In this document: piece after piece, positions 1-64,000 of the stretch
How the letters are laid out: every line of letters begins with the position of its first letter
Position numbering within the stretch: the stretch's first letter is position 1
DNA from: a virus
DNA: 64,000 nucleotides
Virus record (IMG/VR): IMGVR_UViG_3300035681_000021
Span: 1 to 64,000 of that record
Direction: 5' to 3' (one strand)
Position numbers and translations under genes: made by a program
Notes under the pieces: model-generated
The model's input: the letters and a program-made list of their open reading frames with translations, nothing else
Database searches by the model: none
What the model was told of the DNA's origin: nothing

Positions 1-16
1 AGCTCGCTCTGAGCGC

Positions 17-247
17 ATGATGCAAATCGAAAACATGGACAAGATGGCCGACCAGCAGAGGATCATGGCTTGGGCAGCTTTGGTTGCACCGCCTGTACTC
101 ATTGCTTACTTGGCGTCCGAGTTGGTTGCACTGGATAAAGTCAACGCCCTGAATGGTCTTGTTACCACCTATTGCGCTGCGATGGGTACGATTGTGGTGG
201 CGTTCATGGCGGCAACTGCCTACGTCCGTGGAAAGACCAACGAATGA
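17..247 (+). CDS. Holin-like small membrane protein
   Basis: A 76-residue protein with a polar N-terminus (about 1-17) and two hydrophobic stretches at about 18-38 and 48-68, followed by a short charged tail. Two membrane segments, small size and a place directly upstream of spanins and an endolysin suggest a holin, which would permeabilise the inner membrane and time lysis. That role is inferred from context, because holins share little sequence. Its stop overlaps the next start as ATGA, so the two are probably translationally coupled. An ATG three bases downstream is an equally plausible start. Another membrane protein at 51442-51630 competes for the holin role. Confidence 0.6.
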   Translation: MMQIENMDKMADQQRIMAWAALVAPPVLIAYLASELVALDKVNALNGLVTTYCAAMGTIVVAFMAATAYVRGKTNE

Positions 248-711
248 CTTTACTCAACCCATATGTCTTGCTTGGCATCGTACTTGCCCTACTTGGCAGT
301 TTTGGGGCTGGGTATTACAGTGGGGAGCAGGATGAGTATGAGCGCCAGCAGGTGGAGATTGCCCGTTTAAACGAGCAGGCACGGGAGACAGAACAACGCA
401 TGGCGGAGGTTGCCCAGACCTACGCCCAGACCTTGAAGAAAGCCAACGATGTTGCACGGATTAAAGAAACTAAGCTTCGTACTGATCTTGCCTCTGGCGA
501 GCGCAAGTTGTTCATTCCTATCAAAGCGCCCGACTGTCCCGTGTCAGTGTCCGAGCCATCCACCCCTGCCAGTGGAGATACAGAAACAAGAGCCGAGCTT
601 GACGGACGAGTTGCTCAAGCTCTTGTCGATCTCACCGCCCGAGGCGATCAAGCCATCCGGCAACTCAACGCCTGCATCGACCAGTACAACCAAGTGAGGA
701 GCATGAAATGA
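244..711 (+). CDS. Rz: Rz-like inner-membrane spanin
   Basis: A 155-residue protein with one N-terminal hydrophobic segment (about 5-24, ending in GAGYYSG) and then a long charged helical region rich in Glu, Gln, Arg and Lys (about 30-85). This is the layout of i-spanins of Gram-negative phages, which anchor in the inner membrane and cross the periplasm by coiled coil. A conserved-looking CPVSVSEPS segment and a C-terminal helix with one Cys follow. I chose the ATG at 244, which overlaps the upstream stop as ATGA, over the longer open frame from 172 whose extra residues lie inside the upstream gene. An Rz1-like lipoprotein is encoded inside it in another frame. The stop overlaps the endolysin start. 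Confidence 0.72.
   Translation: MTLLNPYVLLGIVLALLGSFGAGYYSGEQDEYERQQVEIARLNEQARETEQRMAEVAQTYAQTLKKANDVARIKETKLRTDLASGERKLFIPIKAPDCPVSVSEPSTPASGDTETRAELDGRVAQALVDLTARGDQAIRQLNACIDQYNQVRSMK
449..697 (+). CDS. Rz1: Rz1-like outer-membrane spanin lipoprotein, nested in Rz
   Basis: An 82-residue product read in the +1 frame wholly inside the Rz-like gene. It starts with a short basic stretch (HGLKK) and a hydrophobic segment, then a lipobox-like LASASC with Cys at residue 21. The mature part is rich in proline (PTVPCQCPSHPPLPVE). Basic start, lipobox, proline-rich mature region and complete nesting are the hallmarks of o-spanins, which sit in the outer membrane and fuse it to the inner membrane with Rz. 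The -3 lipobox residue is Ser rather than the usual Leu, a mild weakness. No better Rz1 candidate exists nearby. Confidence 0.68.
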   Translation: MLHGLKKLSFVLILPLASASCSFLSKRPTVPCQCPSHPPLPVEIQKQEPSLTDELLKLLSISPPEAIKPSGNSTPASTSTTK

Positions 712-1172
712 ACCTGACTGCCAACTTCTCCCTGCACGAACTGACCAAATCCGAGACAGCCCTGCGCATGGGTTTGGACAACACCCCCGGCCCAGTTGAA
801 ACCGAGTACCTCAAAATCTTGGCTGAACGTGTTCTCCAACCCATCCGCGATCACTTCCAAAAAGGTGTCAAGGTGAACTCCGGGTATCGCTCTCCTGACT
901 CAAATGCAGCGGTAAATGGGTCTCGTACCTCAGACCATTGCAAGGGCCAAGCAGCCGATATAGAGATTCCCGGCGTACCAAATGCGGAGTTGGCGCAGTG
1001 GATCATGGATAATCTGGACTACACCCAGTTGATTCTGGAGTTCTACACCCCCGGCATTCCTGACAGTGGTTGGGTGCATGTGAGTTACAACCCAGACAAC
1101 TTAAAGAAGCAGGAGTTGACCGCCATGAAAGTCGCTGGTAAAACGCAATATGTTCCCGGACTTGTAGCTTAA
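708..1172 (+). CDS. Peptidase M15-type endolysin (L-alanyl-D-glutamate or D-Ala-D-Ala peptidase)
   Basis: A 154-residue single-domain zinc peptidase. The family motif SxHxxGxAxD is present as SDHCKGQAAD, giving zinc ligands His77 and Asp84; the third ligand is His124 in WVHVS, with Glu111 a candidate catalytic acid. Upstream SGYRSPDSNAAVNGS matches the substrate-cleft region of the peptidase_M15_3 family. Such enzymes cut the peptide stems of peptidoglycan after holin release. There is no signal peptide, so export depends on a holin. The length is normal for the family. It starts inside the Rz stop codon (ATGA) and closes the lysis cassette. Bond specificity cannot be told from sequence alone. 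Confidence 0.88.
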   Translation: MNLTANFSLHELTKSETALRMGLDNTPGPVETEYLKILAERVLQPIRDHFQKGVKVNSGYRSPDSNAAVNGSRTSDHCKGQAADIEIPGVPNAELAQWIMDNLDYTQLILEFYTPGIPDSGWVHVSYNPDNLKKQELTAMKVAGKTQYVPGLVA

Positions 1173-1174
1173 TC

Positions 1175-3412
1175 ATGCCACTCCAGAAATTGCTGTTCAG
1201 ACCCGGTGTAAACAGAGAAAACACCTCCTACTCCAACGAGGGTGGTTATTACGCCTCCAACAAAATTCGGTTCCGCTCAGGTCAGCCAGAAAAGATTGGC
1301 GGGTGGGCAGCCGACACGGGAACAACTGTATCTGCGTTAAAACCCCCAACGGGTACGCTTTGGGGTGTTGCTAGGGGTATGTGGAACTGGCTTAATTTGA
1401 CGGGCTACAACCTGTTGGCGATAGGCACAAACCTCAAGTACTACATCCAGAACGGGCCAAACGGCTTGGTGTACGACGTTACCCCGCTGCGCTCTACCAC
1501 CACCGCAGGCGAAGCCACCTTTGCCGCAACCACGGGGTCGCCAATCATCACAGTCACGGATATCGCTCACGGTGCGCAGGCAGGGGACTTCGTTACGTTT
1601 AGCGGCGCGGTATCTTTGGGTGGCAACATCACTGCCGCCATCTTGAACGCAGAGTTCCAAATCACCAGCTACGTCAGTTCAAACTCATACACCATCACAG
1701 CTTCAGTCAATGCAGCCGCAGGGGACTCGGGCAACGGCGGAGCATCAGTAGTTGCCGCATATCAGATTACAACGGGTGTAGATATTTACTCTCTGAATGT
1801 GGGCTGGGGCGCAGGCACTTGGGGCGGTATCGTTTTTGGTACAGCAACAAACCAACTTGACGGCTCAATAAACAACTCCGTCACCACAATCACAGTTGAT
1901 TCAACAACTGCGTTTACAGCAGCCGGAAACATCTTGATCGACTCAGAGAACATCTCTTACACAAGTAAAAATTCAACGCAATTCTTGGGGTGTACCCGTG
2001 GGTTGAGTGGGACGGGTTCAGGCGCAGCCGCCTCCCACGCCGACAATGCAATAGTGACGCAGTCCACCACATTCACGGGCTGGGGTTCTCCTGCGGCTAC
2101 AGGGATTGGCATTCAGCTTCGTTTGTGGAGCCAGTCAAACTTTGGCGAAGACCTGATCTTCAACCCCCGTGGCGGTGCGTTGTACTACTGGGCAAACGCA
2201 GCATCTGCCAGCACATTCAACCGAGGCCAATACCTTGGCCCAAGCACCGCTGTTGTTACAAAATCCGGGACAATTACCACTGACTCATCTTGCCCAACGG
2301 TTGCCAACTTTGTCATGGTGTCGGATGCCTCAAGGTTTGTCCTTGCGTTTGGTGTAAACGATTACGGCAGCACCGTCCAAGACCCCTTGCTGATACGTTG
2401 GTCTGACCAAGAAAGTTTTGCTACATGGATTCCGGCTGTAACAAACCAAGCAGGTAGCTACCGGCTGAGTCATGGCTCACAAATTGTGACTGCCATGCAG
2501 ACCCGCCAAGAAATTTTGGTGTTGACGGATTCAGCCATTTATTCCATGCAGTACCTTGGCCCACCGTATGTCTGGAGTTTCCAGATCATGGGCGACAACA
2601 TATCTATTGCTGGGCCAAATGCGATAGCAACCGCTAACAACATCACCTACTGGATGGGTACAGACAAGTTTTACATGTACTCTGGTCGGGTGCAGACCTT
2701 GCCGTCTACCCTGCGTGAATACGTGTTTAACGACATCAACCTTGAGCAAGCGTTTCAGTTTTGCGCGGGAACAAACGAGGGTTACAGTGAAGTATGGTGG
2801 CAGTATTGCTCTGCCAACTCATCCGTGGTTAACCGCTATGTGATCTACAACCACTTGGAAAACACTTGGTATTACGGCGACTGGGACAACTACCAGAATC
2901 TAAACCAAGGCCGCACAGCATGGTTGGACAGTTCCCTTCGTTCATTCCCAATGGCAACCACATACGGCGTGGCAGGTGGCAACTCAAACGCACAGCTTCT
3001 GTACCATGAGAGCGGAGTGGATGACGGCACAGTGAACCCGTCCGTGCCTATTGTGGCGCAGGTGACTTCTTCTGATTTTGACATTGGGGATGGACACAAC
3101 TTTGGGTTTGTCTGGAGATTGATCCCTGACTTGACGTTTGACGGATCGAATGTGAACCAGCCGACCGCCATGTTCACGGTACTGCCTCGCGCCAACTCAG
3201 GTGCGCCGTATGGCAACTCAAACAACCCTGATGTGGTCAGTACGCAGAACTACCAGAACACCAGAACCTATGCCATCCAAGAGTTCACCCAACAGGTGTA
3301 TGTACGGATTCGTGGTCGTCAGATGGCGTTCAAGGTAAGTTCAGACGAGCTTGGTGTTCAGTGGCAGTTGGGTGTGCCTCGGATTGACATCAGACCAGAC
3401 GGCAGACGCTGA
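1175..3412 (+). CDS. P22 gp10-like tail hub / packaged-DNA stabilisation protein
   Basis: A 745-residue beta-rich protein. The opening LLFRPGVNRENTSYSNEGGY and the core segments LLIRWSDQESFATWIPAV, RQEILVLTDSAIYSMQYLG and ITYWMGTDKFYMYSGR recall P22 gp10-like hub proteins, which close the portal channel and carry the tail spikes. Residues about 110-190 and 220-300 look like inserted beta modules rich in Thr, Ser and Gly. The second (IDSENISYT ... GCTRGLSGT) resembles a module in the adaptor at 52486-53421. The stop overlaps the next start. Assignment rests on remembered family signatures; a generic tail protein is the alternative. Confidence 0.6.
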   Translation: MPLQKLLFRPGVNRENTSYSNEGGYYASNKIRFRSGQPEKIGGWAADTGTTVSALKPPTGTLWGVARGMWNWLNLTGYNLLAIGTNLKYYIQNGPNGLVYDVTPLRSTTTAGEATFAATTGSPIITVTDIAHGAQAGDFVTFSGAVSLGGNITAAILNAEFQITSYVSSNSYTITASVNAAAGDSGNGGASVVAAYQITTGVDIYSLNVGWGAGTWGGIVFGTATNQLDGSINNSVTTITVDSTTAFTAAGNILIDSENISYTSKNSTQFLGCTRGLSGTGSGAAASHADNAIVTQSTTFTGWGSPAATGIGIQLRLWSQSNFGEDLIFNPRGGALYYWANAASASTFNRGQYLGPSTAVVTKSGTITTDSSCPTVANFVMVSDASRFVLAFGVNDYGSTVQDPLLIRWSDQESFATWIPAVTNQAGSYRLSHGSQIVTAMQTRQEILVLTDSAIYSMQYLGPPYVWSFQIMGDNISIAGPNAIATANNITYWMGTDKFYMYSGRVQTLPSTLREYVFNDINLEQAFQFCAGTNEGYSEVWWQYCSANSSVVNRYVIYNHLENTWYYGDWDNYQNLNQGRTAWLDSSLRSFPMATTYGVAGGNSNAQLLYHESGVDDGTVNPSVPIVAQVTSSDFDIGDGHNFGFVWRLIPDLTFDGSNVNQPTAMFTVLPRANSGAPYGNSNNPDVVSTQNYQNTRTYAIQEFTQQVYVRIRGRQMAFKVSSDELGVQWQLGVPRIDIRPDGRR

Positions 3413-4056
3413 TGGCAACCATCATCAACCGATATCGCCCAGTCGTCCAGCCACGACTGCCAGCGGCTCCGAACGAGTACAACGCCGAGTTTATTGAGCA
3501 GTACTCAAACATCCTGCGTCTGTACTTCAACCAGCTTGACAACCTGACCGGGGCGCTTTTGGGTGAGTCCGGCGGGCGGTTTATCCGCTTCCCGTACGGG
3601 GCGTTTTCCAGCGACCAAGATCAGGTAACCACGGCAAACACAGCCACGTTGATGACACTCAACACCACGGATTTTGCCAATGAGGTGTCGATTGCTACAT
3701 CCAAGATTACAGTAGCCAATTCAGGTATATACAACCTTCAGTTTAGTGCGCAGTTTCAAAACACAGACGTGCAACTGCACGATGTTTATATTTGGCTGAA
3801 ACAGAATAACGTAGACATCACAGGCTCAACCGGATTTGTCTCAATCCCCAACAGCCACGGCGGTACGCCCGGCCATTTAATCATTGGTTGGAATTATTTT
3901 TTGGAAATGGATGCAAATGATTATGTAGAAATTTACTGGTCGCCAACCGATGCCGCTGTAACCATCCAGCATTTAAACGCTTCTGGTACGCCAACCAAGC
4001 CGTCTACCCAGTCTGTGGTAGCCACACTTTCGTTTGTCTCGGCACTCTCAACATGA
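3412..4056 (+). CDS. Virion protein with C1q/TNF-like jelly-roll C-terminus
   Basis: A 214-residue protein. The first 70 residues (PAAPNEYNAEFIEQYSNILR) form a helical head typical of small podovirus virion proteins. The rest is beta-stranded with the pattern seen in C1q/TNF-like folds: IYNLQFSAQFQNTDVQLHDV, VYIWLKQNNVDI, then FLEMDANDYVEIYWSP. Such domains trimerise and are common in phage fibres and head or tail decorations. It starts one base inside the stop of the hub gene and overlaps the following cupin by four bases, so it belongs to the same late unit. A receptor-binding or decoration role is inferred; the exact location in the particle is unknown. Confidence 0.5.
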   Translation: MATIINRYRPVVQPRLPAAPNEYNAEFIEQYSNILRLYFNQLDNLTGALLGESGGRFIRFPYGAFSSDQDQVTTANTATLMTLNTTDFANEVSIATSKITVANSGIYNLQFSAQFQNTDVQLHDVYIWLKQNNVDITGSTGFVSIPNSHGGTPGHLIIGWNYFLEMDANDYVEIYWSPTDAAVTIQHLNASGTPTKPSTQSVVATLSFVSALST

Positions 4057-4376
4057 CCCACACAACCAGCACCCCCACCGAGTACGTTCAGTTTGATGAA
4101 GTTGATGACATCTGGATTCGGTCGTACACCATTGAGAAGGCGGGTTGTGGTTTATCCCAACACGTCCACGAACACCCCCATGCCACTCTTGTTTCTCGGG
4201 GCACTATTCAGGCTTGGCAGGACGGGGAAAATATCGGACAATTCACTGCCCCCGCTGTGCTCACAATTCCGGCTGGCAAGAAACACATTTTCAAAGCATT
4301 GACAGACGACGTGGTGCTTTGTTGCTTACACAATCTGCGTGGGACTGGCTTCGAGTCGCCCCAATTCAAGGAGTAA
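4053..4376 (+). CDS. Cupin-fold protein
   Basis: A 107-residue single-domain protein. The segment SQHVHEHPHATLVSRGTIQA carries a His-rich cupin motif 1 (HVHEHPH), followed by FTAPAVLTIPAGKKHIFKAL, which fits cupin motif 2 with a downstream His. The two motifs could bind a metal ion, but no substrate can be named. Cupin proteins of this size occur between structural genes in many aquatic phages, where their role is unknown. The ATG overlaps the previous stop by four bases, and the next gene starts three bases after its stop, so it is co-translated with virion genes. Confidence 0.65.
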   Translation: MTHTTSTPTEYVQFDEVDDIWIRSYTIEKAGCGLSQHVHEHPHATLVSRGTIQAWQDGENIGQFTAPAVLTIPAGKKHIFKALTDDVVLCCLHNLRGTGFESPQFKE

Positions 4377-4379
4377 TTT

Positions 4380-5678
4380 ATGCCAGCGTTTGCTCTAACC
4401 GCCGCCGAGATTGCAGCAGCCGAAGCGGCTGCTATTGCCGCCGCAGAAGCCGCCGCGATTCAAGCCGCACAAGTAGCCGCCGCAGAAGCCGCCGCTGCTG
4501 CCGCAGCCGAAGCCGCCGCTGCACAAGCTGCCACACAAGCTGCCGCCCAAGCAGGTACACAAGCTGCCGCCCAAGCAGGTACACAAGCTGCCACACAGGC
4601 ATCGACAAGCGGTATTCAGGCTTTGGCGCAAGAGGTAGGCGCTACTGTGCAGCCCACAGGGATTGAAACGTTAAATGTGGCCCAAGCGCCTGTCGATGTC
4701 CCGCCGGGCTTCACTCCTGTTGGACAAGCTTCGGTTGACACTGCGATGAGTGCGATTACGCCCGCACCCAACATGTCTGCTCAAGCAGTTACGCCTAATT
4801 TTGATCCTACAAAGCCTTTTGCTAATCCCACATTAACCACACCCCCTGCTGACTTTGGCGCGGGCACTGGAGAAGCTCTTGGAAGAGGTTCTTATGCTTC
4901 ATCATCCGCGTCTGCTGCACCCACTCCTGCGTCTACCATACCGCCAAGACCAGACAACGCCTTATATCAATTCCAAGGCCCCACCACTCCTGAAGGCTTG
5001 CAGACTGGGGCACGTTTAGATAGTGCACTCCGACCGTCAGGAGACCCTTTCTACAACATCAATTCTGGGCACATCGACCAAACATTTGGTAGACCGGGTT
5101 TTGGTGTTAACGATGTAGCGGTTGAACCCAGTGCAGTGAGTTCTGCCTTGCCAGCACAACCAGCGACTGGACTTCAAGGGTTGATTGATAAAAGCATAGC
5201 CTACGCAAAAGATAACCCCTTGCAAACAGGTTTTGGTGCAATGTCGCTTTACAACATGCTTAATCAGCCCAAGCCTTATAAAAAAGAAAAGTACAAATCT
5301 ACGTTTGACTCCAGCACATACAGGCCATACGAACCCACACCTCCTAACCCTCCTTACCGCCCTCAGTATCCACAGTATGCGCAAGGCGGTTTAGCTGATT
5401 TGGGCGGGTACGCTGACTATGCTCATGGTGGGCGCATGCTTAAAGGGCCGGGGGATGGGATGTCAGACGACATACCTGCGACAATTGCTGGTAAACAACC
5501 CGCCCGCTTGGCCAACGAAGAGTTTGTAATTCCTGCCGACGTGGTTTCCCACCTCGGTAATGGCTCGTCTGAAGCCGGTGCCAAAGCGTTGTACAAGATG
5601 ATGGACAGAGTTCGTCAAGCACGCACAGGCAACAAGAAGCAAGGCAAGCAAATCAACCCTGAGAAATTTCTCGCTTAA
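4380..5678 (+). CDS. Alanine-rich internal virion protein candidate with conserved C-terminus
   Basis: A 432-residue protein. Residues about 5-75 are almost pure Ala with Glu and Gln, a strongly helical low-complexity region that includes an exact duplication of eight codons. The middle is Pro/Ala/Thr-rich and probably flexible. The C-terminus (about 330-432) is ordered and contains AQGGLADLGG, AHGGRMLKGPGDGMSDD and EEFVIPADVVSHLGNGSS, a signature I recognise from many aquatic podovirus proteins of unknown function encoded next to ejection proteins. It lies between the cupin and a gp13-like GNAT protein, so an internal or ejected role is plausible but inferred. Confidence 0.55.
   Translation: MPAFALTAAEIAAAEAAAIAAAEAAAIQAAQVAAAEAAAAAAAEAAAAQAATQAAAQAGTQAAAQAGTQAATQASTSGIQALAQEVGATVQPTGIETLNVAQAPVDVPPGFTPVGQASVDTAMSAITPAPNMSAQAVTPNFDPTKPFANPTLTTPPADFGAGTGEALGRGSYASSSASAAPTPASTIPPRPDNALYQFQGPTTPEGLQTGARLDSALRPSGDPFYNINSGHIDQTFGRPGFGVNDVAVEPSAVSSALPAQPATGLQGLIDKSIAYAKDNPLQTGFGAMSLYNMLNQPKPYKKEKYKSTFDSSTYRPYEPTPPNPPYRPQYPQYAQGGLADLGGYADYAHGGRMLKGPGDGMSDDIPATIAGKQPARLANEEFVIPADVVSHLGNGSSEAGAKALYKMMDRVRQARTGNKKQGKQINPEKFLA
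4537..4584 (+). repeat. Exact 24-base tandem duplication in the Ala-rich region
   Basis: The unit starting AAGCTGCCGCCCAAGCAGG occurs twice head to tail at 4537-4560 and 4561-4584 without a mismatch. It keeps the reading frame and adds eight residues (QAAAQAGT-like) to the helical Ala-rich segment. Exact identity suggests a recent slippage or duplication event. Confidence 0.9.
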
Positions 5679-5680
5679 AC

Positions 5681-6088
5681 ATGGCTTTGTATCAAATTCG
5701 CCCCAATGAGTTGCCGCAAGTGTGGCCAATTGCTGCCGCGTTGTTGCAAAAAGCTATTGACATCGACCCAAATGAAGTCACCATAGAGCAAGTTGAATAT
5801 TCAGTACGCACAGGCAAAACGTTTTTGCTGGTGTGGGATGAGCCTGATGAAGGAATTACTGGTGCGGTGACAGTGGATTTTATTGACTACCCCAGAAAGC
5901 GCGTGGCGCATGTCAACTTAATGGGCGGCAAAGGGATAGTCAAAGAACATGTGTTTGAGGCTGCAAAAGAATGGATGCGCAGTTTTGGAGCTACAACAGC
6001 CCAGTGCTGGTGTAGAGAAAATTTAGTGCCAATGTATGAAAAGATGGGAATGCAATCCACCTATCAAGTCATGCGCATAAAACTGTAA
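5681..6088 (+). CDS. GNAT-fold protein, T7 gp13-like
   Basis: A 135-residue protein with the order of secondary structure seen in GNAT N-acetyltransferases: helices near the N-terminus, a central strand FLLVWDE, a strand GAVTVDFIDYP, then VAHVNLMGGKG, where an acetyl-CoA loop would sit, then AAKEWMRSFGATTAQCWC and a final YEKMGMQSTYQVMRIKL strand. T7 gp13 has this fold without a proven enzymatic role and helps assembly of the internal core. The position just ahead of gp14-like and larger internal proteins supports the same assignment. Whether acetyl-CoA is bound is unknown; the usual Q/RxxGxG/A loop is degenerate. Confidence 0.6.
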   Translation: MALYQIRPNELPQVWPIAAALLQKAIDIDPNEVTIEQVEYSVRTGKTFLLVWDEPDEGITGAVTVDFIDYPRKRVAHVNLMGGKGIVKEHVFEAAKEWMRSFGATTAQCWCRENLVPMYEKMGMQSTYQVMRIKL

Positions 6089-6102
6089 ACAAGGAGTTCA
6101 TC

Positions 6103-7209
6103 ATGTCATTTGGCAGTCCAAGTTCCGGGCCAAACGAAACATACACACAGACATCCAACATACCTGAGTACGCTCAACCCTATGTTGAGCAGATGCTTGG
6201 CGCTGCGCGGGGAGAGATTTTTAATGCAGACGGCACAAGCATCAGACCGTACAAGCCGTTCAGCACCGACCCCAACGCGTACTTTGCTGGGTTCTCCCCC
6301 ATGCAGCAGCAAGCACAACGGCAAGCTGCAAATATGCGGGTTGCTCCTGAAACAGGTATGGCTTCTGGGCTGGCCGGTGCCGCCGGTATGGGCGCTATGG
6401 GCATGCAGTATGACCCGATGATGGCGCGGTCACAGCAGTTTGGCCAACGCCAAGCCGACCAGTACATGTCGCCGTACATGCAGAACGTGGTAAACGTACA
6501 GCAGGCAGCAGCCCAACGCCAAGCAGATATTGCTCGCACAGGCCGTAATGCACAGGCGGTGCAAGCAGGTGCTTTTGGTGGTTCTCGCCAAGCCATTATG
6601 GATGCCGAAGCTAACCGTGCACTGGCTGACCAGCAAGGAGCCATACAAGCCCAAGGGCTGCAAAGCGCATTTAGTCAAGCCCAGCAACAGTTCAACGCCG
6701 ATCAAGCCGCACGCATGCAAGCGCAGCAAGCCAATATTGGGCAACAGCAGTTTGGTTCTACCCTTGGTATGCAAGGACTTCAGACCGGGCTACAGGCCGC
6801 AGGCCAGTTGGGGCAACTTGGCCAGAATGTTTACGGCCAGCAAATGGGTATCAACCAGTTGCAGAACCAGTATGGCGCACAGCAACAGGCGCTGGAGCAG
6901 GCAAAGATCAACCAGCAGATTCAAGACTACGCTACCGCACAACAATACCCCATGTTGCAGTTGGCCAATATGAACGCATTGACCCGTGGGTTGCCTATGC
7001 AAGCATCTACAACACAACTATACCAAGCGCAACCAAGCATGGCTTCTCAATTGGCGGGTCTGGGCACTGCTGCTTACGGACTGTCTCAGTTAGGCGCTAC
7101 TAACTCAGGCGGCACAGGCTCGGTTGCAGGCAAAGCCACGGGCGGCTCCATTAAAGAAAAGAAACGCCCAGCCGGTTTGGCTGAGTTGGCCCTGATGAAA
7201 ATGCAGTAA
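6103..7209 (+). CDS. Gln/Ala-rich internal virion protein, T7 gp14-like
   Basis: A 368-residue protein starting SFGSPSSGPNETYTQTSNIP, followed by a long helical region (about 60-290) rich in Gln, Ala and Met, such as QQQAQRQAAN, QAVQAGAFGGSRQAI and QLGQLGQNVYGQQ. The motif AGAFGGSRQA recurs in such proteins of aquatic podoviruses. An Ala/Gly-rich hydrophobic patch near 90-105 could contact membrane. The C-terminus has TGGSIKEKKRPAGLAEL, a GG motif shared with several other proteins here. By composition and place between the GNAT protein and the giant ejection gene it is the likely gp14-like channel component. A good Shine-Dalgarno (AAGGAG) precedes the start. Confidence 0.55.
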   Translation: MSFGSPSSGPNETYTQTSNIPEYAQPYVEQMLGAARGEIFNADGTSIRPYKPFSTDPNAYFAGFSPMQQQAQRQAANMRVAPETGMASGLAGAAGMGAMGMQYDPMMARSQQFGQRQADQYMSPYMQNVVNVQQAAAQRQADIARTGRNAQAVQAGAFGGSRQAIMDAEANRALADQQGAIQAQGLQSAFSQAQQQFNADQAARMQAQQANIGQQQFGSTLGMQGLQTGLQAAGQLGQLGQNVYGQQMGINQLQNQYGAQQQALEQAKINQQIQDYATAQQYPMLQLANMNALTRGLPMQASTTQLYQAQPSMASQLAGLGTAAYGLSQLGATNSGGTGSVAGKATGGSIKEKKRPAGLAELALMKMQ

Positions 7210-7218
7210 GGAACACTC

Positions 7219-8844
7219 ATGCTTAACGTAAAAACTCTCACAGATACATTGTCCCGCATGGAGTTGCCGGACTTGCAGAAGTATGCTGCGATGCACAAAA
7301 ACGACCCTTATGTTGTTTCACTGGCACTGTCTATTGCAAACCAGAAAAAACAAATGATGGTCGGTAAAGCAGGCCAAGCAGGAATGCAGCCGCAGCCTAA
7401 AGTGGTTGACCAACAAATTACTCAGATGGCTGCTGCACCGCAGCAACAGATGCTTCCCGAAGATGTAGGCATTGGCCAACTCCCCGCCCAGAACATGCAA
7501 AACATGGCTGAAGGCGGCATTGTTGCGTTTGAAGATGGTGGCAGCGTGCCGGGGTATGCAGGCGGTGTGTTTACTGGGGAAGAAGATATGCCTGCGTGGC
7601 TTAAAGTTTTTCCTCCCGAGTCTGGCCTTCGCCGAGTGTATAGAGCGGCAAAACAATACGACAAAAATAACCCACAGCCGGTTATTCCTAAAACGGTAAC
7701 TAGCCCATCTGGGCCGTTTGACTACCCCGCTGGTGCCAAGGTTGTTCCTCCTGCGCCCCCTGTTGCCACATCTAAGGCTCCACCACCTGCGGCTGCGGCT
7801 AAACCTGCGGCCAAACCTGCTGCTCCTGCGGCTGCTGCTTCCGCTGCGCCTGTTCCTGCTGCGGCTTTAATTGATCCGTTGGCGGGTCTTACAGCGTTGG
7901 ATACAAAAGCACCGACTGTGGAAGATTCAATAGCAGCTGCTAAAAAACTTGGTGACGACACAGAAGTGCGTAAAAAGTTAGAAGAGTATGTTGCAAGCCA
8001 AAAAGAAACTGGTGAAAAATCTATCAAAGCTTTTGAAACAGGTATTGCCGCACTGCCAAAATCGTATGAGAAATACGAAGCCCGCTTGCAAAAAGAAGAA
8101 GCTGAGGCCGCAACAGATAAACAAAAAGCAATGGGCATGTCTATCTTTAAGGCAGGGCTGGCCATGATGTCTGGCACATCCCAAAACGCTTTTGAGAATA
8201 TTGGCAAGGGCGCAATGGTTGGGTTGGAAGACCAACAAGCAGCACTCAAAGACTTTAAGAAAGCCCAGCGTGAGCGCGATAAAGCTTTTGCCGATATTGA
8301 GGCTTCACGTCTGGCAGATCAACGTGGCGATTTAAAAACTAAGCTAGAGCTTGAGAACCGCGCCGCAGACAGAAACGCCAGTGCTCAAGGCAAGATGATA
8401 GATGGCATCGCCAAGTTGTTTGACACAAACACAACAAACGCTCGCGGTATTTACACCATCGGCCTTGAAAACGTTAACAGAAACAAGAGCACGATGTACA
8501 CAACCGGGGCAGACATTGGCAAACAAAGAATGGCGGATGCAACAGCACTGCAACGACAAAGAGACGCAGATGCTGCCGCACTTGAACGTACAAGAATGCA
8601 AGCAAACGCACTTTCACCGGAAGAGCGCGTCTTGTCAAACGACAAACTGTTTGGCAGAAAGATGCAATTGACCGCCGCCTCAGCAGGCGTGCGTGGCGAT
8701 ACAGCACTCAAAGAAGCGTGGGCCAAATCGCCGTATCTGCAAACACAGTACCCAAATGTGGATGACTACGTTAGAATGATGTCAGGCTCCTCTGGCACTG
8801 CTGGAGGCGAGTTCAAAGTCTTGGGGTCACGACCAGCCCCGTAA
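7219..8844 (+). CDS. Internal virion protein candidate, T7 gp15-like position
   Basis: A 541-residue protein. Residues 1-40 are helical (TLSRMELPDLQKYAAMHKND), then comes a low-complexity Gln/Met/Gly part with AEGGIVAFEDGGSVPGYAGG. A Pro/Ala-rich linker spans about 175-210. The C-terminal half (about 230-490) is a long charged coiled coil. No enzymatic motif is visible. The location between a gp14-like and a giant gp16-like gene suggests an ejected protein that lines the trans-envelope channel. The start is preceded by the leader GGAACACTC directly before ATG, a translation-start cassette that reappears at 26104 and 32604 on the other strand. Confidence 0.5.
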   Translation: MLNVKTLTDTLSRMELPDLQKYAAMHKNDPYVVSLALSIANQKKQMMVGKAGQAGMQPQPKVVDQQITQMAAAPQQQMLPEDVGIGQLPAQNMQNMAEGGIVAFEDGGSVPGYAGGVFTGEEDMPAWLKVFPPESGLRRVYRAAKQYDKNNPQPVIPKTVTSPSGPFDYPAGAKVVPPAPPVATSKAPPPAAAAKPAAKPAAPAAAASAAPVPAAALIDPLAGLTALDTKAPTVEDSIAAAKKLGDDTEVRKKLEEYVASQKETGEKSIKAFETGIAALPKSYEKYEARLQKEEAEAATDKQKAMGMSIFKAGLAMMSGTSQNAFENIGKGAMVGLEDQQAALKDFKKAQRERDKAFADIEASRLADQRGDLKTKLELENRAADRNASAQGKMIDGIAKLFDTNTTNARGIYTIGLENVNRNKSTMYTTGADIGKQRMADATALQRQRDADAAALERTRMQANALSPEERVLSNDKLFGRKMQLTAASAGVRGDTALKEAWAKSPYLQTQYPNVDDYVRMMSGSSGTAGGEFKVLGSRPAP

Positions 8845-8862
8845 AAATTAGGATGTGCAGCA

Positions 8863-11800
8863 ATGCCAATTTACAGCGTACAAGGCCCGGACGGACGGAT
8901 TTACGATGTGGAGGGGCCTGCTGGCGCTTCTGAACAAGACATTATTGCTGCTGTAAGACGGCAGTTAACTCCGCAACAGCCTAAAAAACCACAAGAAACT
9001 ACGTTCGGTGGGCAAACCAAGGAATTCTTTAAAGGTCTTGTCCCCGGCGCTATTGGGCTTGTTGAACAAGCCGGTACTGGTATATCAGCACTGCTGCCAG
9101 AAGAACAAGAAAAAGCCACACAACAATACATTAAAGAAGTTGCGGCTACAGCCAAGGCTCCGTTTGCCGCTGCGCCGGGGTATGAAGACACGGTGGGGCG
9201 CAAGTTTGGTGAAGCCACAGGTTCTATCGCGCCGTTCCTTGCCACTGGGCCGTTTGGTCTGGCAGGGCGTGTAGCCGGATACGGCCTTGGTATTGGCGCT
9301 GGTGCTGGCACACAGGTAGAGAAGTCTGCCGCTGAAGGGGCTACAGAAGGACAACAAACTGCCTCCACTGCACTTGGTGCTGTGGTAGGCGCATCAGAGA
9401 TGTTTGCCCCCACACGTATTCTGAAACGTCTTGGGGAGCCTGTGCTTGAGGGTGCCACGTCGTATGTAAAACGTGCGTTGATGGCTGGCGGTGAGGAAGC
9501 CGCACAAGAAGCCGCAGCACAAGCCGCACAGAACATTATCAGCAAAGGTATATACAAACCTGAGCAACAAATCATTGAGCAGGTTGGTGAGTCTGCCGCC
9601 TACGGCGGTGCAGTCGGCGCGTTAGCGCAAGGGTTGTTGGACTTAGCTATTGGTCGTCGTGCGCCTACAACCCCGCTTACAGACGAGGTAAAACAAGCCC
9701 GTGAAGAAGCGGCTGCGCAGGCAGAACAAGAAAAGATACGGCTGAACAGCCCTGAGTACGCCCAAGAAGTATTCCAGAAGACGCAGGAATTGGAAGCGCA
9801 GCGCACGGCGCTCAAACAGCAATTAATTCCAATAAGGAAAGGCGAATCCCCAGAAACGGATTACGCACACAACCGTGAAATCAACCGCCAGATCGAGGCC
9901 ATAAACAAAGAACTCAAGCCATTGGCTGAGGAGTATGTGCGTGTCAAGCCTATTCTGAAACGTGCTGAGGAAGAAGCACGAGTTGCCAAGCTAACTCCGT
10001 ATGAGTATGCGTTGGGCATGGAGCCTGAGGAGATTGGGCAGGCACCTGCTGAGCCTGAGCTGTATGAACAGCAGATTGCCGCGCCGCCTGCGGCACCGAA
10101 GGCGGGAGATGCTGCGGCGCGATATGCCGCTGAGAGCATCCAATTGGCCAACGAACAACAGCTTTCTAGTGAAAAATCCCCCAAAGATGCGGAGGCCGAC
10201 TACGTTAAATATTTGATGCGTAACCCCAACTTGGCTGAAGAAATTGAAAAAGGTAGATTGCAATTACCCGGCCTACCTACTGGTGTGCGTAACTCTGCCG
10301 TGTTGGACGCGTTGAAGTTGCAGCTTGCGCCCATGCGCAAGGAGAAGGCAACCGCAGAAAGAACTGCCTTTGAACAAGAGATGGGCACACGCAAAACAGC
10401 GTTTGGTGTTACCAAACCAGAGAAAGAAACTCCAGAGATACAGGCGTTCACTTCGTACATGGACGACCTCAAGAGCCAGCGTGATGACGTTGGTGATGAC
10501 ATGTTCTTCAAGTACATGGTCGAGCCAAAGCTGGAGAAAATTAGTGAGGGTAAACCCCCAGTCATAGCGGTCAATCCACAGTTGATGCCGTTTGCCAACA
10601 TCAAACTGGCAGAACGCTCACGGGAAAAAATAAACAGTCTGTTTGATGAAATAGATCAGGCTAATAAGGATAGAGATGTCGCACTGCGCTCAAATAACCA
10701 AGACGCTGCAACAGCGGCGTTTGAAAGAGGCAACCAAGCGTTAGAACAGCTCAACGCTTTTACAGAACCCACGCCTGCTGGAGAACTGACAAAAGGAAGG
10801 TTCCCAAGCGCCAAGGTAAGCCCACAAGCCAGCGTCTACGCCAAAGAAGTGCTACGGGTGCGCAATGAACAGAACACGGCTTTAAACACAATTGAAGACA
10901 AGATTGACCGTTTGCGTCGCGGTGAAACGTTGGGTAAAAATGAGATGGCGGCTACTTCGCCAGCCATACTGGCTAAACAAGCTGAGGAAGCTCGGGGCAA
11001 GTACATCTCTGCGGTGTTGGAAGAAGCCGCCATCCACCGTCGTGTTGCTGGTAAACCCGCACTGACTTACGACGAAGCCATCAAGGCCTCGTCGCGCATT
11101 CATGATGTGGTGGGTGAATGGTTGAATCGCGCACAGGCAACGCCTGTAGCGCCTGAGTTTGAAGAAGTTGTGGTGCAACCAGCGCAGATGCGGGCAAACA
11201 AACTTGTCCGTGGCGCTGTTACCAAACGTGTTTTGAAGACCCGTGATCTGGCCACAACGCCATTGAATGAAATTGCACGCTTGAGTGATAAAGAAATCAA
11301 GCACTTCAAAGCGCAGATTGCCAAAGTTGTTGACAGCTTATCCCAACTGCCATCGCAGGTTTCACGTGAAACACCAGTACTGAAACAGCAGTTTGCCAGC
11401 ACTGAAGCACAGAAAGTTGCTGAAGCCAAAGGTGAAACCGCCAAGACACTTGGTGGAGAACTACGCCGTCGCACAGAATTTGTGCGGAACTTGATGGCTA
11501 AGCCGCCTCTCAAGCCGTTGACAGAAGAAACTCGCAAAACGTTAAACCTGAAGTTGCTTGACCGCGCCGTTGACATCATGGACAGCGGCAAAGCCTCACG
11601 CGGTTTGTTGGATGCTGTTGAACCTATTGTCACAAACTTGGCTGAAGGCCGTGAGGTTCTTTCGCAAGATATCCAAGCCCTTGATGATGCCATAAAGCTG
11701 TATGAACGTACAGCCCAAGAAGGTGAGATTGCTGGTGAAGGCGCAGCAGGTCAAGGCCAGTTGTTCCCTGAGACCCGCAAAGACATTGGTTATATCCGTG

Positions 11801-14800
11801 CCACTCCCGCCAACTTTGCCAAATCCCCACAGATCAAGCCTGTGTGGGAAGCGCTGGATCAAGCACGCAAGCTCAAGGCAAAAACAGAAGCCAACCAGAA
11901 AGCGCGTTCTGTCAGAGACAAACAAGGCTTTGCGCAAGTTGAAGCAATAGAAGAACAACTTGAAGCCATTAAAAACCAAATGCAGTTTTTCCTGCTCAAG
12001 CCGGGAGACTTCAATATTGGCAAGTACTCGAATGCAGACATTGCAAAAATGTTTGCGTCATACCCAGAAGCAGGCGTTACAAAAGAAGACAAGCTGCTGA
12101 TGGATCGGTATTTGCAAGTGTCTAGACAAAGTATTGGTAAGACTGCTGAGCAAAAAGAACAAGCCATGTCCGTGTTTACTGAGGAAGAAAAACAAAAAGT
12201 AAACAGGTTAATCCAAGACTTCAACGCAAGCAAAATTCCTGAGTACGAAAAGAACGTTAAGCAGGCGCTGCAAGCACTTTCATTGGGGCAACGCCTTGAA
12301 AGCACAAACAATCGCTTAGTTGAGTTAATGCAAGACAACAATGCGGCTGTGCGTAAACAATCAGAAGCAGCCCGCAAAATTGTTGAGCCACTACTGGACA
12401 AGTTAAAGCTTATCAAAGACAGTTTGCGTAACTCTGTTCTGTTGACTGATGGCCAACGCGCAATGCTTGATTCCGAAATTGCATTGCAAGCACAACGTGG
12501 CGCATACAAAGACGCTATGGCCAAGGCGATGGGCAAAGCCCGTCAACGCCTGTCTGATACGTTGGGTGAATTGCTTGATCCTGAGATCGAACGCGCACGT
12601 CGTGCTTTGAAAGCTGCTAAGACACGTCTGGCCACAGTTGAGTCGCAGATTGAAGCGGCCAAGAAAGAAATGACTGAGGGTACTGGCCAAGCGCCAAACC
12701 TGATTAACAACTTGCAGAAAGTGCAAGGGCTTGTTGAGAACATTGAAAAAGCGGAAACAGAACTGGCCGACTTGCAAGAAGCCCGTTTTGGTGAGATTGA
12801 GAACGATGTTGTTGTCACCGAAGCCATGTTGGACAAAGACCTCAAATCAGAACGCGAGTATTTAGAACTGCTTGAGCGTCAGTTGGCAGACATGCGCAAG
12901 GAATCTTTGACCGCTGTTGAACTTGGTGGTCGTGGCGAACTGGGTAAGTTGAAGTACCCGTTCTCTGCACAACGTTTAGAAACGCAAGTAAAAACACAGC
13001 AAGCTGCGGTTGATGAAGCACAGAAACGTGCGAACGAATTCCAAAAAGATGTGGAAGTCTGGTGGCCTAAGGTTACTGCTGCGTTCAAGAAGGACGGCAT
13101 TAGCATCAAAGACTTGCCCGGTGCAGTGTTTAAGAAAGGCCGCAAAGTTGCGGACATCAGCACGCCGGAACAAAAGCGCCTTGATGATTTGCGTGACAAA
13201 GGTGTGCAAGCCGCAAAAGAAGTTGACGAAGCCGCAGTACTTCAGCGGGTCAAAGACAAACAAATTGAAATGTTTGATGATGAAATCTTTGACGCACGCG
13301 GTGAAGTGCAATCGTTCATGGGGCCAGAAAACATGGAGCAGTTGGCCGACATCATGGCCGACCCCAAAACCACCAACGTCAAACGCGTACAGGCAACCCT
13401 CAAGCTGGGCGCTATGCAGAAGCTGGCTTCGTTGGAAGCACAGAAAGAAGTTTTTCTTACAGGCAAACCTGCACCAACACCCAAGGCAGCTACTGTGCCG
13501 AGCACTTCTGCGTTGGCGGCAGCTAAACCATTCCGTACTGGGTCAGGCGTAGCGAAAGCGTTTACTCCAGCAGAAATGGATGAGATGGCTCGTGCTGATA
13601 TACGCGATGCCAACGAGCTGGCCAAAAAGATTCTGGGCACCAAAGCACCCCAGCTGAAAGAGCCAAGCAAACGCAAGCAAGGCAAGCTGCTTGACCCCAA
13701 CATGGGGTTGTTTGACGACTTTGAATTTTCTCGTGGCACACCAGTTAAAGGTTTGACCAAGGCTGAGCTTGAAGCCGAACTTACCGCCGGTATGGGAGAG
13801 CCAGTTACTGGGCGCAATGTAGAAAAACAAATCGCTGACAAGTTGGCGGTGTATGAAGACCTTGATGATTACCTGAGCAAATTTAAACCTGCTTCTCGTG
13901 ATTGGTATAAAGGGCAGATACCTAAAGACGCTAAAGGCTTTGTGCAAGATGGTAAAGCGGTACTGTTTGCCAACAACATTGGTAAAGGCCACGGACTGGG
14001 CGTACTGCTCCACGAAGTCGGCGTGCATTTGGGATTTCGCAACTTCTTTAACGAAGGCCAGTACAACGCGTTGGTTAAGACAGTCAAAAACTGGGCGACC
14101 AAAACTGACGATTCAATGGAAGCGCGTGTTGGTAAAGCCGCCATGCGCAGGGTTGAAGCTGCGCAAACACCTGAAAATCAGATTGACGACGAGTTGTTGG
14201 CGTACGCTGTTGAAGAAGCCATGCAGATGGGTGTAGAACCTGTTGGCGTTAAAGGCGGCAACGCAGTTAAGAATTGGTTGAAGATGGTGGTGGACGGGTT
14301 CAAGAAAGCGCTTGAGAAGTTTGGCATCAGCGCCAAGAACTTGACTGCGGGCGACTTGGTTAACTTTGCCTACGGCGCAGCGCACCTTGAACTTAAAGGA
14401 ACTTGGCACGGCACAGGTGTTAAGTTTGATATGTTTGACCACACCTATATGAGTTCTGGTGAAGGCGCTCAAGCATTTGGCTATGGTACATATCGTGCAC
14501 AAAGATACGGCACCGCTGACTACTATCGCGATGTTGCACAAGGTTCGCAGCTTAAAAAATGGTTGGAGCGGCCTGATGTGCAAGCGTGGAGAGCTAGTCA
14601 AAGGCCAGAACTAATACGTAAAGCGCCCGACGTTGTTCCTGACTGGATGCTTGAAAACGCAATAGAAGAAGCGGCAAACCCGTATGCAGGCATTTCTCCA
14701 CACATGATGTTTACGGATTCTATTGAACGCCAAATAAAAGAGTTGAAAGATTTGCGCAGCGACCCCAACATGCAGGATGTTGGTTTTGGTATTCAAACAG

Positions 14801-17800
14801 ACAAAGAGTTTAAAGAAACGATTGATAAACTCAAAGAATTTGCAAAAAATGCAGACGGGTACATAGATGCGCCCTTTGAAAAACCTCTGTATAAAGGTAA
14901 ACAATTCTATAACTTGTACGACACAAACCCCGCAGCGCACGCTGTTTTGAGAGACTTTGAAGTGGCGTTGGGTAAGGGCGAAAAACCTTCTTTTAAAGAA
15001 ATAATTGCAGAAATAAAAGTGGATGCCGCAAACACAATGAAAGTGTTTGAAATGGCTACAACCAGTCCAGATGAAAATTTTGTTTATAAGCGTAACAAAC
15101 AAATATATGAAGATGCAGACAAGCTTAACCTTGATGACTTTAAGTATCGCTTAGTATCTGGCCCACCTGTGCCACAGCCTTCTGGCTACATGTTGCGCAC
15201 GCTTCATACGCGTCCAGAGAATGAGTACATCCACTGGGATGACGCTGCGGATAGTCAACCACCAGTTGTGAAAGATGTGTTCAAGCGCATCTATGATTCT
15301 TTAGATAAAACTCAGCAACAAAACTTTGATCGTTCGATTGGCACATCGCCAACTGATCGCCAAAACGGACAGCAGTTGTATGAAGCACTGAGCGCCGTTC
15401 TTGAAAAAGGCGGTATGCCCAGCGAGTTGTCTGACCGGTTTGCGTCCGAGATGCTTCACGCTGAAGGTATTGCGGGCATTAAGTTTTTTGACAACCGTTC
15501 CAGAACCAAAAAAGAAGGCACGTTTAACTACGTTGACTTTGGCGACAAAGATGAAGGTGCGCAGATCATTGCCACTGACATCAACCCAATCAATCGTACA
15601 AACCCTCCGGCGGGAGATATGCTGTTCTCGCGTTCAGAAGAGTTCACAAATCCTGAACTTGCCAAACAGGGTGAATTTATTAAGAAAATTGTGGCTACAG
15701 ACAAAACGTTGTGGCAAAAAATAAAAGCCAACTTAACAGGTTTGGCTTTTGAGACACAGCTTGTGGATAGGTTTGCAGGCTTTGAGCGTTTGGCCAAATA
15801 CATGGATGAGGTCAAGGGAACGCAGATGCTGTATTACTTGCGCATGTACGACCAGCGCATGAACTTTGTGTCCCAAGCAGTATCCAACGGCGCACCGGCA
15901 ATCGTGGAAAAGACAAGAGCTGACGGCAAGATTGAGCGCTTGCTTGAGAGCAAAGAGAGCGCCAACATACACAACGTTGTGCAAATTCTGAAAGATGCGC
16001 AGCCTATGGTTGGCAATGCGGAAGCGGTAAACCGTGTGTTTACTTTGTACATGGCGGCTATCCGTGCAGACAACAAAGGTTTGGCTTCGTTGAACTTTGG
16101 TGAAGACGTTACACAAGCGTTGCTTGATAAAACTATGGCCGCCGTCAAAAACACCCCCGGCTTAGAAAAAGTTTTGAAGCAAGCAAAAGACGAGTACAAC
16201 GAGTACAACCGCAACTTAATTGAGTTTGTTGTCAGCACTGGCGCACTGTCAAAAGAAGTTGGTAAACGTTTGGTTAGAGAAAACGACTACATACCCTTCT
16301 ATCGTGAACGCAACGGCGTAGCCGAACTTTTAATTGGTGGCGAGTCTCCTATCCGCATTGGTAGTATTGCCGAACAGCCATATCTGCATGAGCTTGTTGG
16401 CGGCGACAGGCCGATTCTTGACTTCATGACAAGCTCGGTGCAAAACACCAACTTGTTGATGGACATGGGTATGCGCAATCTGGCTACCAAGAACGCTGTG
16501 TTTGAGTTGGTTGATCTCAAAGCTGCTAAGTTTGTGAAGATGTCTGCTGGCCCTGACGTTGTTAAATTCCGCGATGATGGTGAAGATCGTTACGCTGTTA
16601 TTGCTACCGAAAAGGTCAAGATTGGCAACAAGGAGTTTGATACCGGCGTACCCGCCGACATACTGGTCAAAGGCATGGAGGGCATCCCCACACAGATGCC
16701 AGCAATGTTGCGCGTCATGGCTTTCCCAGCACAGATATTGCGCAAAGCTATTACCCTCAGCCCTTTGTACACAGCCAAACAATTGTTCCGTGACTCCTTG
16801 GCCGCGCCTATTCTTTCTGGCGCAGACTTTATGCCTGTCATTGGTGCGTTGAAAGAAATTAACTCCGCTACCAAAAAGACACTTGAGCGCCGCGGTGTTA
16901 CCGGAGGCCAGCAGTTTGTTGGTGGCGCTGAAGACTTGACCAAGATTCTGCGTGATGTGTCTGAAGGTAAGCCGGGCTGGATGACAGCACTTGGCAAGCT
17001 TGAAGCCATGAGCATGGAGGCAGATGCCACAACCCGCCGTGCGCAGTACAACAGCTACCTTGAGCAAGGTCTGTCTGAGATGGAGGCAACGTTGTTGGCG
17101 CTGGAGTCCATGAACTTTAACAAGCGCGGCGCGTCACCCTCAATCCATGTGGCCAACTCCCTGATACCTTTCTTCAACGCACAGATTCAAGGTCTGAACG
17201 TGTTGTACAAAGCGTCTATGGGTAAGATGCCATTCAACGATCAGTTGCGTATTCGTGAAAAAATGATGCAGCGTGGTGCCATGATGGCTGTTGCCAGCCT
17301 CGCCTACGTCGCCATAATGGAGGACGACGAAGCGTACAAGAACGCAACGCCCGATCAGAAATACGGCAACTGGTTTATCCGTGTGCCGGGTTTAGACGAA
17401 CCCATCAAACTGCCTGTGCCTTTTGAAATTGGCTACATCTTCAAAGCGTTGCCCGAGGCGTTGTACAACAGCATGGTCAGTGAGCACGGTGGTGAGGAAG
17501 CAGTCAAAGCTTTCAAACAAATCCTTCTCCAGACAATTCCCGGTGGCTCGTCTTACGGCATCCCACAGATCATGAAACCCGCCATCGAGGCAGGGCTTGG
17601 CAAGTCGTTCTACACAGGTCGGGACATCTTGTCTGCGCGGGAGAAAGAGCTGTTGCCCGAAGAACAGTTCCGCGCCAACACATCCGAGCTGGCCAAAGGT
17701 ATCGGTAAAGCATTTGGCATATCCCCAATTGTGTTTGAACAACTTGTCAGCGGCTACACCGGCACTATGGGGCTTGCGTTCATGCACGCACTGAGTGTGG

Positions 17801-18219
17801 CCGCGCCTACGGATGAGAGTCCTGAGAAAGCCGTTAAACGTTTGTCGGAGTACCCAATTCTTGGCGGTGCGTTCCAACCAAACGACGCTGGTGGCATCAT
17901 CAACAGCGTGTATGAGCGCATGAATGAAAACATCAAAGTCAAGCAGTCGTTCGACAAGATGGTTGAAGAAGGACGCATGTCGGAAGCCAAGGCGTTGTTG
18001 CAAAGACGAGGTAACGAGTACTTGCAGGCGGAAATGGCGTACAGCTTTAAGAGCGACATGAACAAACTCACTCAGGCTGAACGGGCGATTGCGGCATCAA
18101 ACATGTCACCTGAAGCCAAGCGTGAGCAGCTTGATAAAATCAGGAAGATAAAGATCGCCGTTGCTCAAACGGTGAGAGAGGTTTCCGATAAAACCATACG
18201 CCTAGCAACCCCTTTCTGA
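8863..18219 (+). CDS. Giant polyvalent ejection protein: zincin, ADP-ribosyltransferase-like and LPD38-like domains
   Basis: A single 3118-codon frame. Residues 1-35 (YSVQGPDGRIYDVEGPAGAS) form a short module seen at the start of other phage ejection proteins. Residues about 50-260 are Gly/Ala-rich and hydrophobic, possibly membrane-inserting. Residues about 270-1600 are mostly charged coiled coil. A zincin motif HEVGVH lies at 1717-1722. An ADP-ribosyltransferase-like domain begins with WHGTG at 1848-1852, continues GEGAQAFGYGTYRAQ and ends near 2250 with GIKFFDNRSR and YVDFGDKDEGAQII. The region about 2600-2900 (ILRKAITLSPLYTAKQLFRD) matches my memory of LPD38, a polyvalent-protein domain. 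It is the last gene of the internal-protein series and presumably enters the cell with the DNA to modify host targets. Confidence 0.75.
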   Translation: MPIYSVQGPDGRIYDVEGPAGASEQDIIAAVRRQLTPQQPKKPQETTFGGQTKEFFKGLVPGAIGLVEQAGTGISALLPEEQEKATQQYIKEVAATAKAPFAAAPGYEDTVGRKFGEATGSIAPFLATGPFGLAGRVAGYGLGIGAGAGTQVEKSAAEGATEGQQTASTALGAVVGASEMFAPTRILKRLGEPVLEGATSYVKRALMAGGEEAAQEAAAQAAQNIISKGIYKPEQQIIEQVGESAAYGGAVGALAQGLLDLAIGRRAPTTPLTDEVKQAREEAAAQAEQEKIRLNSPEYAQEVFQKTQELEAQRTALKQQLIPIRKGESPETDYAHNREINRQIEAINKELKPLAEEYVRVKPILKRAEEEARVAKLTPYEYALGMEPEEIGQAPAEPELYEQQIAAPPAAPKAGDAAARYAAESIQLANEQQLSSEKSPKDAEADYVKYLMRNPNLAEEIEKGRLQLPGLPTGVRNSAVLDALKLQLAPMRKEKATAERTAFEQEMGTRKTAFGVTKPEKETPEIQAFTSYMDDLKSQRDDVGDDMFFKYMVEPKLEKISEGKPPVIAVNPQLMPFANIKLAERSREKINSLFDEIDQANKDRDVALRSNNQDAATAAFERGNQALEQLNAFTEPTPAGELTKGRFPSAKVSPQASVYAKEVLRVRNEQNTALNTIEDKIDRLRRGETLGKNEMAATSPAILAKQAEEARGKYISAVLEEAAIHRRVAGKPALTYDEAIKASSRIHDVVGEWLNRAQATPVAPEFEEVVVQPAQMRANKLVRGAVTKRVLKTRDLATTPLNEIARLSDKEIKHFKAQIAKVVDSLSQLPSQVSRETPVLKQQFASTEAQKVAEAKGETAKTLGGELRRRTEFVRNLMAKPPLKPLTEETRKTLNLKLLDRAVDIMDSGKASRGLLDAVEPIVTNLAEGREVLSQDIQALDDAIKLYERTAQEGEIAGEGAAGQGQLFPETRKDIGYIRATPANFAKSPQIKPVWEALDQARKLKAKTEANQKARSVRDKQGFAQVEAIEEQLEAIKNQMQFFLLKPGDFNIGKYSNADIAKMFASYPEAGVTKEDKLLMDRYLQVSRQSIGKTAEQKEQAMSVFTEEEKQKVNRLIQDFNASKIPEYEKNVKQALQALSLGQRLESTNNRLVELMQDNNAAVRKQSEAARKIVEPLLDKLKLIKDSLRNSVLLTDGQRAMLDSEIALQAQRGAYKDAMAKAMGKARQRLSDTLGELLDPEIERARRALKAAKTRLATVESQIEAAKKEMTEGTGQAPNLINNLQKVQGLVENIEKAETELADLQEARFGEIENDVVVTEAMLDKDLKSEREYLELLERQLADMRKESLTAVELGGRGELGKLKYPFSAQRLETQVKTQQAAVDEAQKRANEFQKDVEVWWPKVTAAFKKDGISIKDLPGAVFKKGRKVADISTPEQKRLDDLRDKGVQAAKEVDEAAVLQRVKDKQIEMFDDEIFDARGEVQSFMGPENMEQLADIMADPKTTNVKRVQATLKLGAMQKLASLEAQKEVFLTGKPAPTPKAATVPSTSALAAAKPFRTGSGVAKAFTPAEMDEMARADIRDANELAKKILGTKAPQLKEPSKRKQGKLLDPNMGLFDDFEFSRGTPVKGLTKAELEAELTAGMGEPVTGRNVEKQIADKLAVYEDLDDYLSKFKPASRDWYKGQIPKDAKGFVQDGKAVLFANNIGKGHGLGVLLHEVGVHLGFRNFFNEGQYNALVKTVKNWATKTDDSMEARVGKAAMRRVEAAQTPENQIDDELLAYAVEEAMQMGVEPVGVKGGNAVKNWLKMVVDGFKKALEKFGISAKNLTAGDLVNFAYGAAHLELKGTWHGTGVKFDMFDHTYMSSGEGAQAFGYGTYRAQRYGTADYYRDVAQGSQLKKWLERPDVQAWRASQRPELIRKAPDVVPDWMLENAIEEAANPYAGISPHMMFTDSIERQIKELKDLRSDPNMQDVGFGIQTDKEFKETIDKLKEFAKNADGYIDAPFEKPLYKGKQFYNLYDTNPAAHAVLRDFEVALGKGEKPSFKEIIAEIKVDAANTMKVFEMATTSPDENFVYKRNKQIYEDADKLNLDDFKYRLVSGPPVPQPSGYMLRTLHTRPENEYIHWDDAADSQPPVVKDVFKRIYDSLDKTQQQNFDRSIGTSPTDRQNGQQLYEALSAVLEKGGMPSELSDRFASEMLHAEGIAGIKFFDNRSRTKKEGTFNYVDFGDKDEGAQIIATDINPINRTNPPAGDMLFSRSEEFTNPELAKQGEFIKKIVATDKTLWQKIKANLTGLAFETQLVDRFAGFERLAKYMDEVKGTQMLYYLRMYDQRMNFVSQAVSNGAPAIVEKTRADGKIERLLESKESANIHNVVQILKDAQPMVGNAEAVNRVFTLYMAAIRADNKGLASLNFGEDVTQALLDKTMAAVKNTPGLEKVLKQAKDEYNEYNRNLIEFVVSTGALSKEVGKRLVRENDYIPFYRERNGVAELLIGGESPIRIGSIAEQPYLHELVGGDRPILDFMTSSVQNTNLLMDMGMRNLATKNAVFELVDLKAAKFVKMSAGPDVVKFRDDGEDRYAVIATEKVKIGNKEFDTGVPADILVKGMEGIPTQMPAMLRVMAFPAQILRKAITLSPLYTAKQLFRDSLAAPILSGADFMPVIGALKEINSATKKTLERRGVTGGQQFVGGAEDLTKILRDVSEGKPGWMTALGKLEAMSMEADATTRRAQYNSYLEQGLSEMEATLLALESMNFNKRGASPSIHVANSLIPFFNAQIQGLNVLYKASMGKMPFNDQLRIREKMMQRGAMMAVASLAYVAIMEDDEAYKNATPDQKYGNWFIRVPGLDEPIKLPVPFEIGYIFKALPEALYNSMVSEHGGEEAVKAFKQILLQTIPGGSSYGIPQIMKPAIEAGLGKSFYTGRDILSAREKELLPEEQFRANTSELAKGIGKAFGISPIVFEQLVSGYTGTMGLAFMHALSVAAPTDESPEKAVKRLSEYPILGGAFQPNDAGGIINSVYERMNENIKVKQSFDKMVEEGRMSEAKALLQRRGNEYLQAEMAYSFKSDMNKLTQAERAIAASNMSPEAKREQLDKIRKIKIAVAQTVREVSDKTIRLATPF

Positions 18220-18358
18220 TGCCAACAAAAGCTTGGGTGCGGTACTTGTAGGGAATTGAGGCGCGTAGCCCCAATTCCTTTACTTTCTCAACATCTAAAC
18301 CGGGAACAAAAAACCCCTCCCCCGGTTTAAGTGTCGCCCACGGATAGATTGTTTCCAT
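18140..18358 (-). CDS. Small conserved phage protein of unknown function
   Basis: A 72-residue protein starting METIYPWATLKPGEGFFVPG. This opening resembles small proteins found beside replication genes in many phages, with no known function. The chosen ATG lies inside the 3' end of the upstream primase-helicase gene and is preceded by GAGGAAGAAC. An upstream in-frame start is possible but less well placed. The last 80 bases overlap the 3' end of the giant rightward gene on the other strand, so it is the last gene of the leftward arm. A rightward terminator is embedded in it. The sequence from KELGLRAS to VWFYRK looks like a small DNA- or protein-binding fold but shows no clear motif. Confidence 0.65.
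   Translation of the reverse strand: METIYPWATLKPGEGFFVPGLDVEKVKELGLRASIPYKYRTQAFVGIRKGLLGVWFYRKPLSPFEQRRSLSS
18252..18280 (+). terminator. Rightward intrinsic terminator inside the antisense gene
   Basis: GGAATTG at 18252-18258 pairs with CAATTCC at 18272-18278, extended inward by GGC/GCC after an A.C mismatch, with loop GCGTA. The hairpin is followed by TTTACTTTC. It lies 33 bases past the stop of the giant gene and would end late transcription. The same bases encode part of the leftward gene at 18140-18358. Confidence 0.6.
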
Positions 18359-21236
18359 TGAACTGTTCTTCCTCAAAAGTTATGTGCATAGCGTTGACAC
18401 GCATGGACGGGCCGTTGGTCTTGCCCAGCATATCTTTCTTGGAATACTTAACGCGGAACATCTTCTCCATCTGCTTCTTGAAGTCGTCGTAGCTGAAACT
18501 CATGCTGACGCAGTGCTTCCTGAGAAGCTGTTCCTCAATGTAGTACTCCCTGAACCCCTCCGCAAGCGTCCCGTGCTCAACACGCCCAAGTACTTTTGAT
18601 CGGGTGAGTGACTTGTCAACAGCCTCACCATCCCCCCATGCAGCCATAAGGCGGCCTTCAGCTTTCTTGATAATGATGAAGCTTCCGTAGTTGTCTCCGG
18701 TGTAGGCATTCAACACATCCTCAGCGGTGCGCACACTGCCACGGATAATTCCACGGGCTTTCTCAACAATGACTCTGAGAGCGTCAATGACTTTCTGAAC
18801 CTCTACATCAATGATATTGGCGTAGTCTCTGCGAAGAAGCACAGCAGCCGCAACAATAACGGTGCAGCCAGCATGCCAGTAGCGTTCGTCGTCGTCAAAG
18901 TTCAATACCTTTTTCAAGTGTTTGTGTGTTTTCTTCACAACCTGTTCTGCTATGTGCTGGTTCTTTGTAAGCCATCTAATCCACGCTTCACCAGCTACGC
19001 CGTAGTTGTGTTTCATCTGCAACAAAATTTCACGTTCTTGCGGAGTCCATTCCAACTTAATGTTTGGATTCCATTCCAACATACGCAAAAGCTCACCGTT
19101 TGAACTGAACTTCCTTGCCCCTGCCATGTAGTCTGTCAGGCTTTCGTTGGAAGTCATGGTGCAGGTTGTCTTCCATGTCGTGTTGTTGATGCGTTCCTTG
19201 TTCGCACCGGACTCCATACGCTCCTTGCCCTGCGCTTCAGCAAAGTCAAAGATAAACGTTGGTGCCCATTCCATGTTGGCGCGTTGAGTATTTGTTATCT
19301 CATCAATCAGGAGCGGCATGCTGTTGAGCAGACCCGCACGTTGCTGCATCGCAACCGGAGATGTGCCCTTGCCTGTCCTGTACCGCAGTGGGTGTCCCCA
19401 AACGCCAGCCTTCGCACTCAGAACCAGTGACTTACCAGTACCAGAATGGCGTGAGCCGATGTGCCACACGAAGCCCTCATACTCAGTGAACCGCATCAAG
19501 GGCGAACCGAACGAGTCCAGACACACAGCTAACGCCGTTTCCATGTTTGGTTTGTTGACGAATATGGTCTGCCACAACTCACGCCACTTATCGATACTGC
19601 CAGCCCCAGATGTATTGCGGTTGATGTTCTCAAGGCCGGGCATCGGGACGCGGGTCTCTCCACCATCTTTACTGAACACGCGGTGGTTGTAAACAAAGCT
19701 GTCGTTCTCTTGCCAGCCACATTGGTACGGGACAACAATCGGTTTCTTGGACTGCGATGCCTCGCCTACACAGGCGCGGACATACTCATAGAGCTGTTTA
19801 TCGAAGCCCGCAAATGTGCACACGATGTTTTGACTAGCTAACCATTTGAGCGTCTCGTCTTTGCTCACGATTGATTTCTGCGGGAAGTTAAGTGTAAACA
19901 CACCTTCTGGACGCACAGCGGCCATGTGAACCAGATGGTCGTCCTCCATCTTGAGCAGGTCAACCACAAACAAGTCGTACGGAACAAGCTGAACAGTCTT
20001 CTTGGATTTCTTGCCGTCCTCATCTTCTTCTGTCTTGACAAAGTACACGCCGCCGTTCTCGCCGTAGCTGTAACCGCGTGGTGGCAATGGGCGTTTAACT
20101 GCATCAATGTGTTCTGGGGCGTCGCCGTCTTCTGCATCCTCAAGCGCAAAGAACTCTTCTTCAACAAAGTCTTCGCTTACAGTGGTCATCGGGATGACCT
20201 TCTCTGTGTTGTCAGCTCTGATCTCACGCCCAAGAATCAACGGGTTTGTGATCTTCCCCCAGTGCGGACACGCGGTACAGATGCCGGGGTTCAGAGAGTC
20301 CATTGCCGCGCAGGAGTACGGCCCTTTTATCTCAGCCAGCTTCTGATTCATCCTGTCCGACGTGTATGGGTGCAACTCAGACAGCCACACAGCTTTCTCA
20401 ACGCCATCATCACAGACCTTCGCCCACGACAGCAACGCTCTCCAGATAGGTTCTTTGCCGTCCTCTTGGGCGGTGGCGACATAGTCAGCAATCTGGGCGC
20501 AGTGCGGTTGGAACTCATCAAAGATTGTGCGGCTGTTCTGCATCATCTTTACTTGAGCGGCAGTCTTGGCATTCTTCGGCCTCGCCCCCGGCAACATGAT
20601 AGGGTCAGGTTGCAGCACTGCTTTTTCTTTTAGGTTGGTGTTGATGACTTCAGCAAACGCATCGAAGTCAAACAGGTCGCCTTCCATCAACAGCTTTACA
20701 TGAAGCGGTACGGCATACTTCTTCTTGTGGTTCATAGTGCCCGGCACACGCATCAACCGCGCCGCATCTGCGGTGACATTCATGTCGATGACCATGCCTT
20801 CTTGCTTGCACAGGAGTTTTATGTTCTGCGCAACAGGTCGCCATTCAGCAATCGTCATGTCGCGTGTGATCGGCCAGTAGCAGTGAAGCCCACCACCAGA
20901 ACCAACAATCCACGGCTTGCCGAGCTTGTCCAGCCCGACCTTGACCATGAATGCGTCCAGCGCCAGCACAGCTTCTTTTTTTGATGCGTAACCATCCAAG
21001 TCAACAAAGAAAGACTTTATGTGCGTGGCTTTGTCAGCCTCACGCTTGTTGCCGTTGAAACAAGAGACCGCATAGAAGATGTCGCAATGGTCAGCGTTCC
21101 AACTGTCTATGTGGGGTTGCAGTTCCTCAATTGTGTCCTTGAACACATGTTGTTTTTTTCTTGTGAGTTCTACCGCACAGTACGAGCCTAAACCCGAAGA
21201 CGGCAAAACCACCGCTAGGAACTCGAGCGGAGTCAT
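18327..21236 (-). CDS. Primase-helicase: AEP-type primase fused to a DUF927-like ATPase
   Basis: A 969-residue two-part replication protein. The N-terminal third shows archaeo-eukaryotic primase features: FFVDLDGYASK near 75-85 with the metal-binding Asp pair, and GSGGGLHCYWPI near 110-122. Cys residues in CTACPHWG near 330 may bind zinc. The second half has a Walker A at about 590-600 (GSRHSGTGKS), a Walker B near 644 (PLLIDEITN) and GSPLMRFTEYEGFVWHIG before it, as in DUF927 helicase-like ATPases. It should open the duplex and make primers for the polymerase encoded upstream. The gene is leftward and its 3' end overlaps the next small gene. Confidence 0.75.
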   Translation of the reverse strand: MTPLEFLAVVLPSSGLGSYCAVELTRKKQHVFKDTIEELQPHIDSWNADHCDIFYAVSCFNGNKREADKATHIKSFFVDLDGYASKKEAVLALDAFMVKVGLDKLGKPWIVGSGGGLHCYWPITRDMTIAEWRPVAQNIKLLCKQEGMVIDMNVTADAARLMRVPGTMNHKKKYAVPLHVKLLMEGDLFDFDAFAEVINTNLKEKAVLQPDPIMLPGARPKNAKTAAQVKMMQNSRTIFDEFQPHCAQIADYVATAQEDGKEPIWRALLSWAKVCDDGVEKAVWLSELHPYTSDRMNQKLAEIKGPYSCAAMDSLNPGICTACPHWGKITNPLILGREIRADNTEKVIPMTTVSEDFVEEEFFALEDAEDGDAPEHIDAVKRPLPPRGYSYGENGGVYFVKTEEDEDGKKSKKTVQLVPYDLFVVDLLKMEDDHLVHMAAVRPEGVFTLNFPQKSIVSKDETLKWLASQNIVCTFAGFDKQLYEYVRACVGEASQSKKPIVVPYQCGWQENDSFVYNHRVFSKDGGETRVPMPGLENINRNTSGAGSIDKWRELWQTIFVNKPNMETALAVCLDSFGSPLMRFTEYEGFVWHIGSRHSGTGKSLVLSAKAGVWGHPLRYRTGKGTSPVAMQQRAGLLNSMPLLIDEITNTQRANMEWAPTFIFDFAEAQGKERMESGANKERINNTTWKTTCTMTSNESLTDYMAGARKFSSNGELLRMLEWNPNIKLEWTPQEREILLQMKHNYGVAGEAWIRWLTKNQHIAEQVVKKTHKHLKKVLNFDDDERYWHAGCTVIVAAAVLLRRDYANIIDVEVQKVIDALRVIVEKARGIIRGSVRTAEDVLNAYTGDNYGSFIIIKKAEGRLMAAWGDGEAVDKSLTRSKVLGRVEHGTLAEGFREYYIEEQLLRKHCVSMSFSYDDFKKQMEKMFRVKYSKKDMLGKTNGPSMRVNAMHITFEEEQFNGNNLSVGDT

Positions 21237-21250
21237 GTCTATCCTTTGGT

Positions 21251-21460
21251 TTATTTGAAGTCGTCGTTTGCGTGTTCTACGCCTTGCTCAAAACCTTCTT
21301 CAAACCCATCTTGGAAGATTTTCTCGCGGGCATCAATCAAGTCAGCCAAGCGTTCAACAAGTGTCTCAACCCATTCAGGCGTGACTTTGTCGAAACCAAT
21401 AATGTATGTGTAACGTAGAAGTTCGTTGTTGCTCAGTTGTTTAGGTTGAACGCCTTGCAT
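21251..21460 (-). CDS. Small acidic hypothetical protein
   Basis: A 69-residue protein, MQGVQPKQLSNNELLRYTY at its start, then an amphipathic helical part with LVERLADLIDAREKIF and an acidic tail FEEGFEQGVEHANDDF. No family is recognised. I chose the ATG at 21460, which has GGAG six bases upstream, rather than a TTG four codons earlier. It overlaps the upstream HTH gene by 28 bases and ends 15 bases before the primase start, so it is expressed with both. A helical adaptor role is possible but is speculation. Confidence 0.6.
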   Translation of the reverse strand: MQGVQPKQLSNNELLRYTYIIGFDKVTPEWVETLVERLADLIDAREKIFQDGFEEGFEQGVEHANDDFK

Positions 21461-21711
21461 GTTTTTCTCCAAGCCTCATCGGCTGTGCTTGATGTTTGTA
21501 GAATTTTGAGAAGTGAGCTTGCCGCTGGCCGGTAAGCTACAAACACTTCACCACCACCGAACCAGTTGTAAACAGATTGGCGTGAAACGCCAAGTGCTTG
21601 AGAGATTCGTACGACAGAGAAGTTGTGGTGAACAGCCCAGCGCCCCAGTTGGTTACCCAACGTCTTAGGCGCTTTCATGACCATGTTTATTGTTTGTTGT
21701 GAGTAAGCCAT
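21433..21711 (-). CDS. Helix-turn-helix DNA-binding protein
   Basis: A 92-residue protein. Residues about 20-50 (GNQLGRWAVHHNFSVVRISQ, then ALGVSRQSVYNWFGGG) form a clear helix-turn-helix of the XRE/YdaS kind, with recognition helix SRQSVYNWF. The C-terminal helices (RPAASSLLKILQTS) may dimerise. It could regulate phage transcription or act at a replication site. It sits between the putative SSB and the primase genes, an unusual place for a lysis/lysogeny repressor, and no integrase is seen. The ATG at 21711 was chosen because the longer open frame upstream runs into the previous gene. Confidence 0.72.
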   Translation of the reverse strand: MAYSQQTINMVMKAPKTLGNQLGRWAVHHNFSVVRISQALGVSRQSVYNWFGGGEVFVAYRPAASSLLKILQTSSTADEAWRKTCKAFNLNN

Positions 21712-21739
21712 ATTGTGAGGGGCCGAAGCCCCGTCCTCC

Positions 21740-22699
21740 TCAGTTTTCTTCCCAGTCGTCAACCATCGCCGCCAAGTTTGATTTCTTGACAGGCACGGAA
21801 CTCGGTTTCTTCTCTTCCTTACGCACAGTAGGCTCTTCGCTTTCTTCCTCTGCGACAGGCGCGGCTTTGGCTTTCTTTGCCTTGGGTGGGGGTGCTGGGG
21901 GTTCTTCTTCCTCAGTTTCTTCAACCGCGACAGGACGCTTACCAGCAATAGCCAGAGGCGCTGGGGCAGACACGGTAGTCTGCTTGGGCATTGTCATTGC
22001 AACAGCGCGTTTGGCTTCTGCGGACTCAGCCTTGACAGAGATTGTTTCGTACTCGTCTTCGTTCAACCAACGCATCTCTTTGAAGAACAGCTTGGGGCTT
22101 TCCGACTTTGTATCGAACTTCAAGCGTGTCACGACCAAGCTGGGGTCAATTGGTTCTTGTTGCGCCATCAACCACTTGATGTACGCCTGTAATGGGCGAT
22201 TCTCGCCTTCGCCATCACCAAAGATTGATTTGGCTGGCAGAGTCAACTGAAGAATGTCGCCTTCCATGTCGTTGGCCAACACTACAGCAACGCGTTGCTG
22301 GTAGCGGCATGCGCGGCTGTTACCCAGACCAGACCCTGCAATATTCTGTGGGCAGTCTTTGCAACTGGAGTGCTGCTTGTTGCCAGCATCAATAGATGGG
22401 GTCTTACCATCAGCAGACCAGCAGTCAGGCGCAGATACTTCACCATCGTATGCCTTGGCATAAAACACGCGTCCGATTTCAGGCGCGGCGGCAACGAACA
22501 CAACGTCCAGATAGCGCTCTTCGATTGAGGCAATTTCTTTGCCGCCGCTGTACAAGCGGAACACGCCGCCCTTGATTGAGATACGCTTGGTGGTATCTAC
22601 GTTGTTGCCAGCCAAAGCTTTGGCTACTGAGGACAAGCCCTCACGATTCTTTGCAAACGCTGGTACGTTTGCTTTGTTAAAAAGCGTCACATTGGTCAT
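21740..22699 (-). CDS. Putative single-stranded DNA-binding protein with acidic tail
   Basis: A 319-residue protein. The first 210 residues form a compact beta-rich domain with a four-Cys arrangement (SCKDCPQNIAG ... RACRYQQR near 115-140) that may bind zinc. Residues about 230-300 are a Pro/Lys/Glu-rich linker. The end, LAAMVDDWEEN, is acidic and resembles the protein-docking tips of SSBs such as T7 gp2.5. Domain plus flexible linker plus acidic tip is the usual SSB layout, and the gene is flanked by replication genes. I cannot confirm the OB fold by eye, so the function is inferred. Confidence 0.5.
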   Translation of the reverse strand: MTNVTLFNKANVPAFAKNREGLSSVAKALAGNNVDTTKRISIKGGVFRLYSGGKEIASIEERYLDVVFVAAAPEIGRVFYAKAYDGEVSAPDCWSADGKTPSIDAGNKQHSSCKDCPQNIAGSGLGNSRACRYQQRVAVVLANDMEGDILQLTLPAKSIFGDGEGENRPLQAYIKWLMAQQEPIDPSLVVTRLKFDTKSESPKLFFKEMRWLNEDEYETISVKAESAEAKRAVAMTMPKQTTVSAPAPLAIAGKRPVAVEETEEEEPPAPPPKAKKAKAAPVAEEESEEPTVRKEEKKPSSVPVKKSNLAAMVDDWEEN

Positions 22700-22715
22700 G
22701 TGATATTTCTCCTGA

Positions 22716-23165
22716 TTACTTGGTTGGTTTGCGAACAGAGATTGCGTACTCAGTCAATGAGTTCAATCCGGGTGGTACGAGGCCGGGGTTATCTTCAAGG
22801 AATGTTGCCATATTGGTCTGCGCAATACGCTTCTCCAACAAATCAACGGCTTCGTGTTGAAGCACGAATGTCTTGAATGAATCCCAGTCTTGTGTGTTGT
22901 AGCGTGTCTTTGTGGACAACACTACAGTGCCTTGGTCAGTGCGCACAGAGGACACGCCCAGTGCAAGCATCTGATCTTTGAGGGCAATCTTCACGGTGTC
23001 TTGCTGCCGTTTGATTTCCTCAACTTCGTTTTCGTACGCTTGAGTCAGCTCTTGAATTCGAGCCGCCATCTTACGGTACACCTTTGCCAACTTGTCCATT
23101 GGGACAGTGGCCAATTCATTGCTCTCCTCTTGCGGGGGAGCGTCATCATCGACTGTTGCAGTCAT
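22716..23165 (-). CDS. Gp157-like helical phage protein
   Basis: A 149-residue protein with an acidic N-terminus, a coiled coil (KVYRKMAARIQELTQAYENE and on to about 75), then a conserved-looking part: LGVSSVRTDQGTVVLSTKTR, LLEKRIAQTNMATFLEDNPG and LVPPGLNSLTEYAISVRKP. The pattern matches phage proteins found beside SSB and recombination genes, distantly like siphovirus Gp157. No biochemical role is established. It lies 16 bases upstream of the putative SSB. The start has the cassette AGGAGAAGCAA directly before ATG, identical to that of the gene starting at 35874. Confidence 0.6.
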   Translation of the reverse strand: MTATVDDDAPPQEESNELATVPMDKLAKVYRKMAARIQELTQAYENEVEEIKRQQDTVKIALKDQMLALGVSSVRTDQGTVVLSTKTRYNTQDWDSFKTFVLQHEAVDLLEKRIAQTNMATFLEDNPGLVPPGLNSLTEYAISVRKPTK

Positions 23166-23174
23166 TTGCTTCTC

Positions 23175-23233
23175 CTGTTTTTTTGTCTAACGTTTAACAT
23201 CATACACGGAACAAAACCAAACACAACTCCTTT
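23175..23233 (-). promoter_or_regulatory. Possible leftward promoter between helicase and Gp157-like genes
   Basis: In the leftward direction this AT-rich gap contains TATGAT (five of six to the -10 consensus) about 35 bases before the next start, with TTGTGT 16 bases upstream as a weak -35. The gap is one of few in the arm without overlapping genes. Evidence is only by consensus. Confidence 0.25.
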
Positions 23234-23235
23234 CT

Positions 23236-24798
23236 TTAAATATTTTTAACTTCGCTGTCGAACATATCAACCAACAACTTGTGGTCGTTTACTTTACCGG
23301 CCATTGCCGTGAATAGTTTTTTCTCAATAGGGCTTGACTCAATGTGTACCACAGTAACTTTGTCAGAGTCTTGACCTTTCCGATCTGCGCGGGCAATACA
23401 CTGTGTGTACATCTCCACGCTCATCAGCGGGCCAAAAAACACCACGGTGTCAGCGGCAGTTAGGGTAATCCCGTGGGCGGTTGCTTGTGGTTGCAAGACA
23501 AGCACGCGTATCTTGTCAGTGGTCTGGAAGTCGCCAATGATTTGTCCGCGCTTGCTGGCGCTCACGTCGCCGTGAATTTGTCCCACGGCATAGCCCTGCT
23601 TGGTCAGATGCGTAACGATGGTAGCTATGCTGGAGCGGAACAACGCGAAGATTATGACCTTACGTTCTGTCTCCTCAAGCACTTCGTCGAGCACATGCAA
23701 ACGCGGAGATGCGTCGAACTCAACAACCTCCCTGTCGTCTGTGTAGGCGGCACCACATGATATTTGTAGCAACTTGTTTACCGCAACACCGGCGTTAACT
23801 GCGCTGATTATTTCTCCCGCCGCACGCACCATCATCTGTTCTTTCAACAGCCTGTAGTACTTGTTCTGTTGCGGTGTCATCGGTACTTCACGCGTTACTG
23901 TGATGACTGGTGGTAAGTCAAGGCACTGCCCTTTTGTGAAACGGATTGCTGGTTGCAACGCTTCGTACACAAGCGACCTTGCGTTGTCTTTGGGTGTCCA
24001 CTTGAACATGGTTATCTTGTTCATCACCTTGTCGCGCCACGCTGTTTGGAACTTGGGCACACCGCTTGGGTTAACCAATCGTGCAAGGCCGTACGCATCA
24101 ACAGGCGACTGTGATGCTGGAGTGCCTGTCATCATCCACAGATATGTCTCAGGTTTGATGATGGATGCCAGCGCCTTCCAACGCCGTGTTGATGGGTTCT
24201 TGTATGCGTTGGCCTCATCGACGATCACCAAGTCAAAGCGCCCATCATTACGTATCTCATCAGCAATCAGGTTCAACCCATCGTAGTTGACAATGACGAT
24301 TTCGTAGTCACGTTGAATCATCTCTATGCGACGCGATGCTTGTTGATGGTGGGCAACGATGGCGCTTCTGTGCATTGTGCTTTTCATGATGTCGCCCATC
24401 CACGCACTGTGCATGATTGACAACGGGCACAGCACCAACACTCTGCGCACTTCACTGCGTTCCATCAAGTAGTCAGCCGCCCACAAGGCAGCAAGCGTCT
24501 TACCAGTGCCGGGGTCGTTGAAACAGAATGCTCTGCGATGTAGCGTCAAGAACGCCGCTGTTTCAATTTGGTGATCCATAGGCTTGTGCTTGCCCGGCCA
24601 TCCATAGCGTCCCTTGATTGGAGACGGAACATCTTTCACACCAAGGTTTTTTAATACACGACTTTCGTCAAGCCCCCAGTAAACAGCAACTTGATAGATG
24701 CCATCTTCTTCACCGATTACTTTGTGCTTTGGAATGATGCTGTACTTGCTCGGGTCGCGTGTGCGTAGCACCAACGCTTTGTTGTCAATAATTTCCAT
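23236..24798 (-). CDS. SNF2-family SF2 helicase
   Basis: A 520-residue ATPase. Motif I is NDPGTGKT near 96-103; motif II is DEAN near 193, where DEAH or DEAD is usual. The C-terminal lobe has QIHGDVSASKRGQ and motif VI QCIARADRKGQ near 468, the QxxxRxxRxGQ form typical of SNF2 enzymes. Such phage helicases move on duplex DNA and often replace a DnaB-type helicase in aquatic phages. The N-terminal 60 residues (KHKVIGEEDGIYQVAV) look like a small extra domain. The start overlaps the preceding gene by 14 bases. About 70 bases without a gene separate its stop from the next start. Confidence 0.85.
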   Translation of the reverse strand: MEIIDNKALVLRTRDPSKYSIIPKHKVIGEEDGIYQVAVYWGLDESRVLKNLGVKDVPSPIKGRYGWPGKHKPMDHQIETAAFLTLHRRAFCFNDPGTGKTLAALWAADYLMERSEVRRVLVLCPLSIMHSAWMGDIMKSTMHRSAIVAHHQQASRRIEMIQRDYEIVIVNYDGLNLIADEIRNDGRFDLVIVDEANAYKNPSTRRWKALASIIKPETYLWMMTGTPASQSPVDAYGLARLVNPSGVPKFQTAWRDKVMNKITMFKWTPKDNARSLVYEALQPAIRFTKGQCLDLPPVITVTREVPMTPQQNKYYRLLKEQMMVRAAGEIISAVNAGVAVNKLLQISCGAAYTDDREVVEFDASPRLHVLDEVLEETERKVIIFALFRSSIATIVTHLTKQGYAVGQIHGDVSASKRGQIIGDFQTTDKIRVLVLQPQATAHGITLTAADTVVFFGPLMSVEMYTQCIARADRKGQDSDKVTVVHIESSPIEKKLFTAMAGKVNDHKLLVDMFDSEVKNI

Positions 24799-25117
24799 TT
24801 CTTCTTCCCAGTACGTAGTACGTTATTTTTTCATCAGTATCAATTTTTAAGTCAGTGTAGTGCGACACTAGATTTCTGTTCATCAACTCTTGCGCTACTT
24901 TAACAATCTGTTCTTCTCTTATTTCATCCATGTGTTTCAGTGTTACTGCACGACTGCCAAACCGCGCCATCCATAAATTTTTTAAAGTTTCAGTTGGCAC
25001 ATCTGTGTACTCTGTTGTTATATGTCCGGGCGGATGAAGTGTGTTTATATGGACATCATCGTCTTTAAAAACTACGCGTGGGTCTGTCCAACCAAAAATG
25101 TTTTGAAGCCTACTCAT
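24785..25117 (-). CDS. Paralogue 3 of a tandem LWxxRFG family
   Basis: A 110-residue protein starting SRLQNIFGWTDPRVVFKDDD. The part LKNLWMARFGSRAVTLKHMD lines up with two upstream neighbours (LVDMWRVKFGDLWVDVSEID and LIDLWVARYGNKWIDLTELE), followed in all three by a helix and a final strand. So three adjacent genes descend from one. No function is known; the fold looks like a small winged-helix-like unit, which is only an impression. The start is ATGA-overlapped with the second copy and the end overlaps the helicase start by 14 bases. It is the most diverged copy. Confidence 0.6.
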   Translation of the reverse strand: MSRLQNIFGWTDPRVVFKDDDVHINTLHPPGHITTEYTDVPTETLKNLWMARFGSRAVTLKHMDEIREEQIVKVAQELMNRNLVSHYTDLKIDTDEKITYYVLGRRNGNY

Positions 25118-25551
25118 GCGTCCTCCTTCAGTCGCGCCCACGGCGTGTTGCTGGCGTGGAACTCAACTTCTTCCATGAGTTTATTTCTGTGAAGTCTTCC
25201 TGATGCGTCCGACCAGAACTCGTCATCTATCTCAGACACGTCTACCCACAAGTCGCCAAACTTTACACGCCACATATCTACCAGTCTTGATAGCGGGATG
25301 GCATACGCCTCGCGTTGGTTGGGGTCGTCTACGCCGCGCATGTTGCTTACTATTCTTGATTTTATTGTTTGTGCTCGCGCTGCCCCATACATATTCATCT
25401 GCTGTGCTGCTTGTATGTTGTGCGTTACTTGTGCTTGTTGCATAGCTTGCTGCACTCCCATGCCCATACCTGCATTTCGTGTGCCTTGTGCATTAGCGTA
25501 CGCTTCTAGTTTTTCTTTCAGGTCTTCACCCAATGTTTTCATTTTTCCCAC
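25114..25551 (-). CDS. Paralogue 2 of a tandem LWxxRFG family
   Basis: A 145-residue protein with a Gln/Met-rich helical N-terminal half (MGMGVQQAMQQAQVTHNIQA) and a C-terminal domain containing YAIPLSRLVDMWRVKFGDLW and EIDDEFWSDASGRLHRNKLM. The C-terminal domain is shared with both neighbours. The best start is a GTG with GGAG six bases upstream inside the cassette GGAGAAGCAA; an ATG three codons on has poor spacing. It probably encodes a phage-specific regulatory or accessory replication factor, but nothing in the sequence fixes this. Confidence 0.6.
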   Translation of the reverse strand: MGKMKTLGEDLKEKLEAYANAQGTRNAGMGMGVQQAMQQAQVTHNIQAAQQMNMYGAARAQTIKSRIVSNMRGVDDPNQREAYAIPLSRLVDMWRVKFGDLWVDVSEIDDEFWSDASGRLHRNKLMEEVEFHASNTPWARLKEDA

Positions 25552-25563
25552 TTGCTTCTCCTT

Positions 25564-25962
25564 TTATTGCTCTGGCATGCGGCATACATACCGCGCTCTA
25601 TCTGTTAAAAAATGGACTTCAACTTCTCCGAGTTGTTTAAGTCTCTTGAACGCTGTGTTAAAGAACTCATCGTCCTCTAGCTCAGTTAGGTCTATCCACT
25701 TGTTTCCATAACGTGCTACCCACAAATCAATTAGTCTGTTGACGGGGATGTTGAACGCTTCGGAGTCAAGCATTGCTGTTGTGACTTCACTTTCAACAAC
25801 AAGTTTGGCGTGTAGTGCACAGTCTGCAATTTTTACGCGGCTACCGCTTGATACTGTGGTCAGATTTACGCTCGAAGCTCCTGTTGTCTGATGCAGATTT
25901 GACGCGTAGATTGCCTCGAACTGTTGCGCCGCCTTTTGAAAGAGGCTTTTTGTGGTCGACAT
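25564..25962 (-). CDS. Paralogue 1 of a tandem LWxxRFG family
   Basis: A 132-residue protein. The start MSTTKSLFQKAAQQFEAIYA resembles the start of paralogue 2, and the C-terminal domain FNIPVNRLIDLWVARYGNKW then DLTELEDDEFFNTAFKRLKQ matches the other two copies. The ATG at 25962 has GGAG nine bases upstream. Its first 122 bases overlap the 3' end of the HNH gene in another frame, a long overlap for this genome. The shared N-terminal pattern argues that the full-length version is real and not a shorter one starting after the HNH stop. Confidence 0.6.
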   Translation of the reverse strand: MSTTKSLFQKAAQQFEAIYASNLHQTTGASSVNLTTVSSGSRVKIADCALHAKLVVESEVTTAMLDSEAFNIPVNRLIDLWVARYGNKWIDLTELEDDEFFNTAFKRLKQLGEVEVHFLTDRARYVCRMPEQ

Positions 25963-26104
25963 CTTTTCCATCTCCTTTGTGTACAAGCCCTTCTTTCATA
26001 AGCATTGCGCGTGCTTTGTTTCGAGCGGCTCTTTTTTTAATGATTTCTGGTTTCTGTTCGTACTTTGCGTACGACGGACGGTCTTCTGGATTTTTGTAAG
26101 GCAT
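25841..26104 (-). CDS. Small HNH-type endonuclease-like protein
   Basis: An 87-residue basic protein. Residues about 45-75 carry KGDGKDVDHKKPLSKGG and then NLRVKSASDNRSF, the order DH...N...N expected of an HNH nuclease of the small phage type; the final His of the classic motif is replaced by Asn/Ser. The Lys/Arg-rich helix at about 20-40 would bind DNA. Such proteins nick or cut DNA and are common near terminase or replication genes. Here it sits in the replication arm. The start has the leader AAGGAACACTC before ATG. The gene is too small and tidy to look like a free-standing homing insertion. Confidence 0.65.
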   Translation of the reverse strand: MPYKNPEDRPSYAKYEQKPEIIKKRAARNKARAMLMKEGLVHKGDGKDVDHKKPLSKGGATVRGNLRVKSASDNRSFERKSDHSIKR

Positions 26105-26113
26105 GAGTGTTCC

Positions 26114-26779
26114 TTAGTGTTTTGGATTGAACTCGCATGTTTTCACCGGACACCAACCGCACAGAGGCGTTTGGTTTGGGTTCCACACATCGTTTGCGAA
26201 TGATGCTTCTAGCCGCGCATAGCGTTCACGGTAACCCCACCAATGTTTTTTTGCTTCGTCCGATGTCATTGTCATCTTTACAAAGTCGTTCTTCACAAGA
26301 AATAACAACGCTGAGTTAACTCTGCGTATGTGGGGGAAGTGCGCAAACACCATGATTGACATGAGCACAAGTTGATCGCGGTCTGGGTACTTGTTGTTGC
26401 CGGTCTTGTAGTCTGCCACCCATGCGGTCAGGTTCTCGTCATCAACAATTAACAGGTCTGCGATGCCACGCACCCATACGTTATCTGCTTTCCAACTTGT
26501 TGGCAAGAGGTCTGAAGTCAACGCCATCTCATACTCAGCCAGCTTACGGCCAGACTTATTCAGCAACGCATCCACCACAGGTTGGAACTGCGCGTACTCA
26601 GGCGGGATTGGTTTGCCCTCCTTGACATACATCTCCAACGCTTCGTGGACTTGATTGCCGTACCGCGTTGCCTCAGTCTCTGTGAACGGGTAGTTCTTCA
26701 GTACCTTGACTTCTTGGTAACGGCGCTGACAACCCTCAAAGTCTTTGAGGGAAGAGTGTGACCATGCTGGTTTTTTCAT
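26114..26779 (-). CDS. Cas4/RecB-like PD-(D/E)XK nuclease with probable Fe-S cluster
   Basis: A 221-residue nuclease. SHSSLKDFEGCQRRYQEVKV supplies the first Cys; FYGNQ-like TRYGNQVHEALEMYV follows; GIADLLIVDDENLTAWVADY then KTG gives the catalytic Asp...DxK near 105-124; and CGWCPVKTCEF at the end gives three more Cys. One N-terminal Cys plus a C-terminal CxxC...C is the Fe-S arrangement of Cas4 and AddB nucleases. It probably resects DNA during recombination-dependent replication or degrades host DNA. I chose the ATG at 26779 because it overlaps the upstream stop as ATGA; the longer frame is inside the neighbour. No Cas1 or CRISPR array is present, so it is not a CRISPR gene here. Confidence 0.78.
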   Translation of the reverse strand: MKKPAWSHSSLKDFEGCQRRYQEVKVLKNYPFTETEATRYGNQVHEALEMYVKEGKPIPPEYAQFQPVVDALLNKSGRKLAEYEMALTSDLLPTSWKADNVWVRGIADLLIVDDENLTAWVADYKTGNNKYPDRDQLVLMSIMVFAHFPHIRRVNSALLFLVKNDFVKMTMTSDEAKKHWWGYRERYARLEASFANDVWNPNQTPLCGWCPVKTCEFNPKH

Positions 26780-27072
26780 AGTTGGGCTGAGTCCACGGCA
26801 AGGGATAAGCGGTTGGCAAATGCTGTCACAAACTTCTCGTCGTAACACAGGGTGCTGTTCATGTCGTGTAGTACGGCATGCGTCAACTCGTGCCAGAACG
26901 TGTCAGCCATTTCTGCTTTGTTGAGTTTGTTGCCCTGCTCATCATGTGTCGCCATCCAAATGATGCCGTGCTGATAGTCAATCGCGGCAAGGGTGTTCTT
27001 TGTCCTTGCTTGTTTGACCTTGATGATTGCGTAGGTCTTGGTGCCTACTGTTATTTTCTTGGGTATTTGCAT
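26776..27072 (-). CDS. Small zincin-like metallopeptidase
   Basis: A 98-residue protein with the zinc-binding motif HELTH (first His about residue 61, within ADTFWHELTHAVLHD). The N-terminal part is two beta strands (ITVGTKTYAIIKVKQ), then a strand IIWMATHDEQG before the active-site helix, as in minimal ImmA/IrrE-like or SprT-like peptidases. No DNA-binding domain is attached. It could cut a host regulator or a phage protein; the target is unknown. It lies between the polymerase and the nuclease, overlapping the nuclease by ATGA. Confidence 0.7.
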   Translation of the reverse strand: MQIPKKITVGTKTYAIIKVKQARTKNTLAAIDYQHGIIWMATHDEQGNKLNKAEMADTFWHELTHAVLHDMNSTLCYDEKFVTAFANRLSLAVDSAQL

Positions 27073-27082
27073 GATGCTCTCC

Positions 27083-29050
27083 TCATGATTTTGCTAACCC
27101 GTACCTACGGTGCGCACCACCGTCAGCGGCCAAGGGTATCCCCGGCATGTAACTCGGTTCCATAGTCATCTGCGCCAAGACCCAAGTCTTAGCGTCAGCA
27201 ACTTCTTCATCCGGCACAACAGCGATCAACTCGTCGTGCACCGTTCCAGCGATGGGGTACTTCTTCGATACCCTCAACATGCCATCCGTCATCACGATTC
27301 TGGCAAGCGCTTGCGTCACATTGTTCGTTATCTTACCTGCATACAGCTTCGTTGCACGCTCTCCGTACACCCACTGCGGTTTGCCGTTATCACCCTGTTC
27401 AAGGCGAAGATTGGGGTACAGAAGTTTCATTCCGTTTGGTAATTCTATCTCGCCTTTGCGGAATGTCAAACACTTGTGCTTGTGCTCTTTACCCAGATAC
27501 AAACATCTGGTTATAAGCTCGCTGAACAACCCCCACATGGACACAATCGGCCAAGCAGTACGGCGATAGGTGTCGATGATTGCCTTGGCGGCGAGGGCGT
27601 GGGTCAAGAGTTCTTTGTCAGAACAAGTGTGGGGGATGTCGAACAGCTTGGTATCGTTGCCGTCCCAGCTGGCAAACTCCTGTGCGTACTCAGAGTTAAC
27701 CCCTAACGCCTTGGCGAAGTCTTTGGAGTACCTGACAGGCGGCGCACCAAGGAACCCCACAAGAAGCTGGGACGCGAACGATGCCCAACCGAGACCATAC
27801 CCGCAACCCAAGAGCGCACTCTTCGCAGACTGCCGGAGGTCGGGATGCGAGTCCTTAGTAAGTCCGGGTATGTTAAACATCTGCGCTCCGAACGCCGCGT
27901 AAGGGTCACCACCTGACCTGAAGATGTCAAGCATCTCATAGTAATCCGAAAGCCACGCGAGTACTCGCGGTTCAATTTGTGAGAGGTCACCGACGACCAG
28001 ACTGTACCCTTCGGGAGCCATAATCGCTTTGCGTAAGAAACTTCCACGCTTGAGGTTTTGCATGTTGATTGCTGAACCTTTTGCTGCCGTCCACCTGCCC
28101 GAGAGAGCACCGTAATACGAGAGCGGAACCGGTAGTTTGCCGCGCTGGCTAATGTCAAGGAAGCGTTGTGCACGTGTGCGCTCGGTTGTGGATTTAACTT
28201 TAAGGCGTGCCTCACAAAGGAGGGCAACGTCTTCACGTTCACCGTTGAGCAACGCTTGGAAGAGGGCATCATTCTTTGCAAAAGCGTACGTCGTTTTGCC
28301 GGTAGTTTTACTGACCTTAGTCGGGGGAGTAACCCCGAGGCTTTCAAGTACGTTTGCAAACTTCGGGTTCGACGCAAGCTCAACTTCTTGTATGCCGAGT
28401 TTTTGTAGTAGTCCTTCACGCAGTTCTCCTTCTTCTGTCAGTGCTTTGATAAGCATCTTGCTGTCAAGCTCAAGCTGTGGTCGTGTGTACATCTTGAGCG
28501 TCATGTCGATCAGACGCAATTCGGATTTGGGATAACCGGCTGAGAGTCGTTTGAAGATTTCCTCGCACAGGTACACATCATGGGCACAGTACTCGGCGAG
28601 TTCTCGTTCAATGGTAACGTCCAGTTCAAGTAGTCCGTTGGTGCTGTGTACAGCTGTTCCTTTAGCAGGGAGTCCAAAAGCTTCTGCAAGTTTGGCGAGG
28701 GAATTACCAACCTCCACGCCGCGTAAAGCTCGCGCCATTGATAGTGTGTCGAAGATGAATGCTGGTCTGGCGTTATATATCCACTCCATAATGGATACAT
28801 CGAACTGTGCGTTGTGCGCAAGCACTGCGGTTCGTCCCCAGTTGATTCCAGAAAAGTATTCACGTAGTCCATCTCCTCCAACCCATTCAATTGGACTATC
28901 GGCTCCGAACTCATGTACGCATACTCCAAATGCTTGAAACCTTTTGTCACGGATGTACTCCTCTGTTGTCATTTTTGATAATGTGTACTCTTTGCTGTCC
29001 CACCGAGTTTCAAAGTCGATGGTCAGGATGCGGTCAAATGGTTTTGTCAA
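27083..29050 (-). CDS. Family A DNA polymerase with 3'-5' exonuclease
   Basis: A 655-residue polymerase of T7-like size. The exonuclease shows ExoI (TIDFETRW near 10), ExoII (LAHNAQFDVSIME) and ExoIII (EYCAHDVYLCEE). The polymerase has motif A near 350 (VVGDLSQIEPRVLAW), motif B near 405-415 (RQSAKSALLGCGYG) and motif C near 603 (VHDELIA). The residue aligned to E. coli Phe762 is Leu, since RRSAKAINFGLIYG becomes RQSAKSALLGCGYG. It should copy the phage genome with the primase-helicase and SNF2 helicase downstream. There is no 5'-3' exonuclease domain. The start overlaps the upstream gene by ATGA. Confidence 0.92.
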   Translation of the reverse strand: MTKPFDRILTIDFETRWDSKEYTLSKMTTEEYIRDKRFQAFGVCVHEFGADSPIEWVGGDGLREYFSGINWGRTAVLAHNAQFDVSIMEWIYNARPAFIFDTLSMARALRGVEVGNSLAKLAEAFGLPAKGTAVHSTNGLLELDVTIERELAEYCAHDVYLCEEIFKRLSAGYPKSELRLIDMTLKMYTRPQLELDSKMLIKALTEEGELREGLLQKLGIQEVELASNPKFANVLESLGVTPPTKVSKTTGKTTYAFAKNDALFQALLNGEREDVALLCEARLKVKSTTERTRAQRFLDISQRGKLPVPLSYYGALSGRWTAAKGSAINMQNLKRGSFLRKAIMAPEGYSLVVGDLSQIEPRVLAWLSDYYEMLDIFRSGGDPYAAFGAQMFNIPGLTKDSHPDLRQSAKSALLGCGYGLGWASFASQLLVGFLGAPPVRYSKDFAKALGVNSEYAQEFASWDGNDTKLFDIPHTCSDKELLTHALAAKAIIDTYRRTAWPIVSMWGLFSELITRCLYLGKEHKHKCLTFRKGEIELPNGMKLLYPNLRLEQGDNGKPQWVYGERATKLYAGKITNNVTQALARIVMTDGMLRVSKKYPIAGTVHDELIAVVPDEEVADAKTWVLAQMTMEPSYMPGIPLAADGGAHRRYGLAKS

Positions 29051-29316
29051 TTAAATGCCTCCTTTGGGGGAGCGTCCATAATGTTTAAGAATCCGAAAAA
29101 ACTGTTGACCTCCAGCAGCATCTCTGCGGCTTCCATTTCGTCACAGTTCATCGTGGTGAGGGATGTTATCTCGCCCTCTTTTTTAACCATCAGCACAGCT
29201 TGGTTTGGGTTGGGGCCGTAGCATGTGACCAGCGCCAGCACAGACATCTTGAAGTGCAGCTTCTCGTCATCATCCATCAGCGTCAAACGTTTTTCTAATG
29301 CGTCTTCGTCTTTCAT
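29047..29316 (-). CDS. Small conserved-context hypothetical protein
   Basis: An 89-residue protein, MKDEDALEKRLTLMDDDEKL at the start, then a hydrophobic strand-helix core (FKMSVLALVTCYGPNP, VLMVKKEGEI) and a C-terminal helix (MEAAEMLLEVNSFFGFL). Not recognised. It is coupled on both sides by four-base overlaps, to the VRR-NUC nuclease before it and the polymerase after it, so it is likely part of the replication unit. A polymerase partner or a small regulator would be a guess. Confidence 0.6.
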   Translation of the reverse strand: MKDEDALEKRLTLMDDDEKLHFKMSVLALVTCYGPNPNQAVLMVKKEGEITSLTTMNCDEMEAAEMLLEVNSFFGFLNIMDAPPKEAFN

Positions 29317-29597
29317 GTCAGTACCTTTCTAAGTTCGTTTATGTTGTCTTCGTTCACCACCATTGCTACTCCCCCTGCGCTTCTTATGCGGCGCATATGT
29401 TCTTCTTGTAGTGCGGTTGGTTTATTCTTCCCCGCCTTTGCCTCTACCCCAATGAACACACCATTGGCGCATACAAGAAAGTCTGGCACCCCTGAGTTGC
29501 CGTAGCCTGTGCCGATTGGCATGGCGTAGTACACGCCCAGCTCGTCCAACAGTTTCCTGATTTGTTTTTTAACTTTTACTTCCGGTGTCGATGCCAT
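29313..29597 (-). CDS. VRR-NUC domain nuclease
   Basis: A 94-residue single-domain protein of the PD-(D/E)XK superfamily. It has the VRR-NUC order: an N-terminal helix KVKKQIRKLLDELGVYYAMP, GTGYGNSGVPDFLVCANGVF with the catalytic Asp, then IGVEAKAGKNKPTALQEEHM with ExK, and a last strand GVAMVVNED. Stand-alone phage VRR-NUC proteins are thought to act as structure-specific (Holliday junction-like) nucleases. It probably resolves replication or recombination branches. The length is typical. It begins a tightly overlapped run of genes that leads into the polymerase. Confidence 0.85.
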   Translation of the reverse strand: MASTPEVKVKKQIRKLLDELGVYYAMPIGTGYGNSGVPDFLVCANGVFIGVEAKAGKNKPTALQEEHMRRIRSAGGVAMVVNEDNINELRKVLT

Positions 29598-29611
29598 ACA
29601 GTTTCCTTTGA

Positions 29612-29768
29612 ATTGGTGAGGGGGTCAAGTAGATTCCGCGCCCCCTCGGTTCGCGGTTGGAAAGCTGAACAACAGCGTAGTCCAATGCTAAGCGGCGCTG
29701 TTGTTCGTGGTGCAGTGGTTACATCTACTAGGTTTGCACAGACCACATTAAATACCCCCGCTTAGCTG
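29612..29768 (-). ncRNA. Candidate structured RNA with pseudoknot
   Basis: No gene fits this 172-base gap, yet it is rich in pairing. AACAACAGCG at 29668-29677 pairs perfectly with CGCTGTTGTT at 29696-29705. The loop half GCTAAGCGG at 29687-29695 pairs perfectly with CCGCTTAGC at 29758-29766 outside, giving an H-type pseudoknot. A second hairpin, GAGGGGG at 29618-29624 with CCCCCTC at 29641-29647, follows. The leftward transcript would carry it between the ribbon-helix-helix gene and VRR-NUC. It may be a regulatory RNA, an mRNA structure or a DNA site; strand is inferred from the operon. Confidence 0.45.
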
Positions 29769-29769
29769 G

Positions 29770-29934
29770 TTACGATTTTTTCTCTGACAATAAACGTTTT
29801 TTTCTGCTCTCTGTGAGCACTTGCTTGAGCCATTTAGTTGCTCCTAGCAACTTCCATTCCTCGTATTGCCACACCGTCAACCGTGTGCCAATGCGTTTTT
29901 GTGTTGTTGTCAATTCAGTCTTGGGTCTTGGCAT
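29770..29934 (-). CDS. Short ribbon-helix-helix-like protein
   Basis: A 54-residue basic protein: MPRPKTELTTTQKRIGTRLT, then VWQYEEWKLLGATKWLKQVL, then a Lys/Arg-rich tail. A basic strand (KRIGTRLT) followed by two helices is the ribbon-helix-helix (Arc/CopG) layout, and the segment EEWKLLGATKWLKQVL fits helices of that fold. Such proteins repress promoters as dimers. It overlaps the upstream zinc-finger gene by 25 bases in another frame and ends two bases before the structured region at 29612-29768, so it might bind there. The assignment is by pattern only. Confidence 0.6.
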   Translation of the reverse strand: MPRPKTELTTTQKRIGTRLTVWQYEEWKLLGATKWLKQVLTESRKKRLLSEKKS

Positions 29935-30077
29935 TTGTGGTCATCTCCAGCGGACTTGGTTAAAAATATAAGGTAACAGTTACTGCACCGCCATACAAGA
30001 CCTTCTTGCACGACCGTTCTGCGCTCCCCGTGTTCCCCACGCGATTTACCAAAAAATGTTCTGATTGCTTCAAGCAT
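29910..30077 (-). CDS. Small zinc-finger protein
   Basis: A 55-residue protein, MLEAIRTFFGKSRGEHGERR then TVVQEGLVWRCSNCYLIFL. Two Cys in CSNC and a downstream HKC (GDDHKCQDP) give a CxxC...HxC arrangement that could bind one zinc ion. The N-terminal half is basic and helical. Probably a small DNA-, RNA- or protein-binding factor. The ATG at 30077 overlaps the preceding stop by eight bases, so I prefer it to a start eight codons upstream. The 3' end overlaps the ribbon-helix-helix gene. Confidence 0.6.
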   Translation of the reverse strand: MLEAIRTFFGKSRGEHGERRTVVQEGLVWRCSNCYLIFLTKSAGDDHKCQDPRLN

Positions 30078-30255
30078 GTCTACTCCAGTCTGTGTATCCA
30101 AGAATTTTCATCATAGCTGTCTCATGGATTGCGTCCCCCCAATAGCGAACGCCGCCTTCTGTTACAACGAACCGCCATAGCGTCCCATAGTCATCGGTCG
30201 TGTACCAAACATCTCGCGTCGTGAGTCTGCCGTTGATGTCGTGTACCTCAAGCAC
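30070..30255 (-). CDS. Small hypothetical protein
   Basis: A 61-residue protein with several aromatic residues: VWYTTDDYGTLWRFVVTEGG then VRYWGDAIHE and YTDWSRH. It looks like a small beta domain followed by a short helix. Unrecognised. The start is GTG with GGAG seven bases upstream; it overlaps the previous stop by eight bases (GTGCTTGA), and its own stop overlaps the next start the same way. The chain of overlaps from 31.6 kb to here implies one polycistronic message of accessory genes. Confidence 0.55.
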   Translation of the reverse strand: MLEVHDINGRLTTRDVWYTTDDYGTLWRFVVTEGGVRYWGDAIHETAMMKILGYTDWSRHA

Positions 30256-30457
30256 CTTGTTGCTCCTTCCATCGTTTACACATACGTTTCACAGTATCAG
30301 TTTGGTGTCTTTTGTCTTTTCTCAAACAGATTTCACTTAGCTGTCGTTCTTTTGCTTTTTGCTTCAGCGTTTTTTCCACTGGCGGCGTGGGTTCGGGGAA
30401 CAAGCCATTCCACCCTGTTGCCATAAGCGCCACGCTGAGTATGAGTCGGTCAATCAT
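30248..30457 (-). CDS. Small protein with N-terminal hydrophobic segment
   Basis: A 69-residue protein. Residues 3-20 (DRLILSVALMATGWNGLFP) could be a membrane anchor or weak signal peptide. The remainder is very basic: KTLKQKAKERQLSEICLRKD and KRMCKRWKEQQ. Two Cys are present in the basic part. Function unknown; small cationic membrane-associated proteins of this kind may interfere with host envelope or division proteins, but nothing proves that here. Start and stop overlap neighbours by a few bases. Confidence 0.5.
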   Translation of the reverse strand: MIDRLILSVALMATGWNGLFPEPTPPVEKTLKQKAKERQLSEICLRKDKRHQTDTVKRMCKRWKEQQGA

Positions 30458-30711
30458 GTGTTGAGTTCCTTGAGTTTGGCTTCAATGCTCTTTGCAAATG
30501 ATGTGACCATAGTCATGGTGCTTCTGTCGGGTTTTGTGGCTTCTTCCCACAAATTCCTAATTTCTTCTCCCTCTAGCCCTACCCATGTGCGCCGTGTGTA
30601 CAAGGGGACGCGATCTAAATTTGCGACAGTCGGCGTATGCCATTTGATCGGCTCTGCAAATTCCAGTCTGCGCTTTTCAACATTTATGTATGCAATTGGT
30701 TCTTGTGTCAT
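30454..30711 (-). CDS. Small hypothetical protein
   Basis: An 85-residue protein beginning with strand-like PIAYINVEKRRLEFAEPIKW, then VPLYTRRTWVGLEGEEIRNL and a C-terminal helix MVTSFAKSIEAKLKEL. The core WVGLTDEE-like piece resembles short phage proteins that often precede VRR-NUC or polymerase genes. No activity known. It is linked by four-base overlaps to the genes on both sides. Confidence 0.55.
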   Translation of the reverse strand: MTQEPIAYINVEKRRLEFAEPIKWHTPTVANLDRVPLYTRRTWVGLEGEEIRNLWEEATKPDRSTMTMVTSFAKSIEAKLKELNT

Positions 30712-30929
30712 GTGTAATCTCCCTCTTCCGTATGTTCAGTCAGTCTTGCCATCAGCCGTGCAATGCGTTGTTCGTTGTATTGAATAGCCGCATTGGCATA
30801 CTCAGCCGCAGTCTCAGCTTCCAGCTTGCGCAGGTGTGCTTCCCGCAGTTCATTGGCAATGACTTCGTGAATCGTCCTAGCCCTCAACACTTCTTTGATG
30901 TATTTGACGGTGGTGGTTCTGAAACTCAT
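30708..30929 (-). CDS. Small coiled-coil phage protein
   Basis: A 73-residue protein, MSFRTTTVKYIKEVLRARTI then an almost continuous helix ELREAHLRKLEAETAAEYAN and QRIARLMARLTEHT. I recognise the opening and the ETAxEYA segment from small proteins of many aquatic phages, none with a known role. It is overlapped by four bases at both ends. A structural adaptor or host-takeover protein is possible. Confidence 0.6.
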   Translation of the reverse strand: MSFRTTTVKYIKEVLRARTIHEVIANELREAHLRKLEAETAAEYANAAIQYNEQRIARLMARLTEHTEEGDYT

Positions 30930-31126
30930 TGCTCTCTTGCCTTCATCATTGCGTCTGCCACCTTATGTGCGGCAAGTGCAGTGTCCTCAATGTCCATGTC
31001 GTGTCGCCAATCAGAGCACGATAGCAACGCTTGCATAGCCTTTGCCGCAAAGTAGTCCCGCAGTGTCATGCCGGGGTTGTAAGGCGTAACCCCTGTGCCT
31101 GTTGGAAATGCTGGTGGGTTGTTCAT
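30926..31126 (-). CDS. Small conserved phage protein (MTLRDYFAAKAMQ family)
   Basis: A 66-residue protein whose central GMTLRDYFAAKAMQALLS and end AHKVADAMMKAREQ recur in small proteins of very many phages and prophages of Gram-negative bacteria. The N-terminus NNPPAFPTGTGVTPYNP is Pro/Gly-rich. The function is not established. It is embedded in an ATGA-linked run of short genes. Confidence that it is a real gene is high because of this recurring pattern. Confidence 0.75.
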   Translation of the reverse strand: MNNPPAFPTGTGVTPYNPGMTLRDYFAAKAMQALLSCSDWRHDMDIEDTALAAHKVADAMMKAREQ

Positions 31127-31287
31127 TTCTTCATTCCTCTTATGTAGATTGCAAACGAACTGATGGTGTCCTGACCAAAGCCATTCAACTTCTCAATGGC
31201 TAATGCCACTTCTTCGATAACACCATTGCGTAGCTCGTCATAGAACTCTTGCTGTGTCTTGGCTTGCTCTATTGGTTTATCGTTCAT
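31123..31287 (-). CDS. Small helical hypothetical protein
   Basis: A 54-residue protein, MNDKPIEQAKTQQEFYDELR then NGVIEEVALAIEKLNGFG. It is mostly helical. Its segment NxVIEEVAxxIEK resembles NNVIEEVAQRFEK in the next gene upstream, so the two may be diverged copies. The ATG at 31287 overlaps the upstream stop as ATGA and is preferred to a start 14 codons earlier. Function unknown. Confidence 0.6.
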   Translation of the reverse strand: MNDKPIEQAKTQQEFYDELRNGVIEEVALAIEKLNGFGQDTISSFAIYIRGMKK

Positions 31288-31520
31288 TTCTTCATACTCC
31301 TTACAAGCTCTGCGGCACTGTCCATCCATCGTCTGCCCATGATGTCATCAGGTGAACATCCATCACGCGCCTTTTCAAAACGCTGTGCCACTTCTTCGAT
31401 GACGTTGTTGCGTGCCTGTGACAATTCTGTCTGTCGTCTAACCAAGTCTTGTGCTATTTTGCTTAGTCGTTCAATGTTATCGAACGCCTCGTCCTCTTCA
31501 GGTGTTGTCGGTTCAATCAT
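31284..31520 (-). CDS. Small helical hypothetical protein
   Basis: A 78-residue protein: MIEPTTPEEDEAFDNIERLS, IAQDLVRRQTELSQARNNVI and EEVAQRFEKARDG form a coiled coil, then DDIMGRRWMDSAAELVRSMK. Both the NNVIEEVA segment and the basic KK end are echoed in the following 54-residue gene, which suggests a small family. The ATG at 31520 overlaps the stop of the upstream 39-residue membrane gene by eight bases; earlier in-frame ATGs lie inside that gene. Function unknown. Confidence 0.6.
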   Translation of the reverse strand: MIEPTTPEEDEAFDNIERLSKIAQDLVRRQTELSQARNNVIEEVAQRFEKARDGCSPDDIMGRRWMDSAAELVRSMKK

Positions 31521-31632
31521 CCTTGCCCCCATTCTGTAAAAAGTAAATTGCCGCAATAAACACTGCGCCAACAACCACCACCATGAACGCTCCAAACGCC
31601 ATCAAGGTCACAGTAACAAGTACATCCCACAT
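31513..31632 (-). CDS. 39-residue membrane peptide
   Basis: MWDVLVTVTLMAFGAFMVVV continues VGAVFIAAIYFLQNGGKDD, a single hydrophobic span of about 27 residues followed by a charged tail. The start lies one base past the previous stop (TGACATG), and its end overlaps the next start by eight bases. The exact fit between two neighbours is the main support. It may be an inner-membrane effector, for example an antiholin-like or superinfection-exclusion peptide; that is speculation. Confidence 0.55.
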   Translation of the reverse strand: MWDVLVTVTLMAFGAFMVVVVGAVFIAAIYFLQNGGKDD

Positions 31633-31633
31633 G

Positions 31634-32158
31634 TCAACCTCCAAACAGCTTCTTCAGCTCATCATACAAAGCTCGCGCTTGTTTTAAGCCAATGTTGTTG
31701 ATAATTGTGTCCGCATCCCACTGAGTTGTTATGGTACTTTTAGGTGTCAGCGCGGCAATGCCAGCACTCTTTGGCACCGCCTTCGGTTTACTCACAATCT
31801 TGTTGATGCGCTTACCCGCTGCTCTGAACTGTCTCGTTGACTTCAGCGGTGTGTAACTGGGTATACATACGGTATACCTCCCGTTGTGGTCTTTCACCAT
31901 CTGGTTTTGTTTTGTGAACTGCGTAAGCAACGAGCCTATCGACCCTGAGTTGAACCCCCTTGCAACAAGTACTGAGCGTATCTCACCGCTGGTCTTGTTT
32001 GGGTTGTTCTTGACATAGTTGAATGTCTCTTGCGTCACGTTGTTGGTTGGCGTGAATTGTTGTGGTAATGCTTTCACTTTTTTCTCCTGTTGAATTTGTT
32101 TGTCGTCTTGTTCCCACGTTGAAAGCGCAGTGGACAGCGCGGTCTTTAAATCAGGCAT
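31634..32158 (-). CDS. Putative winged-helix DNA-binding protein
   Basis: A 174-residue basic protein. Residues about 40-100 (VTQETFNYVKNNPNKTSGEI, RSVLVARGFNSGSIGSLLTQ, then MVKDHNGRYTV) look like a winged helix: helix, helix, recognition helix and a two-strand wing. A basic linker (KRINKIVSKPKAVPK) follows, and the end GLKQARALYDELKKLFGG is a separate helix that I recall from other phage proteins. It may be an early regulator. The start uses the cassette GGAGAAGCAGC before ATG and overlaps the upstream gene by 13 bases. Confidence 0.55.
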   Translation of the reverse strand: MPDLKTALSTALSTWEQDDKQIQQEKKVKALPQQFTPTNNVTQETFNYVKNNPNKTSGEIRSVLVARGFNSGSIGSLLTQFTKQNQMVKDHNGRYTVCIPSYTPLKSTRQFRAAGKRINKIVSKPKAVPKSAGIAALTPKSTITTQWDADTIINNIGLKQARALYDELKKLFGG

Positions 32159-32604
32159 GCTGCTTCTCCTTGTGTTAACTCTGTTGGTATCTCGACTTCA
32201 TCACCCATCTTGGACGCAACATAGCAACGCATGGCTGCAATGAGGGGGGTGGGGCCACATACAAAGGCATCCCGATAGAGTTTTATTGATTCCTCCCCTA
32301 TGCCGACTGCTTTATTTGCCCCTAATGTTGCCGCCCACAATCGCCGCCCCATATGCCCCGCTTTTTCGCGCACAATAAAAATGCTTTCCCTCTCAATAAT
32401 CATCCCACCTTGTGCCCAGTTGGTTGATGGGCTAATAGGGTCACTGTGTAAACCCATGTCCCCACGAAAAACTCGCACTGTGCCGTTGAGCACGACTGGT
32501 ATGGACTTGAATGGTGCGGGCATGTCGCACTCGCACTTCACCACCGCCCAATCAAGGGCGGCTCCTGTCAGTTGGTTTGTTTTCATTTGTGTTTTTCTTT
32601 GCAT
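32146..32604 (-). CDS. DUF2591/NinX-like protein
   Basis: A 152-residue protein. MKTNQLTGAALDWAVVKCEC (residues 7-26) matches the start of the phage DUF2591/NinX family; SPSTNWAQGGMIIERESIFI is the second family signature, where the acidic Ser/Asn patch lies before the GG. The C-terminal PLIAAMRCYVASKMGDEVEI also fits. No function has been shown for this family. The ATG at 32604 has a strong AGGAGGG about nine bases upstream; an internal ATG six codons on is the family-typical start. Confidence 0.72.
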   Translation of the reverse strand: MQRKTQMKTNQLTGAALDWAVVKCECDMPAPFKSIPVVLNGTVRVFRGDMGLHSDPISPSTNWAQGGMIIERESIFIVREKAGHMGRRLWAATLGANKAVGIGEESIKLYRDAFVCGPTPLIAAMRCYVASKMGDEVEIPTELTQGEAACLI

Positions 32605-32619
32605 GAGTGTTCCCTCCTC

Positions 32620-33507
32620 TTAGAAACTGAACTTACTTAAGATTGCGTCAACATTCTTCTTGACATCTTGACGCACAGCCTCGTTCTTGCGTAGCTCAGT
32701 TGGTGTGACACCAACCAGTACTTGTTCGAGGTCACGACGCGCTGTCTCCAACGCGGTGTCGTTCACAATGTTGAGTGCCTTGGTCAGGTCACACAACTCC
32801 AACGCACCTTCTACCAAGGTGTCGTGGAAGCGACGGGGCTTCGCCTCACCTTGTACATAGTCAGTTGTCAGTCGGTCAGACATACGCTTGAGATGACTGC
32901 CAAGGCGTTCACGCACATCTGCCATCGCATGGTCGATGCGTTCTTGTGTCAGTTTGTCGAGCTTGGCTTTCAACTCAGCCTGTGCGGCATTGCCCACATC
33001 TACGCGGAAGTCACCCGATGTAGGCACAGGCATGTAGTTAACACGAAACGAAAACTTGGTCATGATTTCGTTGGCGCTTGGGTAGTCATCTCTCTTGAAC
33101 ATGTCGCCCAGAGCCATAGCCTGCGCAGTAATCAGCGAGGGGTAGATTGCCACGAATGACTTGACTATCGCAGTGAACTCATGCTCGAAGTCATCCAGCT
33201 TTTCTGTGAAAGACATGAACGATGTGTTGGGCAATAAGCGCAGACCAGAGTCAGACCAAGGCGATGTCTTGTCATACACATACTGACGCGCACGACCGAC
33301 AGCTTGCTGGATAACCTCCAACTCTGTGCGACCTGCAAGCAGGTGTTTGTTGACACGCGCCGCATCCTTGGCGGCGGCGTGCTTGGTTGCTACAACCTCA
33401 TCGGTTGTTGTCCTGTCCAGCTTGCGTGCTGTCCAGACAGAGGCGTTGAATTCAACGAGCATCGCGCATGTGTCGATGTTGTAACGGGGTGTAGTTGATG
33501 TGTTCAT
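32620..33507 (-). CDS. DUF3150-like protein next to MoxR ATPase
   Basis: A 295-residue, largely helical protein: VEFNASVWTARKLDRTTTDE near the start, then LLAGRTELEVIQQAVGRARQ, LRLLPNTSFMSFTEKLDDFE and a long coiled-coil region to about 240. The pattern fits DUF3150 proteins, which are often encoded beside a MoxR-type AAA ATPase. That arrangement exists here: the ATPase is the next gene upstream and a VWA protein follows it. It may be a substrate or cofactor of the ATPase. The name is recalled from family context; I could not check it. Confidence 0.55.
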   Translation of the reverse strand: MNTSTTPRYNIDTCAMLVEFNASVWTARKLDRTTTDEVVATKHAAAKDAARVNKHLLAGRTELEVIQQAVGRARQYVYDKTSPWSDSGLRLLPNTSFMSFTEKLDDFEHEFTAIVKSFVAIYPSLITAQAMALGDMFKRDDYPSANEIMTKFSFRVNYMPVPTSGDFRVDVGNAAQAELKAKLDKLTQERIDHAMADVRERLGSHLKRMSDRLTTDYVQGEAKPRRFHDTLVEGALELCDLTKALNIVNDTALETARRDLEQVLVGVTPTELRKNEAVRQDVKKNVDAILSKFSF

Positions 33508-33531
33508 GTTGTGCTCTCCTTGGTTGATTGA

Positions 33532-34656
33532 TTACTTGTTACCGAAATAAATTTTGTGCTCGGACAACATCTTGCCGAAGTTGGCAATGGTTGCGAACAC
33601 ACCTACACGCTGAGATGTAGCGACGGTGTTGCAGAAGATTGACTGCATCTCTGCACGCATACGCCACACATACTCAGTGACTGCCTCAGCTTCTTCGCGT
33701 GTCTGTGCACGAGATACAAACTGGAAGACTTGAATCAACTGCGCGGTTGGGTTGTCAGACATCGGTGCCTTGGCAGGGTCAGCGATAACACGCGCATAGT
33801 CACAGATGTCACGACCGAAGCGAACGAACGATGCCATTGCCTCGGCAGTAACGACACCGACAGTACCGATAAGTGCATGCTCGAGTGTGTCGTCGTCGAG
33901 TGTGTGCATGCCCTCGTCCAAGATGTCACCAGCGGCAACGAGGGAACGAGGCGTTGCATACGCAAGTTGTGTGGACTTGGGATTGAAGATGTGTGCGTTG
34001 TCTTTGGACAGCGTCTTACCCTCAAACTTGCCACCCTTCTCGTAGTCGAGGAACGAGTCCATGACCATTGGGTTGTTGTCAACGAATGCGATGACCATAG
34101 GATTGATACCCGCATCGGTAGCCCAACGCACCCACTCGACCGCAGTCGGCTTGCGCATCTTGACGAACACAAGACGATTGCGTAGGTGAGCTTGGATGGA
34201 ATCGCCAAGACCTTCGACCGAAAGATTGGTAGCGGCAAAGACAACGCTACCCTCGACGAAGTGATAGTTGCCAACGCGTTGCTCGTAGACGATAGGCGCA
34301 AGAACATTCTTGATGAACTGCGGTGCCTTGGCTATCTCATCTAAGAACGCCATGATAGGTTTGCCACCGTTAACGCCGCGCTGATTAGTCTTGGATACAC
34401 CGAAGCGTTCATTGGGAAGCTCACGCGACACGCCGTTCTCACGGTCAAGGTCAGGCATCCACACTGAACCATCGGACAACTGAGTGCAGTCGATGGGGTC
34501 AACGGCAATGTGATTGGCAAACTTAGGCAGACGCTTGAGTTGATGGAACAACGCAGTCTTGCCGATACCGTTCTCGCCCTCGACGATGACGGTACGCTTG
34601 TGACCCACAGCAGAGATGAGGTCAATGACTTGAGAAGAAGAGAGGTATTTATCCAT
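33532..34656 (-). CDS. MoxR-type AAA+ ATPase
   Basis: A 374-residue ATPase. Walker A is EGENGIGKTALF near 25-36, Walker B is MAFLDEIAKA near 101-110, and sensor 1 is VVFAATNLS near 150. An arginine-finger-like HLRNRLVFVKM follows near 170. This is the MoxR/CobS pattern of AAA+ proteins that work with a VWA-domain partner as metal-insertion or complex-remodelling machines. The partner is the next gene upstream at 34678-35874. In phages such pairs recur but their targets are unknown. The ring should be hexameric. Confidence 0.8.
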   Translation of the reverse strand: MDKYLSSSQVIDLISAVGHKRTVIVEGENGIGKTALFHQLKRLPKFANHIAVDPIDCTQLSDGSVWMPDLDRENGVSRELPNERFGVSKTNQRGVNGGKPIMAFLDEIAKAPQFIKNVLAPIVYEQRVGNYHFVEGSVVFAATNLSVEGLGDSIQAHLRNRLVFVKMRKPTAVEWVRWATDAGINPMVIAFVDNNPMVMDSFLDYEKGGKFEGKTLSKDNAHIFNPKSTQLAYATPRSLVAAGDILDEGMHTLDDDTLEHALIGTVGVVTAEAMASFVRFGRDICDYARVIADPAKAPMSDNPTAQLIQVFQFVSRAQTREEAEAVTEYVWRMRAEMQSIFCNTVATSQRVGVFATIANFGKMLSEHKIYFGNK

Positions 34657-34677
34657 GATTACTTTCCTTTGTGTTTA

Positions 34678-35874
34678 TTAAAGATTGATATGCAAGACCT
34701 TGCCGTGAGTGGGAACGAACGAGTCGTTGTCCACCACACCCCACAGAGACGGCATCGGGGTGCTAGGCGTATCGCAACCGAGGTATCCATCGGTTAGCCA
34801 CACGATTGCTTTGGCATCTATCTTGTGCTCACGAATGTAGTCGACAACAACTTGTGGAGTTGTGCCACCACCGCCTTGAGGTTTCAAGAGAGATGCAATC
34901 TGCTCATAGTCAGCAGGCTTGAACACTTGGTCACCGCACACTTCGTTGTCCCACCACAAGATACGAACAGCCTCGGGTTTTACTTGCGAGAGCATACGAG
35001 CAATCTCACCAAAGAGCAGACGATAGTGCGGATACATAGAGCCTGATGTATCAGGTGCAAGGATAAGCTCACCGACTGTCTCGTTGAAGTGTGAGGGCAT
35101 GATGAAGCCAGACGCAAGCAGTCGTTTGTTGGGAGGACAGAAGCGTGAGTTCTCGTCACCACTACACACAGACACAAGCCAGTCTTGCATGGATGGTATC
35201 CAGTTAGTCATGCGTTCCTTGGCATGACCGAAGATGTCACGCCCGCCACCACCTTTGCCCGCCAACTTACGAGCAAGCATCTCGCCTTGACGATTGGCAT
35301 CGTCAATCTGTTTGCCCAGCTTTTCTTTCTCATCATCGGCAAACTCGCCATCCTCATGTGCATCGATGGGTTCATCGTATCCGTGGTCATCGCTGTTGCC
35401 GCCCTCGCCATCCTCGGGTTCCTTGCGTCCTTGTTTGATGAGGTCGTTGAGTACCTGAGGGAAAGACCAGCCGAAGTACTTGCGGTCAATCAGTAGCGTT
35501 TGTGTGGGGCGTTCAACGAATGTGAAGTTGGGGTCAAGCTCTTCGATGAGTGCGTTGACCACATAGTCCTGCGCGATGTTGCTGAGCTTAGGCATGCGCT
35601 TAATCTCTGCACGATACAACACACAATGCTTGAGTGCAACATGGAAGTTCTCATGCAGTACTAGGTAGCGCAGTTGCTTGCGGTTGAGTGGCGCGATGAA
35701 AGTAGAACCGTACTTCTTGTCACGCCCGTTAGTGGATGCGGTAGGCACCTTGTCTGATACCTCAGACTTGCCCATACATATCACACCGCTGAGCAATGCA
35801 AACCGATGGTCACGCATGCAGTCGATGTTGCACGCCTGAACCCGTTGGTTGAGGGTCATCTTCTCGAAAGTCAT
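34678..35874 (-). CDS. VWA-domain protein with N-terminal metallopeptidase-like region (DUF2201-like)
   Basis: A 398-residue protein. The N-terminal part has HENFHVALKHCV (near 75-86), an HExxH zinc motif in the setting of DUF2201 putative metallopeptidases. A very acidic linker (about 150-195) follows. The C-terminal part is a VWA domain: LAPDTSGSMYPHYRLLFGEI with the MIDAS motif DTSGS near 273-277, GGGGTTPQVVVDYI with the MIDAS Thr, and VWLTDGYLG with the MIDAS Asp. VWA proteins pair with MoxR ATPases, as encoded next. The operon probably starts here: an operator-like palindrome lies upstream, and the start has GGAGAAGCAA before ATG. Confidence 0.8.
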   Translation of the reverse strand: MTFEKMTLNQRVQACNIDCMRDHRFALLSGVICMGKSEVSDKVPTASTNGRDKKYGSTFIAPLNRKQLRYLVLHENFHVALKHCVLYRAEIKRMPKLSNIAQDYVVNALIEELDPNFTFVERPTQTLLIDRKYFGWSFPQVLNDLIKQGRKEPEDGEGGNSDDHGYDEPIDAHEDGEFADDEKEKLGKQIDDANRQGEMLARKLAGKGGGGRDIFGHAKERMTNWIPSMQDWLVSVCSGDENSRFCPPNKRLLASGFIMPSHFNETVGELILAPDTSGSMYPHYRLLFGEIARMLSQVKPEAVRILWWDNEVCGDQVFKPADYEQIASLLKPQGGGGTTPQVVVDYIREHKIDAKAIVWLTDGYLGCDTPSTPMPSLWGVVDNDSFVPTHGKVLHINL

Positions 35875-35911
35875 TTGCTTCTCCTGTTTAGTGTTTGTAC
35901 AATTCTAGCAT

Positions 35912-35933
35912 GCCTGTCAAAGGTTTGACAGGC
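35912..35933. promoter_or_regulatory. Perfect 22-base operator-like palindrome upstream of the VWA/MoxR unit
   Basis: GCCTGTCAAA at 35912-35921 and TTTGACAGGC at 35924-35933 are perfect inverted repeats around GG. No T-run follows in either direction, so an operator is likelier than a terminator. The core TGTCAAAGGTTTGACA matches 14 of 16 bases at 41547-41562, in front of the late genes. Confidence 0.5.
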
Positions 35934-35951
35934 TTAGATTGCTAGGGGTTT

Positions 35952-36911
35952 TTACCAGTGCACATTACTGCGCGGGTAATCTTTCTCCACAACAAATTGT
36001 GGAATAGTCTGCTTGACCGACTTCTTGTCCAAGTCCAGCGCCTTGAGGATGCGGGTCGACACCGTTTTGCGTAGGTCTTCTGCGGTGATGGGCTTGTCCA
36101 GTTTGTCGATGCTGTCGTTCTGGTTATTTCTCCATGCGTAGTCAAGCGTGAAGCCCTTTTGGTCGTATGCACGCTTGGATGCCAACACATTCACCGCGTC
36201 TTGACACATCTCAAAGAAATCATCAACCATTGATTGCGGTGGTGGGTCGTAGTGCGCTATTGCCTCGACTGCTTCACGATAGTGGTATGTCTGCATACCG
36301 CTGCCCCACGGACGACCTTTGCCGTTGCTCAGCTCTGCGCTTGCAACAAACTCAGGCAGTCGCATCTGTGCAAGCATGATGAAGTTATCGAACCGCTTGA
36401 GTATCTCTGCGCGTGCCGCCTTGTCATCGTTGCCCGACACCATTCTGTAATGTGGTGTGTGGACTGAATGCGCGGGGTCGAGGAACCCATCAACGAATAT
36501 GAAGTCAGCGCTGAAGCTAACGCCGTCGTTGTGTAAGGATGACCTGTTGTAGATGGGTGCCACCACTTTCGTGCCATCAGCAAGCTCTGTTGTGTGACTT
36601 CTTGATACGCCAAGGACATGGTACATAAAGTCTCTGCTGGTAATTAAGTTGTCACCCATGTACAAGCGGCGTTCATGTTTCTTGCCGTCGACCATCGTGG
36701 GTTCGTAGTACCTTGCCATCACTGTGTTGTACAGAACGACATCGTAATACTCGGGGTGCTTGACCACGCGGTAGTGGTGGTAGGTCTTGTACAATGGGCG
36801 TTCGTTCTCTGCCCACTTCTTACTGCGTACTGCGCCGCGCTTGTTGAACACTGATGTTGCTTCAGTGTAGTTGCGTACCCAAGATATGTGTCTTGTTGTG
36901 TTTCCAAACAT
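35952..36911 (-). CDS. Hypothetical early phage protein
   Basis: A 319-residue protein rich in Tyr, Trp and His near the start (VRNYTEATSVFNKRGAVRSK, YKTYHHYRVVKHPEYYDVVL). The middle has FSADFIFVDGFLDPAHSVHT, with possible metal ligands, and the end DLRKTVSTRILKALDLDKKS is helical. I have seen similar long early proteins in phages that carry the MoxR/VWA set but know no function. A nuclease or a modified-base enzyme cannot be excluded, though no standard motif is visible. It starts six bases before the upstream gene's stop region, with the leader CAGGAGTAAGCAAC before ATG. Confidence 0.55.
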   Translation of the reverse strand: MFGNTTRHISWVRNYTEATSVFNKRGAVRSKKWAENERPLYKTYHHYRVVKHPEYYDVVLYNTVMARYYEPTMVDGKKHERRLYMGDNLITSRDFMYHVLGVSRSHTTELADGTKVVAPIYNRSSLHNDGVSFSADFIFVDGFLDPAHSVHTPHYRMVSGNDDKAARAEILKRFDNFIMLAQMRLPEFVASAELSNGKGRPWGSGMQTYHYREAVEAIAHYDPPPQSMVDDFFEMCQDAVNVLASKRAYDQKGFTLDYAWRNNQNDSIDKLDKPITAEDLRKTVSTRILKALDLDKKSVKQTIPQFVVEKDYPRSNVHW

Positions 36912-36916
36912 GTTGC

Positions 36917-37315
36917 TTACTCCTGTGTTGTTGATTTGATTGCGGGGAATTCGGTGTTGACTGAGTGCGATGCGTAGATGTAGTCCCAGAGCATGTAGTT
37001 GTTGTCGTCGGGACTCTCATGTATTTCTTCTGCACCATCCTCACCCACTTGTACTCTTCGCCAGCTTGCTTCTTTGTAAAGCTCGACTGCCCAATCTAGC
37101 ATTGCATGGTGTGCTTTCACATCATCGTAGCTGTCGTACCACTTCACATCCTCTGCTTCAAATGTGATGATTGGTTCTTCGTACCGCACTTCGCACTCAT
37201 TAATTGCATTTGTCCAATGCTCATCGTTGCGATGCTTGACTAACTCAACGAATGTGTCTCGCTGGTCTGTTGTATCAAAGCGTATGACATACGCTACTTG
37301 TGACCTGTATCCCAT
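36917..37315 (-). CDS. Hypothetical protein (MGYRSQVAYVI family)
   Basis: A 132-residue acidic protein. The opening MGYRSQVAYVIRFDTTDQRD resembles a family of small early phage proteins. The rest alternates helices and strands: FVELVKHRNDEHWTNAINEC, ITFEAEDVKWYDSYDDVKAH, and WAVELYKEASWRRVQVGED. No catalytic motif. The ferredoxin-like pattern suggests a host-inhibitor or adaptor, which is an inference. It overlaps the 3' end of the upstream gene by 41 bases. Confidence 0.6.
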   Translation of the reverse strand: MGYRSQVAYVIRFDTTDQRDTFVELVKHRNDEHWTNAINECEVRYEEPIITFEAEDVKWYDSYDDVKAHHAMLDWAVELYKEASWRRVQVGEDGAEEIHESPDDNNYMLWDYIYASHSVNTEFPAIKSTTQE

Positions 37316-37976
37316 CTTCTATCTCCCCTTTGTTGTTGAATCTCCAGCCATTGATGTATATGAGGTCTTTGAATGCTTCCTCACTCGTGTAGCCCTCATA
37401 CTCCTGCCTCAAAGCGTCATAGATTTCATCGGCGTATTCTTTTGCCCGACTAATCGCAAACTCTTCAAGCTCGCATACCAAGCGTTCGGTGTCGATTGCT
37501 TGGTCTAACTCATGCACCAACGCACCTTGCAAGATGCCGTGCTCAAGTAAATCGCCGTTGTCCTCACCCAGAGATGCAAAGCACTTGATGCCGTCGTAGC
37601 TCATCGACCCTGAGTGGTTGTAGTAGAACGACCTGCGTTGCACGCCCATCGTTGGTTCTACCCATTGATTGCGTATAAGCTCGACCAGTACTGTGTACCT
37701 TGAGAACTCAGGATGTTCGTGTGTGACGAAGTGCTCAATGAACGGCATGAGTTGTACACACCCTGTCCACGAAGCACCATCGCCTTGAGAAGAAAACCCG
37801 CTGAATTGAATTTCATCAATGCTGAAACCTTTAGCGAAGCCCTCTTCTTTGAAGCGTTCGTACACACACTCGTACCAATCATCAGGCGGTTCGCCATACA
37901 GGCGTATGGCGTTGTCCTTTGCTTGTTGTGATAGGTCTTCAAATTCCACGGTTTCTGTCCCACACAACGCGCACAT
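37275..37976 (-). CDS. Hypothetical early protein with N-terminal CxxC
   Basis: A 233-residue acidic protein beginning MCALCGTETVEFEDLSQQAK. The CALC pair may bind metal. The segment IDEIQFSGFSSQGDGASWTG recurs in phage proteins of unknown role that start with an EYF/EFEDLS-like motif; ARDEA-like antirestriction activity has no support here. The C-terminal half is helical and acidic (YADEIYDALRQEYEGYTSEE). The ATG at 37976 has GGAGG six bases upstream and overlaps the preceding gene by 38 bases; the longer frame is inside that gene. Confidence 0.6.
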   Translation of the reverse strand: MCALCGTETVEFEDLSQQAKDNAIRLYGEPPDDWYECVYERFKEEGFAKGFSIDEIQFSGFSSQGDGASWTGCVQLMPFIEHFVTHEHPEFSRYTVLVELIRNQWVEPTMGVQRRSFYYNHSGSMSYDGIKCFASLGEDNGDLLEHGILQGALVHELDQAIDTERLVCELEEFAISRAKEYADEIYDALRQEYEGYTSEEAFKDLIYINGWRFNNKGEIEDGIQVTSSVCHTL

Positions 37977-38568
37977 TCCATTCCTCCATTTCTTTGTGTA
38001 TTGCTTTCTCAACATACTCGTCTATCACTTTGTTCAATGCCTCCTTCAGTTTCTTGTCAAGTATCTCTTCCATAGTTTCAATAATCATCTCCTCCACACG
38101 GCTTGCGTCAGGATAGTCGTTGCTGTCCAAGTACATCTCTATCTTGTCGTCAACATCGTACGCATCAAACTTGTCATCGAAGTCATAGTCTGTGATTGCG
38201 TCGTGTATCTGGTCGCTGATGTCTGTGTCACGAATTTCTCTGCGTACTTGCTCTGTGATGATGTCGTCGACGATTTCTCTAACGCTGTCTTGCGTCAGGT
38301 GTTCCTCTGTGTCGTTGTGTTCATCTATTGATTCTTCTGTGATGTCTTTGATTGCCTCCCTGAACGACTCGTCGATGTACTTCACAGCACTATGAGCTTC
38401 GAGCACGGCGCTGACCTTCTCGTTGACTTGGGTATCAATGTGCTCATTGATAGCGTGCAGTAGTGTGTGTATGAGAGTTGGCTTGGGCTGAGGCGTTGGG
38501 GCTACCTCGGGGGTGAGCTGTGTTGCTTGTTCCAACGCTTGTGTTTCTGGTTGAGTGATTTGATTCAT
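37939..38568 (-). CDS. Very acidic helical protein
   Basis: A 209-residue protein, MNQITQPETQALEQATQLTP then a Pro-rich piece, followed by strongly acidic helices: AIKDITEESIDEHNDTEEHL, SVREIVDDIITEQVRREIRD, TDYDFDDKFDAYDVDDKIEM and METMEEILDKKLKEALNKVI. High negative charge over most of its length suggests a DNA mimic or a protein-docking scaffold. DNA-mimic antirestriction proteins have this kind of charge, but no homology is visible. The ATG at 38568 follows AAGGAAAGCAATC. Confidence 0.55.
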   Translation of the reverse strand: MNQITQPETQALEQATQLTPEVAPTPQPKPTLIHTLLHAINEHIDTQVNEKVSAVLEAHSAVKYIDESFREAIKDITEESIDEHNDTEEHLTQDSVREIVDDIITEQVRREIRDTDISDQIHDAITDYDFDDKFDAYDVDDKIEMYLDSNDYPDASRVEEMIIETMEEILDKKLKEALNKVIDEYVEKAIHKEMEEWNVRVVWDRNRGI

Positions 38569-38613
38569 GATTGCTTTCCTTTTTAAAATGTTGGTGAAGC
38601 GCACCAACGACGC

Positions 38614-38640
38614 AACTGGCAGACACCATGTCTGCGAGTT
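38614..38640. repeat. Palindrome family, copy 1
   Basis: A 27-base imperfect palindrome: AACTGGCAGACA, loop CCA, TGTCTGCGAGTT. One G.G mismatch interrupts a 12-base stem. It lies 29 bases past the stop of the 27-residue peptide gene in the leftward sense, and TTTTT follows it in the rightward sense. The 101 bases around it (38569-38669) hold no gene. Confidence 0.85.
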
Positions 38641-38669
38641 TTTCTACGAAAAAGAGGTATGAGTGTTCC

Positions 38670-38753
38670 CTACGCTATGCGCCATGCGAATAGGTCGAGG
38701 AGGAGGACTACGAGTGCGGCTGTGTACACAAGTACAAAGGTGAGGTTGGTCAT
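38670..38753 (-). CDS. 27-residue membrane peptide
   Basis: MTNLTFVLVYTAALVVLLLD continues LFAWRIA. It is a single hydrophobic span with polar ends. AAGGAAAG lies about 12 bases upstream, a usable ribosome site. The gene fills the space between the 77-residue gene and a palindrome. Peptides of this size are hard to prove; the clean membrane profile and the tight fit are the evidence. Directly after the stop comes GGGAACACTCAT, the translation-start leader seen at 26104 and 32604, but the next codon is not ATG, as if a start had been lost. Confidence 0.45.
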   Translation of the reverse strand: MTNLTFVLVYTAALVVLLLDLFAWRIA

Positions 38754-38781
38754 GTTGTTAGTCTTTCCTTGGGTGTGTATT

Positions 38782-39015
38782 TCATTCTTCTAACTCCCTG
38801 AATTTAAATGGCACATTTACTTTACTCAACATGTTGCCCTCACAATCAAAGACAACCATATTGAAGAACCCCAGTTCTTGGCGTATGTGTACATAGCCGA
38901 TGTCTTTTGTGACTTCGTGGTGCGCGTCGCTGTACACATCAAACTTGATAACGACTGAATCGTCATTGAGTCTGTCTGTACGCAAGGCAATGCGTTCATA
39001 GCTTTTCAATTTCAT
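38782..39015 (-). CDS. Small beta-rich hypothetical protein
   Basis: A 77-residue protein, MKLKSYERIALRTDRLNDDS then strands VVIKFDVYSDAHHEV, IGYVHIRQELGFFNMVVFDC and NMLSKVNVPFKFRELEE. An all-beta small domain is likely. Unrecognised. The ATG at 39015 overlaps the upstream stop as ATGA and sits behind the cassette GGAGAAGCAGA, so it is preferred to a start eight codons earlier. Confidence 0.6.
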   Translation of the reverse strand: MKLKSYERIALRTDRLNDDSVVIKFDVYSDAHHEVTKDIGYVHIRQELGFFNMVVFDCEGNMLSKVNVPFKFRELEE

Positions 39016-39164
39016 TCTGCTTCTCCTTGATAACACCAAACATCCTGTTGCAAAGCATCAGGTTCGTATTCGCCATTGGCAATTTCCAACAGCATGGACA
39101 CCAGCGTGTCCATAGTCACATCACTTCCCAGCCATGCGACCAGTTGTTCTCTTGTTACTTTCAT
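39012..39164 (-). CDS. 50-residue conserved-looking small protein
   Basis: MKVTREQLVAWLGSDVTMDT continues LVSMLLEIANGEYEPDALQQ and ends VWCYQGEAE. The opening and the TxDTLVxMLxEIANGEY pattern remind me of very small phage proteins found widely in aquatic siphoviruses and podoviruses. Helical and acidic. Start and stop both form ATGA overlaps with neighbours, and the start uses GGAGAAGCAGA before ATG. Below usual length cut-offs, so easily missed. Confidence 0.65.
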   Translation of the reverse strand: MKVTREQLVAWLGSDVTMDTLVSMLLEIANGEYEPDALQQDVWCYQGEAE

Positions 39165-39307
39165 TCTGCTTCTCCCTCAATAGTTCTGATTGCTTCTTCA
39201 ATGGCGGCTATGCCATCGTCCTTGTTGCCCTTTGTCAGGTCGTACAGGGCGGCGTTGAGAATCTCCCACACCAGTTGTGCGGTGCGTGCGTCTATGTCTT
39301 TAATCAT
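39161..39307 (-). CDS. 48-residue small protein
   Basis: MIKDIDARTAQLVWEILNAA continues LYDLTKGNKDDGIAAIEEAI and ends RTIEGEAE. Two amphipathic helices joined by a charged loop. GGGAGAGAAGA directly before the ATG gives a good ribosome site; a longer frame reaching back into the palindrome at 39334-39360 is unlikely. It overlaps the next gene as ATGA. Function unknown. Confidence 0.6.
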   Translation of the reverse strand: MIKDIDARTAQLVWEILNAALYDLTKGNKDDGIAAIEEAIRTIEGEAE

Positions 39308-39333
39308 TCTTCTCTCCCAAAGTTGTTTGTACA

Positions 39334-39360
39334 AACTAGCAGACACCATGTCTGCCAGTT
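39334..39360. repeat. Palindrome family, copy 2
   Basis: AACTAGCAGACA, loop CCA, TGTCTGCCAGTT: a 12-base stem with one A.C mismatch. Read leftward it begins at the stop codon of the 39359-39997 gene, sharing two bases with the TAA. Confidence 0.85.
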
Positions 39361-39997
39361 ACTTACGCCGAGCCAGTAGCTCGGGCACTTTCATGCGTTC
39401 CTTCTCCTCCTTTCCTATGCTCATCCACCTGTCACGCAAGGACTCGACTCCGAAGTCGGACACCAAGTCCCACCAATCTTTCTTAATCCTTTTGTACTTG
39501 TGCGGGTCTGCCTCAAAGTCGAGCATGATGCGCCCCATCTCTTTCTTCAGCACCCGCACATACTTATCCAACAACCCTGCATACACATCGTTGCCCGCTT
39601 CATGGGCGTAGCGTAGCTGTGCATTTATCTTTCTGATTTCATATGTCATTGGTGCAAGGGTTTCTTTGAGTTGTCTGCGCCATTGGTCAACCCACGCTTC
39701 GTATCTCGCCTTGCTCATGATGAGCCGCGCCATGCGTTTGCGTTCGTCCAGTATCAGCTTTGCTTTCACTTCGCTTATGTCACCACTCACCATCATGTTG
39801 TGCAGTTGCTTGGGTGTCTGCTTGCGTGGGGGTGTGCGCTTGGGTTGGCAGTCCTTGCAGTTCTTTGAGCTGATGGTCATGAGTACCTCACCTTTCATAC
39901 CCCGTGCTTGCATTTGGGCACGAGATAGTCGGCGTTTGAATTGTGCAAGGGGCTTGTCTGCCCCACATTTGGCACATTTTTTGTAGTCCTTTTGCAT
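39359..39997 (-). CDS. Zinc-ribbon plus basic helical protein
   Basis: A 212-residue basic protein. The N-terminal MQKDYKKCAKCGADKPLAQF and a later KNCKDCQPKRTPP give CxxC...CxxC, a zinc ribbon near residues 8-50. The rest is helical and Lys/Arg-rich (ERKRMARLIMSKARYEAWVD, DKYVRVLKKEMGRIMLDFEA). The combination suggests binding to DNA or RNA, perhaps an early regulator or a small-terminase-like or HNH-derived factor, but no catalytic residues are seen. The ATG at 39997 is chosen because the region upstream is the repeat-rich control region, and GGAAAGG lies before it. Confidence 0.6.
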   Translation of the reverse strand: MQKDYKKCAKCGADKPLAQFKRRLSRAQMQARGMKGEVLMTISSKNCKDCQPKRTPPRKQTPKQLHNMMVSGDISEVKAKLILDERKRMARLIMSKARYEAWVDQWRRQLKETLAPMTYEIRKINAQLRYAHEAGNDVYAGLLDKYVRVLKKEMGRIMLDFEADPHKYKRIKKDWWDLVSDFGVESLRDRWMSIGKEEKERMKVPELLARRK

Positions 39998-40023
39998 GAG
40001 AAAGACCTTTCCTTTTAGTGGGA

Positions 40024-40053
40024 GATACCCACTTGTTGCTCGACGATACCCAC
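40024..40053 (+). repeat. Two GATACCCAC direct repeats, 21-base spacing
   Basis: GATACCCAC occurs at 40024-40032 and 40045-40053, exactly 21 bases apart, about two turns of the helix, so both would face the same side of DNA. The same sequence forms half of the palindrome at 40328-40344. Likely binding sites for one protein. Confidence 0.6.
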
Positions 40054-40066
40054 CATTTTGCGTACT

Positions 40067-40086
40067 TGGACACTCTAGTGGGTGCG
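40067..40086 (+). repeat. Left arm of 20-base inverted repeat
   Basis: TGGACACTCTAGTGGGTGCG matches the reverse complement of 40295-40314 (TGGACACACTACTGGGTGCG) at 18 of 20 positions. The arms are separated by 208 bases that include the TA-rich core. Confidence 0.7.
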
Positions 40087-40294
40087 GTGTTTTACCAGTA
40101 AACATCGAGGATTGTAGAGCACCATCCCCACATACCTACCCAGTTTCCAGAGAACACAAACCTTTTTTCTTTTTTTCAAAGCAAACCACACCCACTTGCC
40201 CGTATATATATATATCTATCTTTTAATCTCTTATATATATATAGGTATTGTGGGCTGGACATTGCTTGAAGCCCCGCCAACGCTGGAAGAATTG

Positions 40295-40314
40295 CGCACC
40301 CAGTAGTGTGTCCA
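40295..40314 (-). repeat. Right arm of 20-base inverted repeat
   Basis: Reverse-complement partner of 40067-40086 with two mismatches. It lies 13 bases left of the GTGGGTAT-type palindrome at 40328-40344, so both site types cluster on each side of the AT-rich core. Confidence 0.7.
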
Positions 40315-40327
40315 GTTGCGCAGAATG

Positions 40328-40344
40328 GTGGGTATGATACCCAC
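40328..40344. promoter_or_regulatory. Palindrome GTGGGTATGATACCCAC
   Basis: A perfect 8-base inverted repeat around a single G. Each half equals the GATACCCAC sites at 40024 and 40045, so this is probably the full operator and those are half-sites. Confidence 0.55.
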
Positions 40345-40410
40345 TACTGTATATAAACACAGTAGAAGGATTAGTTACTGTATGTTCATGCAGCTTTTTG
40401 TTATTTTTTG

Positions 40411-40437
40411 AACTGGCAGACATCGTGTCTGCCAGTT
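40411..40437. repeat. Palindrome family, copy 3 (perfect)
   Basis: AACTGGCAGACA, loop TCG, TGTCTGCCAGTT: a perfect 12-base stem. Read leftward it begins nine bases after the stop of the 60-residue gene at 40447-40629. No T-run follows leftward. Confidence 0.9.
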
Positions 40438-40446
40438 TGCCTGTTG

Positions 40447-40629
40447 TCAGAGGAGTTTGAGTTGTGTGCATTGAGCCTTTACTTTTTGCCAGTCTTCTTC
40501 CCAGACATACCAGTCCCACCTTGCCTGTCGCAAGGCTTCGGCACGCCTTGGGTCTTTGCGCCTGAGTTCCTCATCGGCTTTGAGTTGCGCCTTGAGGGCG
40601 CTGAGTTTGGCTTTGATTGCGGGTTTCAT
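40447..40629 (-). CDS. 60-residue basic helical protein
   Basis: MKPAIKAKLSALKAQLKADE then ELRRKDPRRAEALRQARWDW and EEDWQKVKAQCTQLKLL. A helical, Lys/Arg-rich coiled coil. AAAGGAAG lies about six bases before the ATG. It follows the 35-residue gene by 11 bases. A small nucleic-acid binding or host-directed protein is possible; there is no family I recognise. Confidence 0.55.
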   Translation of the reverse strand: MKPAIKAKLSALKAQLKADEELRRKDPRRAEALRQARWDWYVWEEDWQKVKAQCTQLKLL

Positions 40630-40640
40630 TGGGCTTCCTT

Positions 40641-40748
40641 TCAGACAAACAGATACCAGACGGGAGAGAATGTGCGCTTGCAGGCAATAGCCATGCGGTA
40701 TTCGTGCGCAAGGATTTGACGGATTTCTTTGAGTTGAGCTTTAGTCAT
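40641..40748 (-). CDS. 35-residue small protein
   Basis: MTKAQLKEIRQILAHEYRMA continues IACKRTFSPVWYLFV. A basic helix followed by a hydrophobic end. GGAAAG lies six bases before the ATG. The frame runs between a terminator-like hairpin and the next gene's ribosome site, and codon content looks like that of its neighbours. Too short to judge by homology. Confidence 0.45.
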   Translation of the reverse strand: MTKAQLKEIRQILAHEYRMAIACKRTFSPVWYLFV

Positions 40749-40786
40749 GATGCTTTCCAGTTAAGTTGATTGACAAAGAAAAGAAC

Positions 40787-40814
40787 AGCGGTGGGACGAG
40801 ACATCCACACCGCT
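40787..40814 (-). terminator. Leftward hairpin downstream of the first early gene
   Basis: AGCGGTG at 40787-40793 pairs with CACCGCT at 40808-40814, with GGA/TCC extending the stem after a one-base bulge. In the leftward sense TTCTTTTCTTT follows. Together with palindrome copy 4 just upstream it may end or weaken leftward transcription. Confidence 0.4.
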
Positions 40815-40821
40815 TTGAAAA

Positions 40822-40848
40822 AACTCGCAGACAAGATGTCTGCCAGTT
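40822..40848. repeat. Palindrome family, copy 4
   Basis: AACTCGCAGACA, loop AGA, TGTCTGCCAGTT: a 12-base stem with one C.C mismatch. Read leftward it starts at the first base after the TGA of the 40849-41241 gene, and its last bases run into TTTTTT, as in an intrinsic terminator. Confidence 0.85.
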
Positions 40849-41241
40849 TCAGATTGAAGCCAAGAAGCGACGCTTCTCAGCCGCAGTCATTGCCTGATAC
40901 GCTGTCACAAGCTTGGTTACCTTGTCCTTCTTCTTGCTTGTCTTTGGTTTCTTTGCGTCTGCCTCGACATCCACAAAGATGTTGTCGAGAATCCTATCGG
41001 TGCGTCTTTGCTCGGCAGTACCTCGCCCGAATGTCCAACCACGCTGACCCTCGTAAGGCTTGCGTGTGACCTTGGGCAGTTGCGTCACATAGAACACGAC
41101 ATAAGGCACAGCGTCCTTGCGTGTGCCTACACCGTTGGCAAGCAAGGTGTCGAGCAAACTGGCAGACGAGATGTCTGCGAGTTTCAGGGTAGGAACGATT
41201 GCACGATAGGTGTTTGCATTGATTGCTGTTGCGAGTTTCAT
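40849..41241 (-). CDS. First early gene, basic protein of unknown function
   Basis: A 130-residue protein: MKLATAINANTYRAIVPTLK, then LADISSASLLDTLLANGVGT, a strand DAVPYVVFYVTQLPKVTRKP, and a very basic part KKPKTSKKKDKVTKLVTAYQ before a final helix. The LKLADISSAS stretch is encoded by a copy of the 27-base palindrome. It is the first gene after the leftward promoter and its leader terminator, the usual place for an early regulator or host-takeover protein. GGAG lies nine bases before the ATG. The longer open frame upstream would run through the terminator and promoter. Confidence 0.6.
   Translation of the reverse strand: MKLATAINANTYRAIVPTLKLADISSASLLDTLLANGVGTRKDAVPYVVFYVTQLPKVTRKPYEGQRGWTFGRGTAEQRRTDRILDNIFVDVEADAKKPKTSKKKDKVTKLVTAYQAMTAAEKRRFLASI
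41157..41183. repeat. Palindrome family, copy 5, within coding sequence
   Basis: AACTGGCAGACG, loop AGA, TGTCTGCGAGTT, in frame inside the first early gene, where it encodes KLADISSAS read leftward. The other copies would encode KLAD(T/K)MSAS in a frame that is not used, so this copy looks like an element absorbed into a protein. Confidence 0.8.
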
Positions 41242-41257
41242 AGATAGCTCTCCAAAA

Positions 41258-41280
41258 GAAAAACCCCGCAACTGGCGGGG
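41258..41280 (-). terminator. Intrinsic terminator in the early leader (possible attenuator)
   Basis: Leftward CCCCGC (41280-41275) pairs with GCGGGG (41269-41264) around a five-base loop, followed by TTTTTCTTTT. It lies between the -10 box at 41317-41322 and the first early gene at 41241, so early transcripts must read through it. Confidence 0.7.
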
Positions 41281-41316
41281 CGACAGAACGACTGAGTTCC
41301 CCCAATCGATAAATCT

Positions 41317-41322
41317 ATTATA
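41317..41322 (-). promoter_or_regulatory. Leftward early promoter, extended -10
   Basis: Read leftward the sequence is TGTGCTATAAT, a perfect TATAAT preceded by TGC, the extended -10 form. No strong -35 lies 16-18 bases upstream, which is normal for extended -10 promoters. Transcription would start near 41310 and give a leader of about 70 bases. Confidence 0.6.
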
Positions 41323-41462
41323 GCACAAACAGGTTTGGCAATACCCTTGACACGATAAATGTGAATACCTTAGACCCCACCGTACCCCCATGACCCCATA
41401 TGTCAGCGAGGCATGCGTCGTTGTGTGAACACTATTCCCCTCCGATTCTCAGCACTTCTGTA

Positions 41463-41504
41463 ATACTTAAGTTGTTTAAGTATCCAATCCCGTTTTTTAA
41501 GTAT
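41463..41504. promoter_or_regulatory. Phased TTAAGTAT sites in the divergent control region
   Basis: ATACTTAA at 41463-41470 and TTAAGTAT at 41476-41483 are perfect inverted repeats, and a third TTAAGTAT at 41497-41504 lies exactly 21 bases from the second. The layout suggests cooperative binding of a repressor or an initiator. An AT-rich stretch (41516-41533) follows. Confidence 0.5.
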
Positions 41505-41545
41505 CTAGTACCCCCCATAAATTTTATAAAAATTCCAAACAACCT

Positions 41546-41576
41546 TTGTCAAACGTTGGACAGCAACACCTATAAA
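41546..41576 (+). promoter_or_regulatory. Possible rightward late promoter overlapped by operator
   Basis: TTGTCA at 41546-41551 and TATAAA at 41571-41576 resemble -35 and -10 boxes with a long 19-base spacer. The imperfect palindrome TGTCAAACGTTGGACA (41547-41562) covers the -35; it matches the palindrome at 35915-35930 at 14 of 16 bases. Binding there could control the late genes. Confidence 0.4.
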
Positions 41577-41605
41577 AAAACCCCCCGACATTGCTGACGA
41601 GGGGT
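41574..41605 (-). terminator. Leftward terminator blocking antisense read-through
   Basis: Read leftward, ACCCCTC (41605-41599) pairs with GGGGGGT (41586-41580), one G.T pair included, with a 12-base loop, followed by seven T. No leftward gene lies upstream of it, so it may stop stray leftward transcription from the late region or shield the early promoter. Confidence 0.45.
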
Positions 41606-41718
41606 GTTAACAGTTGGGTCACAACTGAGGAGAGAGCAAGTGCTTGCGCAACTGCTGGAAATAAGTGTACACTGCACTCCAACGCGCAACAACCCTGTGA
41701 AAAAACACAGCTATAAAA

Positions 41719-42327
41719 ATGTTGGAGCATTTGGTGCAGTTTTCCCCAGACGACGCCGGTCTGGACGATTTTGTAAGTATTGCAGCTGTATCGTCAGCGG
41801 ATTTACTGTCGGCGCAAATAGCCACGGCAGAGTTACTGGATGAGCTGGGTGTCACGCCGGATGACCAGATAAGTTACGAAGCCCAGACCCACGCGGCCCG
41901 CGACGCTTTCAAAGTGGTGATCGCCGACCAAGACTCTGAAGAACAGAAAACCAAACTGCTCCAATTAAAGACCCCCGCCGCTGTGCGCCACATTACAGGC
42001 ATGTTGACAGCATATGACTGGGAATTTGTACAGATGGCCAAAGAACTCCGTGGGTACACGGTGGCCAAGTTGTTTGAGGAAACCCAATCCCCCAACGCCA
42101 ACATCCGACTGAAAGCCTTGGGCCTCTTGGGCAAGGTCACGGAAGTCGGGCTGTTCACCGACAAGATCGAAGTCAAGAAGACAGACCTGACCGACGAAGA
42201 GATCGACAAGAAACTCAAGGACAAGCTTGCCGCCTTCATGGGCGTGCAGGATATGGACGTTGTGGAAGACATTGAAATAAACGAACCACCTAATGAAACT
42301 CAGCAACCTGACGCTCAGCCCGACTGA
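41719..42327 (+). CDS. terS: Terminase small subunit candidate
   Basis: A 202-residue protein directly upstream of the large terminase gene, overlapping it by 35 bases. It has helices such as SYEAQTHAARDAFKVVIADQ and LKTPAAVRHITGMLTAYDWE, and an acidic C-terminus (GVQDMDVVEDIEINEP). SPNANIRLKALGLLGKVTEV resembles the oligomer helices of small terminases. No classic helix-turn-helix is obvious. The ATG at 41719 has no ribosome site; a GTG at 41734 has GGAG six bases upstream and may be the true start. The assignment is mainly by position. Confidence 0.6.
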   Translation: MLEHLVQFSPDDAGLDDFVSIAAVSSADLLSAQIATAELLDELGVTPDDQISYEAQTHAARDAFKVVIADQDSEEQKTKLLQLKTPAAVRHITGMLTAYDWEFVQMAKELRGYTVAKLFEETQSPNANIRLKALGLLGKVTEVGLFTDKIEVKKTDLTDEEIDKKLKDKLAAFMGVQDMDVVEDIEINEPPNETQQPDAQPD

Positions 42328-43831
42328 AATTCAGGCAATCCAAAAAGCCCTCCCTACCATGTCCCTAAGAGAGAAGGTGGAGTTGATGGACGTGTTGGAG
42401 GAACGTGAAAAACGTTACAAACTGGTGGCCGGTCGCACGGACATGATTAAGTTTGCCCAGCACGTTTACCCCGGGTTCAAGGTTGGGCCACACCACAGGA
42501 AGCTGGCCAAGATATTTCAGGATGTAGTTGACGGTAAAAAGAAGCGCGTCATCATCAACATTGCCCCACGGATGGGTAAGTCGGAGTTTTCCTCCTACCT
42601 GTTCCCCGCGTTCTTTCTAGGTAATTTCCCTAATAAGAAGATCATCATGGGAACGCACACCGCCTCGCTGTCTGAGGACTTCGGGCGCAGAGTCAGAAAC
42701 TTAATTAACGATGAGAACTATCATGAACTCTTCCCTCAAACACTTGTGGCAGACGACCAAAAAGCAGCAGGTAAGTGGAGCACAGCAGCGGGTGGGCAGT
42801 ACTACGCAGCCGGTGTCGGTGGTGCACTTGCTGGACGCGGCGCTGACCTTTTCGTTATTGATGATCCGCATTCGGAACAGGATGTAAAGGCAAACAGTCG
42901 TCTAGCGTTTGACACCGCATGGTCTTGGTTTCAGACTGGCCCGTTGCAGCGATTGATGCCGGGAGGAGGAATCATTGTTGTTATGACACGTTGGGGGCCG
43001 CTGGACTTGACTGGCAGGCTTATCCAGTATCAAGTCAATAACCCGGACTCACCTCAGTGGGAGATTGTGGAGCTGCCCGCCATACTGAATGAGAACACGG
43101 ATAACGAGAAGTCACTCTGGCCAGAACAGTGGCCGCTGGAGGCGTTGCTCAGTGCCAAGTCCTCAATGGATCCCCGGTACTGGAACGCGCAGTACATGCA
43201 GCAGCCTACCTCGGACACCGCTGCCATTATCAGCAGAAAGCACTGGCGCATCTGGCCAAGCGACACACCGCCTGACTGTGAGTACATCATCCAGAGCTGG
43301 GATACGGCGCACGAGACAAAGAGCACATCTGACTACAGTGCATGCACAACGTGGGGCGTGTTCTACAACGAGGAAGAGAATAGCAAAGCGCAGGTCATAC
43401 TGCTGGACGCGTTCAAAGACAGGATGCCGTTCCCTGAACTCAAACAATCGGCATTCAAACACTGGACGGAATGGGAGCCTGATGCGTTCATCGTGGAGAA
43501 GAAAGCCGCTGGTGGCCCGTTGATCCAAGAGCTTCGGGCGATGGGCATCCCTGTACAAGAATTTACACCCAGCCGTGGAAACGATAAGATGGTGCGTGTC
43601 AACGCCGTGGCCGACATGTTTGCGTCTGGCTTGGTATGGGCACCGGACACACGCTGGGCACGCGAAGTGATTGAGGAAGTCGCGGCTTTCCCTGTGGGGG
43701 AGAACGATGACTATGTGGACACGACCACCCAAGCACTGCTGCGCGTCAGACAAGGCGGCTTCATTCGGATTGACACGGATGAGCCAGATGAACCCCGATT
43801 TTTCAAACGCCGAACTGCGGCGTACTACTGA
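42293..43831 (+). CDS. terL: Terminase large subunit
   Basis: A 512-residue packaging motor. The ATPase has Walker A NIAPRMGKSE near 89-98, Walker B LFVIDDPHSE near 185-194 with VMTRWGPLDLTGRL (motif III/coupling region) near 229. The RNase H-fold nuclease has SWDTAHETKS near 335 with the first Asp, AFIVEKKAAG near 397, and DDYVDTTTQALLRV near 470 with the last Asp. Length and motifs fit T4/P22-like terminases. Together with a P22-like portal this suggests headful packaging, in line with a circularly permuted genome, but that is inferred. Confidence 0.92.
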   Translation: MKLSNLTLSPTEIQAIQKALPTMSLREKVELMDVLEEREKRYKLVAGRTDMIKFAQHVYPGFKVGPHHRKLAKIFQDVVDGKKKRVIINIAPRMGKSEFSSYLFPAFFLGNFPNKKIIMGTHTASLSEDFGRRVRNLINDENYHELFPQTLVADDQKAAGKWSTAAGGQYYAAGVGGALAGRGADLFVIDDPHSEQDVKANSRLAFDTAWSWFQTGPLQRLMPGGGIIVVMTRWGPLDLTGRLIQYQVNNPDSPQWEIVELPAILNENTDNEKSLWPEQWPLEALLSAKSSMDPRYWNAQYMQQPTSDTAAIISRKHWRIWPSDTPPDCEYIIQSWDTAHETKSTSDYSACTTWGVFYNEEENSKAQVILLDAFKDRMPFPELKQSAFKHWTEWEPDAFIVEKKAAGGPLIQELRAMGIPVQEFTPSRGNDKMVRVNAVADMFASGLVWAPDTRWAREVIEEVAAFPVGENDDYVDTTTQALLRVRQGGFIRIDTDEPDEPRFFKRRTAAYY

Positions 43832-43837
43832 GGATAA

Positions 43838-46273
43838 ATGATGGCCACCAATATAGATAAAGCCCTGTTTCAACAACCCCAAGGTATCGGGGAGCTGGCG
43901 CAAGACGAAGAACCAATTGAGATCGAGATCGAGATCGTTGATCCAGAAGCGGTCAACATTGAAATTGGCGATTTGGAACTGAGCATTGTTCCCGGAGAAG
44001 ATGACAAGTTCAACGAGAACTTGGCCGACACGCTGGACGAAGATGACATCATGTCGATGGCCGGTGACTTGGCCGGTGACATTGAGCAGGATAGGAATTC
44101 GCGCAAGGACTGGGAGAAAGCCTACACCGAAGGTTTGAAACTGTTGGGCCTTCAGTACGAAGAGCGCACGGAGCCGTGGAACGGAGCGTCTGGCGTGTTC
44201 CACCCCATGATTACCGAAGCCGTGGTGCGCTTCCAGTCAGAGACCATCACCGAGACATTCCCAGCCCAAGGCCCGGTGCGTACAAAAATTCTGGGCAAGG
44301 AAACGCCTGAGAAGCAAGAAGCCGCTGTACGTGTCCAAGAAGACATGAACTACGAGTTGACAGAGGTGATGCGTGAGTTCCGCCCCGAGCATGAGCGCAT
44401 GCTGTGGAGCTTGCCAGCCACTGGCTCGGCGTTCAAGAAGGTGTACTACGACCCCAACATTGGCCGTCAGGTATCTATATTCATACCGGCAGAAGATATC
44501 ATCTTGCCGTACGGCACGACAGACTTGGACACTTGCTACCGCTTGACGCACGTCATGCGCAAAACCAAGAACGAGATCATCAAGCTGCAACAGGCAGGTT
44601 TTTACCGCGACATTGAGTTGCCTGACCCCAGCAAAGACCAAGACAACATCAAGAAAGCCAAAGACAAAGAGACTGGGTTCTCTGACCTGAACGACGACCG
44701 TTACACGCTGTATGAGTGCCATGTTGACTTGGTGCTCAAAGGCGACGAACTTAAAGACGACGATGGCGAGCCGACAGGTATTACAAGACCATACGTAGTT
44801 ACCCTAATAAAAGGCTCGAACGATGTTCTGGCCATCCGTAGAAACTGGGAACAGAAAGATCCACTTGAACTTAAACGACAGCACTTTGTTCACTATCAAT
44901 ACATCCCGGGTTTTGGAGCGTACGGCTTCGGCTTATTCCATCTCATTGGAGGGTATGCCAAATCTGCCACGAGTCTCATGCGCCAGCTTATTGACGCGGG
45001 TACTCTCTCAAACCTCCCCGGGGGACTCAAATCCCGTGGCATGCGCATCAAAGGTGACGACACACCAATCGCACCCGGAGAATGGCGCGACGTAGATATT
45101 GGCTCGGGTGCACTGAGAGACAGCATCCTGCCCCTGCCATACAAAGAACCAAGCATGGTGCTGGCGGGGTTGATGGACAAGATTGTGGAGGAAGGCCGCA
45201 GGTTTGCCGCCACTGCCGACATGAAGGTGTCGGACATGTCTGCCCAAGCGCCCGTGGGCACCACACTGGCTCTTTTAGAGCGCCAGCTCAAAGTCATGAG
45301 TGCCGTGCAAGCCCGTCTGCACTACACGTTCAAACAAGAACTGCGTCTGCTGGCCGCAATCATCCGCGACTACACAGACCCTTCGTACGACTACGACCCC
45401 ATCGACGCACCGCGTAAAGCCAAGGCTGCTGACTACGACCATGTAGACATCATCCCTGTGAGCGACCCCAACGCAGCAACCATGAGTCAGCGGGTTGTGC
45501 AGTACCAAGCTGTGATCCAGATGGCACAGATGGCTCCAGACATTTACGACTTGCCCCAGCTTCACAGACAGATGCTGGCGGTGTTGGGCATCAAGGATGC
45601 CGACAAGCTCGTGCCCCTGCCAGACGACCAGAAACCGAAAGACCCTGTGTCTGAGAACATGGCCGCTCTGCGCTTGGAGCCACTCAAAGCGTTCTTCTAC
45701 CAAGATCACCAGTCACACATTCAAGTGCACATGATGGCGATGCAAGACCCAATCGTCATGGAGTTGGTCGGACAGAACCCCAAAGCTCCGCAGATTCAAG
45801 CGGCGATGATGGCCCACGTTGCCGAGCACGTTGGCTTTGCCTACCGTCAGAAGATTGAGCAGCAGTTGGGTATGCCCCTGCCACCGGAAGATGAGAAGCT
45901 GCCGCCAGAGATGGAAACACAACTCTCAGGAATGATGGCTCAAGCCGCACAGCAAGTGCTCCAGCAAAGTCAAGCGATGACTGCGCAGAAGCAAGCGCAG
46001 CAACAGCAACAAGACCCGCTGATCCAGATGCAGCAGCAAGAGTTGCAGATCAAGATGCAGGAATTGCAGCTCAAGAGACAAGAAGTCGAGGGCAAGCTCA
46101 GCCTTGAGAACAAGCGGTTGGAAGTGGATGCCATGAACAAGGCTGGCCAACTCAAACTACAAAAACAAAATGCCGAGATAACTGCATTTGCAAAAGCTGG
46201 GGACATAAAGACAAAGCGCGAGCAAATGCAGATGCAGCAACGCAACCAACCAAAGGAGAAGCCGACTAAATGA
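43838..46273 (+). CDS. Portal protein, P22-like
   Basis: An 811-residue protein. The acidic N-terminus (EIEIEIVDPEAVNIEIGDLE) is followed by SRKDWEKAYTEGLKLLGLQY, EPWNGASGVFHPMITEAVVR and RFQSETITETFPAQGPVRTK, signatures of the P22-type portal of podoviruses. FVHYQYIPGFGAYGFGLFHL and GLMDKIVEEGRRFAATADMK follow in the stem/wing parts. The last 150 residues are Gln-rich coiled coil (QQVLQQSQAMTAQKQAQQQQ), matching the barrel of P22 gp1. It forms the dodecamer through which DNA enters and leaves. An ATG three bases on is an alternative start. Confidence 0.88.
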   Translation: MMATNIDKALFQQPQGIGELAQDEEPIEIEIEIVDPEAVNIEIGDLELSIVPGEDDKFNENLADTLDEDDIMSMAGDLAGDIEQDRNSRKDWEKAYTEGLKLLGLQYEERTEPWNGASGVFHPMITEAVVRFQSETITETFPAQGPVRTKILGKETPEKQEAAVRVQEDMNYELTEVMREFRPEHERMLWSLPATGSAFKKVYYDPNIGRQVSIFIPAEDIILPYGTTDLDTCYRLTHVMRKTKNEIIKLQQAGFYRDIELPDPSKDQDNIKKAKDKETGFSDLNDDRYTLYECHVDLVLKGDELKDDDGEPTGITRPYVVTLIKGSNDVLAIRRNWEQKDPLELKRQHFVHYQYIPGFGAYGFGLFHLIGGYAKSATSLMRQLIDAGTLSNLPGGLKSRGMRIKGDDTPIAPGEWRDVDIGSGALRDSILPLPYKEPSMVLAGLMDKIVEEGRRFAATADMKVSDMSAQAPVGTTLALLERQLKVMSAVQARLHYTFKQELRLLAAIIRDYTDPSYDYDPIDAPRKAKAADYDHVDIIPVSDPNAATMSQRVVQYQAVIQMAQMAPDIYDLPQLHRQMLAVLGIKDADKLVPLPDDQKPKDPVSENMAALRLEPLKAFFYQDHQSHIQVHMMAMQDPIVMELVGQNPKAPQIQAAMMAHVAEHVGFAYRQKIEQQLGMPLPPEDEKLPPEMETQLSGMMAQAAQQVLQQSQAMTAQKQAQQQQQDPLIQMQQQELQIKMQELQLKRQEVEGKLSLENKRLEVDAMNKAGQLKLQKQNAEITAFAKAGDIKTKREQMQMQQRNQPKEKPTK

Positions 46274-46464
46274 TTTCAGAATTCGCACGCGTATTGCGCG
46301 AAAAATTACGCACCGACATGAACAACTACGCAGACGACTGCGCTGGTGGGGCATGTCGCAACTTTGAAGAGTATCAAAAACTTTGCGGGATTATTCAGGG
46401 TCTAGCCCTTGCAGAGCGTTATCTACTTGACCTTGCACAGAAAGTTGAAGAATCCGATGAATGA
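46270..46464 (+). CDS. Small helical protein between portal and chaperonin
   Basis: A 64-residue protein, MISEFARVLREKLRTDMNNY then DDCAGGACRNFEEYQKLCGI and LALAERYLLDLAQKVEE. Three Cys lie in the centre. Small helical proteins with this kind of EYxxLxGxIxGL pattern often follow portal genes in aquatic podoviruses; no function is known. It overlaps the portal stop by four bases and the next start by eight. Confidence 0.6.
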   Translation: MISEFARVLREKLRTDMNNYADDCAGGACRNFEEYQKLCGIIQGLALAERYLLDLAQKVEESDE

Positions 46465-46894
46465 CACCGTTCTAGAACCGGGGCAGTATGCCCTGCCTGA
46501 AGCAATTCAGCCCGTCGATGCACCCGCAGATGACGCAACAAACGAAGAAAAAGCCACCATGCTGCCAGAGCCAACAGGCTGGAAACTGCTGTGTGCAGTG
46601 CCCGACATCTCTGAAAAGATTGACGGTACAGAGCTTGATCTTGTGAAAGCCACATCCACCCTGCGCCAAGAAGAACATGCCACAACTGTTCTGTTTGTGC
46701 TCAAGGTTGGCCCAGACGCGTACAAAGACCAGACCAAGTTCCCCGCAGGCGCGTGGTGCGGGGTAGGTGACTTCGTACTCGTGCGTACCTATTCTGGTAC
46801 ACGGTTCAAGATTTTTGGAAAAGAGTTCCGGCTCATCAACGATGACCAAGTGGACGCTGTTGTGCAAGACCCTCGTGGGCTAACCCGCGCTTAA
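46457..46894 (+). CDS. GroES-like co-chaperonin
   Basis: A 145-residue protein. After a Pro/Ala-rich start, LPEPTGWKLLCAVPDISEKI opens a Cpn10-like beta domain, with VLFVLKVGPDAYKDQTKFPA, GAWCGVGDFVLVRTYSGTRF and KEFRLINDDQVDAVVQDP following the order of GroES strands. The VGPDAYK...F segment is where the mobile-loop-distal strands of GroES lie. Phage co-chaperonins such as T4 gp31 adapt host GroEL to fold the capsid protein; this one is encoded between portal and scaffold, which fits. The ATG at 46457 was chosen from the eight-base overlap. Confidence 0.7.
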   Translation: MNDTVLEPGQYALPEAIQPVDAPADDATNEEKATMLPEPTGWKLLCAVPDISEKIDGTELDLVKATSTLRQEEHATTVLFVLKVGPDAYKDQTKFPAGAWCGVGDFVLVRTYSGTRFKIFGKEFRLINDDQVDAVVQDPRGLTRA

Positions 46895-46904
46895 AGGAGC
46901 AAAT

Positions 46905-47858
46905 ATGGCAGAGCAATACAAGTTCCCCGATGAACTTGAGGACGACAAGAACCAGAAGGTTGAGATTGAAACCAATGATGATGTCGAAATTGAGATTGTC
47001 GATGACACCCCTGAAAAGGATCGTGGTCGTCGCCCCCTTGATCGGGAAGTAGAAGACCCGACAGACGACGAAATTGAGTCATACACCCAAGGTGCCCAAA
47101 AACGCATCAAAGAGCTGACCCATGCCCGCCACGACGAACGCCGTGCCAAAGAGTCTCTTTTGAGAGAGAAGCAAGAACTTGAGCGTCTTGCACAGCACTA
47201 TGTTGAGGAAAACAAAAAACTCAAACAGTACGTCAGCACTGGTACAGAGCAGTACACCACAATGGCCAAGACCGCTGCCGAGGCGGAGTTGGACAAAGCT
47301 CGGCAAGAGTACAAGGCCGCACAAGAGGCGTTTGACACGGACGCAATCATTGCGGCGCAGGAAAAGCTGTTTGAAGCAAAAATAAAGTTGCAAAATGCAC
47401 AAAATTTTCGTCCACCTGCTTTACAAGAAGAAAATTTTGATGTACAACCGCGACAACAAGCACCCGAACCGGTGCGTGCTGACGAAAAAACCTTGCGCTG
47501 GCAAGCAAAAAACCAGTGGTTTGGCACAGACGGGTTCGAGGAAGTTACCAGCTTTGCACTAGGGCTGCATCAAAAACTAGTCAACAACGGAGTTGATCCT
47601 CGCTCCGATGATTATTTCGAGCAAATTGATGCTCGCGTGAAGTCAAAGTTCCCTGAAGTTTTTGGTGGAAACGAAGACAAGCCAAGGTCGGTTGAGACTC
47701 CAAGGCGACCTTCATCCGTGGTTGCACCTGCATCACGTTCGACTGGAACAAGGAAGATACAGTTAACGCCGTCGCAAGCTGCGTTAATTAAAAAGTACAA
47801 CCTTGACCCGAAAAAATATGTCGCTGAAGTTTTAAAACTGGAGAATCAAAATGGCTGA
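46905..47858 (+). CDS. Scaffolding protein candidate
   Basis: A 317-residue, highly charged helical protein located between portal and capsid genes. The N-terminal 60 residues are very acidic (DDVEIEIVDDTPEKDRGRRP), then a coiled coil runs from about 60 to 160 (RIKELTHARHDERRAKESLL, ELDKARQEYKAAQEAFDTDA). A Pro-rich linker follows, and the C-terminus is basic (RSTGTRKIQL, IKKYNLDPKKYVAEVLKLEN), the part that would bind the capsid protein. Composition, size and position match podovirus scaffolds. Overlaps the next gene by eight bases. Confidence 0.72.
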   Translation: MAEQYKFPDELEDDKNQKVEIETNDDVEIEIVDDTPEKDRGRRPLDREVEDPTDDEIESYTQGAQKRIKELTHARHDERRAKESLLREKQELERLAQHYVEENKKLKQYVSTGTEQYTTMAKTAAEAELDKARQEYKAAQEAFDTDAIIAAQEKLFEAKIKLQNAQNFRPPALQEENFDVQPRQQAPEPVRADEKTLRWQAKNQWFGTDGFEEVTSFALGLHQKLVNNGVDPRSDDYFEQIDARVKSKFPEVFGGNEDKPRSVETPRRPSSVVAPASRSTGTRKIQLTPSQAALIKKYNLDPKKYVAEVLKLENQNG

Positions 47859-48303
47859 AAACCGTACCCCTCGTGACAATGTGTCACGCGAAAAGCAGGC
47901 CCGTGCTGTATACGTACCGCCGACTGCGCTGCCCGATCCGACACCTGAACCCGGATATGTCTACCGTTGGGTAGCCACACATGTCTTGGGTCAGCACGAA
48001 CCAACCAACGTGTCACGTAAGTTTCGCGATGGCTGGGAGCCGGTGAAAGCAGTAGACCATCCTGAGTTAATGATTACTGGTAGTGAAAAGACAGGAAACG
48101 TAGAAATTGGTGGCCTCATGCTTTGCAAGATGTCCGCCGAAAGAGCACGTTCTCGGGACGACTACTATGACGCACAAGCTCAGAACCAGATGGAATCAGT
48201 GGACAACCACTTCATGCGAAACAACAATCCGATGATGCCGCTGTTTGCCGAGAAAAAATCGTCAGTCAGTCGCGGAACTGGGTTTGGTTCAGGTTCTAAA
48301 TAA
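47851..48303 (+). CDS. Head-associated hypothetical protein
   Basis: A 150-residue basic protein with N-terminal ENRTPRDNVSREKQARAVYV, then YVYRWVATHVLGQHEPTNVS and KFRDGWEPVKAVDHPELMIT, and ALCKMSAER-like GLMLCKMSAERARSRDDYYD. This pattern is common in small genes that lie between scaffold and major capsid genes of aquatic phages. It may be a minor head protein. No domain can be named. It is coupled to the scaffold gene by an eight-base overlap. Confidence 0.6.
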   Translation: MAENRTPRDNVSREKQARAVYVPPTALPDPTPEPGYVYRWVATHVLGQHEPTNVSRKFRDGWEPVKAVDHPELMITGSEKTGNVEIGGLMLCKMSAERARSRDDYYDAQAQNQMESVDNHFMRNNNPMMPLFAEKKSSVSRGTGFGSGSK

Positions 48304-48318
48304 ACAAGGAGTCCTTAA

Positions 48319-48945
48319 ATGGCATCAGTAGCATCCCCTTACGGTCTAAAACCCGTAAATGAGTTGGGCGGCACACCATACGCAGGTGCGACCCGTTCTT
48401 ATCTCATCGACCCCGCAGGAACTGCCTCAAACATTTACAACGGCTCACCCGTGTATGTGAATGCGTCTGGCTATTTGGCTGTGGCAACTGCAACCGGCGC
48501 TGACGCGACCACCAATGGCTTTCCTACTGGCACCGCTAATACCGGTATCGTAGGTGTGTTTGTTGGCTGTTCTTACATCAACGCACAAGGCCAAGTAATT
48601 TATGCACAGTACTACCCCACAGGTACAACTGGTGTGATTAACGCCTATGTTGTGGATGATCCCGGTGTTGTGTTCCAAGTTCAGTCCGCTGGCTCTGTTA
48701 CACAAGCTGCACTGGGCGCAAACGTGTTTTTCACAACCAGCGCTGTGGCAACAGGCAGCACATCAACAGGTAACTCTACGGCTTCTGTCGTAGCCGGTTC
48801 CTCTGCTGTGACTACTACCGCAGCTTTCCGTGTTGTTGGGTTTGTTAATATGCAAGGCTTCTCAGTTGTAGGCGACGCTTACACCGACATCCTTGTCAAA
48901 ATTAACCCCGGCTATCACACATTCACCAACGCTGTTGGCCTGTAA
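48319..48945 (+). CDS. Head decoration-like protein
   Basis: A 208-residue Gly/Ala/Thr-rich beta protein: ASVASPYGLKPVNELGGTPY, GSPVYVNASGYLAVATATGA, ANTGIVGVFVGCSYINAQGQ, and a C-terminal YTDILVKINPGYHTFTNAVG. Its place immediately before the capsid gene and a strand-rich composition suggest a capsid-decorating or stabilising protein. The opening APxGLKPVNxxGG occurs in similar proteins of other aquatic phages. AAGGAG lies seven bases before the ATG. Confidence 0.58.
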   Translation: MASVASPYGLKPVNELGGTPYAGATRSYLIDPAGTASNIYNGSPVYVNASGYLAVATATGADATTNGFPTGTANTGIVGVFVGCSYINAQGQVIYAQYYPTGTTGVINAYVVDDPGVVFQVQSAGSVTQAALGANVFFTTSAVATGSTSTGNSTASVVAGSSAVTTTAAFRVVGFVNMQGFSVVGDAYTDILVKINPGYHTFTNAVGL

Positions 48946-48958
48946 GGAGTAACTCAAA

Positions 48959-49888
48959 ATGGCAATTTCACGCGCACAACTACTTAAAGAGTTGCTCCCC
49001 GGCCTGAACGCTTTGTTCGGTATGGAATACGCACGCTATGGTGAAGAGCACAAAGAAATCTACGAAACAGAGAAATCTGAGCGTAGCTTTGAAGAAGAAA
49101 CCAAACTTGCTGGTTTCGGTGCTGCTCCCGTCAAAAACGAAGGTTCTGCCATCGCTTATGACAATGCACAAGAAGCGTTCACAGCACGTTACAACCACGA
49201 AACCATTGCCTTGGGTTTCTCAATCACTGAAGAGGCGATTGAAGACAATTTGTACGACAGCTTGTCTGCTCGCTACACCAAAGCCTTGGCCCGTGCCATG
49301 TCCTATACCAAGCAAGTCAAAGCCGCTTCCGTTATCAATAACGGTTTCAACGGTTCATACTTGGGCGGTGATGGCGTTACTTTGTTCGGTAACAACAGCT
49401 CCAGCACTCGTGTTGGCCATCCCTTGGTAAACGGCTCTGTTAACTACAACAGCCCAACCACTGGCGTGGACTTAAACGAAACCTCTTTGGAAAATGCCGT
49501 AATTCAAATTGCAGCGTGGACTGATGAGCGTGGTCTGTTGATTGCTGCCAAGCCTCGCAAAATGATTGTGCCTCCGTCACTTATGTTTGTTGCCAAGCGT
49601 TTGCTTGACACTGAACTGCGTGTCTCTACTGCTGACAACGACATCAACGCGTTGAAGCAGATGGGTGCAATTCCTGAAGGCTACACCGTCAACCACTTTT
49701 TGACCGACACAAACGGCTGGTATTTGATTACCGACGTTCCAAACGGCATGAAGCATTTTGAACGTATGCCTTTGTCCAACTCAATGGACGGCGACTTTGA
49801 TACCGGCAACGTCCGTTACAAAGCTCGTGAGCGTTACAGCTTTGGCTGGTCTGATCCTCTCGGTATGTGGGGTTCAGCAGGCGCGTAA
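48959..49888 (+). CDS. Major capsid protein, HK97 fold
   Basis: A 309-residue protein. The N-terminal helix region ISRAQLLKELLPGLNALFGM and MEYARYGEEHKEIYETEKSE is followed by HETIALGFSITEEAIEDNLY, YTKALARAMSYTKQVKAASV, VGHPLVNGSVNY and an end with FERMPLSNSMDGDFDTGNVR and FGWSDPLGMWGS, all typical of a family of podovirus capsid proteins. No N-terminal delta domain is visible, consistent with a separate scaffold. A very strong terminator follows directly, as is usual for this highly expressed gene. Confidence 0.85.
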   Translation: MAISRAQLLKELLPGLNALFGMEYARYGEEHKEIYETEKSERSFEEETKLAGFGAAPVKNEGSAIAYDNAQEAFTARYNHETIALGFSITEEAIEDNLYDSLSARYTKALARAMSYTKQVKAASVINNGFNGSYLGGDGVTLFGNNSSSTRVGHPLVNGSVNYNSPTTGVDLNETSLENAVIQIAAWTDERGLLIAAKPRKMIVPPSLMFVAKRLLDTELRVSTADNDINALKQMGAIPEGYTVNHFLTDTNGWYLITDVPNGMKHFERMPLSNSMDGDFDTGNVRYKARERYSFGWSDPLGMWGSAGA

Positions 49889-49898
49889 GCGACTTGAG

Positions 49899-49928
49899 AA
49901 AAGGGGACTAGCGTCCCCTTTTCTTTTG
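49899..49928 (+). terminator. Strong intrinsic terminator after the capsid gene
   Basis: AAAAGGGGAC and GTCCCCTTTT form a perfect 10-base stem around TAGC, followed by CTTTT. It begins 10 bases after the capsid stop and would set a high capsid-to-tail transcript ratio by partial termination. Confidence 0.85.
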
Positions 49929-50026
49929 AGGTATATTCAAACCATTCCGGGGTTTTCCGGTGCATCTGACAGTCCCGGCTGACGACATGTAGACAGATGC
50001 GCTCACTTGCATGTAAGGAAAAAATC
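49929..50026 (+). promoter_or_regulatory. Structured leader between terminator and next virion gene
   Basis: This 98-base gap has GTATATTC after the terminator (a possible -10 region), then CCGGGGTTTTCCGG, a short hairpin, and a GC-rich stretch containing CTGACAGTCCCGGCTGACGA. No gene is present apart from weak upstream codons of the next frame. TAAGGA precedes the start at 50027. It may be a promoter with a structured 5' leader. Confidence 0.35.
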
Positions 50027-50560
50027 ATGGCACGCACTACGTTTCAAGGCCCAGTCCGTTCAATGGCTGGCTTCTATTCCCAAGGCCCAAATACAGTTGT
50101 TAATCTTGCCAACGGTACAAACACCGTTACGCTTGATGTTGCTACATACGCAGGTAAGGTAATTCGCACCAACGATGCGACTTTGATTGTTACCCTGCCA
50201 ACCATCAACGCTTCGGCGAATCCAACAACCAGCGGCCCCGGTGAAGATCCCAGCACCGCAAACAATGTTGGTACGACTTACACATTTTTTGTAGAAACCG
50301 CCGCAACTGCCGTGGCTATCAAAACTGATGGCACAGACAAATTTGTTGGCTCGCTGTTATTGGTAGCAACCGATGCTTCTGGTGCAGCCACTGGTTATGC
50401 TCCCGCAGCAGCAAACGATGTCATTAACTTGGACGGCACTACCACTGGTGGAGCAGCAGGTTCTTGGATTACCGTGACTGTTTTGGCTTCTTTGAAGTAC
50501 TATGTCACAGGTGTTTTGCTTGGTTCTGGTACTGTTGCCACACCGTTTGCAAATTCCTGA
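50027..50560 (+). CDS. Virion protein following the capsid gene
   Basis: A 177-residue beta-rich protein: MARTTFQGPVRSMAGFYSQG, VVNLANGTNTVTLDVATYAG, TLIVTLPTINASANPTTSGP, and WITVTVLASLKYYVTGVLLG. FxGPVRSxxGF openings recur in structural proteins of aquatic phages. A head-fibre or decoration role is likely. The ATG at 50027 follows AAGGAAAA; an in-frame start 10 codons upstream lies in the leader and is less likely. Confidence 0.55.
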   Translation: MARTTFQGPVRSMAGFYSQGPNTVVNLANGTNTVTLDVATYAGKVIRTNDATLIVTLPTINASANPTTSGPGEDPSTANNVGTTYTFFVETAATAVAIKTDGTDKFVGSLLLVATDASGAATGYAPAAANDVINLDGTTTGGAAGSWITVTVLASLKYYVTGVLLGSGTVATPFANS

Positions 50561-50573
50561 TTAGGAGCAATCC

Positions 50574-50861
50574 ATGACGATGCAAGCTGATGTCCAGTCA
50601 ACGCGACTGACGGCAGACGGACAGGCGGTTAATTACCGCGCCCGTGTAAAAGCTGTATATGGTCTTGCGGGGGCAAGCGCAGGGTCGGTCAAGTTCTATA
50701 ACGGAACTGACGCAACAGGAACGCTGCTGCTTGAGGTAGACACTCCCGCAGGTACAGCAAACACATTTCTTTTGCCAATCCCCGGCGAAGGAATTTTGTT
50801 TACTACAGGCGTTTACGTTGATGTAACCAACATCACTGGCGTGACGATTGTCTATGGCTAA
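50574..50861 (+). CDS. Small beta-sandwich virion protein
   Basis: A 95-residue protein: QSTRLTADGQAVNYRARVKA, VYGLAGASAGSVKFYNGTDA, TLLLEVDTPAGTANTFLLPI and FTTGVYVDVTNITGVTIVYG. The strand pattern and the end (GIxFxxGxYVxxTNxxxVTxxY) are familiar from phage proteins near head-completion genes. It probably decorates the particle. GGAGCA lies before the ATG, and the stop overlaps the next start. Confidence 0.6.
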   Translation: MTMQADVQSTRLTADGQAVNYRARVKAVYGLAGASAGSVKFYNGTDATGTLLLEVDTPAGTANTFLLPIPGEGILFTTGVYVDVTNITGVTIVYG

Positions 50862-51108
50862 GTCCCCAGCATGGCAACGAGCAGAGGGGAAGAATCCCAA
50901 AGGTGGTTTGAACGCCAAAGGACGCGCCTCTTACAACAAAGCAAACCCGGGGAAGCCGGGTTTGAAAGCTCCTCAGCCAGAGGGCGGCAAACGCCGCGAC
51001 TCCTTCTGCGCCCGTATGGAAGGCATGAAGAAAAAGTTGACAAGCGAAAAAACCGCCAAGGATCCAAATTCGAGGATTAACAAAAGCTTGCGGGCTTGGA
51101 AGTGTTGA
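50854..51108 (+). CDS. Small basic protein (DUF6321-like)
   Basis: An 84-residue Lys/Arg-rich protein: MAKSPAWQRAEGKNPKGGLN, KGRASYNKANPGKPGLKAPQ, then GGKRRDSFCARMEGMKKKLT and SEKTAKDPNSRINKSLRAWK, ending in Cys. The sequence is the recurrent small phage protein that I associate with DUF6321; function unknown. The charge suggests contact with DNA or the head interior. The ATG at 50854 lies within the 3' end of the upstream gene. Confidence 0.7.
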   Translation: MAKSPAWQRAEGKNPKGGLNAKGRASYNKANPGKPGLKAPQPEGGKRRDSFCARMEGMKKKLTSEKTAKDPNSRINKSLRAWKC

Positions 51109-51115
51109 GGTAATC

Positions 51116-51445
51116 ATGAAAAAAATTGGCAAAAAACCTACTGATGACCAAATGCTTGAAGGCAGTGGGGCTGGTGCTGGCAAAGTAAGCACCAAAACTC
51201 CTTGGCTTGGTGATGGGCGTGTGACAGGTAGCCGTTCCGCAAAAGACTACAAAGAAAAAGAGGACACAGCCTCAGAGTTTTCCGGCGAAATGGGTTTCAA
51301 ATCTCCTAGAAGTAGAAACTATGACTCAGGGGACAGAACCCCGCGCATGAGCGATGACTACGCCAAAGGCGGCAAAGTTTCTTCAGCTTCTGCGCGTGCA
51401 GATGGCTGTGCTGTCAAAGGCAAAACCAAAGGACGGATGGTATGA
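51116..51445 (+). CDS. Small basic virion-region protein with AKGGKV motif
   Basis: A 109-residue protein, mostly disordered by composition: GSGAGAGKVSTKTPWLGDGR, MGFKSPRSRNYDSGDRTPRM, then DDYAKGGKVSSASARADGCA and VKGKTKGRMV. The end KGKTKGRMV returns in the 51614 gene and as TKGKLARGPM in the 54053 gene. Sharing of short tails between otherwise different proteins points to a common signal. No enzymatic motif. The stop overlaps the holin-like gene as ATGA. Confidence 0.6.
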   Translation: MKKIGKKPTDDQMLEGSGAGAGKVSTKTPWLGDGRVTGSRSAKDYKEKEDTASEFSGEMGFKSPRSRNYDSGDRTPRMSDDYAKGGKVSSASARADGCAVKGKTKGRMV

Positions 51446-51630
51446 ACAACGACGTAAAAACAATGACTGATGGCGCTGCTGTGGTTGTTGGACTTGGCGG
51501 GTTCATGGGCTGGATGACTCCTGTTGTAGCGCTCATTGGTGGAGTATTGACCATTGTGTGGATGATTATCCGCATCTGGGAAACTGAAACGGTTAAAAAC
51601 TTGATGGCTAAGTATGCCAAGCACGAGTAA
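51442..51630 (+). CDS. Small membrane protein, second holin candidate
   Basis: A 62-residue protein with hydrophobic residues about 11-45: TDGAAVVVGLGGFMGWMTPV and VALIGGVLTIVWMIIRIWE, which may make one long or two short membrane spans, and a charged end. Phage class II or III holins look like this, and similar genes lie among virion genes in T7-like phages. The 17-247 protein next to the lysis genes is a competing candidate; one might be the antiholin. It overlaps neighbours at both ends. Confidence 0.55.
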   Translation: MNNDVKTMTDGAAVVVGLGGFMGWMTPVVALIGGVLTIVWMIIRIWETETVKNLMAKYAKHE

Positions 51631-51979
51631 GAAACAGCACAATTTCATGGAAGCGGTGGCCAACAACCCATCGTTTGCCAAGAAGGTGGGAGTTCCACAG
51701 TCTGTGGGCAAGGATTTTTCAAACGCCGACAAAGGCAAAACTTTTAAAAGAGGTGGTGATATGGCTAAAGCAAACCCTTTCATGGAAATGATTGCCAAGA
51801 AAAAAGAGATGGCAAAAGGCAAAAAAGAAATGCCAATGAAAAAGATGGCTTCTGGTGGCATCACCAGCGCCAAAATGGGTTCAGTGAAAACTGCTGCTCC
51901 CAGCCGTGACGGTATTGCTTCCAAAGGCAAAACCAAAGGCAAGATGGTCAAAATGAAGTCCGGCGGAAAGATGTGCTGA
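51614..51979 (+). CDS. Lys-rich protein with three GG motifs
   Basis: A 121-residue basic protein. The first 35 residues, STSKKQHNFMEAVANNPSFA then KKVGVPQSVGKDFSNADKGK, are a conserved-looking module found in many phages. The remainder is Lys/Met-rich and low in complexity, with KRGGDM, ASGGIT, KGKTKGKMVKMKSGGKMC. The end resembles the 51116 gene. It might sit inside the head or be ejected. It overlaps the holin-like gene by 17 bases. Confidence 0.62.
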   Translation: MPSTSKKQHNFMEAVANNPSFAKKVGVPQSVGKDFSNADKGKTFKRGGDMAKANPFMEMIAKKKEMAKGKKEMPMKKMASGGITSAKMGSVKTAAPSRDGIASKGKTKGKMVKMKSGGKMC

Positions 51980-51983
51980 GATG

Positions 51984-52256
51984 ATGTCCAGCCGTGGAAT
52001 GGGGGACATCAACCCTTCAAAAATGCCCGGCGGGAAGAAAAAAGCCCGTCGGGACGACACTGACTTCACCCAGTACAAAGAGGGTGGGAAAGTCAACGCG
52101 GCTGGAAATTACACAAAACCCAGTTTGCGCAAGCGGATTGTGTCTCAAGTCAAGGCGGCGGCTACCCACGGTACTGGCGCAGGTCAATGGTCAGCAAGAA
52201 AAGCCCAGTTGGTAGCCAAGAAGTACAAGGCTGCTGGCGGGGGGTACAAAGATTGA
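51984..52256 (+). CDS. Small basic protein with KEGGKV motif
   Basis: A 90-residue protein: MSSRGMGDINPSKMPGGKKK, RDDTDFTQYKEGGKVNAAGN, YTKPSLRKRIVSQVKAAATH then GQWSARKAQLVAKKYKAAGG. The C-terminal part KPxLRxRIVxxVKAxxxGGxxGQWSARKAQLxAxxYK is a motif I have seen in many phages. Highly positive, so nucleic-acid contact is likely. Its stop overlaps a TTG start of the next gene. Confidence 0.68.
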   Translation: MSSRGMGDINPSKMPGGKKKARRDDTDFTQYKEGGKVNAAGNYTKPSLRKRIVSQVKAAATHGTGAGQWSARKAQLVAKKYKAAGGGYKD

Positions 52257-52486
52257 AAGCGCCGCAGCAATCCCTTAAGAACTGGGGCGATCAAAAGTGG
52301 AGAACCAAAAGTGGCAAACGCTCTTCTGACACAGGCGAAAGATACCTTCCTGAAGCTGCAATTAAAGCTCTTAGCCCTTCTGAATACGCTGCAACAACGC
52401 GTGCAAAACGTGCTGGCAAAGCTAAAGGGAAGCAGTTCGTGAAGCAACCACCCAAGGTGGCAAAGAAAACGGCGGGATTTAGATAA
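52253..52486 (+). CDS. DUF5872-like small basic protein, TTG start
   Basis: A 77-residue protein: KAPQQSLKNWGDQKWRTKSG, KRSSDTGERYLPEAAIKALS and PSEYAATTRAKRAGKAKGKQ. The pattern is the recurrent DUF5872 phage family, often seen next to the preceding gene. I place the start at TTG 52253, which overlaps the upstream stop as TTGA with a G-rich ribosome site before it; an upstream ATG at 52187 would read 22 codons inside the neighbour. The end overlaps the next ATG by one base. Confidence 0.7.
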   Translation: MKAPQQSLKNWGDQKWRTKSGKRSSDTGERYLPEAAIKALSPSEYAATTRAKRAGKAKGKQFVKQPPKVAKKTAGFR

Positions 52487-53421
52487 TGGCAACAACTTCT
52501 GGGTCAGCAGGCTTTAATTTAGACCTCACCGAACTGGTAGAGGAGGCGTTTGAGCGTGCTGGTTCAGAGTTGCGCACTGGTTATGACCTTAAAACGGCTC
52601 GCCGGTCGTTAAATTTGCTGTTTGCCGACTGGGCAAACCGTGGTGTCAACATGTGGACGTTCGAGCAGGGCACCATTACCTTTGAGCAAGGGTTAAACAC
52701 CTACGCAGTGCCTACAGACACGGTTGATTTGCTGGATCATGTGATCCGAACCAACGCAAATGTGGCTTCTACCCAGTCTGATTTGACAATCACACGCATC
52801 AGTGTATCCACATATGCCACTATCCCCAACAAATTAACCCAAGCCAGACCAATTCAGGTCTGGTATCAGCGTTTGGACGGCCAAATCAGCCCAACTTCTG
52901 CGGTGTTGGCCACCAGCATTAACGCTACAACAGACACAATCGTTCTTTCCAACGTAGTTGGGCTTCCCGCCATTGGTTACATCAACCTTGACAGCGAAAC
53001 CATTTTCTACAACTACATTGATGGCAACACCCTGAGTAATTGTTTCCGTGGACAAAACGGCACAACAGCAGCCTCGCACACTGCCAGCGCAACAGCCAAG
53101 ATTTACGTCAACAACACCCCCAGAGTGACTGTTTGGCCAACGCCAGACGGCTCCCAGACCTATCAGTTTGTGTACTGGCGCATGCGTCGCGTGCAAGATG
53201 CCGGTAACGGTGTCAATGTAATGGACGTGCCGTTTCGTTTTGTGCCGTGTATGGTGTCTGGATTGGCCTACTACGTCGCTTTAAAAGTGCCCGGTGGTAT
53301 GGACAGGCTGGGCATCTTGAAACAGCAGTATGACGAGGCTTGGATGACGGCGGCTGACGAAGATCAGGAACGCGCCGCGTTGCGTCTCGTGCCTAGACAG
53401 ATGTTCATTGGGGGTAGCTGA
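52486..53421 (+). CDS. Head-tail adaptor, P22 gp4-like, with inserted beta module
   Basis: A 311-residue protein. The start LDLTELVEEAFERAGSELRT, TARRSLNLLFADWANRGVNM and the end MVSGLAYYVALKVPGGMDRL plus LKQQYDEAWMTAADEDQERA match gp4-type adaptor proteins that extend the portal ring. Residues about 135-215 (LATSINATTDTIVLSNVVGL, INLDSETIFYNYIDGNTLSN, FRGQNGTTAASHTASA) form an extra beta module that interrupts the adaptor and resembles part of the hub protein at 1175-3412. Typical gp4 proteins are shorter, which fits an insertion. Confidence 0.65.
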   Translation: MATTSGSAGFNLDLTELVEEAFERAGSELRTGYDLKTARRSLNLLFADWANRGVNMWTFEQGTITFEQGLNTYAVPTDTVDLLDHVIRTNANVASTQSDLTITRISVSTYATIPNKLTQARPIQVWYQRLDGQISPTSAVLATSINATTDTIVLSNVVGLPAIGYINLDSETIFYNYIDGNTLSNCFRGQNGTTAASHTASATAKIYVNNTPRVTVWPTPDGSQTYQFVYWRMRRVQDAGNGVNVMDVPFRFVPCMVSGLAYYVALKVPGGMDRLGILKQQYDEAWMTAADEDQERAALRLVPRQMFIGGS

Positions 53422-53849
53422 TGGGGAATCGGTTTTCCTCTGGCAAGAACTCGATTGCCGAGTGCGACCGATGTGGTTTCCGGTTCAAGCTCACGGCACT
53501 CAAAAAACTCGTTGTCAAAACCAAAACATACGACTTGAAGGTGTGCCCGCAGTGTTGGGAACCCGATCAGCCGCAGCTACAGTTGGGTATGTACCCAGTG
53601 GACGACCCGCAGGGGGTGCGTGATCCAAGGCCGGACTTGAGCTACCAGTTGTCTGGTCGCACGGGTTTGCAAATTGTGTTGACCAACAGCCCAAGCATTG
53701 ATGCGCAAGGTATTGTTGGTGGCGGTAGTCGGATCTTTCAGTGGGGCTGGAACCCAGTGGGTGGGGCAGCGTTTTTTGATGCTGCTTTGACTCCAAATAA
53801 TTTGGTTTTAGCGGTAGAAATTGGTACAGTTACAGTTGCAACGACATAA
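53421..53849 (+). CDS. Zinc-ribbon virion-region protein
   Basis: A 142-residue protein. CDRCGFRFKLTALKKLVVKT and VCPQCWEPDQPQLQLGMYPV give two CxxC pairs that should bind zinc (residues about 15-50). DDPQGVRDPRPDLSYQLSG follows, then a beta-rich C-terminus. The N-terminal ribbon with QPQ...VDDPQ is familiar from phage genes next to gp4-like adaptors, without known function. It starts one base inside the stop of the adaptor. Confidence 0.68.
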   Translation: MGNRFSSGKNSIAECDRCGFRFKLTALKKLVVKTKTYDLKVCPQCWEPDQPQLQLGMYPVDDPQGVRDPRPDLSYQLSGRTGLQIVLTNSPSIDAQGIVGGGSRIFQWGWNPVGGAAFFDAALTPNNLVLAVEIGTVTVATT

Positions 53850-53859
53850 GGAGTCGATG

Positions 53860-54051
53860 ATGGACAAGAAAGATTTAAAACAAGACAAAAAGATGGTTGC
53901 TGGCGCAGTGCACAAGCACGAGAAAGCCCTGCACCCCGGCAAGCCCATGACCAAGCTCAAGGCTGGCGGTAAGACCAATAGCGACATGCTCAAGTATGGT
54001 CGTAACATGGCGAAGGTCATGAATCAACGCTCTTCTGGTCGCGGAGGTTAA
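53860..54051 (+). CDS. Small Lys-rich protein
   Basis: A 63-residue protein: MDKKDLKQDKKMVAGAVHKH, EKALHPGKPMTKLKAGGKTN then MLKYGRNMAKVMNQRSSGRG. KHExxMHxGKxxTKLxxGGxT is a recurring small-phage-protein pattern. I prefer the second of two adjacent ATGs, which has AAGGAG six bases upstream. It carries the KAGGKT form of the GG motif. Charge suggests nucleic-acid binding; function unknown. Confidence 0.65.
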   Translation: MDKKDLKQDKKMVAGAVHKHEKALHPGKPMTKLKAGGKTNSDMLKYGRNMAKVMNQRSSGRGG

Positions 54052-54052
54052 G

Positions 54053-54253
54053 ATGGCTGAGTACAAACAACCTAAAAAAGCTCCAAGCGTGGTTGTTGGC
54101 GAAGAGCCAGCAAAAGAAACTATGCGAAAGGCAAACGTGTCTGTGGCAAACGTGCGCAGCCAAGACTATCCTCCCATGAAAACTTCTGGGATTGTTGTGC
54201 GCGGCGGTAAAGCGCAGACCAAAGGCAAATTGGCAAGAGGCCCGATGGCATGA
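54053..54253 (+). CDS. Small basic protein ending TKGKLARGPMA
   Basis: A 66-residue protein: AEYKQPKKAPSVVVGEEPAK then RKANVSVANVRSQDYPPMKT and GIVVRGGKAQTKGKLARGPM. The C-terminal GGKAQTKGKxARGPMA is shared by many aquatic phage proteins and is similar to the tails of the 51116 and 51614 genes. It starts one base after the upstream stop and overlaps the next gene by four bases. Confidence 0.65.
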   Translation: MAEYKQPKKAPSVVVGEEPAKETMRKANVSVANVRSQDYPPMKTSGIVVRGGKAQTKGKLARGPMA

Positions 54254-54987
54254 ACTACAGCCAGCTTGTAACTGCAATTCAGTCATACACGGAGAATCAG
54301 TTTCCCCCTGTATACCTTGCTGATGGATCGACTGAGAACTCAACCGCTCAGATCAATCGGTTCATTCAGCAGGCTGAGCAGCGCATTTACAACTCGGTTC
54401 AGTTCCCGTCTTTGCGTAAGAATCAGTACACACCAATCACGTCAAGCAATAAGTACGTGTCTTTGCCAAATGACTTTTTGTCTGTGTATTCTTTGGCATT
54501 GGTGACAGGTGTTGTTGGTGGAAACTTGGATACTGGCACGTTTGAGTATCTGCTGAACAAGGATGTGAACTTCATCCGTCAGGCGTATCCAAGCCCCAAC
54601 GACACAGGCGAGCCAAAATATTACGCGCTGTTTGGCCCCACAATTGTCAGTTCTGCGATCACCAACGAATTGTCAATTATCCTTGGCCCAACGCCTGATG
54701 CGGCGTATTACGTTGAGCTTCACTACTATTACTACCCAGAATCCATCACCACCGCGACCACAACATGGTTGGGTGACAACTTTGATTCTGTGCTTTTGTA
54801 CGGCTCTTTGGTAGAGGCATACACCTTTATGAAAGGTGAAGTTGACATCATCACTGGGTACGATGCCAAGTACAAGGAAGCACTTGCCTTGGCCAAACGC
54901 CTTGGAGACGGTATGGAACGCAGCGACGCATACCGTAGCGGTCAGTACAGAGAAGCCCCGTTGCCTCAGAATAATGGGGTGCGTTGA
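54250..54987 (+). CDS. Second adaptor-type head-tail connector protein
   Basis: A 245-residue protein: NYSQLVTAIQSYTENQFPPV at the start, INRFIQQAEQRIYNSVQFPS, KYVSLPNDFLSVYSLALVTG, GEPKYYALFGPTIVSSAITN and LYGSLVEAYTFMKGEVDIIT. Helical N-terminus, beta core with GxPxYYAxFG, and a C-terminal helix (YDAKYKEALALAKRLG) match the adaptor family seen in T7-like and SU10-like podoviruses (T7 gp11-type). It would sit below the portal. Because a gp4-like adaptor is also present, the connector probably has two rings. Confidence 0.68.
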   Translation: MNYSQLVTAIQSYTENQFPPVYLADGSTENSTAQINRFIQQAEQRIYNSVQFPSLRKNQYTPITSSNKYVSLPNDFLSVYSLALVTGVVGGNLDTGTFEYLLNKDVNFIRQAYPSPNDTGEPKYYALFGPTIVSSAITNELSIILGPTPDAAYYVELHYYYYPESITTATTTWLGDNFDSVLLYGSLVEAYTFMKGEVDIITGYDAKYKEALALAKRLGDGMERSDAYRSGQYREAPLPQNNGVR

Positions 54988-55412
54988 TGGCTTTTACAGG
55001 CAACTACTCTTGCAACACGTTTCGTACCGGCCTGCTAAACGGTACGTTTAACTTTACGTCTGGGACTTTTTACATTGCACTCTATACCAATGAAGCCACG
55101 CTTGATGCGTCTACCACGGCTTATACAACTACGGGCGAGGTTGTGGCTTCTGGATATACGGCTGGTGGCGAGATTCTTGTAATAAACCAGACACCCACCA
55201 CAGGCAATGCACCAAACACAACCGCATACATCTCATTTGCAAATGCCTCATGGTCAGGAGCTATCACGGCCCGTGGGGCTTTGATCTACAAGGCAGGCGA
55301 CAATGGCGCTGTTTGCGTTTTGGACTTTGGCTCAAACAAGACTTCAACCACAACATTTGTAGTGCAGTTCCCCGCTGTATCAAACACATCAGCAATCATA
55401 AGGATCGTGTAA
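54987..55412 (+). CDS. Beta-rich virion protein, copy A of a pair
   Basis: A 141-residue protein: MAFTGNYSCNTFRTGLLNGT, FYIALYTNEATLDASTTAYT then TGEVVASGYTAGGEILVINQ and ARGALIYKAGDNGAVCVLDF. The TGEVxxxGYxAGG segment and the strand order match the 55613 gene. Such proteins may line the tail or form fibres. The ATG at 54987 shares a base with the preceding stop; a TTG one codon earlier is possible. Confidence 0.6.
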   Translation: MAFTGNYSCNTFRTGLLNGTFNFTSGTFYIALYTNEATLDASTTAYTTTGEVVASGYTAGGEILVINQTPTTGNAPNTTAYISFANASWSGAITARGALIYKAGDNGAVCVLDFGSNKTSTTTFVVQFPAVSNTSAIIRIV

Positions 55413-55603
55413 TGCTAGTAACCACAACCAAAGGCGAAATGGATGATTCTCTGCTTGTAAAGCGAGAGGGTACAGTCGATAATGACAACGAACTCACCAC
55501 ATGGGTTGAGTACTGGTTGGACGGAGAGCTTGTCCACCGTTCCGCGCATGTAACTTTGAAAAAGCCACCCGTGTTTGCTGGTGGCGAGGCAGCTTCTTTT
55601 TAA
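55412..55603 (+). CDS. Small protein between paired virion genes
   Basis: A 63-residue acidic protein: MLVTTTKGEMDDSLLVKREG then NDNELTTWVEYWLDGELVHR and a tail KKPPVFAGGEAASF. It looks like a small strand-rich domain; the opening LVxTTxGEMDxxLLxKxEG is familiar from aquatic phage tail modules, function unknown. The ATG shares one base with the upstream stop (TAATG). A longer frame reaching back to 55250 overlaps copy A and is not supported. Confidence 0.6.
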   Translation: MLVTTTKGEMDDSLLVKREGTVDNDNELTTWVEYWLDGELVHRSAHVTLKKPPVFAGGEAASF

Positions 55604-55612
55604 GGAAATATC

Positions 55613-56089
55613 ATGGCAAATACCCAATCAATGTGTACCTCGTTCATGGGCGAGTTACTGACAGCAACCCACAACTTTGGCACTGCGCCAACCCGTGGCA
55701 CATCCGCAGCCGACACCTTCAAAGGTGCGTTGTACTTGGCATCCGCTACCATTGATGCTGCTACGACCGTGTACTCCTCAACTGGAGAAGTGACAGGTAC
55801 GGGCTATTCTGCTGGTGGCGTGACGGTGACTAATGCAAACCCACCCACTGCAACAAACGCATCTTCCACCGCTGGCGTGGCTTACTGGACACCTTCTGCC
55901 AGTTTGACATACACATCAGTGACGTTGACTACGGCGTTTGATGCGGTGTTGATCTACAACTCTTCACAGAGCAACAAAGCGGTGAGTGTCCACACGTTTG
56001 GTTCACAGACCATCACGGCTGGCACTTTCACTTTGACAATGCCTGCAAGCACCACAACCACAGCATTGTTGCGTTTGGCTACAACCTAA
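55613..56089 (+). CDS. Beta-rich virion protein, copy B of a pair
   Basis: A 158-residue protein: ANTQSMCTSFMGELLTATHN then TFKGALYLASATIDAATTVY, STGEVTGTGYSAGGVTVTNA and VLIYNSSQSNKAVSVHTFGS. It aligns along the length with the 54987 gene (GEVxxxGYxAGG, LIYxxxxxxAVxVxxFGS, and a final strand ending in RxA/V). A duplication separated by one small gene is the simplest reading. AAGGAAA lies before the ATG. Confidence 0.6.
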   Translation: MANTQSMCTSFMGELLTATHNFGTAPTRGTSAADTFKGALYLASATIDAATTVYSSTGEVTGTGYSAGGVTVTNANPPTATNASSTAGVAYWTPSASLTYTSVTLTTAFDAVLIYNSSQSNKAVSVHTFGSQTITAGTFTLTMPASTTTTALLRLATT

Positions 56090-56114
56090 GCGGAGGCGGC
56101 GTAGGCCGTAAACC

Positions 56115-57260
56115 ATGTTTGGTATATCCGCATACGCCCAGTCGCCGTACGCCGCTCTTGGCGAGAATAATGTCGTCGTTGCCCTGACGGGCGTAGCCGC
56201 GACTGGGGATGTTGGAACAGTTGTAGCGGGTAAAGAATTTGCTCTGTCAGGTGTATTGGCGACAGGTAATGTTGGAACTGTAAGTGTTGACGCTCGACAA
56301 ATTGCACTGACAGGTGTTTCAGCCGCAGGCAGTGTTGGTACGGTAGTCCAGTCTATTTCGGTTGCCTTGACAGGCGTTCTGTGCCATCCAGATGTTGGTG
56401 ATGTAAACGAGACCAACTTTCCGTTAATAGCTGGAGTCCACGCCAACGGTGAAGTTGGCACACCTACAGCAGCGCTAACAATTGCTTTGTCGGGCGTGGC
56501 AGCTTCCGGTGCGGTTGGGTCTGTAACACAAACTCTAGAAGTTGCACTTTCAGGCGTTCAAGCTTCCGGTGCTGTCGGGACAATCGGTTACAACGAATCG
56601 GATGCAACATCCGGCGATGTGGCGACAGGTTTAGTCGGAACGCTAGGCGCGGTTACTTCTGTTGCCTTGTCTGGCGTGGCGGCTTCCGGCGCGGTGGGTT
56701 CTGTTACACAAAGCCAGTCAGTTGCATTGACTGGAGTTGCCGCATCCGGGGCTGTTGGAACAGTTGCTTTTAGTCAGACCGATGAACTGACAGGCGTTGC
56801 GGCAGTGGGCAATGTCGGGACTGTACAACCCGCTGTTTCTGTTGCTCTGACAGGGGTTCAGGCTTCTGGTGCGGTTGGGTCTGTTTCGTTCGCCAGTACA
56901 CGGTCAATAACAGGCAATCAAGCAGTAGGGGGCGTAGGATCAGTTGCGTACGCCTTAACCAAGGCGCTAACAGGTGTTTCAGCATCAGGCGCAGTTGGAA
57001 GTGTGGAGTTTGTTCAGGTCGCCGATCTAACAGGAGACAGTGCTACTGGAGCGGTTGGCTCACTTGGGCGCAACACCACGGTGGCCTTGTCTGGGGTTCA
57101 AGCCGCAGGCGCGGTTGGGAATGTGATTGCTATCTACTGGAGATTGGTAGATGACAGCCAGACCGCAAACTGGCAAAATGTCAACAATTCTCAAACTGCT
57201 GGCTGGACGTTGGTGAACAATGCAGAAACCCCCGACTGGACGTTGGTTGAAACGGAATAA
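56115..57260 (+). CDS. Repetitive protein of about sixteen 20-residue GVxAxGxVG repeats
   Basis: A 381-residue protein. After 20 residues come about sixteen repeats of about 20 residues with consensus ALTGVxASGAVGTVxxxxxV, such as ALSGVAASGAVGSVTQSQSV and ALTGVQASGAVGSVSFASTR. Each should form a short beta unit, making a long rod or solenoid. The last 45 residues differ: WRLVDDSQTANWQNVNNSQT then GWTLVNNAETPDWTLVETE, with three imperfect W-rich repeats. It lies between virion proteins and tail-fibre genes, so a fibre shaft is likely. Similar repeats occur in phage proteins, function unproven. Confidence 0.65.
   Translation: MFGISAYAQSPYAALGENNVVVALTGVAATGDVGTVVAGKEFALSGVLATGNVGTVSVDARQIALTGVSAAGSVGTVVQSISVALTGVLCHPDVGDVNETNFPLIAGVHANGEVGTPTAALTIALSGVAASGAVGSVTQTLEVALSGVQASGAVGTIGYNESDATSGDVATGLVGTLGAVTSVALSGVAASGAVGSVTQSQSVALTGVAASGAVGTVAFSQTDELTGVAAVGNVGTVQPAVSVALTGVQASGAVGSVSFASTRSITGNQAVGGVGSVAYALTKALTGVSASGAVGSVEFVQVADLTGDSATGAVGSLGRNTTVALSGVQAAGAVGNVIAIYWRLVDDSQTANWQNVNNSQTAGWTLVNNAETPDWTLVETE
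56160..57125 (+). repeat. 60-base-period coding repeats
   Basis: DNA repeats of about 60 bases with recurring TTGACAGGCGT-like and GGTGCGGTTGGG-like words. Units differ by synonymous and amino-acid changes, and a few units are more alike (for example those near 56497 and 56677), as expected if duplication and recombination continue. Confidence 0.75.
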
Positions 57261-57268
57261 GGATTCAC

Positions 57269-57646
57269 ATGGCTTTTGTACTTGCAGACCGAGTTAAAGA
57301 GACCACCACCACGGCGGGTACGGGGACAGTGACTCTGCTCGGGGCATCAACTGGGTATCAGTCCTTTGCCGTCATTGGCGACGCAAACACCACGTATTAC
57401 ACCATTGCAGGACAAACCGGAAACGAGTGGGAAGTTGGGATCGGTACATACACATCGTCTGGTACAACGCTTGCCAGAACAACTGTTTTATCTAATAGCT
57501 CTGGTACACAGCCATCGGCACTTAATTTTAGTGCTGGCACAAAAGATGTCTTTGTGTCTTACCCCGCTGAGTATTCGGTAACCAACGACACACCTACGCA
57601 AAACATTCTTGACCAAGCGTACTTTCTTTCTTTTATGATGGGCTGA
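57269..57646 (+). CDS. Conserved tail-region protein (MAFVLADRVKETTTT family)
   Basis: A 125-residue beta-rich protein: AFVLADRVKETTTTAGTGTV, SFAVIGDANTTYYTIAGQTG, WEVGIGTYTSSGTTLARTTV and PAEYSVTNDTPTQNILDQAY. The opening and the GNEWEVGxGTYTxxGTTLxRxxVLxSS part are shared by a great many aquatic phages, always near tail-fibre genes. It may be a short domain that links or coats fibres. Stop and next ATG are one base apart. Confidence 0.68.
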   Translation: MAFVLADRVKETTTTAGTGTVTLLGASTGYQSFAVIGDANTTYYTIAGQTGNEWEVGIGTYTSSGTTLARTTVLSNSSGTQPSALNFSAGTKDVFVSYPAEYSVTNDTPTQNILDQAYFLSFMMG

Positions 57647-57647
57647 C

Positions 57648-57974
57648 ATGGCAACATACACAAATACCTCCTACGTCGCCAAGAATGTTGGCACATCCCC
57701 ATCCACGCTGACCACAGTGGCGGGAGCCACGACTGCGGCAATTGCCAGCTTGGTGGTAGCGAACACAACAACCTCCCCGATCACCTGTGATGTTTACGTC
57801 ACCCGTTCAGCCACAGACATCTACTTGGTCAAGACAGCCACTGTACCTGTGGGTGGTTCGCTGGAAGTGATTCAAGGCAACCGTGTGGTGTTGATTGCAT
57901 CCGATGCACTCAAGGTTGTGTCCAGTGCAGCGACATCGGCTGACGTGTTTGTTTCAGTATTGCTGGCGGCATAA
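57648..57974 (+). CDS. Small beta-rich virion protein
   Basis: A 108-residue protein: TYTNTSYVAKNVGTSPSTLT, AATTAAIASLVVANTTTSPI, TCDVYVTRSATDIYLVKTAT and VPVGGSLEVIQGNRVVLIAS. This is a small immunoglobulin-like or jelly-roll-like fold, seen often next to the preceding family. It ends one base before the next ATG. A role in the tail or in head decoration is inferred. Confidence 0.6.
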   Translation: MATYTNTSYVAKNVGTSPSTLTTVAGATTAAIASLVVANTTTSPITCDVYVTRSATDIYLVKTATVPVGGSLEVIQGNRVVLIASDALKVVSSAATSADVFVSVLLAA

Positions 57975-57975
57975 C

Positions 57976-59238
57976 ATGGCATTCATAGGCAACACCAACA
58001 CCACGCAGGCGTTTACACCCGCTGTAGATTTCTTCAGTGGTAACGCATCGACGACAGCGTTCACGTTGTCCAGACCTGTTGCGTCTGTTGCTCAGGTACA
58101 GGCGGTTGTCAACAACGTAGCGCAGAACCCATCGGATGCCTTCACGGTCAGTGGCAACACCATCACGTTCACCTCTGCCCCGTCCAGTGGAACGAACAAC
58201 ATCTATGTGTACTACACAAGCCCGATCACGCAAGTAATTGCGCCGGGTCAAGGTACGGTGGGTACGACTTCACTGTCTTCCTCGTTGCTTGTTCCACCGG
58301 CTATGGTTAGCGATCAGAACAACTCATCTACGGGTTATTTTGATTTGCCTGTTGGAACAACTGCACAAAGACCGGGTAGTCCTGTTGTTGGAATGATGCG
58401 GTACAACACAACCGAATCAAAGTACGAAGTGTACACATCCGCTGGATGGGCATTTTTGCGATCTACTGCATATTCCTACAACATTACATATCTTATAGTT
58501 GCTGGCGGCGGTTCAGGTGGAAACGGTTTAGGTTCATCAACTTATGCTTCTGCTGGTGGTGGTGCTGGTGGATTATTAAGTGGAACAACAACATTAGCTG
58601 GTGGAACAATTTACTCTTTTGTTGTTGGTGCAGGTGGAGTAACCCCATCGGTAGGTAGTAATTCAACAGGATTTTCATTAACTTCTATTGGCGGTGGGTG
58701 TGGTGTGCCAGTTGGTGCTACATCAAAAAATGGTGGTTCAGGTGGTGGTGGCGGTGACGGCGTTGCTACTGGCGGTGATACGACTGGCGGAACAGGCACT
58801 TCAGGTCAAGGCAACAATGGTGGAAACAGTTCAGGAAGTGCAGGTCAATCGGCTGGTGGTGGCGGTGCTGGTGCGGCTGGATCAGGAACTCAAGGCGGTG
58901 CTGGCGCGGCAAGTAGTATTACTGGTTCGTCTGTAACATACGCTGGTGGAGGTTCAGGCACAACAGGATCAACTGTAACTGGTGGTGCTGGCGGCGGTGG
59001 GAATGGTGGAACACTTGGAAATTCAACTGCTGGAACTGCTAATACTGGTGGTGGCGGTGGCGGAACTCAAGCTGGAAATAGCACAGACCAAAAAGGAAAA
59101 AATGGCGGTTCTGGTGTTGTCATTCTTTCAGTGCCAACCGCAAACTATTCTGGAACAACCACAGGCTCACCCACAGTCACTACATCCGGTTCAAACACAA
59201 TTTTGACATTCACTGGCAGTGGCTCATACACTGCTTAA
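57976..59238 (+). CDS. Tail fibre protein with glycine-rich adhesin-like C-terminus
   Basis: A 420-residue protein. The first 130 residues (MAFIGNTNTTQAFTPAVDFF, TAFTLSRPVASVAQVQAVVN, GTNNIYVYYTSPITQVIAPG) form a module shared with the 60456 gene. The middle has VGMMRYNTTESKYEVYTSAG, a common fibre motif. From about 175 to 385 it is mostly Gly, Ser and Thr (GGGSGGNGLGSSTYASAGGG and similar), resembling polyglycine receptor-binding tips of phage adhesins. It should bind a host surface structure. The ATG at 57976 is preferred over a longer frame within the previous gene. Confidence 0.68.
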   Translation: MAFIGNTNTTQAFTPAVDFFSGNASTTAFTLSRPVASVAQVQAVVNNVAQNPSDAFTVSGNTITFTSAPSSGTNNIYVYYTSPITQVIAPGQGTVGTTSLSSSLLVPPAMVSDQNNSSTGYFDLPVGTTAQRPGSPVVGMMRYNTTESKYEVYTSAGWAFLRSTAYSYNITYLIVAGGGSGGNGLGSSTYASAGGGAGGLLSGTTTLAGGTIYSFVVGAGGVTPSVGSNSTGFSLTSIGGGCGVPVGATSKNGGSGGGGGDGVATGGDTTGGTGTSGQGNNGGNSSGSAGQSAGGGGAGAAGSGTQGGAGAASSITGSSVTYAGGGSGTTGSTVTGGAGGGGNGGTLGNSTAGTANTGGGGGGTQAGNSTDQKGKNGGSGVVILSVPTANYSGTTTGSPTVTTSGSNTILTFTGSGSYTA

Positions 59239-59246
59239 GGATAAAC

Positions 59247-59609
59247 ATGGCGCACTTTGCAAAAATTGGATTAAACAACATAGTCACAGAAGTTTTGGTT
59301 GTTGCCAATCGGGAAACAATGGATGCCCAAGGCGTTGAACATGAATCTATTGGCGTTGAGTTTTTAAAAAACCTGACAGGCCATGAAACGTGGATTCAAA
59401 CAAGTTACAACGGCAACATTCGTAAGAACTACGCTGGTGTAGGGTACACCTACGACAGTCAGCGTGATGCGTTTATCCCGCCACAACCATACCCAAGCTG
59501 GACGCTGGTAGAAGAAACTTGCAATTGGACTGCCCCTGTTTTTTACCCCGCAGATGGGAAAATGTACAAATGGGATGAAGCCACAACAAACTGGATTGAG
59601 GTAACGTAA
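59247..59609 (+). CDS. Tail-fibre region protein with PQPYPSWTL motif
   Basis: A 120-residue protein: HFAKIGLNNIVTEVLVVANR, TGHETWIQTSYNGNIRKNYA then VGYTYDSQRDAFIPPQPYPS and WTLVEETCNWTAPVFYPADG. The same layout occurs in many cyanophage and other aquatic phage proteins near fibres, including the RxxYAxxGxxYDxxxDAFIxPxPxxSW part. It could be a fibre-assembly chaperone or a small virion protein. Its last base is the first of the next ATG. Confidence 0.65.
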   Translation: MAHFAKIGLNNIVTEVLVVANRETMDAQGVEHESIGVEFLKNLTGHETWIQTSYNGNIRKNYAGVGYTYDSQRDAFIPPQPYPSWTLVEETCNWTAPVFYPADGKMYKWDEATTNWIEVT

Positions 59610-60037
59610 TGGCAGTCAGCACAATCAGTCAGGCAGGTTTAAACGCTCCGTTAACTTTAACCAGTCCAACGCTGACAACACCAAACATTGATTCTGCTCA
59701 GATTCCTACTGTGTCAGGCACTGCACCTTTGTATATGTGTAGGGCTTGGGTGAACTTCAATGGCACAGGTACTCCAGCAATTCGGGCAAGTGGAAATGTA
59801 ACAAGCATTACTGATAATGGTGTTGGTGACTACACGGTAAATTTCACGACTGCAATGACTGATGCAAATTACTCAATGCCATCTAGTTCTGCAAATACAG
59901 GCCCAACAATGAGTATTGCCTCACCACAATTAGCGGCTACACCATTTACAACTACGACCGCAAGAATAGAAACAAGAAACACAACCTCTGGCGGTTTATT
60001 GGATTGTCAATTTGTTTGCCTCGGATTTTTCAGATAA
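59609..60037 (+). CDS. Tail-fibre domain protein, CRAWVNFNGTGT copy 1
   Basis: A 142-residue protein. The N-terminal 40 residues carry a fibre-attachment-like LTLTSPTLTTPNIDSAQIPT. The C-terminal domain begins CRAWVNFNGTGTPAIRASGN and continues SITDNGVGDYTVNFTTAMTD, ANYSMPSSS and ends in FR. The same domain forms the genes at 61777-62154 and 62383-62805. Known from many phage fibres as a knob-like tip. Multiple copies in one locus suggest alternative or mixed receptor-binding tips. Confidence 0.68.
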   Translation: MAVSTISQAGLNAPLTLTSPTLTTPNIDSAQIPTVSGTAPLYMCRAWVNFNGTGTPAIRASGNVTSITDNGVGDYTVNFTTAMTDANYSMPSSSANTGPTMSIASPQLAATPFTTTTARIETRNTTSGGLLDCQFVCLGFFR

Positions 60038-60046
60038 GGAGAAACC

Positions 60047-60235
60047 ATGAACCAAAGAATCATTTACCCAACTGGCGATGGTGTAGCCATCATTGTTCCA
60101 GCCGCTGAATGCGGTTTAACCATTGAGGAAATTGCCGCCAAGGATGTTCCTGCTGGCAAGCCTTACAAGATTGTGGATGTCGCTGACATTCCATCAGACC
60201 GCACATTCAGATCAGCATGGGAGTACACAGCATGA
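60047..60235 (+). CDS. Small tail-region protein
   Basis: A 62-residue protein: MNQRIIYPTGDGVAIIVPAA then ECGLTIEEIAAKDVPAGKPY and IVDVADIPSDRTFRSAWEY. The sequence resembles small proteins from many phages that sit by tail-fibre genes (IIYPxxDGVxxxxPxxECGLxxExIAxKDVPxGxPY). Likely a fibre chaperone or a plug, but the role is unknown. It overlaps the next gene as ATGA. Confidence 0.65.
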   Translation: MNQRIIYPTGDGVAIIVPAAECGLTIEEIAAKDVPAGKPYKIVDVADIPSDRTFRSAWEYTA

Positions 60236-60459
60236 TTACCATCAACATTAACAAAGCCAAAGCCATTGCTCACGACATTCGACGTGCGGCTCGGTCAGTA
60301 GAGTTCCAACCCTACGACGAGGCTATTGCCAAGCAGATTCCCGGACAGGCGGAAGGCGCAGAAGCGGCAAGAGCAACAATCAGAGCCAAGTACGCCACCA
60401 TGCAGACAGCAATTGATGCAGCCTCAACAGTAGACGAAATCAAAGCAGCCATGCCATGA
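60232..60459 (+). CDS. Small helical tail-region protein
   Basis: A 75-residue helical protein: MITININKAKAIAHDIRRAA, FQPYDEAIAKQIPGQAEGAE and RATIRAKYATMQTAIDAAST. It pairs with the preceding gene, with which it is coupled by ATGA, and the pair recurs in other aquatic phages. IRAxRxPxxxxxD-type small helical proteins by fibres have been proposed as chaperones. The start at 60232 is preferred to one five codons upstream. It overlaps the next gene by four bases. Confidence 0.62.
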   Translation: MITININKAKAIAHDIRRAARSVEFQPYDEAIAKQIPGQAEGAEAARATIRAKYATMQTAIDAASTVDEIKAAMP

Positions 60460-61508
60460 GCTACATCGGTAACACCCCAATCTCGGTAGCCTTCCTGACT
60501 GACACGTTCAGCGGGAATGGCTCGACCACAGCTTTCACAATGACGGTCGCTCCGGCAAACACGTCGTCTATTCTTGTGGCTGTGACTGGGGTGGTGCAAG
60601 ACCCATCGACATACTCTGTGTCTGGGACAACGCTGACATTCTCAGGCGCTCCGCCGAGCGGGACAAGCAACATCTCTGTTCGTTACCTTGGCATCCCAGC
60701 CTCTGGTGTGACCACAACCGCATACAGGACAGTCACAGATACCACAGCCACAGCAAGTCAGACCAGCTTCACCATACCAAGCTACACCGTTGGCTACGTG
60801 GATGTTTTCAGGAACGGTGTTCGTCTCGCGGCGGCTGACTTCACAGCAACAACAGGAACGACAGTTGTCTTGGCTACGGCTTGTACGGCAGGTGACACAG
60901 TCACCACAGTGAGCTTCTATGTCTCCAGTGTGCTGAATGCAATTCCTGCAACAGCGGGGAGTGTGTCCGATAGCTATATTGTGGATGTTTCGGCTTCAAA
61001 GCTGACCGGGTCAAGAACAATCCCCAAGGGTACGATGCCAGCAGGGACTGTGTTGCAAGTTGTAAGCACAACTCTAACATCAACACAATCAACAACATCA
61101 GGAACACCCACTGATATAACTAATTTTTCAGCAACAATAACGCCATCTTCTGCATCAAATAAAGTTTTGGTATTTGTAACAACTCAATTTGGTGGCCCTG
61201 CAAATGGGTATGGATATTTTTTATTGCTTAGAGGCTCTACAAGCATTGGGCTTGGGACAAGTGCAACTGGTTCGCAAGTAAATGTATTTCTGTCTTCTGG
61301 TTATATTGATGGGGTTGCGGCATTTAGAGCCGCCTCTAATTCTTATTTAGACTCTCCAGCAACTACTTCTGCAACCACTTATAAAATACAATTTGCTTCT
61401 GCAAATCCTTCAAATGCTTTTTATATCAATAGACAAGCATCTACTGATAATGGGGCGTATATTAACTTTCCAACTAGCTCTATAACTTTGATGGAGATTG
61501 CGGCATGA
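60456..61508 (+). CDS. Tail fibre protein
   Basis: A 350-residue protein. The N-terminal 90 residues (SYIGNTPISVAFLTDTFSGN, TAFTMTVAPANTSSILVAVT, GTSNISVRYLGIPAS) are the same module as in the 57976 gene. A second beta repeat follows (TSFTIPSYTVGYVDVFRNGV). SASKLTGSRTIPKGTMPAGT precedes a C-terminal domain TLTSTQSTTSGTPTDITNFS to LMEIAA that should bind receptor or trimerise. Two fibre genes with related N-termini suggest they attach to the same site on the particle. Confidence 0.65.
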   Translation: MSYIGNTPISVAFLTDTFSGNGSTTAFTMTVAPANTSSILVAVTGVVQDPSTYSVSGTTLTFSGAPPSGTSNISVRYLGIPASGVTTTAYRTVTDTTATASQTSFTIPSYTVGYVDVFRNGVRLAAADFTATTGTTVVLATACTAGDTVTTVSFYVSSVLNAIPATAGSVSDSYIVDVSASKLTGSRTIPKGTMPAGTVLQVVSTTLTSTQSTTSGTPTDITNFSATITPSSASNKVLVFVTTQFGGPANGYGYFLLLRGSTSIGLGTSATGSQVNVFLSSGYIDGVAAFRAASNSYLDSPATTSATTYKIQFASANPSNAFYINRQASTDNGAYINFPTSSITLMEIAA

Positions 61509-61780
61509 ACCACGAAGCAATTTATGCACTTTATCCTAAAGTTGTTACTGTTAGTGATGTTGCTGGTTCGTTTGATGCCCAAGGCAATAAAGTTGAAATT
61601 GACATTGATGCAGTCAATGCTTGGGTTGACCCAAACGCATATAAATCCAAAAGAGCATCAGAATACCCACCAATCACAGACTACCTTGATGGTGTAGTCA
61701 AAGGCGATCAGACGCAGATTGACAAGTACATTGCTGATTGCTTGGCAGTCAAAGCTAAATATCCCAAGGTGACAACATGA
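61505..61780 (+). CDS. Small tail-fibre-associated protein
   Basis: A 91-residue protein: NHEAIYALYPKVVTVSDVAG, QGNKVEIDIDAVNAWVDPNA then SEYPPITDYLDGVVKGDQTQ and KYIADCLAVKAKYPK. The second half (YPPIxDYLDGxVKGDQxQxDxYIxxCLAVKAKYPK) is a motif shared by numerous phage fibre-assembly proteins. It is likely a chaperone for the fibre gene just upstream, with which it overlaps by ATGA. The next gene also starts in an ATGA overlap. Confidence 0.68.
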   Translation: MNHEAIYALYPKVVTVSDVAGSFDAQGNKVEIDIDAVNAWVDPNAYKSKRASEYPPITDYLDGVVKGDQTQIDKYIADCLAVKAKYPKVTT

Positions 61781-62154
61781 CACAAGCCGCAGTATTAGCA
61801 TCCAATGCCAGCTTGATGACAACACCGTTAGGTACAGCGCCAAACTACATGTGTCGTGCGTGGGTTAACTTCAACGGCACAGGTACTGTGGCAATCAAGG
61901 CAAGCGGCAACGTAACCAGCATTACAGATAATGGTACGGGTAGCTATGCGGTTAATCTCACTACAGCAATGCCTGATGTTAATTATGCTTGCGTAATGGC
62001 GACTAAAGGTTCTGGCGGGGCTGGAACTCCATTTTTGCCTTTGGAACATGCAAGTTTATCGGCAAGAACAACAAGCAGTATTGCGTTTTATGTAATTGCA
62101 TTAAATGGTGCAACACCAGATGCAGACACTGTTGAAGTTGCATTTTTCAGATAA
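61777..62154 (+). CDS. Tail-fibre domain protein, CRAWVNFNGTGT copy 2
   Basis: A 125-residue protein with a short N-terminus (TQAAVLASNASLMTTPLGTA) and then CRAWVNFNGTGTVAIKASGN, SITDNGTGSYAVNLTTAMPD and VNYACVMATK, ending in FR. It is the same domain as at 59609 and 62383, without the longer attachment part. The variable positions lie in the second half, where a receptor-binding face would be expected. Confidence 0.65.
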   Translation: MTQAAVLASNASLMTTPLGTAPNYMCRAWVNFNGTGTVAIKASGNVTSITDNGTGSYAVNLTTAMPDVNYACVMATKGSGGAGTPFLPLEHASLSARTTSSIAFYVIALNGATPDADTVEVAFFR

Positions 62155-62163
62155 GGACAGACA

Positions 62164-62373
62164 ATGGCATTAACTAAAGTAGCTTCTTCGATGGTGGGTG
62201 ACGGCAGTGGACAAGCGTTCAACCCGTCCGTGCCGATCTACGAAAACACCAAGGTGGTGACTGTCAGCTACACCATCACAACCGGCGCATGTGCCATGTC
62301 TGTCGGGCCGATCACATTGAATGCCGGTGTCACAGTAACCATTCCAGCGGGATCACGCTGGGTTGTTCTTTAA
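62164..62373 (+). CDS. Short fibre-associated protein
   Basis: A 69-residue beta protein: MALTKVASSMVGDGSGQAFN then VPIYENTKVVTVSYTITTGA and GPITLNAGVTVTIPAGSRWV. It is shaped like a minimal collar or tip unit: the end VTIPAGSxWVVL is known from many phage fibre loci. AAGGAC precedes the start. It sits between two copies of the CRAWVNFNGTGT domain, so it may be part of a mixed fibre. Confidence 0.6.
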   Translation: MALTKVASSMVGDGSGQAFNPSVPIYENTKVVTVSYTITTGACAMSVGPITLNAGVTVTIPAGSRWVVL

Positions 62374-62382
62374 GGATCGAAC

Positions 62383-62805
62383 ATGTCATCACTTGCCATC
62401 GCAGGAGATTCTTCAGGACAAATCACACTTGCCGCCCCTGCTGTTGCTGGTACTACTACGCTGACTTTGCCAGCTACTACAGGTACTGTGCTGAATGATG
62501 CAACTGTTGGGGTTTGTCGTGCTTGGGTCAATTTCAATGGTACTGGCACTGTTGCCATTCGTGCATCATTTAATGTGACCTCAATTACCGATAACGGTGT
62601 TGGTCTCTATACAGTTAATTTTACAACTGCAATGTCTGATGTGAATTATGCGGCTATTGGAACTTGTAACTTTGAGGTGGATGTTGGTATTCCGTTTAAT
62701 ACAAGAACACTTGCAGTGGGTTCTGCTGGCGTAGAAACATACAGACCGTCTCCATACAACACGCCTGTTGATGTAAGCACCGTCAGCTTTGCTGTTTTCA
62801 GATAA
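62383..62805 (+). CDS. Tail-fibre domain protein, CRAWVNFNGTGT copy 3
   Basis: A 140-residue protein. The N-terminal 35 residues (SSLAIAGDSSGQITLAAPAV then TTTLTLPATTGTVLNDATVG) are an attachment-type module of their own. Then CRAWVNFNGTGTVAIRASFN, SITDNGVGLYTVNFTTAMSD and VNYAAIGTCNFEVD follow, ending in FR. It is the third copy in 3.2 kb, with a third type of N-terminus, so one tip domain is combined with different attachment parts. Confidence 0.65.
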   Translation: MSSLAIAGDSSGQITLAAPAVAGTTTLTLPATTGTVLNDATVGVCRAWVNFNGTGTVAIRASFNVTSITDNGVGLYTVNFTTAMSDVNYAAIGTCNFEVDVGIPFNTRTLAVGSAGVETYRPSPYNTPVDVSTVSFAVFR

Positions 62806-62813
62806 GGATAATC

Positions 62814-63407
62814 ATGTCAGCAATTGTTTTAACCTCTGAGACGCTAATCGGTACACCAGCCACAGGGAATATTGAATACAACGGTCAATTCTTTGGGACT
62901 GACAGCAATGCGTCTAGGGCGCAGTTGCAGAGGATTACATCAGGAACTGCTGTTGCGTCAACCAGTGGGACAAGCATTGATTTCACTGGTTTGCCAGCGT
63001 GGGTGAAGCGGATTACTGTGATGTTTAGTGCGGTATCTACAAATGGTACGAGTGGTATATTAATTCAATTAGGTGTTAGTGGCACACCAGAAACAACTGG
63101 CTACAACGGTTTTTCTGGAATGATATTTAATACAGCTAATACCACTAGAGGTATATCCTCAACCACAGGATTTCCTTTGTATATGCAAGCTGCTACATCA
63201 ATTCATGGTGGGGCAATTGCTATAACTGCAATGGGGTCAAACATTTGGACTGCTCAAGGCGCAACATCTAATACTGATTCAAGTGCAGGTGCTTTTAGTG
63301 CTGGTGCAAAAACACTTGCTGGGACTTTAAATATGCTACGCATCACCACCGTCAACGGCACAGACACTTTCGATGCTGGTTCAATCAACATCATGTACGA
63401 GGGTTAA
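62814..63407 (+). CDS. Tail-fibre tip-like protein, tandem copy 1
   Basis: A 197-residue protein: ETLIGTPATGNIEYNGQFFG at the start, then ITSGTAVASTSGTSIDFTGL, PAWVKRITVMFSAVSTNGTS and an end LRITTVNGTDTFDAGSINIM then YEG. It shares the core and the end with the following gene. The segment SGTxVxxTSGTSIDFTxxPxWVKRI is common in phage fibre proteins and forms a beta domain. AAGGATA precedes the ATG. Confidence 0.65.
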   Translation: MSAIVLTSETLIGTPATGNIEYNGQFFGTDSNASRAQLQRITSGTAVASTSGTSIDFTGLPAWVKRITVMFSAVSTNGTSGILIQLGVSGTPETTGYNGFSGMIFNTANTTRGISSTTGFPLYMQAATSIHGGAIAITAMGSNIWTAQGATSNTDSSAGAFSAGAKTLAGTLNMLRITTVNGTDTFDAGSINIMYEG

Positions 63408-63409
63408 TC

Positions 63410-63928
63410 ATGGCAACAGTAATCGATGGTTCAGCAAGCGTCACGATCAACTCAGGTGCGGTACTGGGGATTACCTCTGGCACTGCTGTTGCCAGCACAT
63501 CAGGTACAAGCATTGACTTCACTTCTATCCCATCATGGGTGAAGCGGATTGTAGTTTTAGGTTCTGATGTATCAACAAACGGGACAACTTCACTTCTTTT
63601 GCAAATTGGAGACGGTTCTGTTAACACATCTGGATATGTAGGCGGTAACTTTGGTAACACAAACCAAGCAACAACAAGTACTGCTGGTGCAGTTTTAATG
63701 CAGACTACAAACACAGCAACTAACAGTTATGCGTTCGCAGCTACATTTACATTACAGACAGCAAATAAATGGTTAATTTCAGGAACAAACGCTAGAAACG
63801 ATGGAGCTGTTTGGTATGTTTCATCATATAAATCATTAACAGGAACTCTCGACAGAGTACGAATCACAACCGTTAACGGCACTGACACCTTTGACGCTGG
63901 TTCAATCAACATCATGTATGAAGGATAA
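63410..63928 (+). CDS. Tail-fibre tip-like protein, tandem copy 2
   Basis: A 172-residue protein: ATVIDGSASVTINSGAVLGI, then ITSGTAVASTSGTSIDFTSI, PSWVKRIVVLGSDVSTNGTT and an end VRITTVNGTDTFDAGSINIM then YEG. The core and the last 24 residues are nearly identical to the previous gene, while the N-terminus and the middle differ. A tandem duplication followed by divergence in the exposed part is the likely history. It starts two bases after the previous stop. Confidence 0.65.
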   Translation: MATVIDGSASVTINSGAVLGITSGTAVASTSGTSIDFTSIPSWVKRIVVLGSDVSTNGTTSLLLQIGDGSVNTSGYVGGNFGNTNQATTSTAGAVLMQTTNTATNSYAFAATFTLQTANKWLISGTNARNDGAVWYVSSYKSLTGTLDRVRITTVNGTDTFDAGSINIMYEG

Positions 63929-63931
63929 AAA

Positions 63932-64000
63932 ATGACACACAGAATCGTAGTAAATGTAGAAACAGGCGTGACCACACAAGTTGAGTACACACCTGAAGAA
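63932..64000 (+). CDS. Partial gene cut by window end
   Basis: The first 23 codons (MTHRIVVNVETGVTTQVEYT, PEE) are open to the last base of the window. The VVNVETGVTTQVEYTPEE pattern is common at the start of small phage proteins next to fibre genes, probably chaperones or tail-associated. The rest lies outside the window. If the genome is circularly permuted, the lysis cassette at base 1 may follow not far downstream. Confidence 0.6.
   Translation, partial: MTHRIVVNVETGVTTQVEYTPEE

Follow-up and report, generated by a model that had tools for sequence, protein, structure and literature searches.

We identified a giant phage polyvalent protein of 3118 residues, encoded at the end of the virion genes in the 64,000-nucleotide stretch analysed here (the window), which is part of a 66,411-base IMG/VR virus record. 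The protein carries at least two unrelated enzymatic domains, recognised by motif, model and fold search, together with an LPD38 domain. A zincin-like HEXXXH metallopeptidase is followed by an exchangeable payload, here a predicted ADP-ribosyltransferase (ART), and the pair is bracketed by matched Phe-Ser-Arg (FSR) tags. Based on computed observations of the open reading frame, the domain identities (at the level of motif and model), the syntenic context, payload exchange, and the tags and their conservation, we put at about 0.5 the probability that the giant is a virion polyprotein with a metallopeptidase that cleaves at the FSR tags or beside them, freeing itself and the ART, which would modify the host early in infection. 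Polyvalent proteins, their metallopeptidases and their ARTs were known already; new here are the matched tags and the payload slot that they bracket.

The giant gene (8863–18219, plus strand) is a single uninterrupted frame of 3118 codons with an ATG start that takes up 14.6% of the window, as an earlier note on this DNA described, and it matches PHROG 18222 (E 2e-28). The ratio dN/dS is well below 1 in every module, and this purifying selection indicates a translated, functional gene. The record also encodes terminase, portal, capsid, tail, primase/helicase, DNA polymerase and helicase proteins. The nearest isolates by portal are Pelagibacter phage HTVC027P, phage 023Pt_psg01, DSL-LC04 and Planktothrix phage Pag-Yong1 (approximately 42–44% identity). 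Gene order is strongly kept among relatives. Upstream of the giant lies a conserved block with, in order, a 432-aa gene (4380–5678, plus strand), a 368-aa gene assigned to the PHROG 'DNA ejection protein' (6103–7209, plus strand; E 3e-8) and a 541-aa gene that adjoins the giant (7219–8844, plus strand). The 368-aa gene is syntenic in 51 of 77 loci, although many of the remaining loci end before they reach it, and the 541-aa gene in 48 of 77. On the far side of the giant, the late module ends in 67 of 77 loci at a convergent primase/helicase-type gene (18327–21236, minus strand). The 432-aa protein, directly upstream of the ejection-type genes, is Ala-rich and has a Gly-rich C-terminal stretch (GPGDGMSDDIPATIAG). 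In two loci, L055 and L057, fusion or extension brings the 368-aa gene to approximately 900 aa, and a separate 541-aa gene was not found. The L057 giant is correspondingly shorter, so the borders between these proteins can move. At the start of the window (172–1172), Rz-like and M15 peptidase genes directly precede a large virion structural gene.

The N-terminal module (residues 1–280; 8863–9702, plus strand) contains the Gly/Ala segments that had been described as membrane-type. These stretches are hydrophobic, but only weakly, with Kyte-Doolittle maxima of 1.18 (residues 59–77) and 1.31 (residues 245–263). The module is swapped as a unit among otherwise much closer relatives (L012, L023 and L048), with 25–28% identity versus 76–90%, perhaps matching the host envelope. 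It is followed by a long charged region (residues 281–1610; 9703–13692, plus strand). A continuous coiled coil of 1300 residues had been proposed here and was not borne out: between residues 281 and 1640, where the sequence is charged with 4–16 Pro/Gly per 100 residues, no 100-residue bin has a 3.5-residue (heptad) periodicity, and the region is at most long and probably helical. The C-terminal chassis (residues 2271–3118; 15673–18216, plus strand) was detected in 152 phage records. Within it, LPD38 (residues 2822–2999; 17326–17859, plus strand) matches PF18857 with E 4e-30 and 105.6 bits against a Pfam cut-off of 27. The LPD38-like region of the earlier note is therefore real at these residues, but residues 2550–2820 are merely chassis. 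The giant has no Pfam match to an N4-type virion RNA polymerase (vRNAP) domain or to a lytic transglycosylase domain of the T7 gp16 kind.

At the level of motifs and model, residues 1641–1840 (13783–14382, plus strand) are a zincin-like metallopeptidase. Its motif, HEVGVH (H1717–H1722; 14011–14028, plus strand), stands exactly where the earlier note placed it, but has the form HEXXXH, with one more residue than the classical zincin motif HEXXH, and the classical reading was rejected. HEXXXH is a recognised variant in the metallopeptidases of polyvalent proteins (PMC5512222), and the relatives found keep the motif as HExGxH. Six residues are invariant in 51 of 51 sequences, namely H1717, E1718, H1722, E1777, E1784 and E1785, and the last three are candidates for the third metal ligand. 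We predicted a two-domain structure with AlphaFold2 from 51 sequences (mean pLDDT 78, pTM 0.59); an earlier model from 11 sequences was poor (pLDDT 63). The model places H77-E-x-G-x-H82 in a helix (71–87) and the invariant E137, E144 and E145 in another (131–148). This helix order agrees with the core described by Iyer et al., in which HEXXXH lies on the first of two C-terminal helices and a Glu on the second (PMC5512222). That core also has a sheet of three strands ahead of the motif; the strands of the model in this region, at positions 21–24, 52–55 and 58–62, have a pLDDT of only approximately 57–70. The protein has no match to Pfam MPTase-PolyVal (PF18818), and a PDB fold search with the two-domain model gave nothing significant (best E 0.2). 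The term zincin therefore rests on the motif, the helix order and family comparison. The comparison extends to LPD38 giants of isolated phages, which carry HEXXXH at the same place (HEIIVH in PTXU04, HEVLAH in phiARM81mr and HELVVH in Vibrio phage 1.232.O) and whose metallopeptidases match those of the window family by profile (97%, E 1e-10).

The predicted ART (residues 1845–2245; 14395–15597, plus strand) carries WHGTG at W1848, as the earlier note reported. H1849 and Y1877 are invariant in all 51 sequences, and position 2225 is D in 38, E in 12 and L in one. In the model these residues fall in strand 1 (207–211), strand 2 (236–239) and strand 5 (581–585), respectively, which is the H-Y-D arrangement on strands 1, 2 and 5 known from ARTs of the HYD2/polyvalent type (PMC5512222). 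Of the profile searches proposed in the earlier note, the one for LPD38 passes its cut-off, but PF18760 (ART-PolyVal) scores 14.6 bits over the first half only, below its cut-off of 31.2. In 19 of 33 IMG/VR relatives PF18760 matches weakly, exactly where expected, and one distant relative exceeds the cut-off. Structure prediction of the metallopeptidase and ART gave strands in the right order and matches among viral models, but no match among solved structures. Foldseek against viral models returned ART-PolyVal-like proteins with E values of 4e-9 to 8e-9, these alignments spanning several domains with a large rmsd; the cleanest single-domain match, to a 'PolyVal ADP-Ribosyltransferase', covers 139 columns at 4.3 Å (E 1.6e-3). 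The best match, A0A6J5PFI7, is an uncharacterised large polyvalent protein of an uncultured Caudovirales phage, with 47% identity over 358 columns. A profile comparison between the window ART and the canonical ART-PolyVal of the distant relative L093 found nothing. The window ART is predicted to work like ART-PolyVal, and by curated Pfam score is not a member of PF18760. The conserved active sites in 51 sequences, the AlphaFold2 model, the Foldseek results and the placed PF18760 matches together support the earlier description of a polyvalent protein with zincin-like and ART domains.

A predicted helical, hypervariable insert interrupts the ART (residues 1896–2095; 14548–15147, plus strand). 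Within the window's ART type, it retains approximately 31–37% identity where its flanks retain 70–90%, and its dN/dS is 0.29–0.41 versus 0.05–0.17 in the modules after it, a roughly threefold excess that is still below 1. Such fast change would fit target recognition or evasion.

We confirmed 84 relatives of the metallopeptidase-ART stretch in IMG/VR. None of 81 pattern matches in GTDB genomes was confirmed, and the metallopeptidase with the start of the ART found no relative at E 0.01 among 50,697 phage records; the module is therefore known here only from metagenomes. The IMG/VR relatives share a syntenic chassis with a slot between the metallopeptidase and the C-terminal chassis; this slot contains an ART, of which there are two types, a different domain, or no domain at all. 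In 50 of 56 distinct relatives the slot contains an ART of approximately 300–500 aa starting with GTWHG; the two types match by profile (99.7%). L048 and the window are 70–74% identical in metallopeptidase and C-terminal chassis, but only 6–36% in the ART, which in L048 is of the other type, and the ART cassette has therefore been exchanged. The slot is almost empty (31–32 aa) in L085–L087. L080 and L081 carry a different domain, accompanied in L080 by a second zincin motif, HELTH.

The FSR tags lie at the edges of this exchangeable module. Tag 1 (F1622-S-R in FEFSRG; 13726–13734, plus strand) is upstream of the metallopeptidase and tag 2 (F2255-S-R in DMLFSRS; 15625–15633, plus strand) directly follows the ART, in a low-confidence linker of the model where S2256 is invariant (51 of 51). 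These are the only two FSR in the 3118 residues (1622–1624 and 2255–2257; 0.27 expected). In 53 dereplicated family proteins, which share descent, we counted 82 FSR in 5,830 junction residues versus 6 in 152,947 residues elsewhere, the motif having been noticed after the fact. FSR occurs in both junctions of 31 of the 53 proteins, and the next commonest tripeptide does so in 4. If F/L/Y/M-S-R/K is allowed, the tag is present in all upstream junctions but one and all downstream junctions but three. L085 and L087 keep the tags around a slot that is almost empty, so the tags bracket the metallopeptidase itself. The FSR codons vary (11 and 15 combinations, including CGN/AGA and TCN/AGT), indicating that the constraint acts on the peptide, and the surroundings differ as well (FEFSRG upstream, I/M-L-FSR downstream). 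The two sites are therefore not copies of one DNA repeat, an explanation that codon variation rejects. Nor are such tags shared by all LPD38 giants, since FSR is missing from phiARM81mr and from BcepIL02 gp70. The former has HEXXXH, and the link between HEXXXH and FSR is thus not strict; the latter lacks HEXXXH too, and so LPD38 giants without this motif can lack such tags.

Matched tags also occur in other polyvalent proteins, which we chose by their ART alone, regardless of tags. FSR itself is not a general tag, since just 16 flanks among 71 other ART proteins contain it; the general feature is the matching of flanks within a protein. In the 64 measurable proteins, ART flanks match better within than between proteins (mean score 19.55 versus 15.90, z 8.1, permutation p ≤ 5e-5), and the same holds for the 49 single-ART proteins (z 7.2). 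Matched pairs include ITASRQR/ITASRQR, RIDFSD/RIDFSD, FARG/FARG and KSADR/KSADR, with synonymous differences between the copies; these pairs were taken from the highest-ranking proteins, and the permutation statistic refers to the full set. FSR directly precedes and follows the ART in USP25 and in orf60 of Pseudomonas phage F116. The latter resembles the window protein in having zincin motifs upstream, but these are HEXXH, its ART is a canonical ART-PolyVal (E 1e-39) and no LPD38 was found. In L162, STAR occurs five times (0.03 expected; positions 402, 636, 990, 1187 and 1553), between InPase, an HEMWH motif, GNAT, ART and DUF7178, and in L136, SLR tags at 750, 935 and 1092 flank an HEGRH motif (854) and the ART (959–1085). 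The tags differ from phage to phage (FSR, STAR, LSRER, SLRS, ITASRQR, FARG, KSADR) and are repeated at domain borders within one protein. Matched tags in unrelated phage giants suggest, without proving, that these are cut into working pieces. We propose only tentatively that such punctuation is general: phage polyvalent proteins would be polyproteins whose cleavage tags are specific to each protein and co-evolve with a zincin of the same chain. In that case the sequence could reveal where domains end and which products processing yields.

For the window protein, we infer cleavage at the tags, the identity of the cutting protease, and the activity and target of the ART as follows. A late polyvalent protein, built as a polyprotein, would be packaged in the virion, its N-terminal and C-terminal (LPD38) chassis parts serving packaging and ejection. 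The excisable module between them would consist of the HEXXXH metallopeptidase and then the exchangeable payload. Before, during or after ejection, the metallopeptidase would cut at or beside both FSR tags and so release itself and the ART in the host cytoplasm; the released ART would modify a host macromolecule there early in infection. The earlier note envisaged a protease delivered to the host along with the ART; since the metallopeptidase is bracketed by matched tags, a protease that attacks the host seems less likely than self-processing.

A rather unlikely, though substantial, alternative is that the giant is packaged and ejected whole, and that FSR marks uncut linkers, either conserved because they help to pack, chaperone or thread the protein or left over from the shuffling of domains at repeated linkers. 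The N4 vRNAP, which carries a metallopeptidase domain yet is packaged unprocessed (PMC5512222), is a precedent that counts against cleavage. Tags can also come to match when a linker is duplicated as domains are shuffled, and both the exchange of an entire ART with sharp edges near the linkers in L048 and the recombination-derived patchiness of synonymous divergence between the window and L003 speak for this alternative. However, two non-homologous junctions keep the same core of three residues despite differing surroundings and codons, and in other phages the tag sequence changes while both copies still match. Improbable, in our view, is that the tags are real cleavage sites cut by the prohead protease or by a host protease specific for basic residues. 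A tag that ends in R or K is what such proteases typically recognise. P1 DdrB is cleaved before packaging (PMC5512222). Yet FSR is absent from the capsid and from every other virion gene scanned in the window, with one other FSR in 17,913 aa, on which grounds a prohead-protease motif was rejected, and the differences in tag between phages are easier to reconcile with a protease of the same chain than with one from the host. It is very improbable that the giant is simply an internal core or channel protein like T7 gp16, with its metallopeptidase and ART as inactive structural relics, since, despite a position at the end of the late block beside ejection-type genes and a weak ART Pfam match, the catalytic residues are invariant in 51 sequences under purifying selection and a gp16-kind transglycosylase domain is missing.

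The polyprotein reading supposes that the 3118-residue protein is, as seems probable by analogy, packed in the virus particle. Packaging and ejection would follow JC1 gp69, an LPD38 giant with 51 unique peptides in CsCl-purified virions (PMC9144972), and the N4 vRNAP. The gp16 position named in the earlier note agrees with the nearby ejection-type gene and a block that is syntenic in most relatives, but is an analogy, no lytic transglycosylase or T7 homology having been found. JC1 gp69 and BcepIL02 gp70, DarB-like giants of Bcep22-like podoviruses, likewise lie after virion-associated genes and before minus-strand genes, with LPD38 approximately 115 aa from the C terminus. In contrast to the window protein, they carry transglycosylase, methylase, helicase and LPD3 domains in place of the ART, and BcepIL02 gp70 combines a transglycosylase with the lack of HEXXXH and FSR. 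The vRNAP of Roseovarius Plymouth podovirus 1, the ART-PolyVal prototype, is also a virion giant with ART and metallopeptidase, but is of the N4 type, and its ART compares only weakly with that of the window by profile (23%, E 9e-4). T4 Alt is an ejected virion ART that acts early (PMC5512222), as we propose here, but belongs to the R-S-E class and is a separate protein rather than part of a polyprotein. The polyvalent proteins surveyed by Iyer et al. in 2017 are similarly giant late proteins with several unrelated enzymatic domains, an LPD domain, and a HEXXXH or HEXXH zincin-like metallopeptidase plus ART (PMC5512222); the window protein differs from them in its fixed slot with an exchangeable payload and its matched tags. 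Autoprocessing was proposed in that survey, whose main text describes no tag, cleavage motif or bracketed payload slot (PMC5512222). In the searched literature, which covered non-subscription papers, none pairs FSR with polyvalent phage proteins.

Matched tags are concrete candidate separation sites in many polyvalent proteins, simply testable by altering the tag, and should allow the products of processing and the borders of effectors to be predicted. With the payload slot fixed, effector repertoires can be collected from metagenomes by way of the chassis. Where the slot holds no ART (L080, 6393–7871; L081, 10571–11131; L083; L084), it opens with an MSRRAFLRG-type sequence inside the giant phage protein, resembling a twin-arginine signal (PF10518, E 0.04–0.13). 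Synonymous divergence between the window and L003 is patchy along the giant gene (0.00–0.25), a sign of recent recombination between close relatives. The giant frame of L020 (4379–14214) is split by a frame change before LPD38, with no N in the assembly, which is either a true frameshift or a sequencing error; an apparent split in L031 was rejected as an assembly gap with N. The distant relative L093 (8486–13900) has a HEIGAH metallopeptidase followed by a canonical ART-PolyVal above the Pfam cut-off, with FSK before and FSI after, and thus has the same layout outside the close family.

Follow-up and report, generated by a model that had tools for sequence, protein, structure and literature searches.

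Palindrome arrays in the early operons of environmental phages change together with an adjacent hypervariable gene

The window analysed here is a stretch of 64,000 nucleotides of phage DNA (positions 1 to 64,000 of IMG/VR virus record IMGVR_UViG_3300035681_000021). It contains a leftward operon that carries five copies of a 27-bp palindrome, S1 to S5 (Table 1). The first gene of the operon, gA, is hypervariable, with a palindrome at either end, one by the start and one by the stop codon. Where the window has the TATAAT element, relatives have TACAATAGAGG. The position of S1 relative to the promoter varies among phages, and sigma-70 consensus sequences were not enriched at S1. A second conserved hairpin stands behind both S2 and S5. 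The S3-S4 interval includes an AT-rich segment containing a long inverted repeat.

Table 1. Genes and sequence features of the leftward operon (positions in the window)
Feature	Position	Strand	Remarks
TATAAT, -10-like	41317..41322	-	likely early leftward promoter, from the sequence; consensus match only
Leader hairpin	41263..41281	-	attenuator-like, followed by a T-tract; downstream of the promoter and upstream of gA
gA	40849..41241	-	130 aa; opens the leftward operon; proposed palindrome binder
S1 palindrome	41157..41183	.	within gA CDS; AACTCGCAGACATCTCGTCTGCCAGTT as read on the gene strand
S2 palindrome	40822..40848	.	immediately 3' of the gA stop codon (0 nt)
60-aa gene	40447..40629	-	between S2 and S3
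S3 palindrome	40411..40437	.	9 nt past the stop of the 60-aa gene
212-aa gene, zinc-finger/HNH-like	39359..39997	-	in the S3-S4 interval; PHROG match to an endonuclease is weak
S4 palindrome	39334..39360	.	2-nt overlap with the stop of the zinc-finger gene
S5 palindrome	38614..38640	.	in the 209-aa gene's leader; a conserved GTTGGTGCGCTTCACCAAC hairpin follows
209-aa gene	37939..38568	-	downstream of S5

The sequence-only reading of the window had listed five palindromes, and all five were recovered at the positions it gave, S2-S5 (four of the five copies) matching the consensus exactly and S1 (41157-41183) with one mismatch. Shuffled sequences gave an expectation of 0 such palindromes. That reading had noticed no copies elsewhere, and a search of the whole 66,411-base record at up to three mismatches yielded none; nor do such palindromes occur at similar density outside the one 2.6-kb stretch of this 66.4-kb phage record, which the reading had named as an observation that would count against it. 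Its description of the surroundings was also accurate: four copies lie at or shortly past leftward stop codons (minus-strand distances of 0, 9 and 29 nt and an overlap of 2 nt, for the copies ending at 40848, 40437, 38640 and 39360, respectively), the fifth (41157) lies inside a gene (40849-41241) and encodes KLADISSAS, and mismatches cluster at one stem position, 5/23. The palindromes are dyads in which the arms are conserved and the 3-nt centre is free, and the silent sites of the arm codons of S1 are conserved relative to the remainder of gA (p=0.004). The main point, however, was overlooked: the motif differs among close relatives and follows the adjacent gene.

To find relatives we used similarity of the large terminase subunit (TerL) alone, and analysed 58 loci. 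In 43 of them a palindrome family scored above all 20 shuffles, with half-sites that differ between loci and arrays at similar distances from TerL; 10 of the remaining 15 loci have less than 1.9 kb of upstream sequence. The 41 motif-bearing IMG/VR stretches agree in where the sites stand, with slots close to where gA begins, at its stop codon and between the early genes that follow; hundreds of related environmental phages have these slots with a different half-site. Most relatives have an array of their own, of 3-8 palindromes in early-operon slots, with one half-site per phage (GCAGACA, GGGGACA, GGGTCA, GGGAGA and GATTCA are among them), and in several relatives the spacer is 0-2 nt. Phages G002 and G003, whose TerL and TerS are 98% and 91% identical, have symmetrically changed S5 half-sites (GGGTCA versus GGGACA) and a nearly identical downstream flank of S5. 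Gene content between S4 and S5 is highly variable. Mosaic arrays also occur, in which exact non-cognate sites are found only distally, away from gA, while the sites flanking gA stay cognate; not every site, therefore, need be functional.

A nucleotide search of cultured phages found no relative, and neither the window gA nor that of locus L070 had a match among cultured phages. The cultured Planktothrix phage Pag-Yong1 has about 38 such sites, at gene junctions genome-wide, many of them 21-22 nt upstream of the next start codon. In the literature we found no description of such arrays and no paper naming Pag-Yong1. A host origin of the motif was rejected, because a search through 257 Gb of genomes from bacteria and archaea gave a single match, about the chance level, located between convergent genes of a metagenome-assembled genome with no other copies.

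Motif distance correlated with gA distance when TerS and TerL were controlled for (Mantel test, r=0.48, p=0.0005, with motif strings hand-curated from de novo palindromes of the TerL-selected loci), and the correlation persisted in the dereplicated set (n=27; r=0.32, p=0.0002). It showed no correlation with TerS or TerL distance. The motif covaries with the N-terminal and central part of gA rather than with its C-terminus; residues at reference positions 36, 41, 76 and 77 of gA distinguish the GGGTCA class from the GATTCA class. In loci L063, L064 and L066, TerL and TerS are nearly identical, and gA and the motifs are unrelated. As the binder, TerS was rejected, since the TerS proteins of L069 and L070 are 91% identical yet the motifs differ (GGGTCA in L069, GGGGACA in L070). 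We also ran a blind test, in which 190 loci were fetched by gA similarity alone and palindromes were searched de novo. The motif class was as predicted from the gA clade in 159 out of 159 loci with at least three sites, the gA classes of this test sharing ancestry, and 155 of these 159 gA-selected arrays have a site within -20 to +60 nt of the gA stop.

In Pfam and PHROGs, no family matched the gA protein above threshold. AlphaFold2 models had a pLDDT of 74.6 in a first run and of 89.0 in a second with 69 sequences. Foldseek searches of PDB and BFVD, and VIA-align, gave no confident match of the fold; weak matches, at E about 1 to a MarR-like fold and at Z about 3 to KH-like and designed alpha-beta-beta-alpha folds, were set aside. 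PDB matches of the gA profile, mainly designed helical proteins, were judged to be composition artefacts. PF00589 was absent from 13 records and PF00239 from 11, most of these records not being proven complete; with no tyrosine or serine integrase found, classic lysogenic immunity is not evident.

These results suggest, with a probability of about 0.7, that the palindromes are double-stranded DNA operators of the gA-encoded protein, serving autoregulation and the blocking of the early operon, and subject to immunity-like diversification in phages that seem to have no integrases. Judging from the sequence comparison, a dimer of the gA protein would bind the palindromes. The protein would repress its own transcription unit and, when bound at intergenic sites, form a roadblock to RNA polymerase, so that the early operon would be shut off after a first burst. 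An incoming phage with the same operators would be shut off as well, and selection to escape the gA of other phages may keep the specificity changing, as would be expected if the array were a self-recognition switch that evolves rapidly. Such a change would involve replacement of gA along with its flanking sites, the distal sites being adjusted or exchanged later. Of the four readings offered from the sequence alone, that of protein-binding sites is the one that survives, while a mobile palindrome, a general terminator and an mRNA-stabilising hairpin do not. As a general role, intrinsic termination was rejected because only one of the five copies has a gene-sense T-tract (that at 40822; at 38614 the tract is on the opposite strand). 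A small mobile palindrome was rejected because the slots are fixed across relatives while the site sequences change together, which means that there is no insertion polymorphism of a single element.

Sites bound by gA might instead belong to a genome-organising, partition-type (ParB/parS-like) or replication-control system, with the palindromes nucleating a nucleoprotein complex. The clustering of palindromes by the gene of their proposed binder would fit such a system, as would the AT-rich region with its inverted repeat and a diversifying specificity that resembles plasmid incompatibility. We consider it unlikely, however, since gA has no similarity to ParB in Pfam or PHROGs, and the positions at early-operon gene ends and at Pag-Yong1 gene junctions fit transcription units better.

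The palindromes fold well as RNA, lie past stop codons or, in Pag-Yong1, often shortly before start codons, and at S2 and S5 are followed by the second hairpin, all of which would suit stem-loops in early mRNA that control stability or translation through gA binding or RNase III processing. Their stem sequence, however, is fixed while the loop is free. Moreover, imperfect pairs show no sense-strand excess of G-U over A-C (104 versus 143, with 53 versus 49 at inner positions; 8 versus 13 in Pag-Yong1), position 5/23 is often unpaired (in 18 of 18 S5 copies), and a spacer of 0-2 nt occurs in relatives. On these grounds the mRNA-stabilising or regulatory hairpin was rejected, and an RNA-level role is improbable; Rfam 15 gave no match at the gathering score. 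Equally improbable is recognition by another phage-encoded protein merely linked to gA. Linked small genes vary too, and the 60-aa gene correlates with the motif in the small alignable set (n=14), a correlation lost after dereplication. The zinc-finger gene between S3 and S4 explains no further motif variation when gA is taken into account (r=0.03) and was rejected as the binder, and it is the gA-flanking sites that remain cognate in mosaics. That the palindromes are recombination-promoting linkers at the borders of exchangeable cassettes, lacking any dedicated binder, is very improbable, since the variable S4-S5 gene content and the mosaic arrays would be accounted for, but not the concerted change of sites, the tracking of gA and the conserved slots.

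Promoter-early stem-loops (PeSL) of T4-like phages are repeated in early intergenic regions and have been proposed to promote recombination. The arrays resemble them as repeated stem-loops between early genes, and differ in that the half-site tracks a neighbouring protein and no fixed promoter is attached. Like Rickettsia palindromic elements, the palindrome can lie in an open reading frame; unlike them, it is 27 bp long, keeps fixed slots, changes in concert within each phage and bears no mobility signature. With lambda-type operators of dimeric repressors the arrays share dyad-symmetric sites beside the regulator's own gene. Here, however, the sites are spread over several early-operon genes, at gene ends and inside gA, they stand at no set distance from a promoter, and no lysogeny module was found.

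The closest parallels are with the repressor-stoperator systems of Cluster A mycobacteriophages (L5, Bxb1, TipsytheTRex), in which many copies of a site lie in short intergenic spaces and one near the regulator (PMC6550527, PMC9283540). In both cases there are multiple intergenic copies plus one near the regulator gene, and motif and regulator diverge together among related phages; the sites of Pag-Yong1, across its genome, recall the 20-30 stoperators of L5. Stoperators, however, are 13-bp asymmetric sites, mostly in one orientation relative to transcription (PMC6550527, PMC9283540), whereas the sites here are dyad-symmetric, and most phages have 4-8 of them, all near gA. Cluster A phages are temperate, maintaining the prophage by an integrase or parABS, and their helix-turn-helix (HTH) repressor halts elongation at the sites and confers immunity. 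Pfam, PHROG and fold searches detected no HTH in gA, no integrase was found in the records searched, and a block to elongation is our inference.

Tentatively, and with odds somewhat below even, the arrays might represent an undescribed class of specificity system: a small hypervariable binder of new fold together with an exchangeable palindromic 'password' array, which would silence the early operons of its own phage and of like-typed competitors in phages lacking lysogeny genes, with dozens of mutually blind types on near-identical backbones. The arrays provide a naturally occurring set of putative protein-DNA specificity pairs, about twenty or more half-site types with their cognate gA, and among them are groups of phages whose terminase genes are nearly identical but whose gA/half-site pairs differ. 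If gA binds as proposed, this would be a ready system for deriving the recognition code of an unrecognised fold. Phages without integrases would then carry immunity-like incompatibility types, and competition of such phages within one cell would become directly testable. Pag-Yong1 is cultured and carries many sites, and the system can therefore be tested; its counterpart of gA is UMO76074.

The array of five 27-bp palindromes in the leftward early operon (S1-S5) is real and not ordinary. As the sequence-only reading claimed, the motif AACTnGCAGACA-nnn-TGTCTGCnAGTT occurs at five positions, exactly at S2-S5 and with one mismatch at S1, and its density is far from that of chance, with no match in shuffled sequence against five in the window. 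Restriction to this stretch also held: a search of the entire 66,411-base IMG/VR virus record, of which the window is 64 kb, gave no extra copy with up to three mismatches.

Positions of the palindromes and of other features (coordinates are those of the window unless another record is named)
Feature	Position	Strand	Remark
S1	41157		within gA coding sequence
S2	40822		directly 3' of gA stop
S3	40411		9 nt past stop of 60-aa gene
S4	39334		2-nt overlap with stop of zinc-finger gene
S5	38614		in leader of 209-aa gene
gA	40849-41241	minus	130 aa
Inverted repeat, 53 nt	40046-40098 and 40283-40335		79% complementary; between S3 and S4
TATATA tract	near 40200-40250		AT run flanked by the inverted repeat
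Terminator-like hairpin	41263-41281	minus	in gA leader
G-rich element GGGGGTACGGTGGGGTC	~41370-41395	minus	upstream of gA promoter
AAA (MoxR-like) ATPase-like and VWA-type genes	33532-35874	minus	adjacent
Second gA-like gene of Pag-Yong1	32306-32827 of OL906435.1 (L153)	minus	paralogue of UMO76074, 39% identity
Sole full-motif copy in a bacterial genome	3603-3629 of L050		MAG; between two convergent genes, a terminator-like placement

The window motif is present in 41 IMG/VR stretches. The GTDB-wide set of bacterial genomes gave one match, approximately the chance expectation, and no second copy of the motif core was found in that genome. In the motif-bearing phage contigs the slots are constant: inside gA (the first gene of the operon), at the gA stop, after the 60-aa gene, after the zinc-finger gene and before the 209-aa gene. 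Pair 5/23 is free, being unpaired in 18/18 copies of S5 and paired in 23/23 copies of S3. The three central bases are also free and the arms almost invariant, but arm conservation alone is a biased measure in contigs found by the motif, and relatives were therefore picked by the terminase gene TerL (79-97% identity), without using the motif.

Most of these relatives lack the window motif. When the region upstream of TerL was searched de novo for families of near-identical dyads, 43 of 58 loci had one that outscored every shuffle; 10 of the remaining 15 have less than 1.9 kb of sequence on that side. Half-sites are specific to each phage, and the distances from palindromes to TerL are alike across phages; thus the slots are conserved but the spelling is not, one spelling being common to all sites of a phage.

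Half-sites by locus (partial list; further types exist)
Half-site	Loci
GCAGACA	window
ACAGACA	L123
GTGGACA	L080
GCGGACA	L099
GGGGACA	L070, L076, L130
GTGGGACA	L098
GGGTCA	L069, L081, L128
GTGTCAC	L121
GTGGTCA	L117
GATTCAG	L124
GGGAGAGA	L086
GGGGAGA	L088, L100
GAGAGAGAA	L064
GGGGGTA	L063
CAGTATC	L090

Homologues of gA are found in nearly all TerL-picked loci and are extremely variable in sequence. Phages with more distant gA sequences also have more distant motifs (r=0.48, the same value holding with p=0.0005 once TerS and TerL are controlled for; r=0.32, p=0.0002 in the dereplicated set, n=27); correlation with distance in TerS (r=0.13) or TerL (r=0.06) is not significant. The signal sits in the N-terminal and central part of gA, the C-terminus adding none. 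The zinc-finger family carries no signal beyond gA, and the correlation of the 60-aa family, seen in a small set (n=14), was lost on dereplication. Distances in TerL and TerS among L063, L064 and L066 are 0.00-0.01, yet their gA genes and motifs are unrelated. The near-complete genomes G002 (L069) and G003 (L070) are 98% identical in TerL, 91% in TerS and 80-95% in most replication genes, whereas gA is unalignable and the motif different. At S5 both half-sites carry the mirrored change, GGGTCA/TGACCC versus GGGACA/TGTCCC, beside an almost identical downstream flank.

In a blind test, 190 loci were retrieved by three gA sub-alignments only and subjected to the same dyad search. The class expected from gA was found in 159/159 loci with at least three sites: 67/67 of GACA type, 67/67 of TCA type and 25/25 of GAGA type, the last figure including five loci assigned by eye, in which GGAGAGA or AGAGAGA had escaped the automatic label. 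A site lies at -20 to +60 nt from the gA stop in 155 of the 159, and a second usually 250-600 nt before it, close to the gA start or slightly within the gene. Exceptions were loci with fewer than three detected sites; in the four of GACA class that were looked at again (L157, L162, L171, L200), cognate sites were present beside gA. Some arrays are mosaic: L171 combines cognate GGGACA next to gA with GAGAGAGA farther off, L243-L247 carry single foreign sites, and in L009/L090 and L031 CAGTATC and GCAGACA sites are mixed reciprocally. Exact foreign sites are all distal, with none beside gA. Since the loci are non-independent and the gA classes share ancestry, this match is strong support rather than formal proof.

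The sequence-only reading had named mRNA-stabilising hairpins and protein-binding sites among the possible roles of the palindromes. Single copies fold well as RNA; several motif families, however, are palindromic through the axis, leaving no room for a loop, and among imperfect pairs of the sense strand G-U is not in excess over A-C (104 versus 143; inner positions 53 versus 49), nor is it in the cultured Planktothrix phage Pag-Yong1 (8 versus 13). These results argue against the hairpin and for a DNA-level site. In gA, silent changes are scarcer in the codons of the S1 arms than in the remainder of the gene (p=0.004).

Most likely, the gA protein binds the palindromes as a dimer, and would regulate its own gene, since sites are positioned there. 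Placement of sites at the ends of early-operon genes, and an S1 whose position varies between phages (upstream of the -10, in the leader or within gA), suggest that bound gA would be a roadblock to elongation rather than act by strict promoter occlusion. Neither a tyrosine integrase (13 records) nor a serine recombinase (11 records) was found, so its likely roles are to time the shut-off of early genes and to keep out superinfecting phages of the same type. The second AF2 model, made for gA of the L069 class (pLDDT 89.0), predicts a helix-helix-beta hairpin-helix fold with a small helical C-terminus, and had no confident structural match in any library searched. Among the residues that tell gA proteins of the GGGTCA and GATTCA classes apart are charge changes at reference positions 36, 41, 76 and 77, the minor classes being represented by only 6 and 3 sequences. 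Because positions 76 and 77 fall in the helix after the hairpin, and the A2 subclass split involves E78K, a charge change at the start of that helix, it is a candidate recognition helix.

Of known systems, the closest is the repressor-stoperator pair of cluster A mycobacteriophages, in which the repressor and its site motif diverge in step and the sites occupy short intergenic spaces (PMC6550527, PMC9283540). The array would work in a similar way but is not a member of that system, because its sites are symmetric, gA is unrelated as far as visible, and the sites are confined to the early operon in most phages. It is most likely a regulator with dispersed operators, a known kind in a new form, and gives unusually clear evidence that specificity changes fast and in concert in phages without a detected integrase.

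The gA homologue of Pag-Yong1 (OL906435) is flanked by operators, one in its leader and one just downstream. With up to three mismatches allowed, CGGTTCAGnCTGAACCG occurs 38 times over the phage's genome and the reversed control not at all; in the early half many lie 3 nt past a stop codon and ~21 nt before the next start. The second gA-like gene of Pag-Yong1 also has an operator, 8 nt past the stop. Three cultured phages (Pag-Yong1, MinM2 and Pra-JY27; records OL906435.1, OQ594354.1 and PP438419.1) are each 65,014 bases long and identical in their gA homologue under different stated hosts, and are possibly one phage deposited three times.

The AAA/VWA-like gene pair is retained in same-motif relatives G008 and G009 and in different-motif G004, and was not found in G002, G003 or G005. 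The inverted repeat with its AT tract is a possible replication origin; several relatives (L086, L094, L098, L100 and L108) have AT-rich sequence in a comparable position. The G-rich element is kept across classes with different operators, and the gA-leader hairpin is a candidate attenuator.
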